Source: an uncultured Tateyamaria sp. (GTDB lineage: Bacteria; Pseudomonadota; Alphaproteobacteria; Rhodobacterales; Rhodobacteraceae). From it: 64,000 bases of DNA. Positions 1-64,000 of this stretch are shown here, piece by piece. The position numbers and the translations under genes are program-made. The notes beneath the pieces are model-generated. The model was not told the origin of the DNA. It was given only the letters and a program-made list of their open reading frames with translations, and did not search any database. The stretch spans positions 1 through 64,000 of the forward strand of contig NZ_CANLAG010000011.1 of the NCBI RefSeq assembly GCF_947488715.1. Direction: 5' to 3'. Within the stretch, counting starts at the first letter, position 1, and each line of letters opens with the position of its first letter.

Positions 1-74
1 AAGATCAGACATACTAACCGCTCGTTTGTGAATCGTGAATCACCACAATAAGCGGAAATCAATGGGTCATAACC

Positions 75-215
75 CTAATACGAACGTAGGCGCAGCACTT
101 CGATCTGCGTGTCAGTGACGCGGTAGTAGAGGGTGAAAGGGATGCGGTTGATGTTCAGCTTATATACGCCGTCCACGCTCTCCAATGGATGGCCGAAAGA
201 TGCGCTTGACCTATC
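75..215 (-). pseudogene. ParE/RelE-type toxin C-terminal remnant
   Basis: Read on the minus strand, about 46 codons between a TAG at 216-218 and a TAG at 75-77 include the stretches VYKLNINRIPFTLYYRV and TDTQIEVLRLRSY. This resembles the last two beta strands of RelE/ParE-family toxins, where a basic or aromatic stretch is followed by Y-R-V and then I-x-V-L-R. The N-terminal helices are missing, there is no start codon and no antitoxin gene is visible. It is probably a dead fragment. The family match is by motif only. Confidence 0.5.
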
Positions 216-738
216 CTAGGGCATCTAGAGTACCAGTTAAGCTCCTTGCGGGCTTAAAATAGTTGCTCCAATTCATACACGAACACGGTTCCGACCGACG
301 TTCGCACGGTGCCTCGATGGTCACCCTTAGCCTGGCAGATAACATCTCTCAAAATGTGTTCCGGATAGTGTGTACACTGGAACGTTAGGCGATCGCCCGC
401 CGTCGCTGACCCTCACCTTTGAGTGGCAATTCAGTCTTGTCGGTGGACCACATTCAGCGCGTCGTTCTTGCTGTACGCAGGGAAAAAGCCAGCCGAATTG
501 GAGACATTCGACGTAAGCCTCGATCTTTCCTTGCAGGCACTGCGACGTAAGGAAACAACAGAGATGCCATTTAGCGCTCTTTACCACATAGCTCTTCTAT
601 GATGACGTGTGCGGGCATCATAGAATTCTATTTTGAATGGTTTGCTGGTTTGCGCTCAAATGAACCTCGGGCAACGCTCCGAAACTGTAAACGTAAACGG
701 CCACTGCTCTATACAGACTAAAAAGAAACGGGAACGCT
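216..738. other. non-coding stretch upstream of the RTX gene
   Basis: No convincing gene. Short open frames here have no ribosome-binding site or recognisable motif. The base composition is less GC-rich than the core region further right, in keeping with an accessory or decayed segment. It must hold the promoter of the RTX gene that follows, but no clear -35/-10 pair could be assigned. Confidence 0.4.
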
Positions 739-3700
739 TTGCCTGACCAGACTGCCACGCCGACCAAGCCTGCAATCGCAACTGGACCGTCTTTCGCAAC
801 GGTTACGGGCACAACAGGTGCCGATACATTGGACGGCACAATACGAGATGACACCCTGATCGGCGGTGGCGGAAATGATGTTCTGCAGGGCGGAGACGGC
901 AACGATACATATGTTTTTGAACTTGGTTGGGGCTCTGACAGCATTGGTGAGTTTCCCGAAACAGCCACCACAAGTACACGCGACACTATTATGTTCGGCG
1001 AGGGTATCGCCTCAGATGACATTACTGTCGCGAGACAGGATGGGCACCTTTTTCTGACGCATTCGAATGGAGATCAAATTCAGGTCTTCTTTCAGTTCTA
1101 CGCCTTGTCAGTGAATAGCCCCACCACGCGCCACCAGATTGAAGAGGTACATTTTTCTGACGGGACCGTTTGGAACCTGAACGATTTGCATCGGTTTCTC
1201 ACGTCTGGAACGCCTGAAAATGACTATATAGTAGGCAATGGTACCGCCGAAACACTGGATGGGGGTGCCGGCAACGACCACATTTCTGGTTACGGTGCGT
1301 CGGACACGATCACTGGAGGCGCAGGAGATGACCGTCTCTATGGCGGACAGGGCGTAGATTTTTTCCATTACGGTTTGGGGTGGGGCAACGATACCATCCT
1401 GCCGTTTGACCGTGATATTGTGGTGTTTCACTTGGGCATCCTTCCCGATGACATCACACTATCCCGCGTTGGCAGCGATCTGCTTGTCACCCACACTGCT
1501 GGCGATAGTATCTTATTCGATAACCTCTACTACCCGGTAGTCGGCAATGACCTATTTGAAATTCGATTTGAAAACGGCACAGTCTGGACAATCGATGACA
1601 TTGTGCAAATGGCGAATGTACCATCAATCGGCGATGATTATTTGGTTGGTGATGGCGTCAACAATGACATCGATGGGTTGGCTGGCAATGACACCATTGT
1701 CGGAACGGACGGTGATGACAGCCTGTTTGGCAATGACGGGAATGACACGATTTCAGGAGCGCGCGGGAACGATACGCTTCTCGGCGGCGACGGCGACGAC
1801 TTTCTAAGTGACGGTTTCAATGACGGAGATGACGACAGCCTATCGGGGGGTGCCGGAAATGATACTCTTCTGAGTGGCTTCGGCGACGATGTGTTGTCCG
1901 GGGGCACCGGTAACGACAGACTGGAAGGCAATGACGGTGACGACGTCTATCTCTTTTCGCTTGGGTGGGGCAACGATACCATTGCTGACAATGACCCCAG
2001 AATTGCCAGTGGCATCACCTCAAGCTTTGACATACTCCGTTTTGATGCGTCGGTATTGCACACAGACATCACCATCGAACGCGTTGGAGATCACCTGATC
2101 CTGCGGCATGTCAACGGTGAGCAGATCCGGATTGTGTCCCAGTTCGACAGCCATTTCGCGCAGATTGACGAAATACACTTTGCTGACGGCACTGTTTGGA
2201 CCGAAGCTTCTATCCGCTTGCTTCTCAACCCCGCCACAACCGGCGACGATAACCGTGTAGGCGGAGAAGGCGCGGATTTGATCGTTGGATTAGATGGCAA
2301 CGATTCACTGTCGGGGCTGAACGGCGATGACACATTGTCTGGCGATGCCGGCGATGATCGATTGGTGGGTGGCGAAGGCGCCGATACCTATCTTTTTGAA
2401 CTCGGGTGGGGCAACGACACGATTTCCGATACCTATTCATCGCTGTCCGCATCAGGCTCTTCGACGTCGGACGTTCTGATGTTCGGAGCGGGCATTCAGC
2501 CAGATGACTTCACCGCCACACGCGTCGGCAATGACGTGTTGTTGACGCATGTCAGCGGCAGCACAATTCTGTTGCAAAGCTACCTGTTCAGGCCAACGGA
2601 CGGGATCACTGTGGATGCCATGTTTGCCGATGGTACAGTCTGGACAAGCGTTGATATTGAATCGCTATTGCTGGCTGGCTCGGAAGGCGATGACAGCATC
2701 ATTGGCTTTGACCGCGACGAAGAGATTTTCGGGCTGGCGGGCGATGACACAATCCGTGCCGGTGAAGGCAACGATACAATCGGCGGATGATCAGGGAACG
2801 ACCGGCTTTCCGGGAACGAAGGCAGCGACCTGATTGATGGCGCCACTGGACACGACACCCTCCGCGGCGATGCTGGTAGCGACACACTCATCGGCGGTGC
2901 AGGCAATGACTACCTGGACGGTGGAACGTCGTCTGACATTTACAGGTTTAACCTGGGCTGGGGTTACGACACCATCGCCCATGTACCTTCACCGTCAGAC
3001 ACCGAATTTGACGTCATAGAATTCGGCGCTGGCGTGTTTCTGTCCGACATTACCATCCGCTTTGCCCTGGGCGATTTGTACCTGTTCCACGAGAATGGTG
3101 ATAGCATTCAGGTTTGGGATAGCAACGGTGCCTCAAATGGCATCTCTGAGATCCGATTTGCCAACGGGGATGTTGTCACTGCCAACGAATTGATGAGCCT
3201 GTTCTACGCATTCGCTTGGGCAACGTCGAGCATTCTCGGCAGCAGCGACGACGAAGATATCTTGGGAACTTTGTCCGATGACAGTATCGACGGGGGGGAC
3301 GGAGCAGACCTAATCGCGGGGTTTGACGGCTATGACACGCTGGACGGCGGTTTCGGCTTCGACATCTTAGTAGGCGGGCTTGGCAATGACTCTCTGATCG
3401 GCGGTGAAGGAGAGGACGTTTATGCCTTTTCCCTGGGATGGGGACGCGACACTGTCAGCAATGTTGAAGCATTTCTGACCGATGAGAGTGCAGCGCTCAC
3501 TCTTGAGTACATCTTGTTCGACACGGATGTGGACTTTGCAGATCTGGCGTTTTGGCGTCGTGGGGACGATTTTATTATCTTTCACCAAAACGGCGACTCT
3601 ATCTTCGTGCGGGATCATTTTGCGCATGCGGCATTCGAGGTTGCCGCACTTGTGTTTGAAGGCGAAACAGGCGGGTTCATAGAGTATGATATTGATGGCC

Positions 3701-5061
3701 TTTCCATCGGTTTGCTGGGAAATTCCCCCCATGACAGCCTGGTGGGTGGCGCCAATGACGACACGATTTCTCTTGGGATCGGCAACGACAGCGCCGATGG
3801 AGGGGCCGGAAACGACAGCATCAATGGCGGCATCGGGTCTGACACTATTCGCGGCGGCGCAGGCAACGATACGCTTGTGGGAGAGGACGGCAACGACGCG
3901 CTATTCGGCGACGACGGCAACGACACTCTGATCGGCGGTAGCGGTAGCGATACGCTGATTGGCGGAGCGGGCAATGACACGATAGATCCAGATTCCGGTG
4001 ATGACAGTATCGAAGGTGGCGGTGGGTTCGATCTGTTGGAAATCGATGCCAATGAAGCGGACCTGACGTTTGAAGCGCTAGACAACGAGCGCATTCAAAT
4101 TATTGCCGATGGGATCGATACAATCTCTGGCATTGAAGAAATCGAACTTTTTGACACCGTGCTGACCTTCGAAGACTTGTTGGAAGGTTTAGGCATAGTC
4201 GGTATCAGCATAGGAGGCGCCGGCGCTTCTGCCATGCTTGAAGGCACATTGACTGACGACGCAATCGCGGGCGGCGGCGGAAATGACCCGGTCTATGGAG
4301 GAGCAGGCAACGATTTTGTAAATGGCGGCATCGGAGCCGACGAACTCAACGGTGGAACAGGCAATGACACTTTGTTGGGTTTGAACGGCTTTGACATAAT
4401 CAACGGCGGCGATGGGAACGACAGCCTGAACTCTGGTTTTGGCAACGACACGCTTGATGGCGGAGCCGGCGATGACACCCTGTCAGGAGGGCTCGGCTTT
4501 GACAGTCTCGAAGGTGGAGGCGGAAACGACATTCTGCTCGGACTTAATGGCCGTGACACGCTGAGCGGTGGTTCAGGCGATGACAGTCTGACCGGTGGCA
4601 ACGGCAATGACCTGCTAGAGGGTGGCGCGGGCAACGATACGCTCAACGGCGGGCTCTCCTTCGATACCTTGAATGGTGGGGATGGTGACGATCTGATCCG
4701 CGGGCTGAATGGTCTTGACGTTCTCAATGGCGGTGCGGGCAACGACGATCTTGAAGGTAACGCGGGCAGTGACACACTTGACGGTGGCTTGGGAGACGAT
4801 CGCTTGCGTGGTGGTCAGGATGCTGATGTGTTTGTGTTCTCCAGCGGCGATGATGTCATCAGAGACTACTCAGTAATTGTCGACAGTTTACAAATTGATG
4901 CGGATCTCCTGGACGAGGCGGCGCCAGTGGGCTCTGACCTGGGCAACTATGCGTCAGTGTCGAACGGGAATTTGTTGCTGGATTTCGGTGAAGGTAACAC
5001 CCTGACCTTGAACAATGTGACTAACGTCAACTTTCTTTTTGATGACGTGACTTTCTTCTAG
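739..5061 (+). pseudogene. large RTX calcium-binding exoprotein split by an in-frame TGA
   Basis: One continuous frame of 1441 codons starts at TTG 739. A TAA at 694-696 lies just upstream in frame and no ATG is available. The frame is interrupted only by TGA at 2788-2790 and ends at TAG 5059-5061. It encodes many glycine/aspartate nonapeptides of the GGxGxDxLxGG type that fold as Ca2+-loaded parallel beta rolls. Six modules carry a LGWGNDTI-like motif followed by a FxDGTVW-type motif, as in haemolysin-related calcium-binding proteins. There is no N-terminal signal peptide. The non-repetitive, acidic, hydrophobic-ending C-terminus fits type I secretion. No ABC/MFP secretion genes are adjacent. 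The stop falls inside a nonapeptide where glycine is expected (GGA to TGA is one base), so either the gene is broken, the codon is read through, or it is a sequence error. The right-hand part alone (after 2790) lacks a good start. Confidence 0.85.
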
Positions 5062-5483
5062 CCGTTGGTGCGAATTTTGAAGCTGTACCGTTTTCGAGCC
5101 TGCCCACGCGCTCGTCTAAGCTTGATTTCTGTGTCCAAAGCTCTTTGTTGTTCGCGCGTTTGCAATAAAACTTGCTTGGTTGTTTTGGAATCCTCCAGCG
5201 TGGGTCTACTGCAATTCTTAGGTGTTTACTGCTTATGGTTTTTAATCACAGCGAAGGTCAGAAATACGGGCTGCGGCAGCATTAATTTCAAGGGTTGATG
5301 AATGTTGTTTACCTGCCGCGCATGTTCTTGGTTTTGCAGTTTTGCAAAGTCCGCTTTCTACGCTTCGTAGGCATTCATACAAGACGCAGCATTTTGCACT
5401 TTAGGCTCGCTGCTGTCATTTTCTGCATCACGGACAGCCGTGCGACCTTAGCACAGGATGTCGCCCCTATCCGCAACTGACCC
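5062..5483. other. non-coding stretch between RTX gene and integrase pseudogene
   Basis: About 420 bases with relatively T-rich composition. Two short plus-strand open frames are present but have no RBS, no known motif and odd residue composition, so they are not called. No terminator with a clear stem and T-tract was found after the RTX stop. Confidence 0.4.
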
Positions 5484-6466
5484 TTAGTATCCGATCCTCA
5501 GACTCGCGCTATTTCTGTGCTTCTTGGCAGTGTGGTTATACCCTTCGGTTGGTCGTGATCGATGAGTGACCCACCGTGCGCTGGATATCTTCGCCCGTTG
5601 CCCCGGCCTCATAGGCGGCCGTATTCATGGTTGCCCGCGACATGTGCGGGAATGCTCGCACATCCCGCGCCGCTTTCTCCGCATACCACTGAAACAAATA
5701 GGCCAACGTGCTGCGATCCATCGGATGCCCCGGTTTACCGTTTATGCAGGCCTGGAAGAGATAGGCGTCCGCATCATCCCGATGGGGCGCAACATCCAGA
5801 TACGCCCGGATCGCCGCCGCGCACTCCAGAATGATCGCCACCATATTCGTTTTTCCACCCTTGATCGTGAGATGCAGTATTGGGAACTCAGCATCGTAGG
5901 TAAAATCGCGAACCCGGAGGTTGGTGGGTTCTGACACCCGCGCCCCGGCGTAGAATAAAGACACGCAACAGCGCGCGGTCGCGCAGGCCTTGGGCGGTTT
6001 CGACGTTTGGCGCATCGAGCATGGCGCGCACTTGCCGCTTAGAAAGGGTGGGAGATTTACCTGCACCCATCCCGGCGTTGCCGGTTCTGGGCCGTCGCAC
6101 CTCGGCCACCGGACTACTATACGTAAGCTGCTGGTCGGTCAGGTGTTTGTAGAGCGACGACAAAGCCGCCAAGCTGGCGGCGATGCTGGCAGGGGAGAAG
6201 CCTGCGGCTTCCATCGATGCACGCCATGCTAAAACATGGGCTTGTTTGACGCCATAGAGATCGTCTGGTGTTGTCATGCCTGTGGTGGCAACAAAAGAGT
6301 CAACAGCGCGATTATACGCATCACGCGTGTGGGATGATGAGAAATTCGCCAGCCAGACATTTTCAGCCCGCACGTCAGCCAGGGCGGTAAACGTATCAGT
6401 CTCTGTCATCTCGCGGTTGGTGACCTCAATGAGCTGCTTTACGGGTGCGCTCTCATAGTTGTTCAT
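5484..6466 (-). pseudogene. XerC/D-type tyrosine recombinase, frameshifted
   Basis: The start is ATG at 6464-6466 with a GGAGGA just upstream. The first part encodes an N-terminal SAM-like core-binding domain (SSSHTRDAYNRAVDSF). The frame then changes at about 5950-5970 into one encoding the catalytic domain: Arg I in YAGARVSE, Lys in GGKTN, H-x-x-R in PHMSRAT and the GHSSITT box. That frame stops at 5536 without the nucleophile. One extra G in the GGG at 5541-5543 explains this: in the shifted frame TAT at 5538-5540 places Tyr nine residues after the GHSS His, the normal spacing, and translation would run to TAA 5484-5486. Two frameshifts therefore inactivate an otherwise complete recombinase of about 325 residues. 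Such enzymes catalyse site-specific strand exchange in mobile elements. Confidence 0.8.
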
Positions 6467-6598
6467 GCTCCTCCAATGGTAGCATAAATATTCCTGCATA
6501 AAGCAAGTATTGATGGAAGAATGGGAGCGATCTACTGAAAAGCAAATCCGGCAACAACCGCACATGAAAACCCCCGGGCAGGTGGCCGAGGGCTTTTC

Positions 6599-6946
6599 TC
6601 AATACTCTGACGCAAGCATGATCGTCAGCACGCGTGTCGTCTTCGAAAGATCCGTAGCTTCTGGTGAGCCACATTCGAGCCGGTTGTCATAAAGATCAAT
6701 TTTCCAAAAGCAGGCCTCGCCCGCGAATTGAAACGAGCCAAACTCGTGCGTTCCGTAGGGACCGTCGTCTTCAGTGAAAGTGTCGAAGGCCTGCACAATT
6801 GCGATGACATCAAGCGGTGCCCCGCCTGTCTCCTCCAAGGTGCCTGCTATGCCAAGTGTTAAAACAATTTGGCCCAGAATGCCGGGTTCCCCCCTTCTGA
6901 ACCGGTCGTTAGCGTCCTGAATGATTTGTGTTGCTTTGTCTGGCAT
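6599..6946 (-). CDS. DUF3768 family protein
   Basis: 115 residues from ATG 6944-6946, preceded by GAGGA at good spacing. An upstream in-frame start exists but lacks an RBS. The conserved family features are visible: an LTLGI segment, then FDTFTEDDGPYG, a block with FWKIDLYD, and the C-terminal TTRVLTIMLASEY. DUF3768 proteins are small, of unknown function, and common on plasmids and integrated elements of Alphaproteobacteria, which fits this region. It lies 32 bases downstream of the coiled-coil gene on the same strand and may have been co-transcribed with it. Function unknown; family assignment is from memory of its motifs. Confidence 0.75.
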   Translation of the reverse strand: MPDKATQIIQDANDRFRRGEPGILGQIVLTLGIAGTLEETGGAPLDVIAIVQAFDTFTEDDGPYGTHEFGSFQFAGEACFWKIDLYDNRLECGSPEATDLSKTTRVLTIMLASEY

Positions 6947-6978
6947 GCCGTCCTCGCTGTCTTGACACGCCCGACCAT

Positions 6979-7620
6979 TCAGGCGCATCGATCAAGCGAG
7001 GACGCAGCTGGTCTATGCCACTCCGGTTGCGGCTGTTGATAGCTGTTAGTTGGCTCGATTTCCGAAACGACTGACGGGTCTTCTGGCTGCCTCTCGTCTT
7101 CCGGAAGAAGCTGCACTGCCTCTGGCCCATCGCTTGGCGGGTTTGTGACCCCATGCAGCGCAAGTGCATTATTTGTCTCTGATTGCATCTCAAAGCTACA
7201 GACAATTCGGTCAATTGTCTTAAGCGCCTCGTCAGTTGACGTCCCGCGCCGTTCTATTTCAGCGTGCGCCCTTTCGAGTTGCTCGCGCAAAAACTTGTTC
7301 TCTTCTTCCTTGTCATGCAACCGCTCACGTACTTCGTCGAGCACGCTTGCAGAAGCATCCGCCTGCCGAATATCGAGCGCGCCAGTGCGCACCGGTTCGG
7401 ACGCGTTCGCACTCAGTTCGTTTTTCTTTACAAACTTGTGGCCGTCTGAGTTGTCCGAGATCTGGTTCAAACCAGTTCGAACCGGGTCGAACATGTTCTC
7501 GGGTTTTTCCTGCATATTCTCTGTTTCATTTGGCGCACCTGTTCGGACAGGTTCGGACGGGTGCGCACCGGCAAGCGAGAATTCCTGATCGACCTTCAGG
7601 GCTGCCGCGCCGCGAAGCAC
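6979..7620 (-). CDS. coiled-coil protein with PVRTG repeats, probably 5'-truncated
   Basis: 213 codons opening at GTG 7618-7620, immediately after an in-frame TGA at 7624-7626, with no RBS. The N-terminal half has three copies of a (E/D)PVRTG(A/L) motif (SEPVRTGAP, FDPVRTGLN, SEPVRTGAL). The middle is a charged helix with heptad character (RERLHDKEEENKFLREQL) and the C-terminal part is low-complexity and acidic. The 5' edge coincides with the place where an integrase fragment on the same strand loses similarity, so the true N-terminus, perhaps a DNA-binding domain, was likely deleted. I do not recognise a specific family. Confidence 0.5.
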   Translation of the reverse strand: MLRGAAALKVDQEFSLAGAHPSEPVRTGAPNETENMQEKPENMFDPVRTGLNQISDNSDGHKFVKKNELSANASEPVRTGALDIRQADASASVLDEVRERLHDKEEENKFLREQLERAHAEIERRGTSTDEALKTIDRIVCSFEMQSETNNALALHGVTNPPSDGPEAVQLLPEDERQPEDPSVVSEIEPTNSYQQPQPEWHRPAASSLDRCA

Positions 7621-7928
7621 CGTTCAATCGCATCCGCTACAGTTAGCCGTTGCTCATGACGCATCGCAGCTTGCCGCGCTTGGATCGGGTCAACACCATC
7701 GCGCAGTTGCCTACGCGCGGCAGATGCCCGCTCCCGAGCTTCGGAAAGCGGCACATCCGGCCACCGACCCAGACCCATTTCCCTTCACTTTCCTGCAACG
7801 TTGAGGCGTAACGTCCACTTCCCGGTCTCTTTCCGGCTCTTCACCAACATCAATCCTTGGCCGTCACAATGTTTGCACGGACCAAGGTTTTTGACCTGGA
7901 GTTGTGTCAACGCGTTCAAAAGTGTCAT
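7596..7928 (-). pseudogene. P4-like integrase, N-terminal fragment with nonsense codon
   Basis: Starting at ATG 7926-7928 the minus strand reads MTLLNALTQLQVKNLGP, then KHCDGQGLMLVKS, GKWTLRLNVAGK, a TGA at 7785-7787, and REMGLGRWPDVPLSEARERA. This is the arm-type DNA-binding domain (DUF4102) of P4-family tyrosine integrases. The TGA sits where Arg is normal in GKRRE (CGA to TGA). Similarity is lost after CFAARQP at about 7600, and the catalytic domain is absent. The fragment lies about 160 bases from the 3' end of tRNA-Thr, the usual attachment site for such integrases. It is therefore the relic of an island insertion. Confidence 0.85.
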
Positions 7929-8088
7929 AGCCCACCTTTCCGCACCTAACTCCAGCCCACCCTTCGGACCACCTCAATATTTGGAAAAACAGTGAGGTGC
8001 TGTAAGGTGGTATGTTCAGGTTGCAACAAAAAATACCTATAAATCAAAGGTATTTGGACGTGACTTGCGTATCTATGAAAAAGTAGAA

Positions 8089-8164
8089 TGGTGCCCCCAC
8101 ACGGACTCGAACCGCGGACCTACTGATTACAAATCAGTTGCTCTACCAGCTGAGCTATAGGGGC
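8089..8164 (-). tRNA. tRNA-Thr (anticodon UGU)
   Basis: On the minus strand a 76-nucleotide cloverleaf starts GCCCCTATAGCTCAG, has the anticodon arm CTGATTTGTAATCAG with loop TTTGTAA (anticodon TGT), the T-arm GGTTCGAGTCC, and ends GGGGGCA with an encoded CCA at 8089-8091. The acceptor stem GCCCCTA pairs with the 3' strand. It reads threonine ACA-type codons. The broken P4-like integrase next to its 3' end suggests it served as an integration site. Confidence 0.95.
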
Positions 8165-8298
8165 TTCGGAGCGGGTGTCTAATCATTGTGCAACAGACTG
8201 GCAAGATGAAAATTGCTCCCTTTGCAGAGGTTTTCTCTGTCCCGTTTTGCGGTATAGCTGACCTTCGAACGGGCAAAGCAAAAACTAGGCGGTGCAAT

Positions 8299-9174
8299 AT
8301 GCAACTGGTCCTGCACGCAGGCGCACATTTTACCGAAGAAGAACGGGTTATGCGCTGTTTGCTGCGCAACAAGGAAGACTTCTCCAAGCGCGGCGTTGCG
8401 GTGCCTGGACCTGGAAAATACCGGACGCTGCTCAAGGAAACACTGGCCGCTCTGCAGGACGCTGCTCCGGCTGTGGATGCGCGCGATGTGATGCTGGACC
8501 TGATTCTCGACGAAGAAAACGCCGACAGGATGATTCTGAGCCACATGTTCCTGTTCGGAGCACCACGGGCATGTGTGCGCAACGGGATGATCTACGAATC
8601 TGCCCCTGCCCGCCTGGCCGACCTGGCCAAGCTGTTTGTGCATGACGACATCGAAGTGTTTCTGGCGTTGCGCAATCCCGCGACCTTCCTGCCGGCCCTT
8701 TTCGAAAACGCACCCCAAGAAGACATGAACGCGTTCCTGCGCGGCGCTGACCCGTTTGCCATCCGCTGGTCCGACACAATCGCAGCCATCCGCAGCGCAG
8801 CGCCGGAGATCACCATTACAACTTGGTGTTTCGAGGACATGCCGATGATCTGGGCACAGATCATTCGCGAAATGGCCGGGCTGGAGCACGGTGAGAAAAT
8901 CATCGGTGGTTTCGATCTGCTGTCCGACATCATGTCCGACGAGGGCATGAAGCGGTTCCGCGCTTATCTCAAGTCACACCCCACCATGACCGAAATGCAA
9001 AAGCGCCGCGTGATCTCGGCTTTTCTGGACAAGTTCGCCATCGAGGACGAAATCGAAGAAGAGCTGAATGCGCCCGGCTGGACCGAAGAAACGATCGACG
9101 CGCTGACCGACCTCTACGAAGAAGACATGCACAACGTCGCACGCATCCCCGGCGTCACGTTTATCGCGCCCTAA
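8299..9174 (+). CDS. conserved hypothetical protein (Rhodobacteraceae type)
   Basis: 291 residues from ATG 8299, chosen over an upstream ATG at 8188 because the MQLVLHAGAHFTEEER start is compact and the extra N-terminus lacks family-like sequence. The protein is soluble and alpha/beta-like, beginning with a hydrophobic strand followed by HAGAHFTEE. It then has a conserved-looking block GVAVPGPGKYRTLL, an FLALRNPATFLPAL strand-helix, and an acidic C-terminus. The layout is loosely reminiscent of sulfotransferase-like P-loop proteins, but no PAPS-binding motif is evident. No function is assigned. Its stop codon overlaps the convergent GFA gene by four bases (CTAA). Confidence 0.6.
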   Translation: MQLVLHAGAHFTEEERVMRCLLRNKEDFSKRGVAVPGPGKYRTLLKETLAALQDAAPAVDARDVMLDLILDEENADRMILSHMFLFGAPRACVRNGMIYESAPARLADLAKLFVHDDIEVFLALRNPATFLPALFENAPQEDMNAFLRGADPFAIRWSDTIAAIRSAAPEITITTWCFEDMPMIWAQIIREMAGLEHGEKIIGGFDLLSDIMSDEGMKRFRAYLKSHPTMTEMQKRRVISAFLDKFAIEDEIEEELNAPGWTEETIDALTDLYEEDMHNVARIPGVTFIAP

Positions 9175-9602
9175 CCGCGCGGCGGCAGACCGTCAAAGAC
9201 GGGGATGTTGTCGGGCACCATATGGAACGCTTGAGCGTCACCATGGCATATCGCGACATGTGGTCGGAAACGCGCAGGGTCATCCAATGTCCCCACCTTG
9301 AGCACCAGCGCCGCCTGATCCTGCCGACGGGTCAAGACCTGCGTTCCGCACGTTGCACAAAAAAACCGGGTGACTGCGTTCTCAAGATCATCCAGCGCAA
9401 AGGATGCGGGCGTGCCATGGGTCCAGTCAAAGCTGTCAGGCGCCACCAGCTCGAAATACTGCGGACCGCCCCCGGCAAATTGCTGGCACGGGCGGCAATG
9501 GCACTGCCCCTTGACCAGCGGCTGTCCGGACACAGCATAACGCAAGGCCCCACAATAACATCCCCCCGTGCGCGGCGCGAATTTTGTGGTGTGTTCTGCC
9601 AT
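9171..9602 (-). CDS. GFA family protein (zinc-binding, CENP-V/GFA fold)
   Basis: 143 residues from ATG 9600-9602. The GFA (glutathione-dependent formaldehyde-activating enzyme-like) fold is indicated by the zinc cysteines: GGCYCGALRY near the N-terminus, QCHCRPCQQFAG at about 35-45, and FFCATCGTQV near 95. Many members have no proven glutathione or formaldehyde activity, so the substrate is unknown. It is divergent from an HxlR-type regulator 51 bases away, which is the likeliest controller. The upstream TTG/ATG extension was rejected because it has no family sequence. Confidence 0.85.
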   Translation of the reverse strand: MAEHTTKFAPRTGGCYCGALRYAVSGQPLVKGQCHCRPCQQFAGGGPQYFELVAPDSFDWTHGTPASFALDDLENAVTRFFCATCGTQVLTRRQDQAALVLKVGTLDDPARFRPHVAICHGDAQAFHMVPDNIPVFDGLPPRG

Positions 9603-9653
9603 GTCGCGATACCCTCTGTGCCAATAAGAGCAAAATGACAGGCCTGAGTTCAC

Positions 9654-10139
9654 GTGTCAAACCCAGAATCCGACCCGATCCGCCAAAGCCCCGTACCCAT
9701 GGACCAATGCGGCGCAGCACTCGCCCTTGATGTGCTGCCTGACCGATGGACATGGATGATCCTGCGCGAATTGTTTTACGGCGTGGGACGGTTTGCAGAC
9801 ATTCAGGACGACATCGGTATTCCGAAATCGGTGCTGTCTGGCCGACTTGCCAAGATGGTCGACAACGACCTGATCCTCAAGGAAGCATACCGCGACGGCA
9901 CATCCCGCACCCGCCACGCATATGTGCTGACCCAAAAGGGGCGCGAGCTGGTGCCGGTGATCGTTGCGCTGATGCAGTGGGGTGACAAGCACATCAAAGG
10001 CGGCAAACCCGCGCTGGAATTCTCTGACCGGCGGAACGGCAATGCGGTCAAGTTCGGGATTGCACCAGAGGGCGGCGTGCTGCCGCTCAGACGGCTGACC
10101 TATACACCGGTTTGGGACCGGCCTGAAAACAAGGTCTGA
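9654..10139 (+). CDS. HxlR family transcriptional regulator
   Basis: 161 residues from GTG 9654; an internal ATG at 9699 (MDQCGAALALDVLPDRW) is a plausible alternative that gives the usual HxlR N-terminus. It is a winged helix-turn-helix with conserved DRWTWMILRELFYG, FADIQDDIGIPKSVLSGRL and YVLTQKGRELVPV. A single cysteine (DQCG) near the N-terminus is in the position used for thiol or aldehyde sensing in some HxlR/HypR proteins; that role here is inference. It is divergently arranged with the GFA gene, so it probably autoregulates and controls that gene. Confidence 0.88.
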   Translation: MSNPESDPIRQSPVPMDQCGAALALDVLPDRWTWMILRELFYGVGRFADIQDDIGIPKSVLSGRLAKMVDNDLILKEAYRDGTSRTRHAYVLTQKGRELVPVIVALMQWGDKHIKGGKPALEFSDRRNGNAVKFGIAPEGGVLPLRRLTYTPVWDRPENKV

Positions 10140-10150
10140 GCCGCAGGCCC

Positions 10151-10414
10151 TCAGCTCATGCCGAGGGCTTCTTTGTACATTTCCAAGACCGCCTCTTCTT
10201 CGGCGATGTCATCCTTGTCGCGCTTGCGCAGGGCAATCACCTTGCGCATGACGCGGGTGTCGTAGCCGCGCGCCTTGGCCTCGGCCATGACCTCTTTTTG
10301 CTGGTCGGCCAGGTCTTTCTTTTCCATCTCCAGACGCTCGAACCGTTCAATAAACTGACGCAATTCGTCGGCGGTGACTCGGTAGCTCTCAGCGTTGGTG
10401 GATGTGTCAGACAT
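10151..10414 (-). CDS. gapR: GapR-like DNA-binding protein (DUF2312)
   Basis: 87 residues from ATG 10412-10414 with GAGG upstream. Nearly all of it is the DUF2312 signature: ELRQFIERFERLEMEKKDL, then VMAEAKARGYDTRVMRKVI and LRKRDKDDIAEEEAVLEMY. In Caulobacter GapR is an essential tetrameric nucleoid-associated protein that clamps overtwisted, AT-rich DNA ahead of replication forks and stimulates type II topoisomerases. Size and sequence match the family fully. It is convergent with the HxlR gene and divergent from a small membrane protein gene. Confidence 0.95.
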   Translation of the reverse strand: MSDTSTNAESYRVTADELRQFIERFERLEMEKKDLADQQKEVMAEAKARGYDTRVMRKVIALRKRDKDDIAEEEAVLEMYKEALGMS

Positions 10415-10521
10415 GCGCGGCTCCTCGTGGCGGATGAACCCGCTGGATAACGGGGCGGACCGCCACCTGCAAGAGGCTCTGCGGCTTGCCATCTCTGCGC
10501 GGGTCCGATAGCCGATGCAGC

Positions 10522-10764
10522 ATGGAACAAGAAGCCTCGTTTACCCTGTTTGACGGCCTGATCTGGGCCGGTGCGTCGCTGTCACTTTTGGGCCTGATTG
10601 GCCTGTTGTGGTGCATTGTGACTGTCTGGCGCGCGCGGCGTGCGAAGCTGCCCGACGAAGAAATGCGCGCCGTGATGTCACGCGTCCTGCCACGCAATAT
10701 GGGCGCGCTCTTTGTGTCCGTGATTGGCCTCATGCTGGTGATCGTGGGTATTTTTCTCGGCTAA
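10522..10764 (+). CDS. small two-helix membrane protein
   Basis: 80 residues from ATG 10522 (MEQEASFTLFDGL). Two hydrophobic helices, at about residues 10-35 (WAGASLSLLGLIGLLWCIV) and 58-79 (GALFVSVIGLMLVIVGIFLG), are separated by a basic loop with RARRAKLPDEEMR. The length and layout fit a small inner-membrane protein; I recognise no specific family. Its stop is 14 bases before the first YeeE/YedE gene and an AAGGAGG lies between, so it probably heads or belongs to that operon. Confidence 0.65.
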   Translation: MEQEASFTLFDGLIWAGASLSLLGLIGLLWCIVTVWRARRAKLPDEEMRAVMSRVLPRNMGALFVSVIGLMLVIVGIFLG

Positions 10765-10778
10765 GGAGGCGCATGGGG

Positions 10779-11198
10779 ATGCAAATCGCATGGATTTACG
10801 GCTTGATCGGGGGCCTGTGCATCGGCTCTGCGGCTGCCCTTTTGTTGCTTGGCACCGGTCGGATCATGGGCGCCAGCGGAATTGTCGGCGGATTGATTGA
10901 CGGGAGCGGTTCCAACCGCGGCGCAACAGTTGCGTTTGTTGCAGGCCTGATCGGATTGCCCGCACTGATGTCGATGGGCGGCTGGCACGGCGACACCCAA
11001 GCCAGCTCAAACGTCGCCCTTCTGGTGCTTGGTGGCCTCACTGTCGGGATCGGGACGCGGTTTGCCAACGGATGTACATCTGGCCATGGCGTCTGTGGGT
11101 TGTCGCGCTTTTCCCTGCGCGGTCTGGTCGCCACAATCGCCTATATTGGCGCAGGCGCGATCACCGTCACCCTTTTGCGGTGGGGGTTGGGCCTGTGA
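10779..11198 (+). CDS. YeeE/YedE family membrane protein, N-terminal-type half
   Basis: About 139 residues. ATG 10779 is preferred to ATG 10773 because AAGGAGG at 10763-10769 then sits nine bases upstream. Four hydrophobic segments are present, together with the family motifs GGWHGD and FANGCTSGHGVCGLSRFS; the GCTSGHG cysteine is central to sulfur-compound passage in the thiosulfate permease TsuA (YeeE). Many alphaproteobacteria split the transporter into two half-size subunits, as here. It likely moves thiosulfate or another reduced sulfur species across the inner membrane. The TGA stop overlaps the ATG of the next gene. Confidence 0.85.
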   Translation: MQIAWIYGLIGGLCIGSAAALLLLGTGRIMGASGIVGGLIDGSGSNRGATVAFVAGLIGLPALMSMGGWHGDTQASSNVALLVLGGLTVGIGTRFANGCTSGHGVCGLSRFSLRGLVATIAYIGAGAITVTLLRWGLGL

Positions 11199-11629
11199 TG
11201 AAACTGGTAATCTCATTGCTCAGTGGTGCACTGTTCGGCGCGGGCCTGCATGTGTCCGGCATGACCGACACGGCGCGCGTGCGCGGGTTTCTGGATTTTG
11301 CAGGCAACTGGGATCCGACATTGATGTTCGTGATGGGCGGGGCGATTTTGCCGATGCTCTTGGCCTGGCGTCTGACCCGTGGCCGCGCCCCGTTAACAGG
11401 CGGTACATTTCCAACGCAGGCCCCGCAGGTCATTTCCCGACCACTGATTGCCGGTTCTGTCCTCTTTGGCATCGGCTGGGGGTTGGTCGGGCTGTGCCCA
11501 GGTCCCGCGCTTGCGTCGCTCAGCTATGGCGGCTGGCAAGGCATTGTGTTTCTCGGCGCGATGCTGACAGGCATGCGGAGCGTCCCACGCTTGCGCCGTG
11601 TACTGGACACCCGGACCACACACGCATAA
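11198..11629 (+). CDS. YeeE/YedE family membrane protein, second half
   Basis: 143 residues from ATG 11198, overlapping the previous stop by one base (TGATG), which implies translational coupling. Hydrophobic helices alternate with GAGLHVSGMTD near the N-terminus and the second signature WGLVGLCPGPALASL with the conserved cysteine of the C-terminal YeeE/YedE half. With the preceding gene it makes a full-length sulfur-compound transporter. The following DUF442 gene supports a sulfide or persulfide role. Confidence 0.85.
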   Translation: MKLVISLLSGALFGAGLHVSGMTDTARVRGFLDFAGNWDPTLMFVMGGAILPMLLAWRLTRGRAPLTGGTFPTQAPQVISRPLIAGSVLFGIGWGLVGLCPGPALASLSYGGWQGIVFLGAMLTGMRSVPRLRRVLDTRTTHA

Positions 11630-11639
11630 CTCTGTGCAC

Positions 11640-12080
11640 ATGGATATCAGGCAAATCACCCCGCAGTATTTCGTCGCCCCTCAGGTAGATCCGGCTGACA
11701 TGGTCGACATCGCAGCCGCTGGAATAACCACCGTCATCTGCAACCGCCCGGACGAAGAAGTCCCGCCCGCATTTCAGGCTGACGCCGTCGAAGCCGCGGT
11801 ACTTGCAGCAGGCATGCAATTTGTGCGCCTGCCTCTGACACACCAAACAATGACACCGGAAAACGTGCTGTTGCAGGCGAACACTGCCAGCGATGCCGAC
11901 GGTCCGGTCCTTGCCTATTGCGCGTCCGGCACACGATCGACAGTCGTTTGGTGCCTGGGTCAAGCGGGTCAGATGCCCACGGCAGAAATCCTCGCGACAG
12001 CACAACGGGGCGGATATGACCTTGGGGCTTTGACACCAACGCTGGAGGCTTTGGCGCAAAACGCGGCCTCGTCCGAGTGA
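11640..12080 (+). CDS. TIGR01244-type sulfur transferase / phosphatase-like (DUF442)
   Basis: 146 residues from ATG 11640, eleven bases after the second YeeE/YedE gene. It begins MDIRQITPQYFVAPQVDPAD, contains TTVICNRPDEEVP and ends with the loop YCASGTRSTVVW. That Cys-x5-Arg-type loop is typical of the DUF442 protein-tyrosine-phosphatase-like domain found alone or at the front of Blh proteins. These occur with YeeE/YedE transporters and BigR-regulated sulfide-detoxification genes, where a sulfur-transferase role is proposed. No persulfide dioxygenase or BigR is in the window. Confidence 0.8.
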   Translation: MDIRQITPQYFVAPQVDPADMVDIAAAGITTVICNRPDEEVPPAFQADAVEAAVLAAGMQFVRLPLTHQTMTPENVLLQANTASDADGPVLAYCASGTRSTVVWCLGQAGQMPTAEILATAQRGGYDLGALTPTLEALAQNAASSE

Positions 12081-12084
12081 CAGG

Positions 12085-13269
12085 CTAGCTCGCCACCTTC
12101 AGGTCCAGATCGGGCATATCCGCGAGGTCGGGCAGATCAGCCAGGTCCGGAATATCAGTGAGGTCAGGCAAGTTGTCCAAATCGGGCAACGCCGCGTCGA
12201 CGTCCATGTTCACATCATCGGCAAGCGCCGGCAAATTGGTGACGTCAGGTAGATCGGCAATGGGCTCTGGCGCTGGTTCTTCGCGTGCAGCGGTTTGGTT
12301 TGTACGCCGACCCTGGTTGGTCAAATCCTCAACCTCGGGCATATCAACCATCGGGGCGTCACTGGCCCGGCGCAGCGGTTGTGTCGCATGGGCCGGTTTG
12401 CGCTGGGGTTTCACGGCGCGCACGCCGTCGACATGGCCCACCACCCCTTTGCCGACGATCCTGCCCGTGCAGGTCGAAATCTGGACATCCGGAAAATGAC
12501 CGGGCGGCAAGACGAGCTCCTGACCCACTTTCAGCGCGTGCAGGGCGCTCAGCGGCATTTGCAGGCGACAGACAACCATGTTCAGGTCGGTGTTCAGGTC
12601 CATCACCGTCTTTACGAAATCCGGGCGATTTGATGTGTCAGCGTCATCGGATTCATCATCCGGGGCTGCATCCATCAAACCGGGTTTGGGGAGCACAAAT
12701 TCGATGTCCCCCTGACGCGCACCACGCGATACATCAACGGTCAGACGGATCACCACATAGTCTTGGGCATCAAGGCTCATCGCCAAAGTGCGCGCATCGT
12801 CGGCCTTGGCTCCAAACCGGAACCCTTCGATCAGCGCCCTGTCATCCGGTTCGTCCAGAATGGGCGCGACACGTTCAATCAGTGTATCCAACAGCGGCGC
12901 ACAGATTGCAGCATCCGTGCGGGTCATCGCACGGGTATCGCCCAGATCCGGGCGCACGGTGCCCATCGTCTGTTGCTGGATCAGCCCGCCAACAACCACC
13001 GGATCAATGGTTGCCGCAGCCGCGTAGCGACCCGGCCCATCAAGCAGCAGCAAGAGTTTGTCATCCGACAGAGCCGCCTCGACCGCGTCGCCCTCCACGG
13101 GCTGCACGACAGCACCGATCACAGCCATGGGCAGTTCCATCAGCGCATCCGCAACCCGCGCCAACGTCACGCGCATCGCCTTTTGCAACGTCATGGCCCG
13201 CGCCTTGCGCTCTTCACGCCCGGCGGCCGCAATGCGCCCAAGAACAGTGTCTTTTGTCGTGTCGCTCAT
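12085..13269 (-). CDS. FliM/FliN-family (SpoA domain) motor switch-like protein
   Basis: 394 residues from ATG 13267-13269, with GGGGGA upstream. The N-terminal 200 residues resemble a degenerate FliM middle region (LMELPMAVIGAVVQP, then LLLLLDGPGRYAAAAT). Residues about 215-275 form a SpoA domain: LNTDLNMVVCRLQMPLSAL, LKVGQELVLPPGH, VVGHVDGVRAVK. The C-terminal tail is repetitive, with PDL units such as LPDLTDIPDLADLPDLADM. SpoA domains build the flagellar C-ring or the injectisome sorting platform. No flagellar gene is adjacent, so assignment to the main motor is uncertain. Confidence 0.75.
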   Translation of the reverse strand: MSDTTKDTVLGRIAAAGREERKARAMTLQKAMRVTLARVADALMELPMAVIGAVVQPVEGDAVEAALSDDKLLLLLDGPGRYAAAATIDPVVVGGLIQQQTMGTVRPDLGDTRAMTRTDAAICAPLLDTLIERVAPILDEPDDRALIEGFRFGAKADDARTLAMSLDAQDYVVIRLTVDVSRGARQGDIEFVLPKPGLMDAAPDDESDDADTSNRPDFVKTVMDLNTDLNMVVCRLQMPLSALHALKVGQELVLPPGHFPDVQISTCTGRIVGKGVVGHVDGVRAVKPQRKPAHATQPLRRASDAPMVDMPEVEDLTNQGRRTNQTAAREEPAPEPIADLPDVTNLPALADDVNMDVDAALPDLDNLPDLTDIPDLADLPDLADMPDLDLKVAS

Positions 13270-13365
13270 ATCCCCCGCCGGCATGCCGTCGTTGATGATG
13301 CCGTCAGGTTTAGGTCGGATTGGTTACCAACCGCTTTATGACCACGTTGCGTTGATGAAAATGAC

Positions 13366-16047
13366 CTACTGCGCGGCCAGTGCCGCCAGTTGCGGCAATC
13401 GGACCACGAACACGTTCCCTTTCAGGGTGGGATCAAGCGTGATGTCCCCCCCCAAACGGGTCATGATCTCGCGGCAAATGGCAAGACCCAAGCCTGCGCC
13501 CGACCCATCCTGATCGTTGATGCGGGCAAATTTCTCGAAAATGAGGGCGCGTGCCTCGGGCGCAATGGGCGTGCCATTGTCACGGAACACAACTTCAACT
13601 GCGGTGTCCGTGCGGCGCACGTCGATCTCCAGGCGCGGTTCGGCCGCGTCGCAGTATTTCTGCGCATTGGTGATCAGGTTGATGAACACCTGATTCAGAC
13701 GGTCCAGATCCGTCATGAGCCGTACAGGGTCCTCGCCCGGATGGCGCACAACCTCCAGATGCCGGGCCGAGCCCGCCTGCGCCGTCAGGATGGATTGCGC
13801 CAAAACATCCCCAAGCTGACCGGTGTCGAGGTTCAGGCTGACCTGACCGTTTTCCAGCACGCTCAAATCCAGCAAATCGTCCAAAAGGCGGGTCAGACGG
13901 ATCGCCTCACCATGGATGATTGAGGCGTATTTCGTCTGCTCAACCTCACCCAAACCTTCGGTATCGCGCAAAATCTCGGAAAACGACCGGATCGATGTCA
14001 TGGGCGTACGCAACTCATGGCTGATCTGGCTGAGAAACGCGTCCTTTTGCACCGAAAGAGCCGTCAATTTCTGGTTCGCCTCGCGCAACTGGCGCGCGGT
14101 GCGGGTCAGTTCATCCGATTTCGCCTCCAACCGGTTGGAGTATTCGAGGATCTGGGCAGATTCGTCGGCCACCGCCATCAGCTCTTGCACCGACACAGAC
14201 GCGCCCCCAACCAACTGGCTGATCATCGCGTGGGCTGTCGCCGCCCCCACGGATGCAGCCAACTCACGCTCCAGATGTTGCAAAAACGCCTGTGTGGGTT
14301 CTGGCAATTGACCGTGCACGCCCTGCCGACGTGCCTCCGCGCGAAAGAGGATCTGTGCCTCTTCGGCGCCAAGGATCCTCTGTGTCATGATCATCAGGTC
14401 TTCGGATGTGGCGAGTGCCGCGTCCCAGCCGCGCGCCTGCGTCGAGTGGTCGAACACATTCACGAACTGTGCCCCCTGCAGGCGCTCAAGAGGCTCGGGG
14501 AAGGTGACAAGCGAGACGATCAGAAACACCGCCGTGTTCAGCGTCAGCGACCACGCAACCGCATGCACTGTTGGATCAATCCCCTCGATCCCGAACAGCG
14601 CAAGCGGGCGCAACCACCCAATCCCCCACAACCCGTTGTCAAATGTCGCCACGCTGAGAACCGCGCCGGGGCCGAAACTGGGCAGCAGCGAACAATACAC
14701 CCAGACAGTGAACCCAACGACCAATCCCGCCAAGGCCCCCCAACGCGTTGCACCGCGCCAGAAAATGCCGCCCAACATGGCAGGCAAAAACTGTGCCACG
14801 CCAGCGAAGGAGATCAGGCCAATGGCCGCCAGCGCCGCTCCGCCCCCTGAAAAGCGATAGTAGAGGTATCCCAACCCAATGATCATCAGGATGGACGCGC
14901 GCCGAGCCAGGATCACAACATCGCGCACGTCACCCGACACCTGCGCACCCTCTGCCCGTGCACTCAACCAAACGGGCATCACCACGTGGTTGGACATCAT
15001 AGTCGACAGCGCAAGTGTGGCCACAATCACCATCGACGTCGCTGACGAAAAGCCGCCAAGAAAGCTGAGTGTCGCCAAACCCACGCGCCCCTCGGACAGC
15101 GGCACAGTCAGAACAAACAAATCCGGGTTCGATCCTGCGGGCATCAGGTCGAGGCCGATCACGGCGATCGGCACCACAAACAGGCTCATCAACATCAGAT
15201 ACAGCGGAAAGGCCCAGCTTGCGATCTGCAGGTGCCGTTCATCCTCGTTCTCGACAACCATGACCTGAAACATCCGGGGCAAGGCCAGAAATGCCGCCGC
15301 CGACAGGGCCGTCAACGCGACCCAGCGGCTGCGGTCCATGTTCCATTGCCCGATGGGCGATGTGTCAATCCGGTCCATCATCGGGCCAAGGCCACCCGCG
15401 ATGCCCCAGACCACAAACACACCCACTGCCAGCAACGCCACCAGTTTGACCACAGCCTCGACAGCGATGGCGATCACCACTCCGTCATGGCGTTCGTTGG
15501 CATTCAGGTTGCGGGTCCCAAACAACACCGTGAAAATGGCAAGACCAAAGGCCACCCAGAACGCCGCGCGAAACTGGTTCAGGCTGCCGGCGCCTTCGGG
15601 GCCGGAAAAGATCGACAATGACAGTGTGACGGATTGCAATTGCAGCGCGATGTAAGGCGTCACCCCGATCACCGCCATCACCGTGACGACAATCGCCAGC
15701 AAGTTCGATTTGCCGTAACGGGCCGAAATCAGGTCAGCCACCGATGTGGCCCGATGCACCCGGCCAATGCGCACCAACTTGCGCAGCGCCCACCACCACC
15801 CGATCATCACGAGGCTTGGCCCCAGGTAGATTGTCACGAACTCCATCCCCGACCGCGCGGCGTAGCCAACCGCACCGTAGAATGTCCACGCCGTGCAGTA
15901 GATCGACAGAGACAGCGTGTAGACCAAAGGCGACCGCAACCAGCCACCGCGCCCACGTGCAGCGGCCCGTTCTGCGAAAAACGCAATTGCAAAGAGAAAC
16001 GCGACATAGCCGAGGCTGACGGCAATCAGCTGATTGACCGACGCCAT
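13366..16047 (-). CDS. Na+/solute symporter-histidine kinase fusion (CrbS/CbrA-like)
   Basis: 893 residues from ATG 16045-16047. About 1-490 is a sodium:solute symporter domain with roughly 13 membrane helices (LVYTLSLSIYCTAWTFYGAV, VADLISARYGKSNL). A linker follows, then a kinase core: phosphoacceptor His near residue 675 in SQISHELRTPMTSIRS, N-box FINLITNAQKY, G1 DNGTPIAP and G2 GAGLGLAICREI. CrbS/CbrA-type proteins couple substrate transport or sensing to phosphotransfer, and CrbS controls acetate use. Its start overlaps the stop of the preceding small membrane protein gene (ATGA), and a response regulator is upstream in the same operon. Confidence 0.9.
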   Translation of the reverse strand: MASVNQLIAVSLGYVAFLFAIAFFAERAAARGRGGWLRSPLVYTLSLSIYCTAWTFYGAVGYAARSGMEFVTIYLGPSLVMIGWWWALRKLVRIGRVHRATSVADLISARYGKSNLLAIVVTVMAVIGVTPYIALQLQSVTLSLSIFSGPEGAGSLNQFRAAFWVAFGLAIFTVLFGTRNLNANERHDGVVIAIAVEAVVKLVALLAVGVFVVWGIAGGLGPMMDRIDTSPIGQWNMDRSRWVALTALSAAAFLALPRMFQVMVVENEDERHLQIASWAFPLYLMLMSLFVVPIAVIGLDLMPAGSNPDLFVLTVPLSEGRVGLATLSFLGGFSSATSMVIVATLALSTMMSNHVVMPVWLSARAEGAQVSGDVRDVVILARRASILMIIGLGYLYYRFSGGGAALAAIGLISFAGVAQFLPAMLGGIFWRGATRWGALAGLVVGFTVWVYCSLLPSFGPGAVLSVATFDNGLWGIGWLRPLALFGIEGIDPTVHAVAWSLTLNTAVFLIVSLVTFPEPLERLQGAQFVNVFDHSTQARGWDAALATSEDLMIMTQRILGAEEAQILFRAEARRQGVHGQLPEPTQAFLQHLERELAASVGAATAHAMISQLVGGASVSVQELMAVADESAQILEYSNRLEAKSDELTRTARQLREANQKLTALSVQKDAFLSQISHELRTPMTSIRSFSEILRDTEGLGEVEQTKYASIIHGEAIRLTRLLDDLLDLSVLENGQVSLNLDTGQLGDVLAQSILTAQAGSARHLEVVRHPGEDPVRLMTDLDRLNQVFINLITNAQKYCDAAEPRLEIDVRRTDTAVEVVFRDNGTPIAPEARALIFEKFARINDQDGSGAGLGLAICREIMTRLGGDITLDPTLKGNVFVVRLPQLAALAAQ

Positions 16048-16340
16048 CAGCGGTCGTCCCGTACAATGCCCTCGGTCGGGTCGGCACTGGCACGCAGCGC
16101 CCACCAAAGCGCCGCACCCGCCAAGATTAACACAACCCAGACGAAAAAGACGTAGACCACTGCGTCAGACATCGCCAAAGGCGCAGGCGCATCCGGCCCA
16201 TCCGCAGCAGTCGGCCAAAACAGCGGGAGCAACCACAGCAGCACACCCGCAACAGGCAACAGGCGGAGCGCATCCATGATGCGCCGCCTGCGGTAACTGC
16301 GCCGCTCAAGAAACACCGGCGGAGGCGACGGTTCGGTCAT
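16047..16340 (-). CDS. small membrane protein of the symporter-kinase operon
   Basis: 97 residues from ATG 16338-16340. A basic N-terminus (LERRSYRRRRIMDALRL) is followed by two hydrophobic helices (LLPVAGVLLWLLPLFW and VVYVFFVWVVLILAGAAL). It sits between the response regulator and the symporter-kinase, overlapping both by four bases. Small proteins in this position accompany many alphaproteobacterial symporter-kinases and look like partner or assembly subunits. No enzymatic motif; function inferred from position only. Confidence 0.75.
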   Translation of the reverse strand: MTEPSPPPVFLERRSYRRRRIMDALRLLPVAGVLLWLLPLFWPTAADGPDAPAPLAMSDAVVYVFFVWVVLILAGAALWWALRASADPTEGIVRDDR

Positions 16341-16711
16341 TGCGCCAACTGCACCAGGTCGCGCACGGCCGTCATCACCTCGGTGTTGGAAAACGGTTTG
16401 GTCATGAACCGGCTGACCCCGGCCCGCTCAGCCATTTCGCGGTCACGGGACTGGCCGCGCGCCGTCAACATCAGAACCGGCAACGCCTGAAAGGCAGGGT
16501 CGGCGCGCAACTCGGTCAGGATGTCCAGACCGCTCTTGCCCGGCAACATATAGTCCAGCACGACGAGGTCCGGCCGCATGTCCTTGATCGTGGCAAGGGC
16601 CGTCGCGCCGTCCGAATGCGTATCCACCTGCCAGCCCTCACGGCTCAGCAAAAACCGGATTGCCTCGATGATGTTCAACTCGTCCTCAACGAGCAGCACA
16701 TGCTTGCCCAT
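16337..16711 (-). CDS. single-domain response regulator
   Basis: 124 residues from ATG 16709-16711, consisting of one receiver domain: acidic pocket LLVEDE near residues 6-11, phosphoacceptor Asp near 53 in DLVVLDYMLPGKSG, the switch residue in LPVLMLTARG and Lys in FMTKPFSN. There is no output domain, so it passes phosphate onward or binds a partner. It is translationally coupled to the small membrane protein and the symporter-kinase, its likely cognate kinase. Confidence 0.9.
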   Translation of the reverse strand: MGKHVLLVEDELNIIEAIRFLLSREGWQVDTHSDGATALATIKDMRPDLVVLDYMLPGKSGLDILTELRADPAFQALPVLMLTARGQSRDREMAERAGVSRFMTKPFSNTEVMTAVRDLVQLAQ

Positions 16712-16804
16712 GTCTGCGGTTCCTCCCTATTCGGCCGGCGGCGCGGGTTTTCCCGTCTGTCGCGCGCGGGCACTATGTGCGGTTTTCAGAAAGCTGTCAA
16801 AAGA

Positions 16805-18103
16805 TCAGAAGCCATCGCTCAGGATAGATGGCTCGCGTCGACCCGCACAGGCCTGCACCGGACAAATGCGGCAGGCGCCACCCACATCGCGCATCTCCGG
16901 CCCGCCGCGCAGGTCCATTTCCGGCACCGGCAGCATCAACATCGTAGACTGCGCCAAAGGGGGCGCATTCAGCGTCACGGGCCCAAGCGTTTCGGACGCC
17001 GCATAGCAGTCGAACACAGCATTTGACCGCCCCGGCATACGCACCCTTTGAAACAACACCTGACCGGGTTGACCTAACGCCTGAAACAGCGGCCACAATG
17101 GGCAGGCGGACCCGTATCGCGGAATGATGAACCCCGGTATCCCCTTACGAAACAACAGGCTGCCCGCGCGGTCCGCCACAACCAATCCACACGCCAGGCC
17201 CGGCACAGCAGACAAACGGCGCAGAATGCACGGGACGGACACCCCAAAGCGGCGCGCAAGGGCCAGTGGGTCCGGCGGCGCATCTGCCAATGCCGCCCTT
17301 AGATCCGCCATCGCCACCCGCGCGGCATCACTGGACACACGGGTCAACACACCATGCGCAATGTGCCGTGCGGCCACGGACGTCAGCTCAGTCGCGGCAC
17401 GCACCACGTCCTCAATCGCCGCCGTGCCCGCTTCCAGTTCAGGAAAGGCATAGTCATTCGCTTCCAGAAAGGCCTCGACATCTTCCTGCGCGGAATTGGG
17501 GGCTGCGGCATCTCCGGTCTCTGCATCCAGAAACCCCACAAGCGTCTTGGAACTCTCGGCCAGTCGTCGGCTGTCTGCGTCGATGTTCACATGGAAACGG
17601 TCGCGCCACTCTGGGTCCAGGTCCTTGTCCTCGGCCAGAATCGAAGCCGTGGACCGGATCGCAGCAGCGGTCGACAGCACCTCATGCACAGATGCAGCCA
17701 ATTCGGGATCATGCGCGAGACGGTCGCTCAGGCTCTCGACCGTCCGCTCAAGGGCCGCAACCTTGCGGTGCGACGCCGCCAGCGCATCGGCCCAACCGGG
17801 AAAGCGCCCGGCGAACTCTTCGGCGCGCTCGACCTCAACATCGGTCATCGGTGTGCCCTGCGCCGCCTCGCGCAATGTCGCGATCAACGCGGCCTCTGCC
17901 CCTTCGGTCAGAGCCGATGCCTCGACCCCAAGCGCGCCCGCAATATCAAGGAGCAGCTTGCCCCCGATTCTGCGCCGATTGTGTTCGATCAGGTTGAGAT
18001 AAGAAGCGGAAATGCCAATCTGGCGCGCAAGATTGGCCTGCTTGACGCCCGCCATCACCCGACGCTCGCGTATCCGTGTCCCGGTCAGTCCCTCACGCGC
18101 CAT
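16805..18103 (-). CDS. XRE-family regulator of the short-chain fatty acyl (ScfR/RamB) type
   Basis: 432 residues from ATG 18101-18103. The N-terminal helix-turn-helix (residues 8-65) contains LARQIGISASYLNLIEHN. The middle is helical, and the C-terminal half is the DUF2083-type domain with a cysteine cluster (CPLWPLFQALGQPGQVLFQR and CRICPVQACAGRRE). Relatives (RamB in Corynebacterium, ScfR in Alphaproteobacteria) control acetate, propionate and related acyl-CoA metabolism and sense acyl-CoA or short-chain acids. It lies 93 bases upstream of the response regulator on the same strand and is divergent from the ABC importer, so it could control both. Confidence 0.85.
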   Translation of the reverse strand: MAREGLTGTRIRERRVMAGVKQANLARQIGISASYLNLIEHNRRRIGGKLLLDIAGALGVEASALTEGAEAALIATLREAAQGTPMTDVEVERAEEFAGRFPGWADALAASHRKVAALERTVESLSDRLAHDPELAASVHEVLSTAAAIRSTASILAEDKDLDPEWRDRFHVNIDADSRRLAESSKTLVGFLDAETGDAAAPNSAQEDVEAFLEANDYAFPELEAGTAAIEDVVRAATELTSVAARHIAHGVLTRVSSDAARVAMADLRAALADAPPDPLALARRFGVSVPCILRRLSAVPGLACGLVVADRAGSLLFRKGIPGFIIPRYGSACPLWPLFQALGQPGQVLFQRVRMPGRSNAVFDCYAASETLGPVTLNAPPLAQSTMLMLPVPEMDLRGGPEMRDVGGACRICPVQACAGRREPSILSDGF

Positions 18104-18335
18104 ACCCGCCCCCTCGTGCCTTTGCCTGCCTTTTCAACGCTTTTCTGCGATGCAACATAAGAAAATTTACAATGTGTACCGTCGTATTGTGCATATGTTT
18201 ACAAAATAGTTGTGAAAAACAAGGGGGTTATTGCGCAATTTTCTGACTTCGCCCCATAACGTATTTGCATCAAAAGGTGCCGTATGCCCCCGTTGAGGAG
18301 CGGGGTCATACACTTCAACACATGGGAGGATATTT
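18104..18335. promoter_or_regulatory. divergent promoter region between ScfR-like regulator and ABC importer
   Basis: 232 bases, AT-richer than the flanking genes, including TTTACAATG and ATATGTTTACAAAATAG near 18167-18210. RamB/ScfR-type regulators bind short TTTGCAAA-like sites and the GTTTACAAAAT segment is a loose match, but this is inference. A GGGAGGA ribosome-binding site lies at about 18323-18329, just before the binding-protein start. Confidence 0.4.
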
Positions 18336-19676
18336 ATGTCCAAGATGAACCTGACACGTCGTGGTCTGATCCAGACCGGCGCGGTTGCCGGTGCTGCAAG
18401 CCTGACACTGCCGACGTATCTGCGCGCGGATGGCCACGCTGGCTTTACCAATGCGCCGACCGGCAGCACGGTCACACTCGGCTTCAACGTGCCTCAGTCC
18501 GGCCCCTACGCCGACGAAGGTGCAGACGAGCTGCGCGCCTATGAACTCGCAGTCGAGCACCTGAACGGTGGCGGCGACGGCGGCCTGATGAACACATTCT
18601 CGTCCAAAGCCCTGCAAGGCAACGGCATCCTGGGCAAGAAAGTCGAATACGTCACAGGCGACACGCAGACGAAATCTGACGCGGCCCGCGCTTCGGCCCG
18701 GTCGATGATCGAAAAAGACGGCGCCGTGATGATCACGGGCGGTTCGTCCTCGGGTGTGGCTGTGGCCGTGCAGGCGCTCTGCCAAGAGGCTGGCGTCATC
18801 TTCATGGCGGGTCTCACGCACTCCAACGACACAACGGGTAAAGACAAGAAAGCCAACGGTTTCCGTCACTTCTTTAACTCGTACATGTCCGGTGCCGCCC
18901 TCGCGCCCATCCTGGCCAACAACTACGGCACGGACCGCAAGGCCTATCACCTGACCGCCGACTACAACTGGGGCTACACGACCGAAGAAGCCGTGCGCAC
19001 CTCGACCGAAGCCATGGGTTGGGAAACTGTTGCAGCTGTGAAAACACCGCTGACACAGACCGACTTCTCCTCCTACATCGCGCCTGTTCTGCAGTCCGGT
19101 GCCGACGTTCTGGTTCTGAACCACTACGGCGGGAACATGGTGAACTCGCTGACCAACGCGGTTCAGTTCGGCCTGCGCGACAAGCTGGTGAACAACAAGA
19201 ACTTCGAGATCGTCGTTCCGCTCTACTCCCGCCTGATGGCGAAGGGTGCTGGCGCAAACGTCAAAGGCATCTTTGGTTCGACAAACTGGCACTGGTCGCT
19301 GCAGGACGAAGGCTCCAAGGCGTTCGTTCAGTCGTTCGGCACCAAGTACGGCTTCCCGCCGTCGCAGGCCGCGCACACATGCTACGTTCAGGCCCTGCTC
19401 TATGCAGATGCCGTGGAACGTGCCGGGTCGTTCAACCCATGTGCGGTTGCCGAAGCGCTCGAGGACTTCCAGTTCGACGGCATGGGCAACGGTCCAACGC
19501 TCTATCGCGGCGAAGACCACCAGTGCTTCAAAGACGTGCTGGTCGTGAAAGGGAAAGAGAACCCGACATCCGAGTTCGACCTTCTCGAAATCGTCGAAGT
19601 CACACCGACAAGCCAGGTGACTTACGACGCGTCGATCTTCGGTGGTGAGCTGGGTTCCTGTAACCCCGGCGCATAA
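18336..19676 (+). CDS. ABC importer substrate-binding protein (branched-chain amino acid/urea family)
   Basis: 446 residues from ATG 18336 with GGGAGGA upstream. A twin-arginine-like export signal is visible: LTRRGLIQTGAVAGAASL, ending near residue 32. The mature protein is a type I periplasmic binding protein (Peripla_BP_6): VTLGFNVPQSGPYADEG, GGSSSGVAVAVQAL and DYNWGYTTEEAVR. It is followed by two permeases and two ATPases on the same strand, completing an importer of the HAAT type. The ligand cannot be read from sequence. The neighbouring acyl-type regulator hints at amino or short-chain acids or amides. Confidence 0.88.
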   Translation: MSKMNLTRRGLIQTGAVAGAASLTLPTYLRADGHAGFTNAPTGSTVTLGFNVPQSGPYADEGADELRAYELAVEHLNGGGDGGLMNTFSSKALQGNGILGKKVEYVTGDTQTKSDAARASARSMIEKDGAVMITGGSSSGVAVAVQALCQEAGVIFMAGLTHSNDTTGKDKKANGFRHFFNSYMSGAALAPILANNYGTDRKAYHLTADYNWGYTTEEAVRTSTEAMGWETVAAVKTPLTQTDFSSYIAPVLQSGADVLVLNHYGGNMVNSLTNAVQFGLRDKLVNNKNFEIVVPLYSRLMAKGAGANVKGIFGSTNWHWSLQDEGSKAFVQSFGTKYGFPPSQAAHTCYVQALLYADAVERAGSFNPCAVAEALEDFQFDGMGNGPTLYRGEDHQCFKDVLVVKGKENPTSEFDLLEIVEVTPTSQVTYDASIFGGELGSCNPGA

Positions 19677-19691
19677 GCCACTGAAAACATT

Positions 19692-19732
19692 GGGTGGGCA
19701 GTCATGCCCACCCCTCTGTCCCCGCGGGGACA
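19692..19732 (+). terminator. tandem hairpins between binding protein and permease genes
   Basis: GGGTGGGCA at 19692-19700 pairs with TGCCCACCC at 19705-19713 across a GTCA loop. A second stem TGTCCC/GGGACA at 19717-19732 follows. Neither has a T-tract. Such hairpins after the binding-protein gene usually protect its mRNA from 3' decay and lower expression of the distal permease genes; that role is inferred. Confidence 0.6.
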
Positions 19733-19759
19733 CGTCTCTCTCAACCAAAGGTTAAGCCG

Positions 19760-20791
19760 ATGGAAGCGATCGTCCTTCAAATTTTAAACGGGCTCGACAA
19801 GGGCTCGGCCTATGCGCTGATCGCGCTGGGTCTCACGCTGATCTTCGGCACGCTTGGTGTGGTGAACTTTGCCCACGGCGCGCTGTTCATGATCGGGGCG
19901 TTCTGCGCCGTTACGCTCAGCCGCATCATCTCGGCCAGCCATACGGTCATCGACGAGACGCAAAAGGATTTTCTGGGCAACCCGCTCAAGGTGGACGTGC
20001 CCTATGTCTACGACTGGTTCGGCCAAGCCACCGGTGACGCCATTATCGACTGGGCTGTGCCGCTCTCGATCCTCTTTGCCATTCCGGTGATGATCGCAAT
20101 CGGCGTCATCATGGAACGCGGTCTGATCAAACACTTCTACAAACGCCCGCACGCCGACCAGATCCTCGTGACCTTTGGCCTGGCGATTGTTCTGCAAGAG
20201 ATCATCAAGTTTTACTACGGCGCCAACCCCATTCCGACCCCCGCCCCCGAGGCGTTCAAAGGGTCGTTCGATTTCGGGGCGATGCTGGGCTTTGACCCGA
20301 ATATCATCATCTACCCCTACTGGCGCATCATCTACTTTGCCTTTGCCGCCATCATCATCGGTGCCGTGTTTGCCTTCCTGCAATTCACCACCTTTGGCAT
20401 GGTTGTACGCGCTGGCATGGCCGACCGTGAAACCGTGCAGTTGCTGGGCATCAACATCGACCGCCGCTTTACGCTGATGTTCGGCATCGCGGCCGCCGTC
20501 GCTGGCCTCGCCGGTGTCATGTACACGCCCATCAACTCGCCCAACTACCACATGGGCATGGACTTCCTCGTGCTGTCCTTTGTCGTGGTCGTTGTGGGCG
20601 GCATGGGCTCCCTGCCCGGCGCTGTTGCTGCGGGCTTCCTGCTTGGCATCCTCGAAAGCTTTGCCTCGATGCGCGAAGTGCTGGCCGTGTTGCCCGGCAT
20701 CAACCAGATCGTCATCTACCTGGTGGCCATCATCATTCTGTTGACCCGTCCTCGGGGCCTTATGGGCCGCAAGGGCGTGATGGAGGACTGA
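19760..20791 (+). CDS. livH: LivH-type ABC importer permease
   Basis: 343 residues from ATG 19760, an upstream in-frame extension being discarded. It is an integral membrane protein with about eight helices. LivH motifs include NGLDKGSAYALIALGLTLIF, GVVNFAHGALFMIGAF and the EAA-like loop region GMADRETVQLLGINIDRR. There is an insertion of about 25 residues after the second helix (SASHTVIDETQKDFLG). It pairs with the LivM-type permease that starts four bases downstream to form the translocation pore. Confidence 0.9.
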   Translation: MEAIVLQILNGLDKGSAYALIALGLTLIFGTLGVVNFAHGALFMIGAFCAVTLSRIISASHTVIDETQKDFLGNPLKVDVPYVYDWFGQATGDAIIDWAVPLSILFAIPVMIAIGVIMERGLIKHFYKRPHADQILVTFGLAIVLQEIIKFYYGANPIPTPAPEAFKGSFDFGAMLGFDPNIIIYPYWRIIYFAFAAIIIGAVFAFLQFTTFGMVVRAGMADRETVQLLGINIDRRFTLMFGIAAAVAGLAGVMYTPINSPNYHMGMDFLVLSFVVVVVGGMGSLPGAVAAGFLLGILESFASMREVLAVLPGINQIVIYLVAIIILLTRPRGLMGRKGVMED

Positions 20792-20794
20792 CCC

Positions 20795-21994
20795 ATGTTC
20801 GGATTGGACGCAAAAGACACCCGCCTGCTTATCCTGGTGGCCATCCTCGTGGCGCTGGCCCCCTTCATCCTCAACCCATTCCCCGAAGGCTCTGGCCTGG
20901 CGCAGTTCAACGCGGGCTACCCCGACCTGATGCAGCGTTTCGTGATCTTCGGGATCTTTGCCATCGGCTTCAACATCCTGTTCGGCCTGACCGGTTACCT
21001 CTCGTTCGGTCACGCTGCATTCCTCGGTGTCGGTTCTTATGCCGCCATCTGGATGATGAAGCTGCTGACCATGAACGTCGTCCCGGCCATCATCGTGTCG
21101 GTGATCGTCGCGGGCCTGTTCAGCCTTGCCGTCGGGTGGATCAGCCTGCGTCGCTCGGGCATCTACTTTTCGATCCTGACGCTTGCCTTTGCGCAGATGT
21201 CCTACAGCCTCGCCTATTCGGTGCTGACACCGATCACGGGTGGTGAAACGGGCCTGCAACCCAAGGTCAACGACCCCCGTGTTCTCGACGGCGCACTGGC
21301 CGAAGGGGCAACGCCCAAAGCCAACCTCTTTGGCCTGGAAATGGGATCAAGCTTTGACCTGAATGTCGGTGCATGGGCGTTTACGTTCAACGCGGGCTAC
21401 TACCTCGCGGGCATCGTGATGCTGCTGGCCTTCTATCTGTCGATCCGCATCTTCCGATCGCCCTTTGGCATGATGCTGCGCGCGGTAAAATCGAACCAAC
21501 AGCGCCTGAACTACACGGGCCTGAACTCCAAGCCTTACACACTGGCCGCCTTTGTGATCTCGGGCATGTATGCCGGTCTGGCCGGTGGCCTGATGGTGGC
21601 GATGGACACGCAGGTGGGCGCGGAACGCATGTTCTGGACCGCATCCGGCGAAGTTGTCCTGATGTCCATCTTGGGCGGTGTCGGCACGCTGATTGGCCCA
21701 GTGCTGGGTGCGGGTGCGATCAAGTACATGGAAAACATCCTGTCCAAGATCAACTCGGACATCCTGCACACCTGGTTCGCTTTCCTGCCTGACGGTCTCG
21801 AGGACTTTGTTGTCACGCTGATCTACCCGTTCATCGGCAAGGGCTGGCACCTGACACTTGGCCTGATCTTCATGCTGGTCGTGATCTTCCTGCCCGGTGG
21901 TCTGGTCGAAGGGGGTCAACGCATCGCCCGCCTGTTCGGTCGCAAGAAAAAGACCACAGACACGCCTGATGGCAAAACCACGCCTGCGGAATAA
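20795..21994 (+). CDS. livM: LivM-type ABC importer permease
   Basis: 399 residues from ATG 20795, three bases after the LivH-type gene. It has roughly ten membrane helices with the LivM signatures [20 protein letters not shown] and [20 protein letters not shown], the latter being the cytoplasmic loop contacting the ATPases. A C-terminal lysine-rich tail ([13 protein letters not shown]) is cytoplasmic. The loop between residues 150 and 190 is longer than in E. coli LivM. It forms the heterodimeric channel with LivH. Confidence 0.9.
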
Positions 21995-22006
21995 GGAGAG
22001 AAACCA

Positions 22007-22771
22007 ATGGGTATTCTTGAAGTCAAAAACGTCGGCAAACGGTTTGGTGGCCTGCAAGCGCTGGGGGACGTGAACCTCAGCGTGGCCGAAAACTCGGTGC
22101 ATGCCATCATCGGTCCCAACGGGGCGGGCAAGTCCACATTGCTGAACTGTCTTGTGGGCAAACTGATCCCCGACACCGGGTCGGTCATGTTCGACGGACA
22201 ATCCGTGCTGGGCCGCAAACCCTACGAGATCAACCAGATGGGCATCAGCCGCGTGTTTCAGACGCCCGAGATCTTTGGCGATCTGACGGTTCTGGAAAAC
22301 ATGATGATCCCCTGCTTTGCCAAACGCGACGGGGCGTTCACGCCCAACGCATTTGTCGCGATGATGAAAGACAAGGAAATCATCGAAAAAGCCGAACAGA
22401 TGCTCGAAGAGATGAACATGGCCGATGCGCGCACCGAGACTGCGGCGACCATGTCGCGCGGCAACAAACGGCGACTTGAGATTGGCATGTGTCTGGCGCA
22501 AGAGCCGCGCCTTCTGTTGCTGGACGAGCCCACCGCGGGCATGGCGCGAGCCGACACCAACAACACCATCGACCTGCTCAAGCAGATCAAAGACGAGCGG
22601 GACATCACCATCTCGATCATCGAACACGACATGCACGTGGTGTTCTCTCTGGCTGAACGGATCACCGTGCTGGCCCAGGGCACGCCGCTGGTCGAAGACA
22701 CGCCCGAAAACATCAAGGGTCACCCCAAGGTGCGCGAAGCGTATCTGGGCGAAACCCAAGACGCGGCCTAA
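22007..22771 (+). CDS. livG: LivG-type ABC importer ATPase
   Basis: 254 residues from ATG 22007 with AAGGAGAG upstream. Walker A is IIGPNGAGKSTLLN, Walker B LLLLDEPTAG and the H-loop is in SIIEHDMHVV. The ABC signature is unusual: MSRGNKRRLEIGMCL replaces the normal LSGGQ/LSYGQQ-type sequence. The protein should energise import with the LivF-type ATPase encoded downstream. All other catalytic residues are present, so it is probably active. Confidence 0.9.
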   Translation: MGILEVKNVGKRFGGLQALGDVNLSVAENSVHAIIGPNGAGKSTLLNCLVGKLIPDTGSVMFDGQSVLGRKPYEINQMGISRVFQTPEIFGDLTVLENMMIPCFAKRDGAFTPNAFVAMMKDKEIIEKAEQMLEEMNMADARTETAATMSRGNKRRLEIGMCLAQEPRLLLLDEPTAGMARADTNNTIDLLKQIKDERDITISIIEHDMHVVFSLAERITVLAQGTPLVEDTPENIKGHPKVREAYLGETQDAA

Positions 22772-22783
22772 AGGAGCGATCAG

Positions 22784-23539
22784 ATGAACGTCAAACCCGA
22801 CTTTTCCAAGGGCATCAACCACGCCCAGACCGCGCCCGCGTTCCTGAGTGTCTGGGACATGCACGCCTACTACGGCGAAAGCTACATCGTGCAGGGCATT
22901 AGCTTTAACGTGCACGAAGGCGAGATCCTGGCCCTGCTGGGACGCAACGGTGCGGGCAAGACGTCGACCCTGCGGTCGATTGCGCGCATCGGTGATCCAC
23001 AGGTCACGCATGGTGAAATCTGGCTGGACCACCAGCCGCTGCACAAGATGGCAAGCCACGAGGCCAGCCAGGCGGGTCTGGGCCTTGTCCCCGAAGATCG
23101 CCGCATCATCCCCGGCCTGACGGTCGAAGAGAACCTCAAGCTGGCGCAGATCGCCCCGCCCATCGGGTGGTCGATTGAGCGTCTCTATGACCTGTTCCCA
23201 CGTCTGGGCGAGCGCCGCACCCAAGAGGGCACAACCCTGTCGGGCGGCGAACAGCAAATGCTGGCCATCGCCCGCGCCTTGGCGCGTGACATCAAGGTGC
23301 TGCTTTTGGATGAACCCTACGAAGGACTTGCCCCCGTTATCGTCGACGAAATCGAGAAGACCCTCGGCATTATCAAAGAGCAGGGAATCACAACCGTGAT
23401 CGTCGAACAGAACGCGGTGCGCGCTCTGCAATTGGCCGATCGTGCGGTTATCCTGGACACCGGTGGAATCGTTTTCGACGGCACAGCGTCCGAAGTTTTG
23501 GAAAATGCCGAATTGCGGGCCGAATACCTCGCAATCTGA
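22784..23539 (+). CDS. livF: LivF-type ABC importer ATPase
   Basis: 251 residues from ATG 22784, preceded by AAGGAGCG. Walker A LLGRNGAGKTSTL, signature LSGGEQQMLAIARAL, Walker B VLLLDEPYEGL and H-loop TVIVEQNAV are all canonical. The N-terminus is extended by about 25 residues (NVKPDFSKGINHAQTAP) relative to E. coli LivF. It is the last gene of the importer operon and is followed by an intrinsic terminator. Confidence 0.92.
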   Translation: MNVKPDFSKGINHAQTAPAFLSVWDMHAYYGESYIVQGISFNVHEGEILALLGRNGAGKTSTLRSIARIGDPQVTHGEIWLDHQPLHKMASHEASQAGLGLVPEDRRIIPGLTVEENLKLAQIAPPIGWSIERLYDLFPRLGERRTQEGTTLSGGEQQMLAIARALARDIKVLLLDEPYEGLAPVIVDEIEKTLGIIKEQGITTVIVEQNAVRALQLADRAVILDTGGIVFDGTASEVLENAELRAEYLAI

Positions 23540-23564
23540 ACGGGATACTTCCCGCAATACACGA

Positions 23565-23592
23565 AAAGCCGGCCCTATTGGGTCGGCTTTTT
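23565..23592 (+). terminator. Rho-independent terminator of the ABC importer operon
   Basis: AAAGCCGGCCC at 23565-23575 pairs with GGGTCGGCTTT at 23580-23590 across a TATT loop (one G-T pair) and runs into TTTTT. It lies 25 bases after the LivF-type stop. Confidence 0.9.
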
Positions 23593-23709
23593 CATTTAGT
23601 GCGCAGTGTTCCGTCGTTCTGTTTCCAATCCGGAAACGTTGACGCGGAACTGTGGCAAAGGTGGCCAATTTAAGGCAAAATAGGGGCAGTTATCCTGGGG
23701 AATTATAAC

Positions 23710-24921
23710 ATGCCAATAGCACTGCCTGCACTTGCAATAACTTCGGCGCGAGGCCGTTTTGACCCGGCCACACTGAATGGCGCCACATACAACGGCTTCA
23801 CGTACACAATAGATTTCAACCCTGTGCTGGAGATTGAGCAATTCAGCACGCAAGCCCGGAACTTTGTCTTTTTCGAAGACAACGAGGGTATCTTTTTTAA
23901 CGACGGGATCGTGCGCGATCTCATCTCTGGCGCCGGAGATGCGGATGTGGTGATCGTCAATGACGGTATCATCGGCGAAAGCGACCGCACCGACCCGACC
24001 ATCCTCCTCACTGGCACAGGCCAGCGCGTCGTGTCGAACGAAGGTTCGATCATCGGCAGCATCCAACTGGGAACCGGCTCGGATGTGGTTCACACCGCCG
24101 GTTTGATTGACGGTGACGTGAATACCAGCGGCGGCGATGACTACGTGGTCGTTGCCGACTTTTTCCGCGACGGCATCGCCTTTGAAGGCGAGATCACCGG
24201 GCGGCTCAACACAGGGTCGGGCGACGATGTTGTGGTGAATGGCGGCGTGATCGGCGACATCAACCTGGGCAGCGGCGACGACCTCTACCTTGGGCTGGCT
24301 GGCGAAGGCGACATCGCCGACGGCGGGCGCATCATTGCGGGTGACGGCAATGACACCGTGCGCGGCTCCAGCTCGGACGAGCTGATCTTTGGTGGCGCAG
24401 GTCGTGACGAGCTGGAAGGCAATGACGGTGACGACCGCCTCGCCGGTGGCGGCAACAAGGACACCCTGCGTGGCGGTGAGGGCGACGACAGCCTGATCGG
24501 CGGCGGGGGCAGCGACTTCCTTGCCGGTGGCAACGGGGACGATTTCCTGAATGGCAACAGCGGCCGTGACGACCTGGTCGGTGGACGTGGTGACGACACG
24601 ATGCACGGCGGGTCGGGTGACGACGTTTTCTTCTTTACCCGTCAAAGCGGCGCGGATGTCATCTCTGACTTTCAGGACGGCGATCTGATCCGTCTGGTGC
24701 AGGTTGGCGTGGATGATGGGTTTGGCGGCACTGTCGATCTGGTGACATTTGACGCGGTGAACGCCTTTACCAGCTACGCCGATGGTAATGCGGTGATCGA
24801 CCTTGACGGTCTCTATACGTCGTTGGGTCTGGATTACCTTGTCGGTGGCAACGAAGAGGACAGCATCACGCTGTTGAACGTCGCAGCCGACAGCCTGACC
24901 GAGGACGACTTCATCCTCTGA
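23710..24921 (+). CDS. RTX calcium-binding protein (putative type I exoprotein)
   Basis: 403 residues from ATG 23710. Residues 1-190 contain beta-helix-like repeats with IxGSIxLGTGSD and GLIDGDVNTSGGDD patterns. Residues about 205-310 carry RTX nonapeptides (GGAGRDELEGNDGDDRL and similar) that bind Ca2+ in a beta roll. A non-repetitive C-terminus of about 90 residues ends DSLTEDDFIL, an acidic and hydrophobic tail typical of type I secretion signals. No signal peptide and no adjacent secretion genes. It is flanked by terminators on both sides, so it is a single-gene unit. Confidence 0.85.
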   Translation: MPIALPALAITSARGRFDPATLNGATYNGFTYTIDFNPVLEIEQFSTQARNFVFFEDNEGIFFNDGIVRDLISGAGDADVVIVNDGIIGESDRTDPTILLTGTGQRVVSNEGSIIGSIQLGTGSDVVHTAGLIDGDVNTSGGDDYVVVADFFRDGIAFEGEITGRLNTGSGDDVVVNGGVIGDINLGSGDDLYLGLAGEGDIADGGRIIAGDGNDTVRGSSSDELIFGGAGRDELEGNDGDDRLAGGGNKDTLRGGEGDDSLIGGGGSDFLAGGNGDDFLNGNSGRDDLVGGRGDDTMHGGSGDDVFFFTRQSGADVISDFQDGDLIRLVQVGVDDGFGGTVDLVTFDAVNAFTSYADGNAVIDLDGLYTSLGLDYLVGGNEEDSITLLNVAADSLTEDDFIL

Positions 24922-24940
24922 CCTATGCTCAACCAACAGG

Positions 24941-24977
24941 CAAAGGGCGGTTGTTTCGGCAGCCGCCCTTTGTTTTT
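24941..24977 (+). terminator. Rho-independent terminator after the RTX gene
   Basis: CAAAGGGCGG at 24941-24950 pairs perfectly with CCGCCCTTTG at 24963-24972, followed by TTTTT. It lies 19 bases after the stop of the RTX gene. Confidence 0.9.
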
Positions 24978-25110
24978 GCCGCATCCGCGATGCCGCTACG
25001 TCAGCAACGGCGCTTTCCACCGCGAAATTCCAACGCTATAAGCGGCGCTGAGCATCGCGGCGCGACCTTGGACGGTCCACGACGCACAAGCCAATCGGTT
25101 GAGGACGACA

Positions 25111-25605
25111 ATGACAAAAAGCAATCACGACGCAGACGTGGCCTTTATCCAGGCGCTGGCCGAGCTGCTGCGCGAAAATGATCTGACGGAATTGCAGGTC
25201 AAACGTGAGTACGGTGAAGACGACAGCCTGAACGTGCGCGTGTCCCGGCATATGGCCCAGGCGGTCACCGCACAAGTCGCGGCCCCGATTGCAGCCGCCG
25301 CACCCGTTGCTGCATCAGCCCCCGCCCCGGCGGCCCCTGCTGCCGAGGCGGCCGCAGATCCTGCGGATCACCCCGGCGCGGTTACGTCGCCTATGGTTGG
25401 CACCATCTACATGCAGGCCGAGCCTGGCGCGCCCTCTTTCATCTCGGTAGGTCAGAAAGTGGCCGAAGGCGACACGTTGCTGATCGTCGAAGCGATGAAA
25501 ACGATGAACCACATTCCCGCCCCCCGGTCCGGCACAGTCAAACGGATTTTGGTCGACGATGGCGCCGCCGTGGAATTTGGTGCGCCGCTTGTGATCCTCG
25601 AATAA
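25111..25605 (+). CDS. accB: acetyl-CoA carboxylase biotin carboxyl carrier protein
   Basis: 164 residues from ATG 25111, preceded by GAGG; an upstream TTG at 25099 is disfavoured because the RBS would lie inside it. A helical N-terminal domain is followed by an Ala/Pro-rich linker (residues 55-87) and the biotinyl domain with [10 protein letters not shown] and the biotinylation site EAMKTM (Lys 130). It carries the carboxyl group between biotin carboxylase and carboxyltransferase in the first step of fatty-acid synthesis. accC follows eleven bases later. Confidence 0.97.
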
Positions 25606-25615
25606 GGGGCGAACG

Positions 25616-26965
25616 ATGTTCAACAAGATCCTTATTGCCAACCGCGGTGAGATTGCCCTGCGGGTGATCCGCGCCGCCCGCGAGATGGGCATCGCCACGG
25701 TCGCTGTGCATTCGACTGCGGACGCGGACGCGATGCATGTGCGTATGGCAGACGAATCCGTCTGCATCGGTCCCCCCGCCTCGCCGCAGTCCTATCTGAG
25801 CTTTCCGGCCATCATCTCGGCCTGCGAGATCACGGGCGCCGAAGCGATCCACCCCGGCTATGGCTTTTTGTCCGAAAACGCGCAGTTCGTGCAGATCGTC
25901 GAAGATCACGGCCTGACCTTTATCGGCCCCACCGCCGAGCACATCCGCGTCATGGGCGACAAGATCACCGCCAAGGACACGATGAAGGCACTGGGTGTGC
26001 CCTGTGTTCCCGGATCGGATGGCGGCGTATCGACGCTGGAAGAAGCCAAGAAGCTGGGTGATGAAATGGGCTATCCCGTCATCATCAAAGCCACTGCCGG
26101 TGGTGGTGGTCGCGGCATGAAGGTGGCACAAACCGCCGCCGACATGGAAAGCGCGTTTATGACCGCGCGGGCCGAAGGCAAAGCCGCGTTTGGCAATGAC
26201 GAAGTCTATATCGAGAAATACCTGACCACACCCCGCCATATCGAAATTCAGGTCTTTGGCGACGGCAAAGGCCGCGCGGTCCATTTGGGCGAACGCGACT
26301 GTTCGCTGCAACGCCGTCACCAGAAGGTGTTCGAGGAGGCCCCCGGCCCCGCCATCAGCGCCGAAGAGCGTGCGGCCATCGGCAAGGTTTGTGCCGATGC
26401 TGTGGCCAAGATCAACTATATCGGCGCGGGCACCATCGAGTTCCTCTATGAGAACGGCGAGTTCTATTTCATCGAGATGAACACCCGCCTTCAGGTCGAA
26501 CACCCTGTGACCGAGGCAATTTTTGGTGTCGATCTGGTGCGGGAGCAAATTCGGGTTGCCGCGGGCCTCGACATGACGTTCCAGCAGGACGACCTGACGA
26601 TCAATGGCCACTCTATCGAAGTGCGCCTGAACGCGGAAAAACTGCCGAACTTTTCCCCGTCGCCGGGGCGCATCACGCAGTATCACGCCCCTGGCGGTCT
26701 GGGCGTACGGATGGATTCCGCGCTCTATGACGGCTATGCGATCCCGCCCTATTACGACAGCCTGATCGGCAAACTGATTGTGCATGGCCGCGACCGCGCC
26801 GAGGCATTGTCGCGCCTGAACCGCGCGCTGGGAGAGCTGATCATCGACGGCGTCGACACGACGGTGCCGCTGTTCCACGCACTGCTCGCGGAAAAAGACA
26901 TCCATACCGGCGAGTACAACATTCACTGGCTGGAACATTGGCTGGAGCGTCAGACCGATTGGTGA
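25616..26965 (+). CDS. accC: acetyl-CoA carboxylase biotin carboxylase subunit
   Basis: 449 residues from ATG 25616, with AAGGGGCG upstream. Full-length biotin carboxylase: N-terminal KILIANRGEIALRVIRA, ATP-grasp glycine loop KATAGGGGRGMKVA, RDCSLQRRHQKVFEEAP and catalytic MNTRLQVEHPVTE. It carboxylates the biotin on AccB using ATP and bicarbonate. It forms an operon with accB and ends at a terminator. Confidence 0.98.
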   Translation: MFNKILIANRGEIALRVIRAAREMGIATVAVHSTADADAMHVRMADESVCIGPPASPQSYLSFPAIISACEITGAEAIHPGYGFLSENAQFVQIVEDHGLTFIGPTAEHIRVMGDKITAKDTMKALGVPCVPGSDGGVSTLEEAKKLGDEMGYPVIIKATAGGGGRGMKVAQTAADMESAFMTARAEGKAAFGNDEVYIEKYLTTPRHIEIQVFGDGKGRAVHLGERDCSLQRRHQKVFEEAPGPAISAEERAAIGKVCADAVAKINYIGAGTIEFLYENGEFYFIEMNTRLQVEHPVTEAIFGVDLVREQIRVAAGLDMTFQQDDLTINGHSIEVRLNAEKLPNFSPSPGRITQYHAPGGLGVRMDSALYDGYAIPPYYDSLIGKLIVHGRDRAEALSRLNRALGELIIDGVDTTVPLFHALLAEKDIHTGEYNIHWLEHWLERQTDW

Positions 26966-26984
26966 CGGCAAATACATCGAATAC

Positions 26985-27012
26985 AGGGCCGTCCCTCGGG
27001 GCGGCCTTTTCC
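26985..27012 (+). terminator. Rho-independent terminator after accBC
   Basis: AGGGCCGTCC at 26985-26994 pairs with GGGCGGCCTT at 26999-27008 (with G-T pairs) around a CTCG loop and ends in TTTT. It lies 19 bases past the accC stop. Confidence 0.8.
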
Positions 27013-27067
27013 ATTTGAAACGAACGCGGTAGCGTCGTCGGCACGGGCCACAGGTGCAATCCACGAC

Positions 27068-27709
27068 ATGGAAGACCTAGCGATCACAACCAGCCTGCTG
27101 TTGCAGGGATACGCGTCCGGCATCTTTCCGATGGCGGAATCGCGGGATGATCCCGAGATATTCTGGGTCGACCCCCGGTTGCGCGGGGTTATGCCGCTGG
27201 ACGGTTTCCATGTCTCTCGGTCGCTGGCCCGCGCGATGCGGCGCAGCACTTGGCAACTGCGCATGGACCATGACTTTGAGGCGGTTCTGGACGGATGTGC
27301 CGACCGGGCAGACACATGGATCAACCCGGAAATACGCAGGCTTTACATTGCCTTACACCACCAAGGTAACGCGCATTCCGTCGAATTGTGGGAGGATGAA
27401 ACCCTGATCGGCGGCGTTTACGGTGTCACGTTGGGACGCGCGTTTTTTGGGGAAAGCATGTTTTCGCGGCGCACAAACGCATCCAAGATGGCACTGGCAG
27501 CAACAGTGGATCACTTGAACCGGGCCGGGTTTACCCTCTTTGACACACAGTTTCTGACGCCGCATCTGGCCAGCCTGGGTGCTGTCGAAATCACCCGCAC
27601 CGCCTATCGCACCCGGTTGGAAGACGCGCTGAACGGCGAAAACACGTTTGAGGAAACCGACGTTGCGACGCTTTATGACGTGGTGCAGCGCATGACCCAA
27701 ACGTCATAG
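27068..27709 (+). CDS. aat: leucyl/phenylalanyl-tRNA-protein transferase
   Basis: 213 residues from ATG 27068. Aat signature blocks are present: GYASGIFPMAES, EIFWVDPRLRGVMPLDGFH, VSRSLARAMRR and, in the catalytic GNAT-like core, HSVELWEDETLIGGVYGVTL then FGESMFSRRTNASKMAL. It adds Leu or Phe from tRNA to proteins with N-terminal Arg/Lys, marking them for the ClpS-ClpAP N-degron pathway. Its 3' end overlaps the convergent DUF2155 gene by 37 bases. Confidence 0.96.
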   Translation: MEDLAITTSLLLQGYASGIFPMAESRDDPEIFWVDPRLRGVMPLDGFHVSRSLARAMRRSTWQLRMDHDFEAVLDGCADRADTWINPEIRRLYIALHHQGNAHSVELWEDETLIGGVYGVTLGRAFFGESMFSRRTNASKMALAATVDHLNRAGFTLFDTQFLTPHLASLGAVEITRTAYRTRLEDALNGENTFEETDVATLYDVVQRMTQTS

Positions 27710-28029
27710 CGCGCGTGTTCCATCGCATTCAGCGCGGGGGCTGACGCGATCATCCAGCCGGAAAACACGACGCCGTCGCGGCCCACTTCGGTGATTTGCA
27801 GCCCCGCATAGGCATTGCCGGACGGGTTGCCCGATGGGTAGCGACATTCGGTCAAGGTGATGTTCAGGCGCTCGAATTGAACGGTGCGACCGGCGGGCAA
27901 TTCGATGTCGACCACTTGGCCGCTGAACTTGTCCAAGCCCCGCAACACCGCCCCTTCGGCGGTCTGGGTTTGTTGCTGCGCCATGGCGCCGCTTGCACAT
28001 AGAACAAGCGCCGTGACCAGCCGTTTCAT
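27673..28029 (-). CDS. DUF2155 domain-containing exported protein
   Basis: 118 residues from ATG 28027-28029. A Sec signal peptide (MKRLVTALVLCASGAMA) precedes a compact beta domain with VLRGLDKFSGQV, LTECRYPSGNP and the C-terminal DVWVMRCTTS with its conserved final cysteine, all typical of DUF2155. Function unknown; it is commonly encoded next to MlaD and NDUFA12 genes in Alphaproteobacteria, as here. Its start overlaps the mlaD stop (ATGA), showing translational coupling. Confidence 0.85.
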   Translation of the reverse strand: MKRLVTALVLCASGAMAQQQTQTAEGAVLRGLDKFSGQVVDIELPAGRTVQFERLNITLTECRYPSGNPSGNAYAGLQITEVGRDGVVFSGWMIASAPALNAMEHARYDVWVMRCTTS

Positions 28030-28478
28030 TGGCTGTCGCCGCCCGATACGAACTTGAGCAACAGCGAAATCAAGCTGACTGCGCCCTGTGTGTCGGTGAT
28101 TTCATCGCCAGCGCCGAAATAGAACGGGGACCCACCGGGGACAATTTCGACAAAGTTGCCACCCAGCAGCCCTTCGGAGCTGATGATGATAGAGCTGTCG
28201 TCGGGGATTTGCGTGTCTGAGCGCACCGAGACCACGGTGTCCGCGCGGTACGTTTCGCTGTTCAGTGCGACGTCTGTGACGGTTCCGATTTTGACCCCGG
28301 CCAGACGGACATCCGTGCCAACATTCACGCCTTCGAGGCTGCGGAAACTGGCGGTCAGAGGGTATGCCGCCGACCCGCCAGAGCCGACGCCCGCCACCTG
28401 CGCGCCGTAGACACCAAAGGCAAAGGCCGCCGCAAGCACGACGCCTCCAACGAGAACTTCGGTGGTGTTCTCAGCCAT
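28026..28478 (-). CDS. mlaD: outer membrane lipid asymmetry protein MlaD
   Basis: 150 residues from ATG 28476-28478. One N-terminal membrane helix (VLVGGVVLAAAFAFGVYG) is followed by the MCE domain: YPLTASFRSLEGVNVGTDVR, LAGVKIGTVTDV and LLGGNFVEIVPGG. MlaD hexamers bind the MlaFEB ABC transporter in the inner membrane and shuttle phospholipids across the periplasm. The other Mla genes are not in this window. It follows the NDUFA12 gene with no gap. Confidence 0.92.
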   Translation of the reverse strand: MAENTTEVLVGGVVLAAAFAFGVYGAQVAGVGSGGSAAYPLTASFRSLEGVNVGTDVRLAGVKIGTVTDVALNSETYRADTVVSVRSDTQIPDDSSIIISSEGLLGGNFVEIVPGGSPFYFGAGDEITDTQGAVSLISLLLKFVSGGDSQ

Positions 28479-28862
28479 TTATTCCGGCGTCCACGCTTCG
28501 TAGTCGGAGCGATCCGCGGGATCAGCGCGCCGGATCGAACCCGCTGGCGCGTAGGCCATTGCCGTTCCGGTCAGGTTCGGCTGGTGCGGTTTTTCCCAAT
28601 CCTTGCGCGCCAGCGGCTTGTCCGTCGGCGGCTCGTCCCAGGTCCGGTGCAACCACCCGTGCCACTCAGGGTCAACACGGCTGGCCTCCGCCTCACCGTT
28701 GAAGATCACCCAACGCTTGCTGTCGTCTGATGTCTTGTAGAATACGTTGCCCTGCGCATCTTCGCCGACACGCTGGCCTTTGCGCCAAGTGAACAACTGG
28801 GTGTTGAGCGTCTGCCCGTTCCACCAGGTGACTGCACGCAGCAGGGTGTTGAGAATGCCCAT
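28479..28862 (-). CDS. NADH:ubiquinone oxidoreductase subunit NDUFA12
   Basis: 127 residues from ATG 28860-28862. Characteristic sequence of the B17.2/NDUFA12 family: [38 protein letters not shown], then [17 protein letters not shown] and the C-terminal [14 protein letters not shown]. It is an accessory subunit of complex I found in mitochondria and Alphaproteobacteria, supporting the taxonomic placement. First gene of a tight operon with mlaD and the DUF2155 gene. Confidence 0.95.
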
Positions 28863-28942
28863 GTTTCGCCTCCGACGCTTTGTTCCTGTCTATGCCGTAT
28901 CACGGCCGCGCCGTCCAGTGGACACGCGCGCACATCTGCGCA

Positions 28943-29305
28943 CTAGGCTGGCAACAGCGCAGTCACTTCGATCTCGATACGGAACTTGGGGTCAATCAGC
29001 CCACATTCGATCATCGTGGCCGCAGGTGGATTAGCCCCAAATGTCTCCGAGAGGATCGGCCAGCAGGGTTCAAACTCGCGGCGATCCGGCAGCATATAGG
29101 TCACGCGCACCACGTCCTGCCAATCCGCACCAGCATTGACCAAAGCGGCATGGATTGTGGCCAGAGCGTCGCGGCACTGATCCGTGACTGTGTCGCCCTG
29201 CCCCACGGTCCCGGCGACATGAACCCAGCCACCTGCCACCACGGCCCTGCAATAGCCGATCTTTGGTTCGAATGGGCCACCGGAATGAATGCGTTTGATC
29301 GCCAT
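28943..29305 (-). CDS. RidA family protein
   Basis: 120 residues from ATG 29303-29305 with AGGAGA upstream. YjgF/YER057c/UK114 fold: VHVAGTVGQGDTVTDQ, then QCRDALATIHAAL, VVRVTYMLPD and C-terminal IEIEVTALLPA. RidA proteins hydrolyse reactive imine/enamine intermediates, with an active-site Arg usually in a C-I-R-E-like segment. Here the matching region reads MIECGLIDPKFRIEIE, so it may belong to a non-canonical subgroup with another substrate. Confidence 0.85.
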   Translation of the reverse strand: MAIKRIHSGGPFEPKIGYCRAVVAGGWVHVAGTVGQGDTVTDQCRDALATIHAALVNAGADWQDVVRVTYMLPDRREFEPCWPILSETFGANPPAATMIECGLIDPKFRIEIEVTALLPA

Positions 29306-29394
29306 GACATGTCTCCTCTTGATGCGTTGCTATAGGGTGCAGAAGTGCAGGAAACGTCAACGCGTCGCGGACAAGAAATGCGCCCAGACATGCA

Positions 29395-29420
29395 AAAGGG
29401 CGGGAAAACCCGCCCCTTTT
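29395..29420 (-). terminator. Rho-independent terminator of clpX
   Basis: On the minus strand AAGGGGCGGG (29409-29418) pairs with CCCGCCCTTT (29395-29404) across a TTTT loop, with a final T. It lies about 25 bases after the clpX stop and separates it from ridA. Confidence 0.85.
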
Positions 29421-29444
29421 TCGAAGGTCTGACTGAGCGGAGGG

Positions 29445-30710
29445 TCAACCGGCCGAAGCAGGCTCTTTCTCCGCGTCGGCGTGGATCATCAAAGGAGCGG
29501 CATCCGAATTCACCGCCTCTTCGTTCACCACGACTTCGGTTACCGACTCGAGGCCCGGCAGTTCGAACATGGTGTCGAGCAGGATGTCCTCAAGAATGGA
29601 CCGCAGGCCACGCGCACCGGTTTTGCGTTCGATGGCGCGTTTGGCAATTGCGCTGAGTGCGTCCTCGGTGAAGGTCAGCGTCGTATCTTCCAACTCGAAC
29701 AGACGCTGGTATTGCTTGACCAGGGCGTTCTTGGGTTGGGTCAGGATGGTGACAAGCGCGTCTTCGTCCAGATCCTCAAGCGTGGCCAGAACCGGCAGAC
29801 GTCCGACAAATTCGGGGATCAGACCGAATTTCAACAAGTCTTCGGGCTCGAGATCGGTAAAGACCTCACCCACGCCGCGTTCGTCGTTGTCACGCACATC
29901 GGCGCCGAAGCCCATGGCCGACCCTTTGCCGCGCTGTGCGATGATCTTGTCTAGGCCGGCAAAAGCACCACCGCAGATAAATAGGATGTTCGTGGTGTCC
30001 ACTTGCAGGAATTCCTGCTGCGGATGCTTGCGCCCACCTTGCGGCGGGACAGAGGCAACCGTGCCTTCCATCAGTTTCAGCAAAGCTTGCTGCACACCTT
30101 CGCCCGACACATCGCGGGTGATCGACGGGTTCTCGGACTTGCGGGTGATCTTGTCGACCTCGTCGATGTAAACGATGCCGCGTTGGGCACGTTCAACGTT
30201 GTACTCGGACGACTGCAGCAGTTTGAGGATGATGTTCTCGACATCTTCGCCCACATAGCCTGCTTCGGTCAGCGTGGTCGCATCGGCCATGGTGAAAGGC
30301 ACATCGAGAATACGTGCCAGCGTCTGGGCCAGCAGCGTCTTGCCGCAGCCGGTGGGGCCGATCAGCAGGATGTTGGATTTCGCCAGTTCTATATCCCCGC
30401 CTTTCTGGGCGTGGTTGAGGCGTTTGTAGTGGTTGTGGACAGCGACAGACAGGACACGCTTAGCCATCGCCTGACCAATCACGTAGTCGTCCAGCACGCC
30501 ACAGATGTCTTTTGGCGTCGGCACACCGTCGGTCGACTTCAGGCCCGACGCCTTTGTCTCTTCGCGGATGATGTCCATGCACAGTTCGACGCATTCATCA
30601 CAGATGAACACTGTTGGACCGGCAATCAGCTTGCGCACCTCATGCTGGCTCTTGCCGCAAAAGCTGCAATACAGCGTGTTTTTGCTGTCCCCGCCTGAAT
30701 TCGTGGCCAT
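29445..30710 (-). CDS. clpX: ATP-dependent Clp protease ATP-binding subunit ClpX
   Basis: 421 residues from ATG 30708-30710. The N-terminal zinc domain has four cysteines (CSFCGKS and [10 protein letters not shown]). The AAA+ core has Walker [11 protein letters not shown], Walker [10 protein letters not shown], pore loop GYVGEDVEN and [20 protein letters not shown]; sensor 2 is in [10 protein letters not shown]. It unfolds substrates and feeds them to ClpP. clpP is encoded 163 bases upstream on the same strand, the usual order. Confidence 0.98.
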
Positions 30711-30873
30711 GTCGCGTCCTTCCCGGCTTAATGCCGCCGTTTCTCAGGTGCCGGATGCCCCGGCCTACCCCGCGTTCCCGTCCAGCTTAGGACAGGGCCG
30801 CGGGGTCCACAATCGTCTTTTTAGCCGACCCTTAGGTCAAATCGCGCAAGCGTGAAAACCGGCGCAATTTTGA

Positions 30874-31515
30874 TCAACTGCTCTCGTCATCGCCTTTGGC
30901 GCGGTTCTCGACGATCTCGTCGAGATGACCCCATTCCTTGGCTTCTTCGGGGGTCATCCACGTGTCACGATCCAGCGCACTTTGCACGGTTTCATAGTCC
31001 TGACCGGCGTGTTTGACATACAGCTGGTAGATCCGCTCGCGGGTGCGTTCGATGTGACGCGCCGAGATCAGCATATCAGCGGCCATCCCCTGTGCCCCAC
31101 CGGACGGCTGGTGCACCATCACTTCGGAGTTGGGCAGCGCAAAACGCATCCCCGGCTCGCCACCAATCGCGATGACAGAGCCCATGGACGCGGCCATCCC
31201 GCAGATCAGCGTGGACACCTTGGGTTTGATGTACTGCATCGTGTCGTAGATCGAGAAGCCCGCTGTCACTTCGCCACCGGGCGAGTTGACGTACATGCTG
31301 ATTTCCTTGGACGGGTTTTCCGCCTCGAGGTGCAGCAGCTGTGCCACGACAAGGTGGCTCATCCCGCTGTGGATCGGGCCGTTGATAAAGATAATCCGCT
31401 CTTTCAGCAGGCGCGAAAAGATATCATAGGCCCGTTCGCCGCGACTGGTCTGTTCAACGACCATCGGCACAAGGTTGTTGGTGAAATCGGTATATTGATC
31501 GATGGGATCGCGCAT
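30874..31515 (-). CDS. clpP: ATP-dependent Clp protease proteolytic subunit ClpP
   Basis: 213 residues from ATG 31513-31515 ([11 protein letters not shown]), chosen because upstream codons add no family sequence. The catalytic triad is Ser110 in [10 protein letters not shown], His135 in VMVHQPSGG and Asp184 in SALDRDTWM. The handle region [14 protein letters not shown] is normal. It forms the 14-subunit degradation chamber used with ClpX and, if present, ClpA. Confidence 0.97.
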
Positions 31516-31647
31516 GGTGTCCTGCCTCGTCACACTTTGCGAGACCATACCCGCAAAGAAGTTACTTGAGTCTTAGTATCGCCGTTTGGGACCTGCAAGA
31601 GCACCTGATCGCTTGAAGCGTCTATTCCGCCCGCTAGCTGGGGCGAC

Positions 31648-32856
31648 ATGACAGAAGCACTTGAACGATTTTCACCAACCCGCACGGCCGGTCTTGAGCG
31701 GCTGCAAGCCTTTGTCCCGCGGGCCGGGTCGAAATACGCCGCGCGTCGCAACTTCGATCTTGGCCGGGATGGCCACCGGGGAGTGTCGACCCTGTCGCCC
31801 TATCTGCGCGCGCGCCTTGTTACGGAAGCCGAGGTGCTGCGCGCCGTTCTGAACCGCCACAGCGCGAACACGGCGGAAAAATTCATCCAGGAAGTGTACT
31901 GGCGCACCTATTGGAAAGGGTGGCTGGAGATGCGGCCCGGCGTGTGGCGTCAGTACCAATCCGAGGTTACCTCTGCCTTGAACGCTGTCCAGACGCAGTC
32001 CGGCTTGCGCCAAAACTGGGAGGCTGCGTGTCGCGGTGAGACGGAGATCGAATGCTTTAACACATGGGCACAAGAGCTTGTTCAAACGGGATATCTCCAC
32101 AACCACGCGCGGATGTGGTTTGCTTCCATTTGGGTGTTTACGCTGAAATTGCCCTGGGCCTTGGGGGCGGATTTTTTCCTGAGGCACTTGCTGGACGGTG
32201 ATCCAGCATCAAACACGCTTGGCTGGCGTTGGGTCGCGGGCATTCAGACCGTGGGCAAGACCTATCTGGCGCGCCCGTCCAACATCGAACGCTATACCGA
32301 AGGGCGTTTTGCCAACATCACCGGCCTCGCGCCCGAGGCACAACCCTTGTCGCCACCGCCGACGGTTGAACGTATGGCAATTCCCGCAATGCGGGCTTTT
32401 GACAAGAAGTTGCGCACCGGTCTGATTGTTCACGAGGAGGACCTGGGCATTGGTCATCTGTTGGATCAGGGCATAGAGCCTGTTGCGACGGCCTGTATCG
32501 GGACAAGAGACAGGTTATCGCCGCTTGCGGTTGCGCCCCATGTCCCTGCGTTTAACAAACTTGCGATTGAAGACACGGTGCAACGGTTTGCCCCACGTCT
32601 GGGCGACATCGCAGACCAGCCTGCGACACCTGAGGATTTGATGGCGTGGGCCAGCGAATACCAACTGGAGCAGATCGTGACGATGTACGCGCCTGTTGGT
32701 CCCACGGCAGATGTTCTGGCCGCTCTGTCTACCGGCGACGCGCCGCCATTGGTTCAGGTGCGTAGACCATTCGATACCAAGGCGTGGCCCCACGCAACGC
32801 ATGGCTTTTTTCGGTTTAAGGCGCAGATTCCCAAACTGCTGGAGCAGATTGGGTGA
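31648..32856 (+). CDS. cryptochrome/photolyase-type FAD-binding protein with rearranged domains
   Basis: 402 residues from ATG 31648. Residues 30-222 carry the photolyase FAD/DNA-binding core: LSPYLRARLVTEAEVLRAVL, FIQEVYWRTYWKGWLEMRPG, GYLHNHARMWFASIWVF and LLDGDPASNTLGWRWV. The usual N-terminal alpha/beta antenna domain is missing. Instead about 180 residues follow the core with an alpha/beta pattern (TGLIVHEEDLGI, LEQIVTMYAPVGPTADVLAA, FFRFKAQIPKLL) that looks like that domain moved to the C-terminus. It may repair UV dimers or act as a flavin photosensor; which cannot be told. Encoded alone, divergent from clpP. Confidence 0.75.
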   Translation: MTEALERFSPTRTAGLERLQAFVPRAGSKYAARRNFDLGRDGHRGVSTLSPYLRARLVTEAEVLRAVLNRHSANTAEKFIQEVYWRTYWKGWLEMRPGVWRQYQSEVTSALNAVQTQSGLRQNWEAACRGETEIECFNTWAQELVQTGYLHNHARMWFASIWVFTLKLPWALGADFFLRHLLDGDPASNTLGWRWVAGIQTVGKTYLARPSNIERYTEGRFANITGLAPEAQPLSPPPTVERMAIPAMRAFDKKLRTGLIVHEEDLGIGHLLDQGIEPVATACIGTRDRLSPLAVAPHVPAFNKLAIEDTVQRFAPRLGDIADQPATPEDLMAWASEYQLEQIVTMYAPVGPTADVLAALSTGDAPPLVQVRRPFDTKAWPHATHGFFRFKAQIPKLLEQIG

Positions 32857-33219
32857 ATTGGGCTATTTTGGTTTTTCTACAAACACTTAAATCACACATC
32901 TAACAAACGACTCAAAGTCAACGCCGGATGATCCGGTAAATTGGAAATTGCATTTGAGTGACCACGCAGTTCTCAGTGAGATGTGCGCCGTAATCAAATG
33001 ATTTAATGAAATACTTGTAGATATCCACAGGCATGGCGCCTTAGAAAATGGCAGTCCATTTGCGCGCAAGTCAAGCTGTGAAAAGAAAGCCTCGGTCGCG
33101 CATCCACCTGCACGGATACACTTGATCAAAATGAGCAACGGTTTGTACAAGTCTGAAGGGCGTCTACGACGCCTGCACCTGTCCACGTCGAGGGGCACCA
33201 ACCAAAGGATGTCCGCACC
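32857..33219. other. intergenic stretch before the malonyl-CoA synthetase gene
   Basis: About 360 AT-richer bases. A minus-strand open frame here overlaps the next gene's start and has no RBS or recognisable motif, so it is not called. It presumably holds the promoter of the synthetase gene. Nothing else could be identified. Confidence 0.4.
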
Positions 33220-34713
33220 GTGACAAACCATCTTTTTGATCACCTCATTGCGCCACATGCGGGCAACCCGGCGCCGTTTTTGGTTCAGGACGGCCAGTCG
33301 GATGTGACATACGCCGCTTTTGTAGAACGCACCGCGCAAATGGCGCACCGCCTGCGTCAGAGTGGGCTCGGGGTTGGTGACCGGGTTGTGGTGCAAGCCG
33401 CCAAGTCCATCGAGATGGTCATTCTGTACGCCGCCACTATTCAGGCAGGCGGGGTCTTTTTGCCGTTGAACACTGCCTACACCCGCGACGAGGTCTCTTA
33501 CTTTGTCAACGATGCAACACCTGCCCTGATCGTGTGCGATGGCGCGGACCTGGCGCAGATGCGCGAGATTGCGGCAGAGGCACAGGTGCTGACACTGAAC
33601 GCGGACGGATCAGGGACGCTGACGGATGGTCTGGATGATATGCCCGTGCAGTTTGACACCGTGCCGCGTGGGCCGGACGATCTCGCCGCGCTGCTTTATA
33701 CCTCTGGAACAACGGGGCGGTCCAAGGGGGCAATGCTGAGCCACGACAATCTGTTGTCGAACACACTGGCACTGACCGACCTCTGGCAGATCACCAAGCA
33801 GGACCGCTTGATCCACGCGCTGCCGATCTTTCACACCCATGGGCTGTTTGTGGCGCTGAACACCAGTTTGCAGGTAGGTGCGACTGTGCATTTCATGCCC
33901 GGCTTCAATATCGATGCCGTGATAGACGCTTTGCCCATTGGCACGATGATGATGGGCGTGCCGACGTTCTACACCCGCTTGCTGTCCGATGACCGACTGA
34001 CTGCTGATCTGGTGGCGGGTATGCGTCTCTTTGTGTCCGGCAGTGCACCATTGTTGGCAGAGACGCATGCCGCGTTCACAGAACGGACAGGACACCACAT
34101 TCTCGAACGCTACGGCATGACCGAAACCAATATGAACACCTCGAACCCCTATGAGGGCGCACGTTTGCCAGGGACCGTGGGGCACCCCCTGCCCGGCGTT
34201 GAGGTACGCCTGACGGACGCGAACGGCGCAGAGGTGCCACAAGGCGACGTGGGCATGATCGAAATCCGCGGCCCCAATGTGTTCCAAGGCTATTGGCAAA
34301 TGCCGGAAAAGACCGCGGAAGAGCTGCGCGACAACGGGTTTTTCATCACCGGCGACTTGGGCCAGGTCGATGATCAGGGGTTTTTGTCCATTGTCGGCCG
34401 CCAAAAGGATCTGATCATCACGGGTGGCTACAACGTCTATCCCAAGGAAATCGAGGACGTGCTGAACGATATTCCGGGTGTGGACGAAAGCGCAGTTGTC
34501 GGAGTGCCGGACGCTGATTTTGGCGAAGCGATCATTGCGGTTGTGGTGCCGGAAATGGGCGCATCGGTTGATGAGGACGCGCTGCGATCCGTGGTCGCGG
34601 ACAAGCTGGCGCGTTTCAAACATCCCCGGCGCTATGAGGTGATGCAGGACCTGCCGCGCAACACGATGGGCAAGGTTCAGAAAAACATCCTGCGACAGCA
34701 GTTTGACGTTTGA
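33220..34713 (+). CDS. matB: malonyl-CoA synthetase (MatB-like AMP-forming acyl-CoA ligase)
   Basis: 497 residues from GTG 33220. ANL-superfamily motifs: P-loop LYTSGTTGRSKGAMLSH, ERYGMTETNMNTSNPYEG, ITGDLGQVDDQG and hinge VGRQKDLIITGGYNVYPKEI; the catalytic Lys is in NTMGKVQKN. The TETNMNTSNPYEG block and the NTMGKVQKN end resemble MatB from Rhodopseudomonas and Rhizobium, which makes malonyl-CoA from malonate, ATP and CoA. No malonyl-CoA decarboxylase gene is adjacent. A related medium-chain substrate cannot be excluded. Confidence 0.82.
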   Translation: MTNHLFDHLIAPHAGNPAPFLVQDGQSDVTYAAFVERTAQMAHRLRQSGLGVGDRVVVQAAKSIEMVILYAATIQAGGVFLPLNTAYTRDEVSYFVNDATPALIVCDGADLAQMREIAAEAQVLTLNADGSGTLTDGLDDMPVQFDTVPRGPDDLAALLYTSGTTGRSKGAMLSHDNLLSNTLALTDLWQITKQDRLIHALPIFHTHGLFVALNTSLQVGATVHFMPGFNIDAVIDALPIGTMMMGVPTFYTRLLSDDRLTADLVAGMRLFVSGSAPLLAETHAAFTERTGHHILERYGMTETNMNTSNPYEGARLPGTVGHPLPGVEVRLTDANGAEVPQGDVGMIEIRGPNVFQGYWQMPEKTAEELRDNGFFITGDLGQVDDQGFLSIVGRQKDLIITGGYNVYPKEIEDVLNDIPGVDESAVVGVPDADFGEAIIAVVVPEMGASVDEDALRSVVADKLARFKHPRRYEVMQDLPRNTMGKVQKNILRQQFDV

Positions 34714-34737
34714 GCCCAAGAGCGGCCTCGGCGCACC

Positions 34738-36252
34738 CTACTTGGTGAACGAGCGTTTGATCACAATCTCGGTGTTGTCCGGCTTTGGTGAGACAAGCAG
34801 CAAGCCGACCACGATCAGTGCCACGGCGATCCAGGCGGTGGACGACAGGGTTTCACCCAGCAGCAACATCCCCCAACCGATGCCCGCCATGGTCATCGCA
34901 TAGGCGCTTTGGCTGGCGAACACAGGCCCAGCAAGGTCGACCAGTTTGAAGCTGGTGATCATCGTAAAGGCGATGACCACGCACAGGATCAACGATATCC
35001 ACTCAGCGCGCCCAAAGGTGTCAGAGAAGAAAAGGCTGCCTTCGACCAGGATCGCAGAAGGTGCCAGAATGAACGATGACATCAGCATCATCACCCCGAT
35101 CGCGGGGAGAAAATCGAGATCGGCAGGTTTCTTGGCTGCGACAAAAACCCATTCGATTGCATAGAGTGTGGGCAGGCTGAGAGACAGAACAAGCCACCAC
35201 CACCCGGACCCCGCGCCCGACAAATCCAACTTGTCGAACAGCACAACAAACACACCGACAAGGCCAAATGTCAGGCCAATCAACCGTTGCGGCGTCGCCT
35301 TTTCCAACCGCGTGACGGAGGCGAAGACAAAGACGATAAACCCTTGAAAAGTAGCGACAAGTGCCAGCAGAGTAGCCTCAATCTGGCCTGCGAGGAACAG
35401 CAACACAACGCGCTGTAGAATGGCGGCAATGACCGTCCAGATGGCCAGAAATCCGATGTATTTCAGCTTGAACGTCTTGAATTGCCCACGCGCGGCGGCG
35501 ATGGAAATATAGCTGGCCGCAAGAAACAGGTTCACCCAAGTGGCCAAGGCCAACGGTGTCGCACCTGCATTGGCCGCCAAACGTGAAATGGCTGGTGTTG
35601 ACCCCCATAGGATACCCACCGTGATCACCAGAATGATGCCCTGCAAGGCGTGGATCATTTTGCGCAGACGCAGCTCGCGTTGATAAATTTCGCCGGCCAT
35701 GCCCGTGAATACAGCCGCCAACTGGCCCAGCGCGTCCTTGTGTTCCCGCAGGTCGTCAATCTGCAGGCTTTCCGGTTTGAACTGGCCGGTTTCGACGATC
35801 TCCGCTGCCGCCGTCAGACGTTCGACGCGGACCAGATATTCCTTTTCCTGATCGCGGAACTCTTTCTTGGTCAAGGATGCCGTCAACCGAGCGCGCAGCA
35901 AGACCGGGTCGAAATCCTTGGGCAGAAAATCCTCGGCCCCCATCTCGATAGCTTGCACCACGCTGTCACGCTCTTCTTCTAGGGACGAGACGACAACCAC
36001 GGGGATGTCGCGCAATTGCGGATCATCCTTCATGGCGCGCAACACGTCGAACCCGTCGACACCGGGCATGACGATGTCCAACAGCACAACGTCATAGTCC
36101 TTGGCGGCCAGCGCTTCTAGTCCCTCTGCCCCCCCTTCCGCCAGATCCGCATCATAGCCCAAGCGGCGCACCGCAGAGCGCAGTTTTTTGCGGCTGATCA
36201 GACTGTCGTCGACGATCAGGACGTTTGCAGAGTTTTCAATTGGCGTGGACAT
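34738..36252 (-). CDS. response-regulator receiver fused to an EamA/DMT-family transporter
   Basis: 504 residues from ATG 36250-36252, one uninterrupted frame. Residues 10-125 are a receiver domain: VLIVDDSLISRKKL, phosphoacceptor Asp59 in DVVLLDIVMPGVDG and Lys112 in DFLPKDFDP. Residues 130-200 form a helical, charged linker (LGQLAAVFTGMAGEIYQREL). Residues about 203-490 are a ten-helix EamA drug/metabolite transporter with two five-helix halves (ILWGSTPAISRLAANAGATP and AYAMTMAGIGWGMLLLGETL). A phosphorylation-gated membrane transporter is implied. It is 39 bases downstream of an HPt gene on the same strand. I know of no described example of this fusion. Confidence 0.88.
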   Translation of the reverse strand: MSTPIENSANVLIVDDSLISRKKLRSAVRRLGYDADLAEGGAEGLEALAAKDYDVVLLDIVMPGVDGFDVLRAMKDDPQLRDIPVVVVSSLEEERDSVVQAIEMGAEDFLPKDFDPVLLRARLTASLTKKEFRDQEKEYLVRVERLTAAAEIVETGQFKPESLQIDDLREHKDALGQLAAVFTGMAGEIYQRELRLRKMIHALQGIILVITVGILWGSTPAISRLAANAGATPLALATWVNLFLAASYISIAAARGQFKTFKLKYIGFLAIWTVIAAILQRVVLLFLAGQIEATLLALVATFQGFIVFVFASVTRLEKATPQRLIGLTFGLVGVFVVLFDKLDLSGAGSGWWWLVLSLSLPTLYAIEWVFVAAKKPADLDFLPAIGVMMLMSSFILAPSAILVEGSLFFSDTFGRAEWISLILCVVIAFTMITSFKLVDLAGPVFASQSAYAMTMAGIGWGMLLLGETLSSTAWIAVALIVVGLLLVSPKPDNTEIVIKRSFTK

Positions 36253-36291
36253 TTATGGGTTGGTTGTCACAAAAGGCTGGAAAAAATCGGT

Positions 36292-36642
36292 TCAAATAGT
36301 GGCGGGGTCAATCTCGGCCAATGCGGCCGTGTCGGCCGTCGACTGCTGTGCAATCTGGTCGACCAAAGCGCCGCTTGTGTCTGTGTCGCCTGCTTTGCAC
36401 TGCGCCTCGAGCGTTTTGCTGAGGTCCGACAAATCGAGCGCGCCCAAGTCTTTGGCGTTGGATTTTAATGTATGTGCTGCAATCCGCACCTTGTCCCAAT
36501 CATGCGCTGTGACACCTGCCTGCATATCGGCAACGAGTGTGGGTGCAATTTCGAGAAAGTCCTCGATAAATTCTGCCAGATCTTCGGGATCGCCCCCCAC
36601 CAGATCCAACAGTTTCTTGAGCGCGTTTTGATCAATGGCCAT
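36292..36642 (-). CDS. HPt (histidine phosphotransfer) domain protein
   Basis: 116 residues from ATG 36640-36642 (MAIDQNALKKLLDLVGGDP). Starts at 36696 or 36717 are possible and would add 18 to 25 residues. A four-helix HPt domain is indicated by LAEFIEDFLEIAPTLVADM and the phosphoacceptor motif RIAAHTLKSNAKDLGA. It relays phosphate between the hybrid kinase and separate receivers. Its operon partner is the receiver-transporter fusion, and it is divergent from the receiver-cyclase gene, which makes both receivers its likely targets. Confidence 0.85.
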   Translation of the reverse strand: MAIDQNALKKLLDLVGGDPEDLAEFIEDFLEIAPTLVADMQAGVTAHDWDKVRIAAHTLKSNAKDLGALDLSDLSKTLEAQCKAGDTDTSGALVDQIAQQSTADTAALAEIDPATI

Positions 36643-36794
36643 CGGGGGGATGTACTCCAGATTATGTGTCGACCCCAAAGGAGCAGTTTGGACCATGCTG
36701 ACCCTATTCCAGAGCACGTTTCAAGTGTCTTGGTCATCGCCCGCCCTGTTGGCGACGACCGGTGCAGACCCTGCGATACAGCGGAATGCGTGTC

Positions 36795-36812
36795 ATCATT
36801 CAATTGAAGGAT
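36795..36812. promoter_or_regulatory. palindromic site between HPt and cyclase genes
   Basis: ATCATTCAATTGAAGGAT is palindromic apart from one base pair. It lies in the divergent promoter region of the HPt and receiver-cyclase genes and closely matches a perfect palindrome between the hybrid-kinase and binding-protein genes 3.9 kb away. A shared operator for an unidentified regulator is the simplest reading. Confidence 0.65.
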
Positions 36813-36866
36813 AGAAGTTTGACACACATGATGATTTGTCAGATTTTCAACTCATTCCATTAGATA

Positions 36867-37925
36867 TTGAGAAAGCACGGCTTAATTTTGCAGACTTCGA
36901 GCCACAGCGTCCTGGTTGTTGACGACAGCAAGATCAACCGCCGCAAAATGGAAAAGGCGGCCCAAGTGCTGGGGCACGCGACCATTGCGGTTGAGAACGG
37001 CGCGGATGCGCTGGCTGTTTTGGCGACGGAACGGATTGATCTGGTTCTGCTGGACATCGAGATGCCGGTTCTGGACGGATTTGGCGTGTTGGCCGCGATG
37101 CGTGATGATGTGGCTTTGGTGGATATCCCTGTAATTGTCATTTCGGCCATCGAAGACATGGACAGTGTTGTGCGTGCCATCGAGTTGGGCGCGCAAGATT
37201 TTTTGCCCAAAGACTTTGAGAAGGTGCTGTTTGCAGCGCGGGTCGGTTCGTGCCTTGAACAAAAGCGTCTGATGGACTTGCGCGCGGACGCCTTGGCAGA
37301 GATTGAGGCCGAAAAGGCGCGCGTGGACGCGTTGCTTGGGGCGACACTACCGGCGGCGGCCATTTCAGAGTTGAAAAAGACCAATCAGGTCCGCCCCAAA
37401 CGGCACGAAAACGTGGTTGTTCTGTTTGCGGATGTGGTTGGGTTTACCCAATTCTGCGACCTCAACCCGCCAGAATTGGCGGTGTCGCGCCTTCAGGGGC
37501 TGATCAACGGGTTCGAGCAGATCACGGCAGACGAAGGCCTCGAAAAGATCAAGACCATCGGTGACGCGTTCATGGCGACCGCCGGATTGTTGCAGCCGAT
37601 CGCAGATCCCGTGCAAGCGGCGGCACGTTGCGCCTTGCAGATGGTGGCGGCAGCGCCTGGTTTGACACAGGGCTGGCAGGTGCGCGTCGGCATACATGTC
37701 GGCCCTGTGATCGCAGGTGTGATTGGTCAACAACAGCACCTGTATGACCTCTGGGGGGACACGGTGAACACAGCCGCGAGGGTTACCGGTGTCGGAACCC
37801 CTTCCACGGTGTGCATCACTGGCGATATCCACGCCCATCTCAATGGCCGCGTCACCGCTCTGGGCAATGTGAAGGTCAAGGGCAAGGCACCCTTGGACGT
37901 CTTTCAACTGGAGGGCCTGGATTAG
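36867..37925 (+). CDS. response regulator with class III adenylate/guanylate cyclase output
   Basis: 352 residues from TTG 36867; TTG 36888 is an alternative. The receiver domain (residues 13-128) has SVLVVDDSKINRRKM, Asp63 in VLLDIEMPVLDG and DFLPKDFEKV, and is strikingly like that of the receiver-transporter fusion. A helical linker leads to a class III cyclase domain. Its metal-binding residues are Asp189 (VLFADVVGFTQ) and Asp233 (KTIGDAFMA), adenine-selecting residues Lys229 and Asp294 (LYDLWGDTV), and transition-state Asn301/Arg305 (NTAAR). All catalytic residues are intact, so phosphorylation probably controls cAMP synthesis. Its stop overlaps the convergent hybrid-kinase stop by four bases. 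Confidence 0.9.
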   Translation: MRKHGLILQTSSHSVLVVDDSKINRRKMEKAAQVLGHATIAVENGADALAVLATERIDLVLLDIEMPVLDGFGVLAAMRDDVALVDIPVIVISAIEDMDSVVRAIELGAQDFLPKDFEKVLFAARVGSCLEQKRLMDLRADALAEIEAEKARVDALLGATLPAAAISELKKTNQVRPKRHENVVVLFADVVGFTQFCDLNPPELAVSRLQGLINGFEQITADEGLEKIKTIGDAFMATAGLLQPIADPVQAAARCALQMVAAAPGLTQGWQVRVGIHVGPVIAGVIGQQQHLYDLWGDTVNTAARVTGVGTPSTVCITGDIHAHLNGRVTALGNVKVKGKAPLDVFQLEGLD

Positions 37926-40669
37926 GCGCGAACCGCTTCTTTTTGGCGCGCACGGAATGCTTTGGCCGTGTGCAGTGTTGCCACCAACGCTTCGATGTCG
38001 ATGGGCTTGCTCAGATAGTCGTCCATGCCCGACTGCAGGTATGTGTCCCGCTCCGAGGCCATCGCATTGGCGGTCAACGCGACGATGTAAGGGCGTTCGC
38101 CGGGGTCGAGAGCATCGTGGATGTGACCGGTCGCGGTGATGCCATCCATCTCGGGCATCTCGATATCCATCAAAATGACATCGTAATTCTTGATCTTGGC
38201 TTGCAGGACGGCTTCGGCACCGCTGGCGACCACATCGGGGACAACACCTTTGTTCTGGAGGATCTTGGTTGCGACCTTGCGGTTGATCCTGTTGTCATCG
38301 ACCAGCAGGATATCGAGGTCCAACCTGTCCGCACCCGCAGCACCTGTCTGATCAGCTTTGGCGCTTTCATCTTCGCCAGCGACGACCCTGCTCAGCAAAT
38401 CCAGCAGATGACCGGATTTGGCAGGTTTGGTCAGCGTTCCGGCAAACCCGATGGCGTCGATTTCGGCGCGCAAGGTTGATTCAACCTGCCCCACCGAACT
38501 GAACAGGACCATTGGTGGCGTATCTGCACCCATCTTGGCCTTGAGCTCTACGGCCAGTTCGGCGCCGGACATATGGGGCATCTTGTAGTCCAGGATCACC
38601 ACATCGTAGCCAGACAGGTCCGCATCCAGCGCCTCTTGTGGCGTGGCAAGGGCGTTGGCCTGCAGTTTCCATTGCCGCAGTTTTTCCAGCAGGATCATCC
38701 GATTGGAGCGATTGTCATCGACGATCAGCGCCTGTTTTCCGTTCAGATTCCGGATGCGCGCCTCGCGTTGCTCGCGGTCAGGCGCCGGGGCTGCCTCCAC
38801 GCTCAGGACAAAGGAAAACTCCGTTCCCTTGCCAACTTCGCTCTCGACATGGATTTCGCCGCCCATCAACTCAACCAGCCGTTTCGAGATTGCGAGGCCG
38901 AGGCCTGTTCCACCGTATTTCCGGCTTGTGCTGGCATCGACCTGGCTGAACGACTTGAACAGCCGGTTCATGCGTTCGGCCGGGATGCCGATGCCCGTGT
39001 CACGCACCGCGATACGCACTTGCGTCGTCTCGCCGATGGCCGGTTCCGGGCCGTTCTCTATAGCTTCGATGGTCAAGACCACCTCGCCTTCGTCGGTGAA
39101 TTTCACAGCGTTGTTCAGCAGGTTCATCAGGATTTGCTTCATCCGGATCGGGTCACCAAGGACGCCCGCAGGCACACCGGGCCCAATACGGCTGGCAAGC
39201 TCGATGCCCTGCCCCGCAGCTTTGGACACCACGAGGTCCAGCGCACTTTCGACGACGTCCGCTACGTCGAATGGCGTGCTCTCCAGCTCCAGCGCGCCTG
39301 CCTCCACCTTGGAGAAATCGAGGATATCGTTGATGATCATCAACAGCGTGTCAGCGGCGGTTGATATGGTGTCACTATAGTCGCGCTGTTCGTCGTTCAG
39401 TTCGGTCTCTTGCAAGAGCGTGCTCATGCCCATGATCCCGTTGAGCGGCGTCCGGATCTCGTGGCTCATCGTGGCGAGGAACGAGCTCTTTGCCTCGTTC
39501 GCCGCTTCGGCTTCTTCCCTTGCGAGTTGCAGTTCGGTGATGTCGGTGAATGTGGCGACCGTGCCGCCATCTTCGGTCTTGCGTTCGTTGATGCGGACCC
39601 AACTGCCATCCGACCGCTTTTGGACATGTGCGCCGGACGGGTTGCGATGCGCTTCGATCCGCTCTTTGATCCAGCTTTCCTCTCGCCCAACCGCGTCTTT
39701 GATCAAGCCCTGCGCAACCGCCTGCCGGATGACGGTTTCAAAGGTCGCACCTGCTTTTATCTCTTGCTCCAACCCCGGATACATCATCCGCAAATAAGTT
39801 GAGTTGGACACGATAAGACGGTCGTCATCATCATAGAGCGTGAAGCCATCGGTGATGCTCTCGATGGCGGTGGTAAGTTGCCGGCTGGTCTGGCGCAGCT
39901 CGACTGTGCGCGCCTCGACGGCCTGTTCAAGGGCATCGCGCGAGTCCTCCAACCGCTTCAGGTTGACTTCTTCACGCGCCAGCATGTCATTGAAGGCCGA
40001 TATGACCTCGCCCATTTCATCGCGGCTGTTCCATTCTACGGGGTCGCGTGCACCGCCCTCTTCGACGGTCTGGATGGACTTCAACAGTCGTTCAAGCGGT
40101 CGCCCGACGATACGGCGATTGGCCAGTGCCGCCGAAATGATCACCGCCAGCAACAGTACACCCGCCAACGCCGCCGCCACGACCATGCGTTCATTGCGTT
40201 CCGCCAACAGACGGTCGTTGCGCAGTGCCAATTCAAATGTGCCGATGATTTCAGCGTCTTCGCCCGTACCAAACTGGATGTTGGTTTTTGCCTGCAGAAC
40301 TTCGGCCAATTGGGTTGTTCGGCTCTGCGACAGTATCAACTGGTTGTCTTCGTCGCGGATGGTCAGCTGTGCCACGTCCTCATCGAGCATGATGGCGTCT
40401 GCCACAAGGTGGATTTGCTCGCGCGCGACGTTCCAGACGGGATCGGCCAGCACCTCGCTTTGCGTGGTCAGAATCTGCTCAAGCTTTCGTGAAATTGCCT
40501 GTTCGGCCCGGCCTGCGGAAATCCATTCGACGACGCCGAATACAAGTGCAATCGCCACGAGAACCAGCGGCGCCACAATCGATAAAAATTTAGCCTGTAG
40601 TGTCAATTGCTTAACTTTCGCCTTTGCAGTGCCGCCATACGGCACCGGTGCGGACAGAATACGCCGCAA
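37922..40669 (-). CDS. hybrid sensor histidine kinase with two receiver domains
   Basis: 915 residues from ATG 40667-40669. Two membrane helices (about 29-50 and 161-182) flank a periplasmic sensor region. HAMP follows ([16 protein letters not shown]), then a PAS domain (residues 260-380, [18 protein letters not shown]), HisKA with His403 in [16 protein letters not shown], and HATPase with [18 protein letters not shown] and [13 protein letters not shown]. Receiver 1 has [14 protein letters not shown] and receiver 2 [14 protein letters not shown]. It lacks its own HPt, which the nearby HPt protein can supply. It is divergent from a periplasmic binding-protein gene that may provide its ligand input. 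Confidence 0.92.
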
Positions 40670-40709
40670 GATTTTAAACGAACCAGTAGTAAACTCGCCG
40701 TCGATATTG

Positions 40710-40729
40710 CATCCTTCAATTGAAGGATG
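40710..40729. promoter_or_regulatory. perfect 20-bp palindrome between hybrid kinase and binding-protein genes
   Basis: CATCCTTCAATTGAAGGATG is its own reverse complement. It lies 41 bases upstream of the kinase start and 52 bases upstream of the binding-protein start. A 17-of-18 match is found in the other divergent promoter of the same cluster. Confidence 0.75.
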
Positions 40730-40781
40730 ACAGGGTTTTTTCGCGTTGTTATCGACGGGTTTGAATTGAGGGATTTTTATC

Positions 40782-41513
40782 GTGAGAGCATATTTTTTGG
40801 CCGCCGTCGCGGGCCTGTTCCTTGGAACACAAGCGGCAACAGCGCAGACTTTGAACCTGGCGGCGACAGAATGGCCTCCGTTTTATGGATCGGAATTGCC
40901 GGACAACGGGTTTATGACCGAAATCGTGGTCGAGGCATTTGACCGCGCAGGATACGGCACTGACGTCTCTTTCCTGCCATGGAAACGCGCCTTTGAAGGG
41001 TCACGTGACGGCAAATACGATGCGCTGTTCACCATGTGGTATCGCGAGGAACGCGAAGAGTTCTTTATCTTCTCTGACCCGCTGCCATCCAACGAATTGG
41101 TTTTGCTGGTCCGCTCCGGCGAGGGTGGTTCATTTGAGGGCTATGACAAGCTGAAGGGAAAGACCGTTGGCGTTGTACGCGGATATGCCGCCCCTCCCGG
41201 TTTCGAAGAGGCCGGTCTGGACGTTTCCGAGGCGCGCGATGACGAGGAAAACCTGCGCAAACTGCTGCGCGGGCGTGTGGATATGGCACTGACGGACCGC
41301 ATCGTGGCCCAGCACATCATCAACACCAAGATGGAGAACGAAGCGGAGAATTTTGGATGGATGGAGCCGCCCGTCCACATTGATGTTCAGTATATGGTTG
41401 TGCCCAAAGCGATCGACGGTAGTGCCGCTTTGATGGATGCGTTCAACGGATCACTGGCCGAAATGACTTCCGACGGCACTTTGGAAAAAATCATGGGCAA
41501 GCACGGCTTTTAA
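40782..41513 (+). CDS. periplasmic solute-binding protein (SBP_bac_3 type)
   Basis: 243 residues from GTG 40782. A Sec signal peptide (AYFLAAVAGLFLGTQAATA) is cleaved near residue 22. The mature domain has the family-3 look: LAATEWPPFYG, EIVVEAFDRAGY, YDALFTMWYREEREEFFIFS and GKTVGVVRGYA. No permease or ATPase is encoded nearby. Because it is divergent from a hybrid kinase and shares its putative operator, it may serve as a periplasmic ligand sensor rather than a transport component; that is inference. Confidence 0.85.
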   Translation: MRAYFLAAVAGLFLGTQAATAQTLNLAATEWPPFYGSELPDNGFMTEIVVEAFDRAGYGTDVSFLPWKRAFEGSRDGKYDALFTMWYREEREEFFIFSDPLPSNELVLLVRSGEGGSFEGYDKLKGKTVGVVRGYAAPPGFEEAGLDVSEARDDEENLRKLLRGRVDMALTDRIVAQHIINTKMENEAENFGWMEPPVHIDVQYMVVPKAIDGSAALMDAFNGSLAEMTSDGTLEKIMGKHGF

Positions 41514-43243
41514 GCGTCGGACTGCCCTTTGAGATCAGCATGCGCCCAGTCCAAGATCTGGGCGTATTGCTGGTGGAACACCATGTAACCGCTGTTTGGA
41601 AGCACTTCGAGCGTCACATGGTCGAGCGCCTCTGACCAGCGCCGCGCGGCACCCCATTGCACGTTGCGGTCATGCTCTCCGATCACGAGGCGCACCGCCA
41701 CGGGGCAGTCGGTCAAGAGTGGCCGCCAATCCTCGCGGTAGTTGAGATCGCCAAAATTGCCAACATGGCCCTGATCGCGGTGAACACGGCGACCATGCAC
41801 CATAACGGGCAGGATATCGGGGCGCGTGATCCACTCAACATCTTTGGGCGACGCGCGCATCACAGCCTTGCCAAAGGCGGCTGGGCCGGATCGCATGACA
41901 AAAGCAAAACCGGCCTTACAAAGAAACTTGACCGACGCGGGAAAGTGCAATCGAGCATGCGGCAGCAGGTAATTGTAGCCGTTTGTCCCCTCAAGATCCT
42001 CATCACTGAGCACCGGCAAGAGCGGGTGGCACGCCGTGATCCCTGTGATCCGGTCGGGCAACTGGGCGGCCGCGGCCAATGCGTGGACCAGCCCGGATGA
42101 CGACGACACAATTGCCACCCGGTCAATGCCCAGATGATCCAGCAGGGCCTGCACATCCGGCACAAAGTCACGTGGCTCGCTTGCCTCGCCTGGGTAGACC
42201 GTGGTGCGCCCAAAACCGGGGCGCAAAGGGCCAATAATGCGGATATTGCGACGGGCGGCCATCTGAACCGGTTCTTTGAACCAGACATCGCCAAACGCCT
42301 GATCGTGATACCACAACACCACGTCGCGCCCGTCTGTGGCGCCAAAATCCGAATAGTCCAGCAGCCGCCCATCCGGCAGCGTCAGCACGTGTCGCTGATC
42401 CTCGCGCGGGAAAAACGCGGTTTCGTTCCGCGCCTCCAGACGTGCGGCCACAAGATTGCCTTCGTCCACCTCGTGCATCAGTGCAAGGCCATACACCATA
42501 CGTGTGCAATCCATCTGATCGACCGTTTCAGTCTTGGAAAAGATCGACTGAAGCTGGCTGCGCACGGTTGAAACAGCCGCCCTCCTGCGCCGCGCCATTT
42601 CCTTGACCTTCAACCCTTCGACCATCAACCGGATTACATCGATTTCGGCCCGGCTGAGATCGAACAAGTCCTGCAAGATCGGGCCAAGATGCGCCGGCCA
42701 TCCCACATCGCCCGTCCGCAGGATCACCAGCGGGCGTTGTGTGCTGGGCTGCACATAGCGTTCCAGACGCACCAGTATGGGGCGCCCGCTTTGCTCATTG
42801 CGGAACCGCAAGACATCGTTGGGTGAATTCTGTCGGCCACCGTGCTTGGACATATCCATCACGCGGTCCTTGAGGCGAGCCGCATCGGAGGTCGAGATCG
42901 GGAGCGTCGCAATCGAGCTGTCAGGCACCAGATCATAGGCCGTCATCGCGGCCATGTTGGCATCCAGCACGTTGCCGTTTTCATCCAGAGCGGCGGTGAC
43001 CTGCACGCGCTTGGCAAGCTCTTGATGCAGTGTTTCATCCGTTTCGCGCCGCCACGGCGTCACAATATCAACAAGCGCAGATGCCCTCTGCATGTGTTGT
43101 GACAACGCGCTGGCATATCCTGCCTCGCCGTTTTGCCGCATCGTGGTCAACTTCTCTTCGAGATTGACCATGAACGCGTCATAGGCGTCCGGTGTCGCCA
43201 CCAGATCATATATTTCGTCGATGATAGAGCCTTCGGTCGCCAT
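41510..43243 (-). CDS. LuxR-type HTH regulator fused to an alpha/beta hydrolase domain
   Basis: 577 residues from ATG 43241-43243 (MATEGSIIDEIYDLVATPDA). Residues 1-190 form a helical then PAS-like region (VTAALDENGNVLDANMAAM). Residues 193-250 are a LuxR-type helix-turn-helix (FDLSRAEIDVIRLMVEGLK, VSTVRSQLQSIFSKT). Residues about 290-577 are an alpha/beta hydrolase fold (VVLWYHDQAFGD, IIGPLRPGFGRTTVYPG, LVIGEHDRNVQWG). The nucleophile elbow reads VSSSSGLV, with Ser replacing the first Gly of GxSxG, and the usual GH near the end is GY. The domain may bind rather than hydrolyse a ligand. Divergent from an SLC13-type permease gene. Confidence 0.85.
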   Translation of the reverse strand: MATEGSIIDEIYDLVATPDAYDAFMVNLEEKLTTMRQNGEAGYASALSQHMQRASALVDIVTPWRRETDETLHQELAKRVQVTAALDENGNVLDANMAAMTAYDLVPDSSIATLPISTSDAARLKDRVMDMSKHGGRQNSPNDVLRFRNEQSGRPILVRLERYVQPSTQRPLVILRTGDVGWPAHLGPILQDLFDLSRAEIDVIRLMVEGLKVKEMARRRRAAVSTVRSQLQSIFSKTETVDQMDCTRMVYGLALMHEVDEGNLVAARLEARNETAFFPREDQRHVLTLPDGRLLDYSDFGATDGRDVVLWYHDQAFGDVWFKEPVQMAARRNIRIIGPLRPGFGRTTVYPGEASEPRDFVPDVQALLDHLGIDRVAIVSSSSGLVHALAAAAQLPDRITGITACHPLLPVLSDEDLEGTNGYNYLLPHARLHFPASVKFLCKAGFAFVMRSGPAAFGKAVMRASPKDVEWITRPDILPVMVHGRRVHRDQGHVGNFGDLNYREDWRPLLTDCPVAVRLVIGEHDRNVQWGAARRWSEALDHVTLEVLPNSGYMVFHQQYAQILDWAHADLKGQSDA

Positions 43244-43465
43244 GACCGGACAATGGCGCGGGACAATGGATATGAAAAGACCCGACGCAGCCGTTTTGCC
43301 CGACGCGCCAGCATGTCTCAGGTGGGTCCTCAAGTGATCTCAGATGGCATGCAACGGGATTAGCCACCTATTTTTCGCAACACCACGGCCTGGTCCGTCA
43401 ACTTCGCGGGATTGGACCTATGCGAAGCAGCCCGGCTTCGCGTATCATTTTCAAAGGGAGGAAAA

Positions 43466-45355
43466 ATGGAAGCGACTGTTCTTACGTTCGAAATGACGGT
43501 GGTCCTTGGATTGCTGGCGCTTACGGTGTTTCTGTTTGTCTCCGAAATCATCCGAATAGATCTGGCTGCGATCTTGGTCATGGTGATCTTGGGAGGGCTG
43601 AGCGCCCTGCCCGGTCTGGAAAACCTCGCCAACCGGGCCGAGTTGTTTTCCGGGTTTTCATCGAACGCTGTGATCTCGATTATCGCGGTAATGATCATCG
43701 GGGCTGGGTTGGACAAAACCGGGCTGATGTCCAAGGTTGCGGCCTTGATCCTCAAACGCGGCGGCACAACCGAGGCGCGGATTATCCCGATTGTGTCCGG
43801 CACCGTCGGTGTCATCAGTTCGTTCATGCAAAACGTGGGGGCGGCGGCCCTGTTCCTGCCAGTGATCAGTCGTATTTCCGCCCGAACCGAAATACCGATG
43901 AGCCGCTTGGCAATGCCCATGGGGTTCTGTGCGATCCTTGGCGGCACGATCACCATGGTTGGGTCGTCGCCGTTGATCTTGCTGAATGACCTGCTGATTT
44001 CGGCCAACCAGACCCTGCCCGCCGACCAGCAGATGGAGCCGTTTGGCCTGTTCTCTGTCACCCCTGTGGGGATCATGCTGGTGCTGACGGGCGTGGCCTA
44101 TTTCGTTTTGTTGGGCCGATGGATCCTGCCTGGGCAGCGCGGGCGCGGGGCTGACGCAGGTGCCGCGCGGTCCATGCAGGCCTATGTGGAAAATACATAT
44201 GGCCTGCGCGCGGACATGTTCGAAGTCCGCGTGCCCGAGGGGTCGATCCTCATCGGTCAATCGCTGGCCGACATCATGGTTGCGCATCACATCTACATTC
44301 TCGGCACGTCCTACAAAGGGCACAAAGTCATCGCGCCAATGGCTGACACGTTGATCGAAGCACCTGCGCGGCTGGCGGTTTTGGGATTGCGGCGTGTCAT
44401 CCATGATGAATTCGCCGAGCCCTACGGCCTCGAAATTCTGCCCGGACTGGACGTGTTCGCGGACGACTTTGCCGCGACAGAGTCGGGCGTCGGTGAGGTG
44501 GTTATTCCGCCCGGATCCACCGTCATCGGGCAGTCGCCGATTGACCTGCGCTTGCGCCAGACCCACGGGTTGTCAATTTTGGCGATCCACCGTGGCGAAG
44601 ACACGCTTAGCCACGTCGAAACCGAGGATCACGTCGCCACGCATATCGGTCAGGTACCGCTACAGGCCGGCGACACGTTGGTTGTGCACGTCCAGTGGGA
44701 ACGCCTGACCCGTTTGAAAGCGGACCGGGATTTTGTCGTTGTGACCTCGGATTTCCCACAGGAGGAGTTGCGTCCAAACAAGGTGAATTGGGCGCTTGGC
44801 TTTTTCCTTTTGACGCTTGGGTTGATCCTTTTTTCCGATCTCTTGCTGTCGTTGTGCCTTTTGGCGGGCGCATTGGGCATGATCTTGTCCCGCGTCTTGT
44901 CCATCGACGAAGCCTATGATGCGGTGAGTTGGAGCACGGTTTTCCTGTTGGCGTCACTGATCCCATTGGGTCAGGCCGTACAAAACACAGGCACTGCTGC
45001 GTGGATCGCCGACCAAATCCTGACACTGCTTGACGGTTGGCCGATCTGGTCGTTGCAGGTTGGCCTCGCCGTTCTTGCAACGGTCTTTACGCTGGTGATG
45101 TCGAATGTCGGCGCAACTGTTTTGCTGGTGCCATTGGCGGTCTCTATCGCCATTTCAGCGGGCGGCGACCCCGCCGTCTTTGCACTGACGGTTGCAATCT
45201 CGACGTCGAATTCATTCCTGATCCCCACACATCAGGTCAACGCCCTGATCATGGGACCGGCAGGTTACAGGGTTGTCGACTTTGTCCGTTCCGGCGGCAT
45301 TATGACGGTCCTGTTTCTGGTTGTCTCGATGGTGGGGCTGTCGATCTTCTTTTAG
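43466..45355 (+). CDS. SLC13/DASS-type permease with two TrkA-C (RCK_C) domains
   Basis: 629 residues from ATG 43466, preceded by GGGAGG. Membrane helices at the N-terminus (about six) and C-terminus (about five) flank two soluble RCK_C-like domains at roughly 205-400 (FEVRVPEGSILIGQSLADI, GEVVIPPGSTVIGQSPIDL). SLC13 signatures include SSFMQNVGAAALFLPV and the matching MSNVGATVLLVPLAVS, plus TSNSFLIPTHQVNAL. Relatives carry dicarboxylates, sulfate or other anions with sodium. The substrate is unknown. Likely under control of the divergent LuxR-hydrolase protein. Confidence 0.87.
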   Translation: MEATVLTFEMTVVLGLLALTVFLFVSEIIRIDLAAILVMVILGGLSALPGLENLANRAELFSGFSSNAVISIIAVMIIGAGLDKTGLMSKVAALILKRGGTTEARIIPIVSGTVGVISSFMQNVGAAALFLPVISRISARTEIPMSRLAMPMGFCAILGGTITMVGSSPLILLNDLLISANQTLPADQQMEPFGLFSVTPVGIMLVLTGVAYFVLLGRWILPGQRGRGADAGAARSMQAYVENTYGLRADMFEVRVPEGSILIGQSLADIMVAHHIYILGTSYKGHKVIAPMADTLIEAPARLAVLGLRRVIHDEFAEPYGLEILPGLDVFADDFAATESGVGEVVIPPGSTVIGQSPIDLRLRQTHGLSILAIHRGEDTLSHVETEDHVATHIGQVPLQAGDTLVVHVQWERLTRLKADRDFVVVTSDFPQEELRPNKVNWALGFFLLTLGLILFSDLLLSLCLLAGALGMILSRVLSIDEAYDAVSWSTVFLLASLIPLGQAVQNTGTAAWIADQILTLLDGWPIWSLQVGLAVLATVFTLVMSNVGATVLLVPLAVSIAISAGGDPAVFALTVAISTSNSFLIPTHQVNALIMGPAGYRVVDFVRSGGIMTVLFLVVSMVGLSIFF

Positions 45356-45430
45356 GGATCCGCGGCTTTGGCGTGCCATGCGAGCCTTCCGGTCGTTCCG
45401 GCACAGCTTTGCTGGCTTGGCGCACTGCAC

Positions 45431-45461
45431 CGCGACCGCACACTCATGGCATGCGGTCGCG
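45431..45461. terminator. hairpin between convergent permease and kdgF genes
   Basis: CGCGACCGCA at 45431-45440 pairs perfectly with TGCGGTCGCG at 45452-45461 around an 11-base loop. It has no T-tract on either strand but sits between two converging genes, so it may act as a bidirectional stop or mRNA 3' end structure. Confidence 0.5.
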
Positions 45462-45474
45462 CACCTGTTCCGCT

Positions 45475-45786
45475 CTAAAGAAAGTCGTCGCGACGCGGTG
45501 TAAAGCTGTCTACCAAAGTTCCTGGCACAAGGCATACGCATCCATGTGTCTGGCCTGACGGGATCACAAAGCTGTCTCCGGGTCCAAACTCCTGTTCGGT
45601 GTCACCCAGCGTGAAGCGGAACCGGCCACTTTCGATGTACGTCGATTGCACGTGGGTGTGAGAATGCAATGCACCGATGGCACCGGATGCTGCAAAACGA
45701 AAGGCGACTGTCATCAGTTCCGGGTGGTCCGAGAGGACCTGCCGCGTGACGTTTTCACCGGTTGATACAATTGGAAAAAGGGACAA
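45475..45786 (-). CDS. kdgF: KdgF-like cupin, unsaturated uronate processing
   Basis: 103 residues from ATG 45784-45786. Single cupin domain with metal ligands in ALHSHTHVQSTYIESGRF (His, His, Gln/Glu) and IPSGQTHGCVCL. The C-terminal FTPRRDDFL is typical of KdgF. KdgF speeds linearisation of 4,5-unsaturated uronate monomers from pectin or alginate lysis to the open ketone. It is the last gene of a unit with an SDR reductase and a TRAP transporter, fitting uptake and breakdown of oligouronate products. The enzyme's substrate (galacturonate or alginate type) is not resolved. Confidence 0.82.
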   Translation of the reverse strand: MSLFPIVSTGENVTRQVLSDHPELMTVAFRFAASGAIGALHSHTHVQSTYIESGRFRFTLGDTEQEFGPGDSFVIPSGQTHGCVCLVPGTLVDSFTPRRDDFL

Positions 45787-45803
45787 GGGTCAGGTCCTTT
45801 CGG

Positions 45804-46547
45804 TTATGAAAACAGCATGCCGCCGTTCAGGTCCATGTTGGTACCCGTGATGAATGCGCTGTCGTCACTGGCGAGAAACAGCACAAGATTTGCAGCGTCA
45901 TCCACATGGCCCTGACGTTTCAGCGGCGCGTTCGCCTCGAAACCGCGCCGACCGGCATCCGGTGTGTGAATGTTGTGAAAATCGGTGTCGATCATGCCGG
46001 GGCACAGAGCATTCACACGGATGTCGGGGCCCAATTCCTTGGCCAAGCCACGGGTCATGGTCATCACCGCCCCTTTGGCGGTGGCATAGGCAACGGCACC
46101 GGGTCCGCCCCCATCGCGCCCGGCCTGGCTGGCCAAGTTGATGATCGTGCCCGAGGTCATCTTGGTCAGGCACGCCTTGATCATCAGAAACGTGCTGGTC
46201 ACATTGAGGCTCATCACGGCCTCCCAATGGTCCAGCGGCATTTCTGCGATGGTCTTGCGTGCAATCAGGCCGCCCGCGTTGTTCACAAGAATGTCGACAC
46301 CGCCAAAGGCATCGACCGTCTGAGCCACCAGCGCATCAACGTCCTCCGCCTTGTTCAAGTCGCCTTGCACCGCAATTGCCCGTCCGCCAGCGGCTTCGAT
46401 GGTTGCAACTGTTGCGTCTGCACCTTCCGAACTGGCGAAATAGTTGATGGCGACAGCCGCGCCTTCGGATGCGAGCTTGATCGCGACGGCCGCGCCGATG
46501 TCACGGCCTGCACCCGTCACGATGGCGGTTTTTCCTGCAAGTTTCAT
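45804..46547 (-). CDS. SDR oxidoreductase, probable 4-deoxy-hexoseulose-uronate reductase
   Basis: 247 residues from ATG 46545-46547 with AAGGA upstream. Classical short-chain dehydrogenase: cofactor loop TGAGRDIGAAVA, NNAGG, catalytic Ser in INLASQAGRDGG and Tyr/Lys in YATAKGA. The neighbouring KdgF and TRAP genes suggest it reduces 4-deoxy-L-erythro-5-hexoseulose uronate to 2-keto-3-deoxygluconate, as DehR-type SDRs do in alginate users. That assignment is by context; other keto-sugar acids are possible. Seventeen bases separate it from kdgF. Confidence 0.8.
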   Translation of the reverse strand: MKLAGKTAIVTGAGRDIGAAVAIKLASEGAAVAINYFASSEGADATVATIEAAGGRAIAVQGDLNKAEDVDALVAQTVDAFGGVDILVNNAGGLIARKTIAEMPLDHWEAVMSLNVTSTFLMIKACLTKMTSGTIINLASQAGRDGGGPGAVAYATAKGAVMTMTRGLAKELGPDIRVNALCPGMIDTDFHNIHTPDAGRRGFEANAPLKRQGHVDDAANLVLFLASDDSAFITGTNMDLNGGMLFS

Positions 46548-46640
46548 GTTCGTCCTTCCTGTTGCAAAGCCCATGCCTTGCCGTTTTCTAAATGGTGCCG
46601 CGCATCCCACGACGCGCAGACGTATGTGCACAAGGTGCGG

Positions 46641-47951
46641 TTATCTGAATGCGCCCGGCATGACCGTCTTGGGCAACCACAGCACAATCTCGGGAAATGC
46701 AGCCAGCAAAATGAGGATGATCAGCATCGGCGCAAGGATAAACACCACCTCGCGCAGCACCTGCACCACGTTCAATCCGCCGATGGCCGCCGATATCAAC
46801 AGACAGAGCCCGTAAGGCGGCGTCACCAACCCAAACGCAAGCGACACGATGCCAATGATCGCAAAGGCAATCGGGTCCACGCCACCGGCCTGTGCAACGG
46901 GCATAAGGACCGTGCCTAGGATGATGATGGTCGGGATCGCGTCGATAAACAGGCCGAACAGCAAAAAGAGAAGCGCAATCAACAAGGCAGTTCCGAACGG
47001 CCCGAATTCCCAAGCGGTCAGCACGCTGACAATCAAACGAGGCGCGTTGTAAAACGAAAGCAACCAGCCAAAGGCCGAAGCCGTGCCAATGGCAAAGAGC
47101 GAGATGGCTGCAAAGCGGGCAGTATCATAGAGGATGCCGCCGAAATCTTTGACCGTGACTGTGCGGTAGACAAACATACCGAGGATGAGTGCATAGACCG
47201 CGGCGATGATGGCACTTTCGGTTGGTGTCACAAGGCCGCCCACGATACCGCCAATGACAAAAACCGGCGTCAACAGTGCCAACGCGGCGCCTTTCCAGGC
47301 GGCCCAGAATTCTCCCCAATTGGGCGACGCCGTCACGGGATAGTTGCGGACCTTTGCAAAGACATAGACCGTCGTCATCAGCGCCAGACCGATCATCAGG
47401 CCGGGGATCGCGCCCCCGAGAAACAGCGCGCCCACTGACACTTGCATGACACCGCCCCACACGATCATCAGGATCGAGGGCGGAATGATCACCCCCATCA
47501 CCGAAGAACAGGCTGTGATAGCGACGGCAAAGCGGGTGTCGTAGCCTTCTTTCTGCATCGCGGGGATCAGGATTTTTCCGATGCCCGCGGCATCCGCGGT
47601 GGACGACCCAGAGATACCGGCAAACAGCATAGAGACAGCCACGTTCACATGCCCGAGCCCCCCCGGCATCCAGCCCGTCAGCACCCGCGCCAGTTCGATC
47701 AGGCGGTCCGTGACTTTGCCTGAGTTCATCAGGTTTGCCGCCAGCAAAAAGAACGGGACCGCCAGCAGGATAAAGGAATTGTAGGACTGGAACATCCGGT
47801 CCAGAACGATGAAAGGGGTTAGCCGCAGTTCCAGCAAAACGACCGGAATGGTCGCCAGGCCCAGGGCAAATGCCACGGGAATACGGATAAAGATCAGGAT
47901 CAGGAAACCCGCAATCAGCATCGACGCGGCGGTGGCGGTATCAAGTATCAT
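46641..47951 (-). CDS. dctM: TRAP transporter large permease (DctM)
   Basis: 436 residues from ATG 47949-47951. About twelve helices with DctM signatures: IPVAFALGLATIPVV, FFLLAANLMNSGKVTDRLI, FAGISGSSTADAAGIGKIL and PPSILMIVWG. It is the ion-coupled channel subunit of a TRAP importer. Its start overlaps the small-permease stop (ATGA). Together with DctP and DctQ it probably imports uronates, judging from the linked catabolic genes. Confidence 0.93.
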   Translation of the reverse strand: MILDTATAASMLIAGFLILIFIRIPVAFALGLATIPVVLLELRLTPFIVLDRMFQSYNSFILLAVPFFLLAANLMNSGKVTDRLIELARVLTGWMPGGLGHVNVAVSMLFAGISGSSTADAAGIGKILIPAMQKEGYDTRFAVAITACSSVMGVIIPPSILMIVWGGVMQVSVGALFLGGAIPGLMIGLALMTTVYVFAKVRNYPVTASPNWGEFWAAWKGAALALLTPVFVIGGIVGGLVTPTESAIIAAVYALILGMFVYRTVTVKDFGGILYDTARFAAISLFAIGTASAFGWLLSFYNAPRLIVSVLTAWEFGPFGTALLIALLFLLFGLFIDAIPTIIILGTVLMPVAQAGGVDPIAFAIIGIVSLAFGLVTPPYGLCLLISAAIGGLNVVQVLREVVFILAPMLIILILLAAFPEIVLWLPKTVMPGAFR

Positions 47952-48442
47952 GACGCTGCACCTGCGCGCGCGCGGAACTGCGCAATGGTTTCAAACAAGC
48001 GGTATCCCGACAGAACAAGCCAGAACCCACCGGCAATCGGGACAGACACATGTGTGATCGCCAGGTTGGCGCGCATCATCACGGAACGCTGGTTGCCACC
48101 GAATTCGGTATATTCGATGCCGTAGACCAGAAACAGTGCGCCAAACACCATGATCGCGAGGTGGACAATGCCGGTCTGGATCAATTGCCCAATTGGGCTT
48201 GTGGCATCGCGGGTGATGCGCACATCGAAATGGGTGCCGTCCCAGACCGCAACGATGGACCCGATCATGACGATCCAGACAAACAGAAACGTCGCCAGCT
48301 CTTCGGTCCAGAGATAGGATGGGATCAAGCCCGTGTAGCGCGACAAGACCTGCATGGCGACAGGTATGGCCAATGCCCCCATCAACACACCGAGCAGAAG
48401 GCGCAAGCCGGCACAAAGCCGTTCGAGTAGTCGTCCAAGCAT
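47948..48442 (-). CDS. dctQ: TRAP transporter small permease (DctQ)
   Basis: 164 residues from ATG 48440-48442; a longer form from 48529 is possible but adds a polar, unrelated N-terminus. Four membrane helices with the DctQ look: LLLGVLMGALAIPVAMQVLS, then SYLWTEELATFLFVWIVMIG, the conserved W-x-E-E segment, and WDGTHFDVRI. It pairs with DctM. Confidence 0.9.
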   Translation of the reverse strand: MLGRLLERLCAGLRLLLGVLMGALAIPVAMQVLSRYTGLIPSYLWTEELATFLFVWIVMIGSIVAVWDGTHFDVRITRDATSPIGQLIQTGIVHLAIMVFGALFLVYGIEYTEFGGNQRSVMMRANLAITHVSVPIAGGFWLVLSGYRLFETIAQFRARAGAAS

Positions 48443-48538
48443 GATTGCCCTACGTCGTGCAGGGGTGCCAGCAATATCGGCACCCGAAAATGCGTCGACG
48501 AGCGGTTTGGGAGCCGCCCCGCTCGTCAACTTGGGAGA

Positions 48539-49522
48539 TTACATGCCGCGCACGTTGTTCAAAAGCTCGGTGGCGCCAAGCTCTTCGGCATAGGCGTCCT
48601 GAACGGGCTGCACCAGCTCGAGCATTTGCTGACGACCGTCGAACTCGTGGATCACGATTTGACCGGCGTCGGCCATCTCTTTCAGGATCTCACCATCTGC
48701 ACCGCTTTCCAGCGCCCGGCCAAAGGCACCGGCCTCAGCACCTGCTGCCATGATGGCCTCTTGCAGGCCTGCATCCAGACCATCAAAGATCTTGGCGGAC
48801 ATCACGATTGGGCGCACCGTGATCGTGTGCTGTGTCAACGAAATATGTGGTGCCACTTCGTAGAACTTGAGGTTCTGAATGGACGCCGCCTCGTTTTCAA
48901 AACCCGCAATCACACCGGTCTGAATGGCGTTGTAGACTTCGTTGTAGGCAATCGCCGAAGGTGCCGCGCCGACGGCATCAAAGGTCTGTGCCTGGATCGG
49001 CGCACCCATCACCCGCATGCGGTGGTCTGCAAGTTCCTCCATGTTGGTGATCGGCTCGGCTGAGGCCAGGTTGCGCACACCACCACCGTGGTAACCAACG
49101 ATGACAATCCCCGCCTTTTCACGCAACTCAGCCTCGAGCGGGGCAAAAGCGTCAGATGCCAGGACCGCGTCCCAGTGTTCCAGATCGCGGAACAGGAACG
49201 GCATGTCCATCAACGGAATGGACGCTGAGAACACAGCCATGTTCGACGGTGCGAGAATTGTATAATCGACCGCAACACCCTGGTTCAGGTACGTCACATA
49301 GTCACTTTCGACGCCCAGCTCGCCATTCAGGCGGAGATCAAAGTCCACCGCGCCGTCGTAGTTGTCAGCGACCAGCCGTTCGAACTCGCGCAGCGTTTTT
49401 GTAAACGAGTGCTCCTCATCGAACATGCTCGCACCGCGCAAGGTCACGTCCGCCTGCGCGATTGCCGCGCCGCTCAGAAATACTGCCGCAACGGCCGTCG
49501 CTTTCAGAGAAAAATTGAACAT
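48539..49522 (-). CDS. dctP: TRAP transporter periplasmic binding protein (DctP)
   Basis: 327 residues from ATG 49520-49522, with GGGAGGA upstream. Signal peptide KATAVAAVFLSGAAIAQA. DctP-family features: FDEEHSFTKTLREFERLV, LNGELGVESDYVTYLNQGV, GGGVRNLASAEPITNMEEL with the carboxylate-binding Arg region (RMRVMGAPI), and FEVAPH-like KFYEVAPHISLTQH. It delivers ligand, probably a uronic acid here, to the DctQM permease. First gene of the operon, with a long possibly structured leader. Confidence 0.92.
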   Translation of the reverse strand: MFNFSLKATAVAAVFLSGAAIAQADVTLRGASMFDEEHSFTKTLREFERLVADNYDGAVDFDLRLNGELGVESDYVTYLNQGVAVDYTILAPSNMAVFSASIPLMDMPFLFRDLEHWDAVLASDAFAPLEAELREKAGIVIVGYHGGGVRNLASAEPITNMEELADHRMRVMGAPIQAQTFDAVGAAPSAIAYNEVYNAIQTGVIAGFENEAASIQNLKFYEVAPHISLTQHTITVRPIVMSAKIFDGLDAGLQEAIMAAGAEAGAFGRALESGADGEILKEMADAGQIVIHEFDGRQQMLELVQPVQDAYAEELGATELLNNVRGM

Positions 49523-49704
49523 TCTATCCTCCCAGATCAGGTTCAAGTCTTGTTGTTCCTTCGGCCCTCCCAGGCCGAGCATTACGTCCGAAATGCACTC
49601 TCACACGACAGGCCCGGCTGCACTCCCTCAAAGCGGGATCAGATGCAGGCGGTCAGCCGTCCAAAGCTGGAGCTTTCGGTCATAGGAGTATGTAAGCTCA
49701 AATC

Positions 49705-49715
49705 TTGTATACTAG
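49705..49715 (+). promoter_or_regulatory. GntR/FCD operator-like site 1
   Basis: TTGTATACTAG contains TTGTATACTA, matching the TNGTNNACNA consensus of FCD-type GntR regulators. It is the mirror image of the second site 70 bases away. It lies about 180 bases upstream of dctP and is likely bound by the adjacent GntR protein. Confidence 0.65.
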
Positions 49716-49785
49716 TCAACCATTTTTGCAAAAGTCTCATTTTTTCGCAAATTTTGGTGACAGCCTCACTGCCGTAACATGTTAC

Positions 49786-49796
49786 CTAGTATACAA
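49786..49796 (-). promoter_or_regulatory. GntR/FCD operator-like site 2
   Basis: CTAGTATACAA, the exact inverted copy of site 1, contains TAGTATACAA, again a TNGTNNACNA match. It lies about 55 bases upstream of the GntR start, suggesting autoregulation as well as control of the TRAP operon. Confidence 0.65.
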
Positions 49797-49851
49797 AAGA
49801 TCCCTGTTATTCTGCGCAAATTTCTGGCACAGTCCCCAAAAATGGAGGCGG

Positions 49852-50544
49852 ATGAAGCAGACGATGGTCGCATTGGGAACACTTGAACGCACAACAAGCA
49901 GCGGCGTTGTGTTCGACACTTTGTTCGAACAAATTACTCGTTTGGAGCTTTTGCCCGGCACCAAGATTTCCGAAACTGACGTGGCAAAATCGTTTGGTGT
50001 ATCGCGGCAGCCCGTGCGAGAAGCGTTCACGCGACTGGCCGGCCTCAACTTGCTCTTGATACGGCCCCAGCGCGCCACCATCGTCCGACCATTTTCACGC
50101 AAGCTGATTGCCAGCGCCCGCTTTGTACGCGCGGCGATCGAATTGGAAGTCGTACGCGCCGCCGCCAAGGACCGCGATACATCCATTGACGCGCCGCTCA
50201 AGGCGAACCTCAAACAGCAAGCCGATGCCGTGTCGGCGGGCGATGTCACGCTGTTTCACGAACTGGACTATCAGTTTCACCAACTGCTATGCGCGTCGGG
50301 CAAGCAGACGTTTGCATTCGCGATCATCGCTGAGAACAAGGCCCAGGTGGACCGGCTGTGCATGCTATCCTTGACCAGCAAAGAGGCGATGGAAGCGCTC
50401 TACGAGGACCACCAGACGCTTTTGAAGGCCATGTTCGGCGGCGATGCAAAGGCCGCCGACGACGTCCTGAGGGTGCATCTGGATCGTTTGACCCCCACAA
50501 TTGATGCGATCTACACCACGCACAAAGGGTACTTTGATGAATAG
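49852..50544 (+). CDS. GntR-family regulator with FCD domain
   Basis: 230 residues from ATG 49852, chosen for the TGGAGGCGG just upstream. The N-terminal winged HTH has LLPGTKISETDVAKSFGVSR and PVREAFTRLAGLNLLLI. The C-terminal FCD helical domain (residues 85-225) has metal-binding-type residues in FHELDYQFHQLLCASG and VLRVHLDRLTPTI. It is divergent from the TRAP/kdgF operon, which it probably represses until a uronate-derived ligand binds. Confidence 0.9.
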   Translation: MKQTMVALGTLERTTSSGVVFDTLFEQITRLELLPGTKISETDVAKSFGVSRQPVREAFTRLAGLNLLLIRPQRATIVRPFSRKLIASARFVRAAIELEVVRAAAKDRDTSIDAPLKANLKQQADAVSAGDVTLFHELDYQFHQLLCASGKQTFAFAIIAENKAQVDRLCMLSLTSKEAMEALYEDHQTLLKAMFGGDAKAADDVLRVHLDRLTPTIDAIYTTHKGYFDE

Positions 50545-50553
50545 GTTTTGGTT

Positions 50554-50940
50554 GTGAGACCGCTCTTTCTGACCTTGGTCGCTCTGATTGCCGTCCTGCA
50601 CATCTACGTTGCGTGGTTCGAGATTTTTGCGTGGACAAGCCGTGGGCCGGTTGTTTTTGACACGCTGCCCGCGGAATTGTTCGCTCAGACCACCGAACTG
50701 GCCGCGAACCAAGGGGTCTACAACGCCTTTCTGGCGGCTGGCCTGATATGGGCGCTGTTCATCCGAGACCGTGTCTGGCAACGGCGCGTGGCCATCTGCT
50801 TTCTCAGCTTTGTGTTGGTGGCGGGCATTGCCGCAGCCCTGACGGTCTCGTTGCGCCCCGGCATGTTTCAAATCCTGCCGTCAAGTGTGGCGATCATTGT
50901 TGCGGCGCTGGAGAGACTTTTGGCCCGACGATCAGAGTAG
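50554..50940 (+). CDS. DUF1304 membrane protein
   Basis: 128 residues from GTG 50554; TTG 50548 is an alternative. Four hydrophobic helices and DUF1304 features: LVALIAVLHIYVAWFEIFAW near the start and ANQGVYNAFLAAGLIW in the middle. It is a small inner-membrane protein family of unknown function. It starts nine bases after the GntR gene and may be co-transcribed with it. Confidence 0.85.
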   Translation: MRPLFLTLVALIAVLHIYVAWFEIFAWTSRGPVVFDTLPAELFAQTTELAANQGVYNAFLAAGLIWALFIRDRVWQRRVAICFLSFVLVAGIAAALTVSLRPGMFQILPSSVAIIVAALERLLARRSE

Positions 50941-51028
50941 TTTTCGCTCTGCTCAAGTCCGACAACTCCACAGTTTTTGCGCTTTAAGTGCCAAGCCTGT
51001 CAAACGGTTGGCGTAACGCCTACGACAA

Positions 51029-51244
51029 GTGCGCGAGGGACAATTGGCGGAGGCTGGGCAAGCAAATCGACACATGCTCGCACGTCACGCGGCGAAGACC
51101 TGCACATCCATCGCCGCATGGATGACGGCGTCGCAGTATCTTGGGCATGAGGACGTGACGATGGCTGTGCGCCACGATGGGCCTATAGATCGCGAAGAGC
51201 AAAGGCGGCTGGTCACCGGGCCAGATGGAGTGAACCAGCAGTGA
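51029..51244 (+). pseudogene. tyrosine recombinase C-terminal remnant
   Basis: A short frame reads HMLARHAAKTCTS and SQYLGHEDVTMAV, resembling the H-x-x-R-H and LGH boxes of phage-type integrases. The spacing is wrong, the nucleophilic Tyr is absent and no start or RBS fits. It is best read as a decayed integrase end. It lies in a gene-poor stretch (50941-51402) that otherwise shows nothing recognisable. Confidence 0.45.
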
Positions 51245-51402
51245 GCTGATCCACAAGGAACTGTGGGACTTACGCACGCGAAAGACCAAACACTACGGCA
51301 AAAATACCAACCTAAAGAGCAGAGGTGGCGGAGACGAAATATCTATTCGTAACCGAGGGCGTTTTCAGGAGGCACAGCAAACATCGTTTTGATCCCGGTC
51401 GC

Positions 51403-52521
51403 TTATCCGCACCCTTGCACCTGCAAAAGTCCCGCACCGAAAATCGTATCGTGCCCTCTTGTCCCCAGATCTGCCGCTGCCGCAGTCAGAGACCTGCGGA
51501 TCTCGTTGATCGATTGCCGTGTCAGAGTTTGATCTGCCGCGATCGCCGCTGTTACAAAAGGGGCGGCCATAGATGTGCCGCTCAAGATCCGAAGGCTTTT
51601 ACCGTCACGTATGAGAACATCGACGCCGGGGGCTGCCACGTCGACGTGAACGCCGCGCCCTGCCTTGCGGAACACAGCGCCATCTCGGTCTACCGCAGTG
51701 ACGCCAATCACAAAAGGAAACGCTGCCGGGTACAGTGGCGGTGCGTTCGGACCGTCATTGCCAACCGCTGCAACCAGAACCATTCCATTTCTCGATGCCT
51801 GTTCCAGTGCCCTATCCATCAACTTGTTGCGGGGGCCGGCCATACTGATGTTGACCACCCTCACGTCATTTGCGGCCAACCAGTCCAGCCCGCGCAGAAT
51901 TGGAACAACCCCAGCTGCCTCACCGTCGGCAACAACGTTGGCGCTATAAAGCGGGCGACCTGCCAACCGGCCTGGCCCAACCAACAACGCAGCGACACGC
52001 GCTCCGTGTTCTGTCCCAGACGTGTTGGCACCGCCGCCAAAATCCTGCTGGATGATCCGGCCTGACGCCAGCGCAGTATCGCTTTTGGGAACACCGCCAT
52101 CTATCATGCCCACGATAGCTTGGGCCGTGCAGCCCGACGACGGCCAGCCGATCATCGGGCCTGCATATTCCAAGCCTGCGCCTGTTGTGTTTTGAAGGAA
52201 GTAAAGGTGGTTCGCGCCCGCTGCCACACCAGGTACCGCTGCCTCAATCTCGGCAATGGCTTCTGGGATCGTTGTGCCATCGGGGATGTCAAACACAACC
52301 AACGTATCGTTCAATTCAGGCAGCGGATGCTGAGCGCGCACGACATATCCGAGCGCTTCAGCCGCAGCGACCAAGCGCTGCGGAGGCTCGGCTGTCAGAA
52401 CGATCAGCTCATCCAGGCTCTCTACTGCCGCGCGTCGACCATCCGGCGTGGTCAGGAATGGGGATTGTGCGGGTGTGCAAGCAGCGATGAAAACGCAGAA
52501 GAAAAGCAACAAACGAACCAC
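51403..52521 (-). CDS. subtilisin-like (S8) serine protease lipoprotein
   Basis: 372 residues from GTG 52519-52521, chosen because GGAGG precedes it and it yields a lipoprotein signal (RLLLFFCVFIAAC, lipid Cys15). Residues 36-110 form a propeptide-like alpha/beta region (IVLTAEPPQRLVAAAEALGY). The catalytic domain has Asp141 (VGMIDGGVPKSD), His172 (GTEHGARVAALL), oxyanion Asn255 (AAVGNDGPNAPP) and Ser317 (LSGTSMAAPFV). It should be a periplasm-facing protease. The start lies one base beyond the anti-sigma stop, so the two are translationally coupled. It probably acts in activating the sigma factor. Confidence 0.9.
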   Translation of the reverse strand: MVRLLLFFCVFIAACTPAQSPFLTTPDGRRAAVESLDELIVLTAEPPQRLVAAAEALGYVVRAQHPLPELNDTLVVFDIPDGTTIPEAIAEIEAAVPGVAAGANHLYFLQNTTGAGLEYAGPMIGWPSSGCTAQAIVGMIDGGVPKSDTALASGRIIQQDFGGGANTSGTEHGARVAALLVGPGRLAGRPLYSANVVADGEAAGVVPILRGLDWLAANDVRVVNISMAGPRNKLMDRALEQASRNGMVLVAAVGNDGPNAPPLYPAAFPFVIGVTAVDRDGAVFRKAGRGVHVDVAAPGVDVLIRDGKSLRILSGTSMAAPFVTAAIAADQTLTRQSINEIRRSLTAAAADLGTRGHDTIFGAGLLQVQGCG

Positions 52522-52522
52522 G

Positions 52523-53086
52523 TCAGTCCTCCGCAACCAATGACACAAGCGATGATGCTTCCAGGGTAATTTGGCCACTTTGCCTTGCGGCATCATTTTC
52601 GAAAGCGACCCAATACAAGCCCAGTGCGCTCGGCCCGTCCACAATCCGTGCGCCGGCTGTGCCAAGCAGTGCCTCAACCTCGGCCAACGTAGCGTCAGTT
52701 CGGAACGCAATGGCGAGAGATGGCAAGGCCGGTTCTTCGCTGACCGTTCGGAACAGGGGTTCATCGCGGCTTGTCGAAACGAGAAAGGCACTTTGAAGCA
52801 AGATCGCGGCGCCCAAAAACAGAGCTGCGATGCGCCATAGAGGGCGTTCTGTCGAATTGGCTGGCCGGGTGCGTTCGATTTCCGCGCTCAGCCGGTCCCA
52901 ACCATCTGGCGCTGCGCCATCCTCTTCTGCGAGCGCGCATTTCAGCCCCCGCATCAGCGCCAACTCTGCGCGAAAGACCGGATCGGTGTCCGCTTGGGCG
53001 TCGATCCGCTTCATTGAATCTTCGTCGGTCTGGCCGCGCAGATATGCCAGCAATTGATCTTCGTCTTGTCCATCTGGCCGTGTCAT
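52523..53086 (-). CDS. anti-sigma factor, single-pass membrane protein with propeptide-like periplasmic domain
   Basis: 187 residues from ATG 53084-53086. Residues 1-75 form a cytoplasmic helical anti-sigma-like domain (DEDQLLAYLRGQTDEDSM, RAELALMRGLKCALAEEDG) without a clear HxxxCxxC zinc motif. One membrane helix spans about 84-105 (IAALFLGAAILLQSAFLV). The periplasmic domain (LPSLAIAFRTDATLAEVEAL, ARIVDGPSALGLYWVAF) has the pattern of subtilisin propeptides (inhibitor I9-like). It should hold the ECF sigma factor encoded upstream. The protease encoded directly after it is the natural candidate to bind or cut it. Confidence 0.8.
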   Translation of the reverse strand: MTRPDGQDEDQLLAYLRGQTDEDSMKRIDAQADTDPVFRAELALMRGLKCALAEEDGAAPDGWDRLSAEIERTRPANSTERPLWRIAALFLGAAILLQSAFLVSTSRDEPLFRTVSEEPALPSLAIAFRTDATLAEVEALLGTAGARIVDGPSALGLYWVAFENDAARQSGQITLEASSLVSLVAED

Positions 53087-53149
53087 GGCTACCTCACAAC
53101 CGAATTACATCGTGCTTATTGGACGGGCGAGCCGCAGATTGGTTCAAAA

Positions 53150-53719
53150 TCATTTTGCCCCCCTGCGCGACAAACATCGCATCAACAGCTGTTTCGCATG
53201 ATAGATGCGACTTTTGACCGTGCCGTCGGATGTGGCCTCAACGCTGGCCGCCTGGGCGCACGTCATCTCCTCGTAGAACACCAGGTGAAGGGCGGTTCTC
53301 TGACGCTCAGGCAGCTGATCAATACAAGCTTTCAGGCGTGCGGCATCCTGCGATGCGCCCAGAACTTCTTCTGCATTCGGAGCATCGTCCGGAAGGGCTT
53401 CGTCCGCCTCGCCCAGCGTGACGCGTGCCTGTTTGCGGATGTGATCGACAGTCTTGTTCCGCGCCAATGTCAGAATCCATGACCGGACGCTTGAGCGACC
53501 CTGAAAGCCAGCAGCGCCCCGCCAGACACTGAGCATCGTATCGTGCACGATGTCATCTGCCTCGGCCGCATCTCTGATGCGAGGCCTGACAAAACGCGCG
53601 ACCGCATCGGCGTGGTCTTGATACAGTTGCTTCATCGCTGACTTGTCGCCTTGCGCCACCCGCGCGACAAGGTCCACACCGTCCCGATCAGGGCTAAAAT
53701 ATGTCTGCTGCTCACTCAT
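53150..53719 (-). CDS. ECF-type RNA polymerase sigma factor
   Basis: 189 residues from ATG 53717-53719; ATG 53725 is possible. Region 2 reads LYQDHADAVARFVRPRIRD, ADDIVHDTMLSVWRG and SVRSWILTLARNKTVDHIRK. Region 4 reads LPERQRTALHLVFYEEMTCA, then ATSDGTVKSRIYHAKQLL. It lacks regions 1.1 and 3, as ECF factors do. It is followed 63 bases later by its anti-sigma gene and is divergent from a large RTX gene, a likely target. Confidence 0.93.
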   Translation of the reverse strand: MSEQQTYFSPDRDGVDLVARVAQGDKSAMKQLYQDHADAVARFVRPRIRDAAEADDIVHDTMLSVWRGAAGFQGRSSVRSWILTLARNKTVDHIRKQARVTLGEADEALPDDAPNAEEVLGASQDAARLKACIDQLPERQRTALHLVFYEEMTCAQAASVEATSDGTVKSRIYHAKQLLMRCLSRRGAK

Positions 53720-53800
53720 CCTCATGTGATGCACCACACCAGAAAGACCATTTCAAGCAGCATCGGCGAACTATCGCTTCCCCTACGTCAAAAAAATTTT

Positions 53801-53825
53801 GAACCGAGTGCGCGCCCCCCACGAC
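53801..53825 (+). promoter_or_regulatory. candidate ECF-type promoter upstream of the RTX gene
   Basis: TGAACC with its GAACC core at 53801-53805, then 16 bases, then CGAC at 53822-53825, resembles the GGAACC / CGTC-like promoters of many ECF sigma factors. It lies about 50 bases before the RTX start codon. This is pattern inference only. Confidence 0.4.
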
Positions 53826-53875
53826 CTAGCCACATGAAACGCTCAAATGGGCCCCAAGCGACAGGGAATAGATAG

Positions 53876-56800
53876 ATGGCAAACATTAACGGCGACAACA
53901 CTTCGGAACTCATCAATGGCACAAACGGCGCAGACGAGATCCGCGCCGAGGGCGGTAATGATACGGTAAATGGGCTTGGCGGCAACGACACCATCTTTGG
54001 CCTCAATGGCAATGATCAGCTTTTTGGCGGGGACGGCGACGACAGTCTCCGGGGCGGGGACGGCGCTGACACGCTGGAGGGTGGTGCGGGCGCCGATATC
54101 CTCGACGGCGACGGCGGTGATGATGTCGCCAGCTACGCGGGCTCGGACGCTGGTGTTCAGGTTGGTCTAAACTTTGGCGTTGGTTCCGGCGGACATGCCG
54201 AAGGCGACACGATGCGAGATGTTGACGGCTTTATTGGTTCGGACTTCAACGACCGGCTGGATGTAAACAGCAACCGCAGCAACCTGTTCTTCGACGGCGG
54301 CGATGGTTTCGACTCCCTGTTCCTGCAGGAGTTCCAGGATTTGCGGAACGATACCCTGCTGAATTTTGAGCGCATTGTGATCAACGATCAAACCTCCGGG
54401 CGCGTCGGCTTTGACATCCGGTCAAATCAGCTCGCTGATCTGCAAGAAATCAATGTGCGCAGCTTCGTCGGCGATGTGGATCTCTTTTTCGACATGGTGA
54501 ATGGCGTAAACGCCGACCTGTCCGGCATCAACTTCACCGGTTTTGACGTCAACGACACAATTCGTATCGATGGTGAAGATGACGCCGACAACATTATCGG
54601 ATCGACCCAGAACGATGAGATCGAGGGCCGCAACGGCAATGACACCATTTATGGCGGCGAAGGTGATGACACAATCAATGCGGGCAACAACAATGACGTT
54701 CTGATCGGCGGCGCCGGTGCCGACGAACTGAACGGCGGTAGCGGGCAGGATATCGTGGACTATTCAGCCTCTTCTGAACGGGTGCAGGTCACCCTGAACG
54801 AAGGCACGGGCGTGGGCGGCGATGCGCAAGGCGATACCTATTCCGGCATCGACGGGTTCATCGGATCAGACTTCGATGACCGCCTCCGCCTTACCGAGAA
54901 CCGCGGCAACCTGTTTCTGGACGGCGGCGACGGGCGCGACACGCTCGAGCTTCGCGAGTTTCAGGATCTTCGCGACGACACGCTGTTGAATTTCGAACGC
55001 ATCGTCATCAATGACACCACCAGCGGCAGACAAGGCTTTGACATCAACTCTGATCAGTTGGCCGACCTGATTGCGGGCGGGCTGAACGAGATCGCGATTT
55101 TCAGCAATTCCGGCAATGTCGACATCTTCATTGAGGTCGTGAACGGCGTCGATGTGGATCTGTCCGGGGTCACCCTGACCGGGTTTGACGGCGACGACAT
55201 CATCCGTGTGCGCGGCGAAAGTGACGCCGATGTCATGATTGGCTCCTCCGGGGATGATCTCTTTGACGCAGGCTCCGGCAATGACAGTCTCGAAGGGCGC
55301 GGCGGTGATGATCGGATCGAGGGCGACGACGGCCGCGACACGCTGAATGGCGGCACGGGCGATGATGAGCTTTTTGGCGGCAATGGCGACGACCTGTTGA
55401 TCGGCGGTGCAGGTGCCGATGACATGGATGGCGGCAGCGGCGAAGACATTGCCTCCTATGTGGGCTCAAACGCGGCTGTCACTGTCAATCTTCAAGACGA
55501 CACCGGCACGGGTGGCCATGCTGAGGGTGACACGCTCACCGCGATTGATGGCGCGATCGGTTCGGCCTTTGGTGACACGTTGCTGGGTGACGGGCGCGGC
55601 AACCAGTTCTTCGGCGAAGACGGCAATGACAGTATCCGCGGCGAAGGTGGCAACGACCTGATCCGCGGCGGCAACGGCAATGACACGCTGCGCGGAGGCA
55701 ATAACGAAGATCAGCTTTCGGGAGGTGTCGGCATCGACGCTTTGTTTGGTGACAATGGCAATGACGTGCTCGATGGCGGGGACGACAATGATCAGCTCAG
55801 CGGCGGTAGCGGGAATGACGTCCTACTGGGCGGCGCAGGGAATGATGCGCTCATTGGCGGCGCAGGCGCGGACGTGATGGTTGGCGGCGCGGGTTTTGAC
55901 CGCGCCAGCTATGGCGGCGCGGGCGCAGCGGTCGTCGTGAATATGAACAATCCCAACGCCGGATCGGGCGACGCGGATGGCGACACCTTCTTTGAGGTTG
56001 AGGTGATCGAGGGGTCTGCCTTCAACGACCTCTTCATCGGCAACAGCGAGGACACCGTTTTCCGCAGCGGCCTGGGCGCGGACACCGTTGATGGTGGCGC
56101 GGGGGACGACTTTGCAGACTATGTGAGTTCAAATGCAGCGGTGCAGGTAAACCTGGCCGCGGCCACGCAGTCTGGCGGCCATGCCGAGGGTGACGTGCTG
56201 CTCAATATCGAAAACGTGGCCGGGTCCAACTTTGACGACACCATCGCCGGCGACGCACAGGACAACATACTGCGCGGCCGCGATGGGAATGACACCATCC
56301 GCGGGCGCGACGGTGATGACACACTCGAAGGCGGCGAAGGGAACGATGATCTGGCGGGCAACACCGGGGATGACAGTCTTACCGGCGATGCCGGGAACGA
56401 CACACTCTCTGGCGGTGCTGGCGACGACACGTTGGAGGGCGGCGCAGACAACGACCTCCTCCTCGGCGGCGACGGTAACGATCAGATCGAAGGTGGCGAT
56501 GGCAACGACGTGCTCATCGGCGGCGATGGCGCGGACACCATCCTCGGCGGCACCGGCAATGATCAGGTCACCGGGACTGCAGGGGATGATGTAATCGACC
56601 TGGGCGCTGGCAACGATGAAAGTTTCTGGCTGAACGGCGACGGGTCGGACACGGTGGATGGCGGCGAAGGGGTGGACACCCAGTTCGTTTCGCTGACCGA
56701 CAGCACAAGCGACGTGCTCACGGTGTCGACCGAAGACGGCGTGACCGTGTTGGAGCGCACAAATTTCGGCACTTTCTCTATCGAGATGACCAACGTCGAA

Positions 56801-57805
56801 ACAATCGACATCGATGCGCAAGGCGGCGATGATGTGATCAACGCCCAAAATGCCGAGGTTGCCCTCGAGGTCGACGCAGGTGCCGGAAACGATTTGATTG
56901 AGGGCGGCACAGGCCGTGACCAGATCGCAGGGGGCGCCGGCAATGACACCTTGTTGGGTGGTGAAGGCGATGACCTTGTTGTGGGCGGGTCTGACGATGA
57001 CCTCGTCCTTGGCAATGATGGCAATGACGTATTGCGCGGGGATGATGGCCAAGACACCCTGTCCGGTGGCGAAGGTGACGACACGATCCAAGGCGGCATT
57101 GGCGACGACGACCTCAGAGGCGGTGCCGGCAGCGACTCACTCGAGGGCGGAGACGGCGCGGACTTGCTGAGAGGCGGTACCGGCGGCGACACGTTGCGCG
57201 GTGGTGCAGGCAGCGACACGGTTCTCGGCGGCGAGGATGACGACCTGATCCAGGGCAATTCCGGCAATGACACCGTAGCGGGCGAAGCCGGTGACGATGT
57301 CATCAGTGGCGGCTCTGGCAATGACCGGATCAGAGGGGACGAAGGGGACGATGTCCTGTTCGGCTCTTCCGGCAATGACCTCGTGACCGGCAACGAAGGC
57401 AGCGATACCCTGTCCGGCGGCACAGGGAACGACACCCTTGACGCTGGTGGCGGCGGTCGGAACCGTCTTGACGGTGAAGAAGGGAACGATGTTCTGCAGG
57501 GCGGAAGCGGTCGCGACCGGATGGATGGAGGTGCGGGCGACGACGTCATGACCGGCGCTGGTGGCAGCGACATTTTCATCTTCTCGGAAGGCCAAGATGT
57601 TGTCATGGACTTCCAGACGAACCTTGCAAACGAGGTTGTCGACCTGCGTGCCGTCTCGGAGATTGTTGATTTCAACGATCTGACAAGCAACGGACACCTG
57701 TTCCAGGACGGCTCAAACGTTGTCGTGGATGATCTGGCGGGCAATTCCATGACTCTATTAAACACCAACCTTGCCGATCTGACGGCTGACGACTTCCTGT
57801 TCTAA
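53876..57805 (+). CDS. giant RTX calcium-binding exoprotein
   Basis: 1309 residues from ATG 53876, preceded by AGGGAA. It is almost wholly RTX nonapeptides (GGxGxDxLxGG) punctuated by at least five beta modules with a pattern like ASYxGSxxAVxVNL ... GGHAEGDT ... IGSxFxDxL. Two long modules (about 54124-54600 and 54748-55240) are clear duplicates, sharing EFQDLRNDTLLNFERIVIND-type sequence. The C-terminus (VDLRAVSEIVDFNDL, ending LTADDFLF) fits a type I secretion signal. There is no N-terminal signal peptide and no secretion genes nearby. Likely a secreted Ca2+-binding surface or adhesion protein. The gene is divergent from the ECF sigma operon. Confidence 0.9.
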   Translation: MANINGDNTSELINGTNGADEIRAEGGNDTVNGLGGNDTIFGLNGNDQLFGGDGDDSLRGGDGADTLEGGAGADILDGDGGDDVASYAGSDAGVQVGLNFGVGSGGHAEGDTMRDVDGFIGSDFNDRLDVNSNRSNLFFDGGDGFDSLFLQEFQDLRNDTLLNFERIVINDQTSGRVGFDIRSNQLADLQEINVRSFVGDVDLFFDMVNGVNADLSGINFTGFDVNDTIRIDGEDDADNIIGSTQNDEIEGRNGNDTIYGGEGDDTINAGNNNDVLIGGAGADELNGGSGQDIVDYSASSERVQVTLNEGTGVGGDAQGDTYSGIDGFIGSDFDDRLRLTENRGNLFLDGGDGRDTLELREFQDLRDDTLLNFERIVINDTTSGRQGFDINSDQLADLIAGGLNEIAIFSNSGNVDIFIEVVNGVDVDLSGVTLTGFDGDDIIRVRGESDADVMIGSSGDDLFDAGSGNDSLEGRGGDDRIEGDDGRDTLNGGTGDDELFGGNGDDLLIGGAGADDMDGGSGEDIASYVGSNAAVTVNLQDDTGTGGHAEGDTLTAIDGAIGSAFGDTLLGDGRGNQFFGEDGNDSIRGEGGNDLIRGGNGNDTLRGGNNEDQLSGGVGIDALFGDNGNDVLDGGDDNDQLSGGSGNDVLLGGAGNDALIGGAGADVMVGGAGFDRASYGGAGAAVVVNMNNPNAGSGDADGDTFFEVEVIEGSAFNDLFIGNSEDTVFRSGLGADTVDGGAGDDFADYVSSNAAVQVNLAAATQSGGHAEGDVLLNIENVAGSNFDDTIAGDAQDNILRGRDGNDTIRGRDGDDTLEGGEGNDDLAGNTGDDSLTGDAGNDTLSGGAGDDTLEGGADNDLLLGGDGNDQIEGGDGNDVLIGGDGADTILGGTGNDQVTGTAGDDVIDLGAGNDESFWLNGDGSDTVDGGEGVDTQFVSLTDSTSDVLTVSTEDGVTVLERTNFGTFSIEMTNVETIDIDAQGGDDVINAQNAEVALEVDAGAGNDLIEGGTGRDQIAGGAGNDTLLGGEGDDLVVGGSDDDLVLGNDGNDVLRGDDGQDTLSGGEGDDTIQGGIGDDDLRGGAGSDSLEGGDGADLLRGGTGGDTLRGGAGSDTVLGGEDDDLIQGNSGNDTVAGEAGDDVISGGSGNDRIRGDEGDDVLFGSSGNDLVTGNEGSDTLSGGTGNDTLDAGGGGRNRLDGEEGNDVLQGGSGRDRMDGGAGDDVMTGAGGSDIFIFSEGQDVVMDFQTNLANEVVDLRAVSEIVDFNDLTSNGHLFQDGSNVVVDDLAGNSMTLLNTNLADLTADDFLF

Positions 57806-57822
57806 GCCCTGCTGGAACAAGG

Positions 57823-57857
57823 CATCGTAGGTCACACCATCAGTGTGGCCTGCGATG
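57823..57857 (+). terminator. strong hairpin downstream of the giant RTX gene
   Basis: CATCGTAGGTCACAC pairs with GTGTGGCCTGCGATG across a CATCA loop (15 pairs, two G-T). It lies 18 bases after the stop codon. There is no T-tract, so it may be a transcript-end stabiliser or Rho-assisted terminator rather than a classic intrinsic terminator. Confidence 0.6.
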
Positions 57858-58467
57858 TCAGAAATCGGCACAGTCGAACTAACATGGAAGCCAAGAAGCG
57901 TGTCCTCTGACGACAGACGACCTTTCACGGTAAGGCTCGACGGGCTGCACAAAAAGAGGCGGGTTAATGCCCCACCCCTGATCTTTCGCTTCCAGCCTGC
58001 CGCGGTTGATAAGGATTTTTCCAGGCAAAGTCCGCTCTTTCCCACCACGGCGCTACCAACGCGGTCAAACAATGGCTTCACAGACTAGGGGTCCACTCGC
58101 GCGCATTGGAAGACCATGCAATCTGTCCGCAAGATCGTCTAAACGGCTTTTGAGGTTGCCAGTTTGCCCCCTTACGACCCATAGGCCTTTAGGCACATGC
58201 TGGCCAGCCACACGGCGCAGAACAGCACAAGCGTTGCCCAGTTCATCGTCAACGCCCAAAACCTTGGCCATTCGGAGCCGCGGACCACGTCGCACAGCCA
58301 TGGATAAGCAAGCCGAGACGAGTAGCCCCGTCTGATCACTGGGAAACCGAATGCATGGCCATGCGCATCGGCTGGATCAAGCGTCGTGTGAACGCGGAAA
58401 CAAGTGCGGGAACACGGAACTAGCGTATGGTATTATTGTTTAAAAACAAAACCCAAACAGGCAACAG
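57858..58467. other. gene-poor stretch between RTX gene and tRNA-Ser
   Basis: About 610 bases. Short open frames on both strands lack RBSs, motifs and consistent codon use, and none is called. The content could be decayed coding sequence of an insertion next to the tRNA, but nothing is recognisable. Confidence 0.4.
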
Positions 58468-58557
58468 TGGCGGAGGCTGTGGGATTCGAACCCACGGGAC
58501 GCTCTCACGCCCAACGGTTTTCAAGACCGCCGCATTCGACCACTCTGCCAAACCTCC
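58468..58557 (-). tRNA. tRNA-Ser (anticodon UGA)
   Basis: The minus strand folds as a 90-nucleotide class II tRNA: acceptor GGAGGTT pairs with AGCCTCC, D-arm region TGGCAGAGTGG, anticodon arm with loop CTTGAAA (anticodon TGA), long variable arm (TTGGGCGTGAGAGCGTCCC), T-arm GGGTTCGAATCCC and encoded CCA. It reads UCA-type serine codons. Confidence 0.95.
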
Positions 58558-58763
58558 GGTGAGATTGCTTTACGGATCGTCGCGCGATTCGGCAAATACC
58601 CAAATCTATGGGGAAATTTGCCGATCCGGACACGGGACTCTTTTCAGAACCACCTCGACACGCTATGCTAACGCGAGAAACCCGGCAAAGCGGGAAAAAA
58701 CACGTGTCGCAAAGGCACCGGCCAAAATGGCCCCACAGGCAACAGCAGGCAAGGACTTGGTCC

Positions 58764-59660
58764 ATGAGCAGAACATATTCTCGTTCCACATTTCGTAGCA
58801 GCGTCACACTTGTCCTCGCTTTGGGCCTTTTGGCTGGGTGCAACGAAAACGGACAATTCGTGGCGATGGACGCGTTCAAGTCGAACACATCCACCAAAGA
58901 CACCCCAAAATCCGGCGATGCCGTAAAGACCGTAGAACGCGACGTCGAAGCGCCCGACGTGTTCTCGGCCACAGAGGCCGGATTGTGGGACGGTCGACCA
59001 TCGTTGGGCGGCGTATGGGTGGCACATCCTGATGTCACCGACCCCGAACGGGTGATCATCCGCAACACAACAAACGATAAATTTGTGGTTGGTGCCCTGT
59101 TCCGCCGTGAGCGGGATATTCCCGGTCCGCGCCTTCAGATCAGTTCGGACGCGGCCGAGGCATTGGGCATGTTGGCCGGTGCACCCGCGCAATTGAACGT
59201 GACGGCCTTGCGCAAAGAAGCGGTAAGTGTGGCGCCTGAAATTGACGCTCCGGTTGAGGCAGACACAGTTGCCGCACCGACAGACGTCACCGCCACCCCG
59301 CTGGACCCAATCCAAAGCGCGGCGGCGGCCATTGACGCCCCTGCCCCCGCAGCAACTGTGACAGGCATCGCGCCGAAACCAACCGCCCAGGCGACACCGG
59401 CCGCGGCGCGAGCGCCCACTTCGGGTCTGTCCAAACCATTCATCCAGATCGGGATCTTTTCGATCGAAGCCAATGCCGAGCGCACCGCAAAACAGATGCG
59501 CGGTGCGGGCATCATCCCAATCGTCAAAAAGTTCGAACGCAGCGGCAAACCGTTCTGGCGCGTGGTTGTTGGCCCAGCAGGGTCGACGTCAGAGCGCGCG
59601 CAGTTGCTGACCAAGATCAAAGACGAAGGGTTCACAGACGCCTACGCCGTCACCAACTGA
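58764..59660 (+). CDS. SPOR-domain lipoprotein
   Basis: 298 residues from ATG 58764, preceded by AAGGAC. Lipoprotein signal SVTLVLALGLLAGC with lipid Cys near residue 26. The middle region (GGVWVAHPDVTDPERVIIRN, GPRLQISSDAAEALGML) resembles the barrel part of RlpA-like proteins but is short. An Ala/Pro-rich linker leads to a C-terminal SPOR domain (residues 225-298, FIQIGIFSIEANAERTAKQM, KPFWRVVVGPAGS) that binds denuded peptidoglycan at division sites. It is followed by a D,D-carboxypeptidase gene, supporting a cell-wall role. Confidence 0.85.
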   Translation: MSRTYSRSTFRSSVTLVLALGLLAGCNENGQFVAMDAFKSNTSTKDTPKSGDAVKTVERDVEAPDVFSATEAGLWDGRPSLGGVWVAHPDVTDPERVIIRNTTNDKFVVGALFRRERDIPGPRLQISSDAAEALGMLAGAPAQLNVTALRKEAVSVAPEIDAPVEADTVAAPTDVTATPLDPIQSAAAAIDAPAPAATVTGIAPKPTAQATPAAARAPTSGLSKPFIQIGIFSIEANAERTAKQMRGAGIIPIVKKFERSGKPFWRVVVGPAGSTSERAQLLTKIKDEGFTDAYAVTN

Positions 59661-59678
59661 ACCACATAGGAGCCCACC

Positions 59679-60842
59679 TTGATCCGCACTCTTGCTGCCG
59701 CCACTTTGCTGATCTCGACGGCGTTGCCGTTGTCCGCCTTCGAAACGCGGGCAACCGCCGCGTATGTGATTGACCATACCACTGGTACCGTTCTTCTGAA
59801 CAAGAACGCGGACGAGCCGCTGCCGCCCGCGTCTATGTCCAAGCTGATGACCCTCTATATGGCGTTTGAGGCTGTGGAACGCGGGCAACTCAAGATGACG
59901 GACGAGCTGTCGGTTTCGGCCCATGCCAACAGCTACGGCGGCTCGACCCTTTTTCTCAAACAAGGCGAGCGTGTCAGCGTCGAAGACCTGATCCGCGGTA
60001 TCATCGTGTTGTCGGGCAACGACGCTTGCGCCGTGATTGCCGAAGCACTGAGCCCGGATGGCACAGAAGCCGGATTTGCGCGTCTGATGACCCGCCGCGC
60101 GCAAGAGATGGGCATGACCAACTCGACATTCGCCAACTCCAACGGCTGGCCTGCCGCAGGTCACCGGATGTCGATGCGGGATCTGGGGCTGTTGTCGCAA
60201 CGCTTGCTGGCGGACTTCCCTGAATACTACCCCATGTTCTCGGAAACAGAGTTCCTGTTTGATGCGAACGAGTCGTCTAACCGGTTCAATCGGAACCCGT
60301 TGTTGGGTCTCGGTATTGGGGCGGATGGCCTGAAAACGGGTCATACCCAAGAGGCGGGATATGGCCTGACGGGATCAGCGAAACAAGGCGATCGAAGGGT
60401 CGTTTTTGTGCTCTCTGGACTGGACTCTGCTGCCGCGCGCGCTCAGGAATCCGAGGCTATCGTGAATTGGGCGTTCCGCCAGTTTGCCCAACGCACGCTG
60501 GTGACCCAAGGAGAACGCATTGCCACCGCAGCCGTGTGGGAAGGTGCGGAACCCGAGGTTGGTCTCGTGCCTGAAATGGACATCTCGGTTCTGCTGCCAA
60601 TCCTTGCGGGCAAGGACGTGGCCGCCGAAGTCGTCTATACCGGTCCAGTTCAAGCGCCTGTGACGGCCGGAACACCGCTTGCAGAATTGGTCATTCAACC
60701 CGAAGGTTTGCCGGAACAACGCTTCCCGCTGGTTGCGGAAACCGATGTGGCCCATGGCGGGTTCCTTGCCAAGATTTCGACCGCAGCCCTGTCGCTGATT
60801 CAGCGCTTGAATGATGGCCCAGACACGCCCGGTGAAACGTGA
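59679..60842 (+). CDS. D-alanyl-D-alanine carboxypeptidase (PBP5/6 type)
   Basis: 387 residues from TTG 59679, with AGGAG seven bases upstream. Signal peptide (AATLLISTALPLSAFE). Penicillin-binding motifs: SxxK in PPASMSKLMTLYMAFE, SGN in VLSGNDACAVIAEAL and KTG in DGLKTGHTQEAGYGL. The C-terminal PBP5_C-like domain (residues 270-370) tethers it to the membrane. It trims the terminal D-Ala of peptidoglycan stem peptides in the periplasm. It overlaps tmk by four bases (GTGA). Confidence 0.95.
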   Translation: MIRTLAAATLLISTALPLSAFETRATAAYVIDHTTGTVLLNKNADEPLPPASMSKLMTLYMAFEAVERGQLKMTDELSVSAHANSYGGSTLFLKQGERVSVEDLIRGIIVLSGNDACAVIAEALSPDGTEAGFARLMTRRAQEMGMTNSTFANSNGWPAAGHRMSMRDLGLLSQRLLADFPEYYPMFSETEFLFDANESSNRFNRNPLLGLGIGADGLKTGHTQEAGYGLTGSAKQGDRRVVFVLSGLDSAAARAQESEAIVNWAFRQFAQRTLVTQGERIATAAVWEGAEPEVGLVPEMDISVLLPILAGKDVAAEVVYTGPVQAPVTAGTPLAELVIQPEGLPEQRFPLVAETDVAHGGFLAKISTAALSLIQRLNDGPDTPGET

Positions 60843-61486
60843 CGCAAGACGACGCTGCGCCGGGGCACTTTATCAGCTTTGAAGGGATCGACGGGTCGGG
60901 CAAGTCTACCCAGACGCAATTGCTGGCCGACGCGCTGCGAGATGCGGGCCACGACGTGCTGTTGACCCGCGAGCCGGGCGGCAGCCCAGGTGCTGAAGAA
61001 ATCCGTGAACTTGTCCTAAAGGGTGATCCGGACCGCTGGTCGGCAGAGACTGAGTTGCTGCTATTTACTGCCGCGCGTCGGGATCATCTGGAGAGGTTGA
61101 TCGAACCTGCGCTTGCGGAAGGCAAGATCGTGATCTGCGACCGTTTCGCGGACAGCACGCGCATGTATCAGGGCGTGAGCCGCGGAGACTTGCGGGGCAA
61201 AGTCGACACCCTGCATAGCCTGATGATCGGACGCGAGCCGGACCTGACACTGCTGATCGATATGGATCCTGCACAGGGTCTGGCGCGCGCCAAGAGCCGC
61301 AAGGGCACCGAGGAGCGGTTCGAGGACTTTGGCTCCGACTTGCAAGAGAAAATGCGCGCGGGTTTTCTGGAGCTCGCCAAGCAATACCCTGACCGTATGC
61401 GCACGGTTGACGGCACTGCGACTGTCGCCCACGTGGCGGCACAGATTTGGCGCATCGTTTCCGCGCATTTGGACAAAGCACAATAG
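60839..61486 (+). CDS. tmk: thymidylate kinase
   Basis: 215 residues from GTG 60839, overlapping the carboxypeptidase stop. P-loop SFEGIDGSGKSTQTQLLAD, DRx motif VICDRFADSTRMYQG and LID region RAKSRKGTEERFEDF. It phosphorylates dTMP to dTDP for DNA synthesis. Next to holB, a common arrangement. Confidence 0.97.
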   Translation: MTQDDAAPGHFISFEGIDGSGKSTQTQLLADALRDAGHDVLLTREPGGSPGAEEIRELVLKGDPDRWSAETELLLFTAARRDHLERLIEPALAEGKIVICDRFADSTRMYQGVSRGDLRGKVDTLHSLMIGREPDLTLLIDMDPAQGLARAKSRKGTEERFEDFGSDLQEKMRAGFLELAKQYPDRMRTVDGTATVAHVAAQIWRIVSAHLDKAQ

Positions 61487-61543
61487 CCGTTTGGCGCGGC
61501 CCGGGGCTGGCCCCTGACCTGCCATGAGTGGTAAAGCATCGCC

Positions 61544-62659
61544 ATGGCCGACGAGACCCAAGATCCAACACGCGTGCCCGGCGCGCCCCACCCGTCTGAG
61601 ACACCCCGACTAATGGGGCAAGACGCGGCGCAAGCGACGTTTCTGGACGCGTTCAACTCTGGCCGTCTGCACCATGCTTGGCTGATCACGGGGCCGCGCG
61701 GGGTTGGTAAGGCCACATTGGCCTGGCGCATCGCGCGGTTCCTGCTCTGCACGCCGGATCCGGACCCAAATGACATGTTCGGCGCGCCAGCGCCAAGCAG
61801 TTTGGATGTGTCAGACGAACATCCTGTGGCGCGGCGTATCGCGGCAGGCGCAGAACCAGGTTTGAAATCGGTACACCGCACAGAAAACGACAAAACCAAA
61901 CGACTGCGTGATCAGATCACCATCGAGGACATCCGCGCGCTCGGCAGCTTTTTTCAACTCTCCGCCACAGATGGTGGTCGCCGAGTGGTCATCATTGACG
62001 CTGCGGACGAAATGAACGTCAACGCCGCCAATGCGCTTCTCAAAATGCTCGAAGAGCCGCCCGCGCGCACGACCTTGCTGCTGATTTGCCACCAGCCCAG
62101 CCGTTTGTTGCCCACCATCAGGTCGCGTTGCAGAACCCTTCGGCTCGGTCCTCTGGATGCGCAGGATATGGCCGCGGCGATGGCGCAGGCCGGTGTCGAT
62201 CCGGGACCAGATAGTGCCGCCTTGGCCGAGCTGGGCGCAGGTTCAGTGGGGGAGGCAATGCGCCTGACACTGCTTGACGGTCTGCGTATTTATCAGGAGA
62301 TTGTCAGCCTGTTGGGCACGATGCCGAACCTTGACCGTGCCCGCGCGCTGGCTCTGGCAGAGGCAGCGGCGCAACGCGGGTCGGATCAAAAACTTGACCT
62401 GCTTTACACCTTGATGGATGTCGCGTTGGCGCGGCTGGCACGCACTGGGGCTGGCCACCCCCCCACCGTGAACGCCGCCCCGAACGAAGCCGAGATTTTC
62501 CAACGCCTTGCCCACGACACACGGCAAGCACAGGCTTGGGCCAGCACCGCACAAACGGCTCTTTCACGGGCGCGTCATGGGCGTGCAGTCAACCTTGACC
62601 CTGCCGCGCTGGTCCTAGATACGCTCTTCAAACTTTCCGAGACGGCGCCCGCCCGATGA
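61544..62659 (+). CDS. holB: DNA polymerase III subunit delta'
   Basis: 371 residues from ATG 61544. AAA+ fold: HHAWLITGPRGVGKATLAWR (Walker A-like), VVIIDAADEMNVNAANALLK (Walker B region), LEEPPARTTLLLICHQPSRL and the sensor-1/SRC motif TIRSRCRTLRLGPL. It is the clamp-loader wrench subunit. Its stop overlaps the TatD gene start (ATGA). Confidence 0.95.
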   Translation: MADETQDPTRVPGAPHPSETPRLMGQDAAQATFLDAFNSGRLHHAWLITGPRGVGKATLAWRIARFLLCTPDPDPNDMFGAPAPSSLDVSDEHPVARRIAAGAEPGLKSVHRTENDKTKRLRDQITIEDIRALGSFFQLSATDGGRRVVIIDAADEMNVNAANALLKMLEEPPARTTLLLICHQPSRLLPTIRSRCRTLRLGPLDAQDMAAAMAQAGVDPGPDSAALAELGAGSVGEAMRLTLLDGLRIYQEIVSLLGTMPNLDRARALALAEAAAQRGSDQKLDLLYTLMDVALARLARTGAGHPPTVNAAPNEAEIFQRLAHDTRQAQAWASTAQTALSRARHGRAVNLDPAALVLDTLFKLSETAPAR

Positions 62660-63456
62660 CACCCGAAATCACCGACAGCCACTGCCACCTCGATTTCCCC
62701 GACTTTGAGGGCGGATTGCCTGAGATCATCGCAAACGCCGAAGCGGCGGGTGTGACACGGATGGTAACCATCTGCACCAAGCTCAGGTTGGAACCGCAGG
62801 TGCGCGCCATCGCAGAGACATATGCACCCGTGTTTTATGCAGCTGGCACACACCCCATGAGCGCCGCGGACGAGCCGATGGCGACGGTGGATGACCTGAT
62901 TGTGCTGTCACAGCACCCCAAATTCGTGGGCATTGGCGAGACCGGGCTCGATTATCACTATACCTCGGACAGTGCGGAGGTGCAGAAACAGTCGCTGCGC
63001 ATCCATATTGCAGCGGCCCGCGAGACGGGTCTGCCACTGATCATCCATGCACGTGCCGCGGACGATGACATGGCGCGTATCCTGGCTGAGGAGCATACAA
63101 ACGGCGCGTATACCTGCGTCATGCACTGTTTTTCGTCCTCGCAAGCCTTGGCGCACGCCGCGCTTGATCTGGGGTTCTACCTGAGCATGTCGGGCATCAC
63201 CGCCTTTCCCAAAAGCCAGGAACTCCGGGACATTTTTGCATCCGTGCCCATGGACAGACTGCTGGTCGAAACCGATGCGCCCTACCTTGCGCCGCCGCCA
63301 CATCGCGGCAAACGGAACGAACCGGCATTCACCGCACATACCGCACAACGCGCGGCTGAAACGATGGGCGTAGACTATGCTGCGTTCGCGGAGCAAACCC
63401 AAAAGAACTTTGACCGCTTGTTTGCCAAGGCTGCGGCCTACACAGTGCCGGCATGA
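62656..63456 (+). CDS. TatD family metal-dependent hydrolase
   Basis: 266 residues from ATG 62656. Metal-binding motifs of the TatD amidohydrolase-like TIM barrel: DSHCHLDFPDFEGG, GIGETGLDYHY, LPLIIHARAADDD, MHCFSSSQALAH and ETDAPYLAPPPHRGKRN. These proteins act as Mg2+-dependent exonucleases or deoxyribonucleases in DNA repair and quality control. Coupled by four-base overlaps to holB and the next gene. Confidence 0.94.
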   Translation: MTPEITDSHCHLDFPDFEGGLPEIIANAEAAGVTRMVTICTKLRLEPQVRAIAETYAPVFYAAGTHPMSAADEPMATVDDLIVLSQHPKFVGIGETGLDYHYTSDSAEVQKQSLRIHIAAARETGLPLIIHARAADDDMARILAEEHTNGAYTCVMHCFSSSQALAHAALDLGFYLSMSGITAFPKSQELRDIFASVPMDRLLVETDAPYLAPPPHRGKRNEPAFTAHTAQRAAETMGVDYAAFAEQTQKNFDRLFAKAAAYTVPA

Positions 63457-64000
63457 CGGACAGTTTGACCTTTACCATTCTTGGATGCGGATCATCCGGG
63501 GGCGTTCCACGTTTGGGTGGACATTGGGGCGCATGCGACCCCGCCAACCCCAAGAATCGCCGCCAACGCTGTTCCCTGTTGATCCAGCGCACCAGCCCGA
63601 ATGGCACCACCAGCGTGCTGGTCGATACGTCGCCCGATTTGCGCAACCAACTGCTGGACGCAGGCATCGGCCGCCTCGACGGCGTTGTCTATACCCACGC
63701 CCATGCGGACCACGTGCACGGAATTGATGACCTGCGCATGATTGTTTTTAACATGCGCGAACGCCTGCCTGTATGGGCGGACGGGGCCACTCAGGATGCC
63801 CTGCTGTCGCGGTTCGGCTATGTTTTTGTCCAACCCAAGGGCTCACCCTACCCGCCTATTCTGGAATTGAACACACTATCCAGTGATACCTTGATCGACG
63901 GACCGGGCGGGCCAATCACACTGTCGCATTTCGAGGTGTCACACGGGTCGATTGATGCGCTGGGATTTCGCGTAAACGGTGTCGCTTATCTGCCGGATGT
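63453..64000 (+). CDS. metallo-beta-lactamase fold hydrolase (PhnP/RNase Z-like), partial at window end
   Basis: Starts at ATG 63453, overlapping the TatD stop (ATGA), and runs off the window after about 182 codons. The N-terminus reads FTILGCGSSGGVPRLGGHWG, typical of PhnP-like phosphodiesterases, and the metal motif is THAHADHVHGIDDLR (HxHxDH). Cyclic phosphodiesterase activity on sugar or nucleotide phosphates is likely. The holB-tatD-MBL order is common in Rhodobacteraceae. Confidence 0.9.
   Translation, partial: MTDSLTFTILGCGSSGGVPRLGGHWGACDPANPKNRRQRCSLLIQRTSPNGTTSVLVDTSPDLRNQLLDAGIGRLDGVVYTHAHADHVHGIDDLRMIVFNMRERLPVWADGATQDALLSRFGYVFVQPKGSPYPPILELNTLSSDTLIDGPGGPITLSHFEVSHGSIDALGFRVNGVAYLPD

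Follow-up and report, generated by a model that had tools for sequence, protein, structure and literature searches.

The 64-kb stretch of a marine Tateyamaria analysed here (64,000 nucleotides; the window) encodes, in a single uninterrupted frame of 504 codons, a receiver domain fused to an EamA/DMT membrane domain. This fusion, which recurs at 13 further loci, was confirmed as real and conserved. The output of two-component systems is usually transcription or second-messenger synthesis, and the protein described here is a response regulator with an unusual, even surprising, sort of output. On balance we think that it probably stands at the end of a His-Asp phosphorelay, as a response regulator whose output domain is a membrane transporter. 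The protein, its parts and the genes beside it are as follows.

34738..36252, minus strand: REC-HAMP-EamA fusion protein, 504 aa (open reading frame and Pfam)
35881..36225, minus strand: receiver domain, residues ~10-124 (Pfam Response_reg; DD/D/S/K intact; the sole well-modelled part)
36076-36078 and 35917-35919, minus strand: codons of D59 and K112, respectively
35659..35835, minus strand: HAMP-like domain, residues ~140-198, N-terminal to TM1 (Pfam HAMP in family members; NarQ profile match in PDB)
34783..35637, minus strand: EamA/DMT domain, residues ~206-490 (two Pfam EamA stretches; hydropathy)
36292..36642, minus strand: HPt protein, likely start ATG 36642 (Pfam Hpt 45.9 bits; His motif AHTLKSNAKDLG)
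36867..37925, plus strand: receiver-adenylate/guanylate cyclase response regulator (Pfam Response_reg and Guanylate_cyc)
37922..40669, minus strand: membrane hybrid histidine kinase (CHASE5, under the cut-off; HAMP, PAS_7, HisKA, HATPase, two receivers)
40782..41513, plus strand: periplasmic solute-binding protein of family 3, putative ligand sensor (Pfam SBP_bac_3 52.4 bits; divergent from the kinase gene)

Residues 11-123 matched Pfam Response_reg with 88.9 bits (cut-off 30.2), and the catalytic aspartate pair D15/D16, the phospho-acceptor D59, S89 and K112 are all there. A first-pass annotation of the window had described one 504-codon frame holding both a receiver, complete with Asp59 and Lys112, and an EamA transporter; both statements were borne out, Response_reg and two EamA stretches scoring above their Pfam cut-offs. 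That annotation had named a receiver unable to accept phosphate as a ground for rejecting its reading; the receiver of the window protein has all its catalytic residues. The full catalytic set is present in 15 of the 17 fusion copies (11 full-length aligned rows, plus those of loci L151-L154, read by eye); the other two are the broken copies, namely the truncated row of L087 and the third copy of L090. Structure prediction from a 15-row alignment (the window protein, L031 and receiver fragments of related loci) modelled only the receiver well, with pLDDT below 50 over residues 158-269 and 280-504 (mean 52.6). The fold prediction that had been proposed as a check was thus informative for the receiver and left the membrane part unmodelled.

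The membrane part carries two EamA stretches, the better one at residues 352-488 (48.2 bits against a cut-off of 28.2). Kyte-Doolittle analysis of the window protein called nine hydrophobic segments within residues 199-487 and another at 55-73, inside the receiver. The earlier description of a full ten-helix EamA transporter holds for the two repeats, with about ten helices, and is weaker for the tenth helix (~443-464), which lies under the hydropathy cut-off in this protein. Ten segments were called in the membrane part of the first L086 copy and of L087; full-length members have nine to eleven hydrophobic segments each, and for most of them nine or ten of these lie in the membrane part.

Between these two domains lie some 70 residues that had been taken for a mere helical linker, a description that has to be corrected. 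Nine of 12 family members match Pfam HAMP at E≤10 (best E 1.4e-6), the window sequence itself reaching 13.6 bits (E 0.086), under the 25-bit cut-off. When a profile of the linker was compared with the PDB, NarQ scored best, through its HAMP region (E 0.097); a profile of linker plus EamA gave a single weak PDB match (E 0.092), and alignment with hhalign to eight kinase HAMPs from the same loci was weak (probability 10.9%, E 0.0028). HAMP domains usually follow a transmembrane helix; in the fusion protein the order is the opposite, the HAMP-like part preceding TM1. We read it as a diverged HAMP, which looks unusual in standing before the first membrane helix.

Since an 89%-identical gene exists in a second genome, dN/dS is low and the fusion occurs at 13 loci besides the window, it is neither a chance arrangement nor a sequencing artefact. 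In the closest pair, the window gene and that of L031, the receiver had a dN/dS of 0.058 and the linker one of 0.027, with dS near saturation; in the EamA part dS was saturated and the ratio not computable. Identity in this pair was 91% over EamA and 83% over the receiver, and the pair is, judging by these alignments, under strong purifying selection. No homologue was met as two separate genes, the arrangement that the first-pass annotation had said would speak against a true fusion. That the gene is a chance or broken product of frameshift, misassembly or pseudogene formation has next to no probability: two copies are indeed defective, that of L087, with its transposase gene and truncated receiver, and the third of L090, whose frame changes and stops short, but the frame is open at 12 other loci, the nearest pair bears the mark of purifying selection and the gene cluster is conserved. 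The conserved family refutes this reading in practice.

In all, the fusion was found at 14 loci, counting the Mesorhizobium plasmids as one. L086 has two copies and L090 three, which makes 17 copies in total, two of them broken. The hosts are Rhodobacteraceae genomes, an uncultured Sulfitobacter (L031) and these plasmids. The distribution is sparse and patchy. A scan of genome contigs returned the 89%-identical Sulfitobacter gene as the one near relative, the other 24 loci matching the receiver. Within its own genus the fusion occurs in 1 of 20 genomes, that of the window. In the family sample, 8 of 394 genomes, its own included, match over linker and EamA, and in each of the seven others a receiver stands in front (in L087 only its C-terminal part). 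Four of the 11 genomes that matched at E≤1e-70 in the order sample (371 genomes) were new. At E≤1e-35, whole-model matches were limited to its own genome in the class sample (385 genomes), and to its own genome, G278 and G292 in the phylum sample (398 genomes); these two samples share genomes with each other and with the family sample. Five plasmid records match, and three of them, all Mesorhizobium and near-identical, have the whole fusion at 39% identity, in a protein annotated just 'response regulator'. No relative was found in viral contigs, and none of the best 10 of the 42 phage records with a match covers 80% of the query.

Several of these loci have features of their own. Two intact REC-EamA paralogues lie near one kinase in L090 (7132-10318) and L086 (8567-11630); the second type shares ~34% identity with the window protein and branches separately. 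The broken third copy of L090 (~14473-15429, plus strand) comes right after an HPt gene, and its reading changes frame and ends inside EamA. In L087 a transposase gene (7758-8924, minus strand; rve integrase core) separates the pieces of the kinase from the truncated receiver. The L154 gene (~8794-10302, minus strand) is open through the whole receiver, with no ATG, GTG or TTG before the receiver's first strand. Open reading frames at the relatives' loci were called as the longest frame, which is sometimes antisense, and several without a Pfam match may be of that kind; the ten flanking frames read are accordingly no evidence against a permease gene nearby. A tblastn recheck added binding-protein genes in L086, L151, L153 and L154 as well as the broken third L090 copy, which the family search had also hit.

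In a tree of EamA domains, the 12 fusion rows group together in a single clade (support 100/98), to which none of the 59 ordinary EamA rows from the same searches belongs. Rows L112 and L113, labelled ordinary in this tree, in fact come from the fusion genes of L091 and L089, respectively; they are left out of the 59, and owing to the mislabelling the printed number of label changes is three instead of one. Because the fusion domains form one clade, a single origin of the fusion is the simplest reading within this sample. Mean pairwise identity across the family is 0.401 for EamA, 0.459 for HAMP and 0.587 for the receiver, EamA being the most variable part. Compared with 61 positions conserved among ordinary EamA rows (61 rows, duplicates left in), the fusion clade keeps 31 and does not keep the other 30, among which are several prolines and glycines in the first repeat; at 10 of the 30 the commonest residue is still the same. 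As 30 of 61 generally conserved positions are not kept, the EamA part may be specialised, and transport may be altered or even lost.

Such divergence would suit an arrangement in which EamA is degenerate and serves just to tether the receiver to the membrane, as a phosphate sink or for localisation. We regard such an anchor as quite improbable: the kept positions include R323, G326, G330, G442, Q448, Y451, G457, W460 and E467, EamA is the better conserved part between the window and L031 at saturated synonymous sites, and each full member retains the hydrophobic segments described above.

The fusion gene stands among genes of a phosphorelay. In the window, the HPt gene lies 39 bases upstream on the same strand, and a hybrid histidine kinase and an HPt are encoded alongside the fusion at 13 of the 14 loci. 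The HPt has its own gene in the same cluster at 12 loci, usually directly beside the fusion, and is fused to the kinase at one (L154). The suggestion that an HPt gene might always be adjacent thus holds widely and fails at L087, the sole exception, where no HPt was found at the locus, the kinase is split over two frames, a transposase gene is present and the receiver lacks its N-terminal part. Four loci fetched after the pattern had been noticed (L151-L154) all fit it. Only five HPt matches occur in the whole 4.1-Mb genome of the window, which makes adjacency by chance improbable. The HPt histidine was seen by eye in all nine HPts read (the search motif matched seven of them). The Sulfitobacter locus has the same gene order as the window (binding protein, kinase, REC-cyclase, HPt, fusion), with a different flank past the fusion; in L090 the HPt adjoins the broken copy, the two intact copies lying on the other side, beyond binding protein and kinase. 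HPt and fusion frames overlap in L089, L091, L092, L129, L151 and L152. On the Mesorhizobium plasmids (L129, 9592-11548, and L130) the overlap is 32 bases, and a hydroxyacid dehydrogenase gene comes next.

The sensor regions of the kinases vary, being CHASE5-like (at or under the cut-off), TorS-type or GAF. A TorS sensor domain scored above the cut-off in the kinases of L089, L092 and L154 and below it in L091, and Pfam found none in those of the window, L086, L088, L090 and L129; the scan covered kinases other than those of L151-L153. A gene for a periplasmic binding protein was detected by tblastn at 13 of the 14 loci, the exception being the Mesorhizobium plasmids, whose kinase has GAF domains. 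It is of family 3 in the window, L031, L086, L087, L088, L089, L090 and L154, and DctP-type in L091, L092, L151, L152 and L153. Pfam confirmed six of these proteins (window, L088, L089, L091, L092, L152), that of L090 had no Pfam match, and the remaining assignments are by BLAST. In ten loci the gene directly precedes, on the same strand, that of the kinase; it is divergent in the window and L031 and downstream of the fusion in L088. Binding protein, kinase, HPt and fusion occur together at 12 of the 14 loci.

Related clusters end in a cyclase. Three relatives from the same genus (L138, L139 and L140), all of those examined, have one or two binding proteins, a kinase with a C-terminal HPt (Pfam scan of L138 only) and a REC-cyclase, and the genome of the window has a second kinase-HPt-REC-cyclase cluster (L136). 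The receivers of the fusion are 44-56% identical to those of the REC-cyclases of the window and L031, and the two kinds lie near each other in a quick tree, which has several long branches and relies on a crude cyclase motif (the cyclases L002, L003 and L005 were marked 'oth'). From these same-genus and own-genome clusters, the transporter appears to fill the output position of the cyclase, the window and L031 having both; the window REC-cyclase is probably a second output of the same kinase and HPt. The first-pass annotation had the core of this right, a phosphorelay-linked receiver fused to an EamA transporter; it had overlooked the HAMP-like nature of the linker, the binding-protein gene and the cyclase at the same output position. 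In L136, the region 1726-7572 (minus strand) encodes a 1948-aa hybrid kinase with many GAF repeats apparent by eye, followed by the HPt and REC-cyclase.

HAMP domains normally carry signals away from the membrane, and this direction favours the converse arrangement, a transceptor or feedback arm: EamA would bind or move a substrate and, through HAMP, tune phosphorylation or dephosphorylation of the receiver, and hence the kinase, the HPt and a parallel output. The second output in the window and L031, and the half of the generally conserved EamA positions that are not kept, also agree with signalling from membrane to receiver. We nevertheless consider it unlikely. In a tblastn search with the window cyclase domain, a cyclase gene lies beside the kinase only in those two of the 14 loci; L092 has a weak 26% match ~3 kb beyond its kinase, and L154 a lone receiver after its kinase. 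Elsewhere no further response regulator could be recognised in the neighbourhood of the kinase, which would leave nothing downstream to tune.

In the relay that we favour, with signalling from kinase to transporter, the periplasmic solute-binding protein would act on the membrane hybrid kinase, so that a small extracellular molecule is sensed. The kinase would pass phosphate to its own receivers, from these to the HPt and on to Asp59 of the fusion. The phosphorylated receiver would then alter how the adjoining HAMP-like helices pack or dimerise; these helices would run into TM1 and raise or lower EamA transport of a small metabolite, perhaps amino-acid-like. In the window the same kinase and HPt would probably also feed the receiver-cyclase. 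The phosphorelay wiring of the fusion is well supported by the sequences; transfer of phosphate from HPt to D59 is the step that we infer most safely, followed by a change in transport, through HAMP, upon phosphorylation of D59. We put at about even chances the broader proposal of a response-regulator class with transport as output, in which a phosphorelay gates a DMT-fold carrier post-translationally, a HAMP-like element signals from cytosol to membrane, and cyclase and transporter are interchangeable.

Known systems resemble parts of this arrangement. The REC-cyclase regulators of L136 and L138-L140 have the same kind of sensory cassette and related receivers; they make a second messenger, whereas the fusion has, as its output, a membrane transporter behind a HAMP-like domain. 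With EamA/DMT transporters, of which YddG and RhtA are examples, the fusion shares two EamA repeats, about ten helices and key motifs, and it differs from them in its separate clade, in its N-terminal receiver and HAMP-like part, and in about half of the general positions not being kept. CbrA-type kinases carry a transporter-like SLC5 domain in a sensor kinase. They likewise join a two-component protein to a transporter domain, on the kinase (input) in CbrA and on the receiver (output) here. The TorT/TorS/TorR system ends in TorR, a DNA-binding regulator. TorT is described as binding to TorS, which offers a precedent for a binding protein that works through a kinase of this kind (PMC3795677). 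Common to both systems are a periplasmic binding protein adjoining a hybrid kinase and, in three of the kinases scanned, the TorS sensor domain; the fusion differs in having EamA in place of a DNA-binding output, and in binding proteins of family 3 or DctP type. LacS of Streptococcus thermophilus is a carrier fused to a phospho-accepting cytoplasmic IIA domain that regulates transport, a precedent for a fused, phosphorylated domain modulating its carrier (PMC10703360). There phosphate passes from HPr to a C-terminal PTS IIA domain, whereas in the fusion it is proposed to pass from HPt to the aspartate of an N-terminal receiver; the carrier families are unrelated, and the Pfam scan of the window found no PTS domain.

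Among the matches listed in a search of titles and abstracts, whose coverage leaves out most subscription journals, no published description of a receiver-EamA protein was found. The retrieved portion of PMC12487129 has the receiver and EamA families as separate entries of one table, and that of PMC1183210 held nothing relevant to such a protein.

Recurrence of the fusion with its kinase and HPt in related bacteria suggests that transport may, in some bacteria, be under the direct control of a signalling relay, not of gene expression. If so, a dedicated phosphorelay ending in a carrier could alter flux within seconds of sensing an outside ligand. A natural, conserved protein makes the question of whether a receiver can gate a transporter directly testable, and the exchange of cyclase and transporter at one genetic position illustrates how one output module can replace another.

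On the far side of the binding-protein gene, the window encodes at 41510-43333 (minus strand) a 607-aa protein in which a LuxR-type helix-turn-helix region (GerE, 20.7 bits, under the cut-off of 23.5) precedes an alpha/beta hydrolase. This protein is possibly part of a wider system; part of a homologue (92%) borders the module in L031, and next to the fusion gene of L089 lies another of 24% identity.
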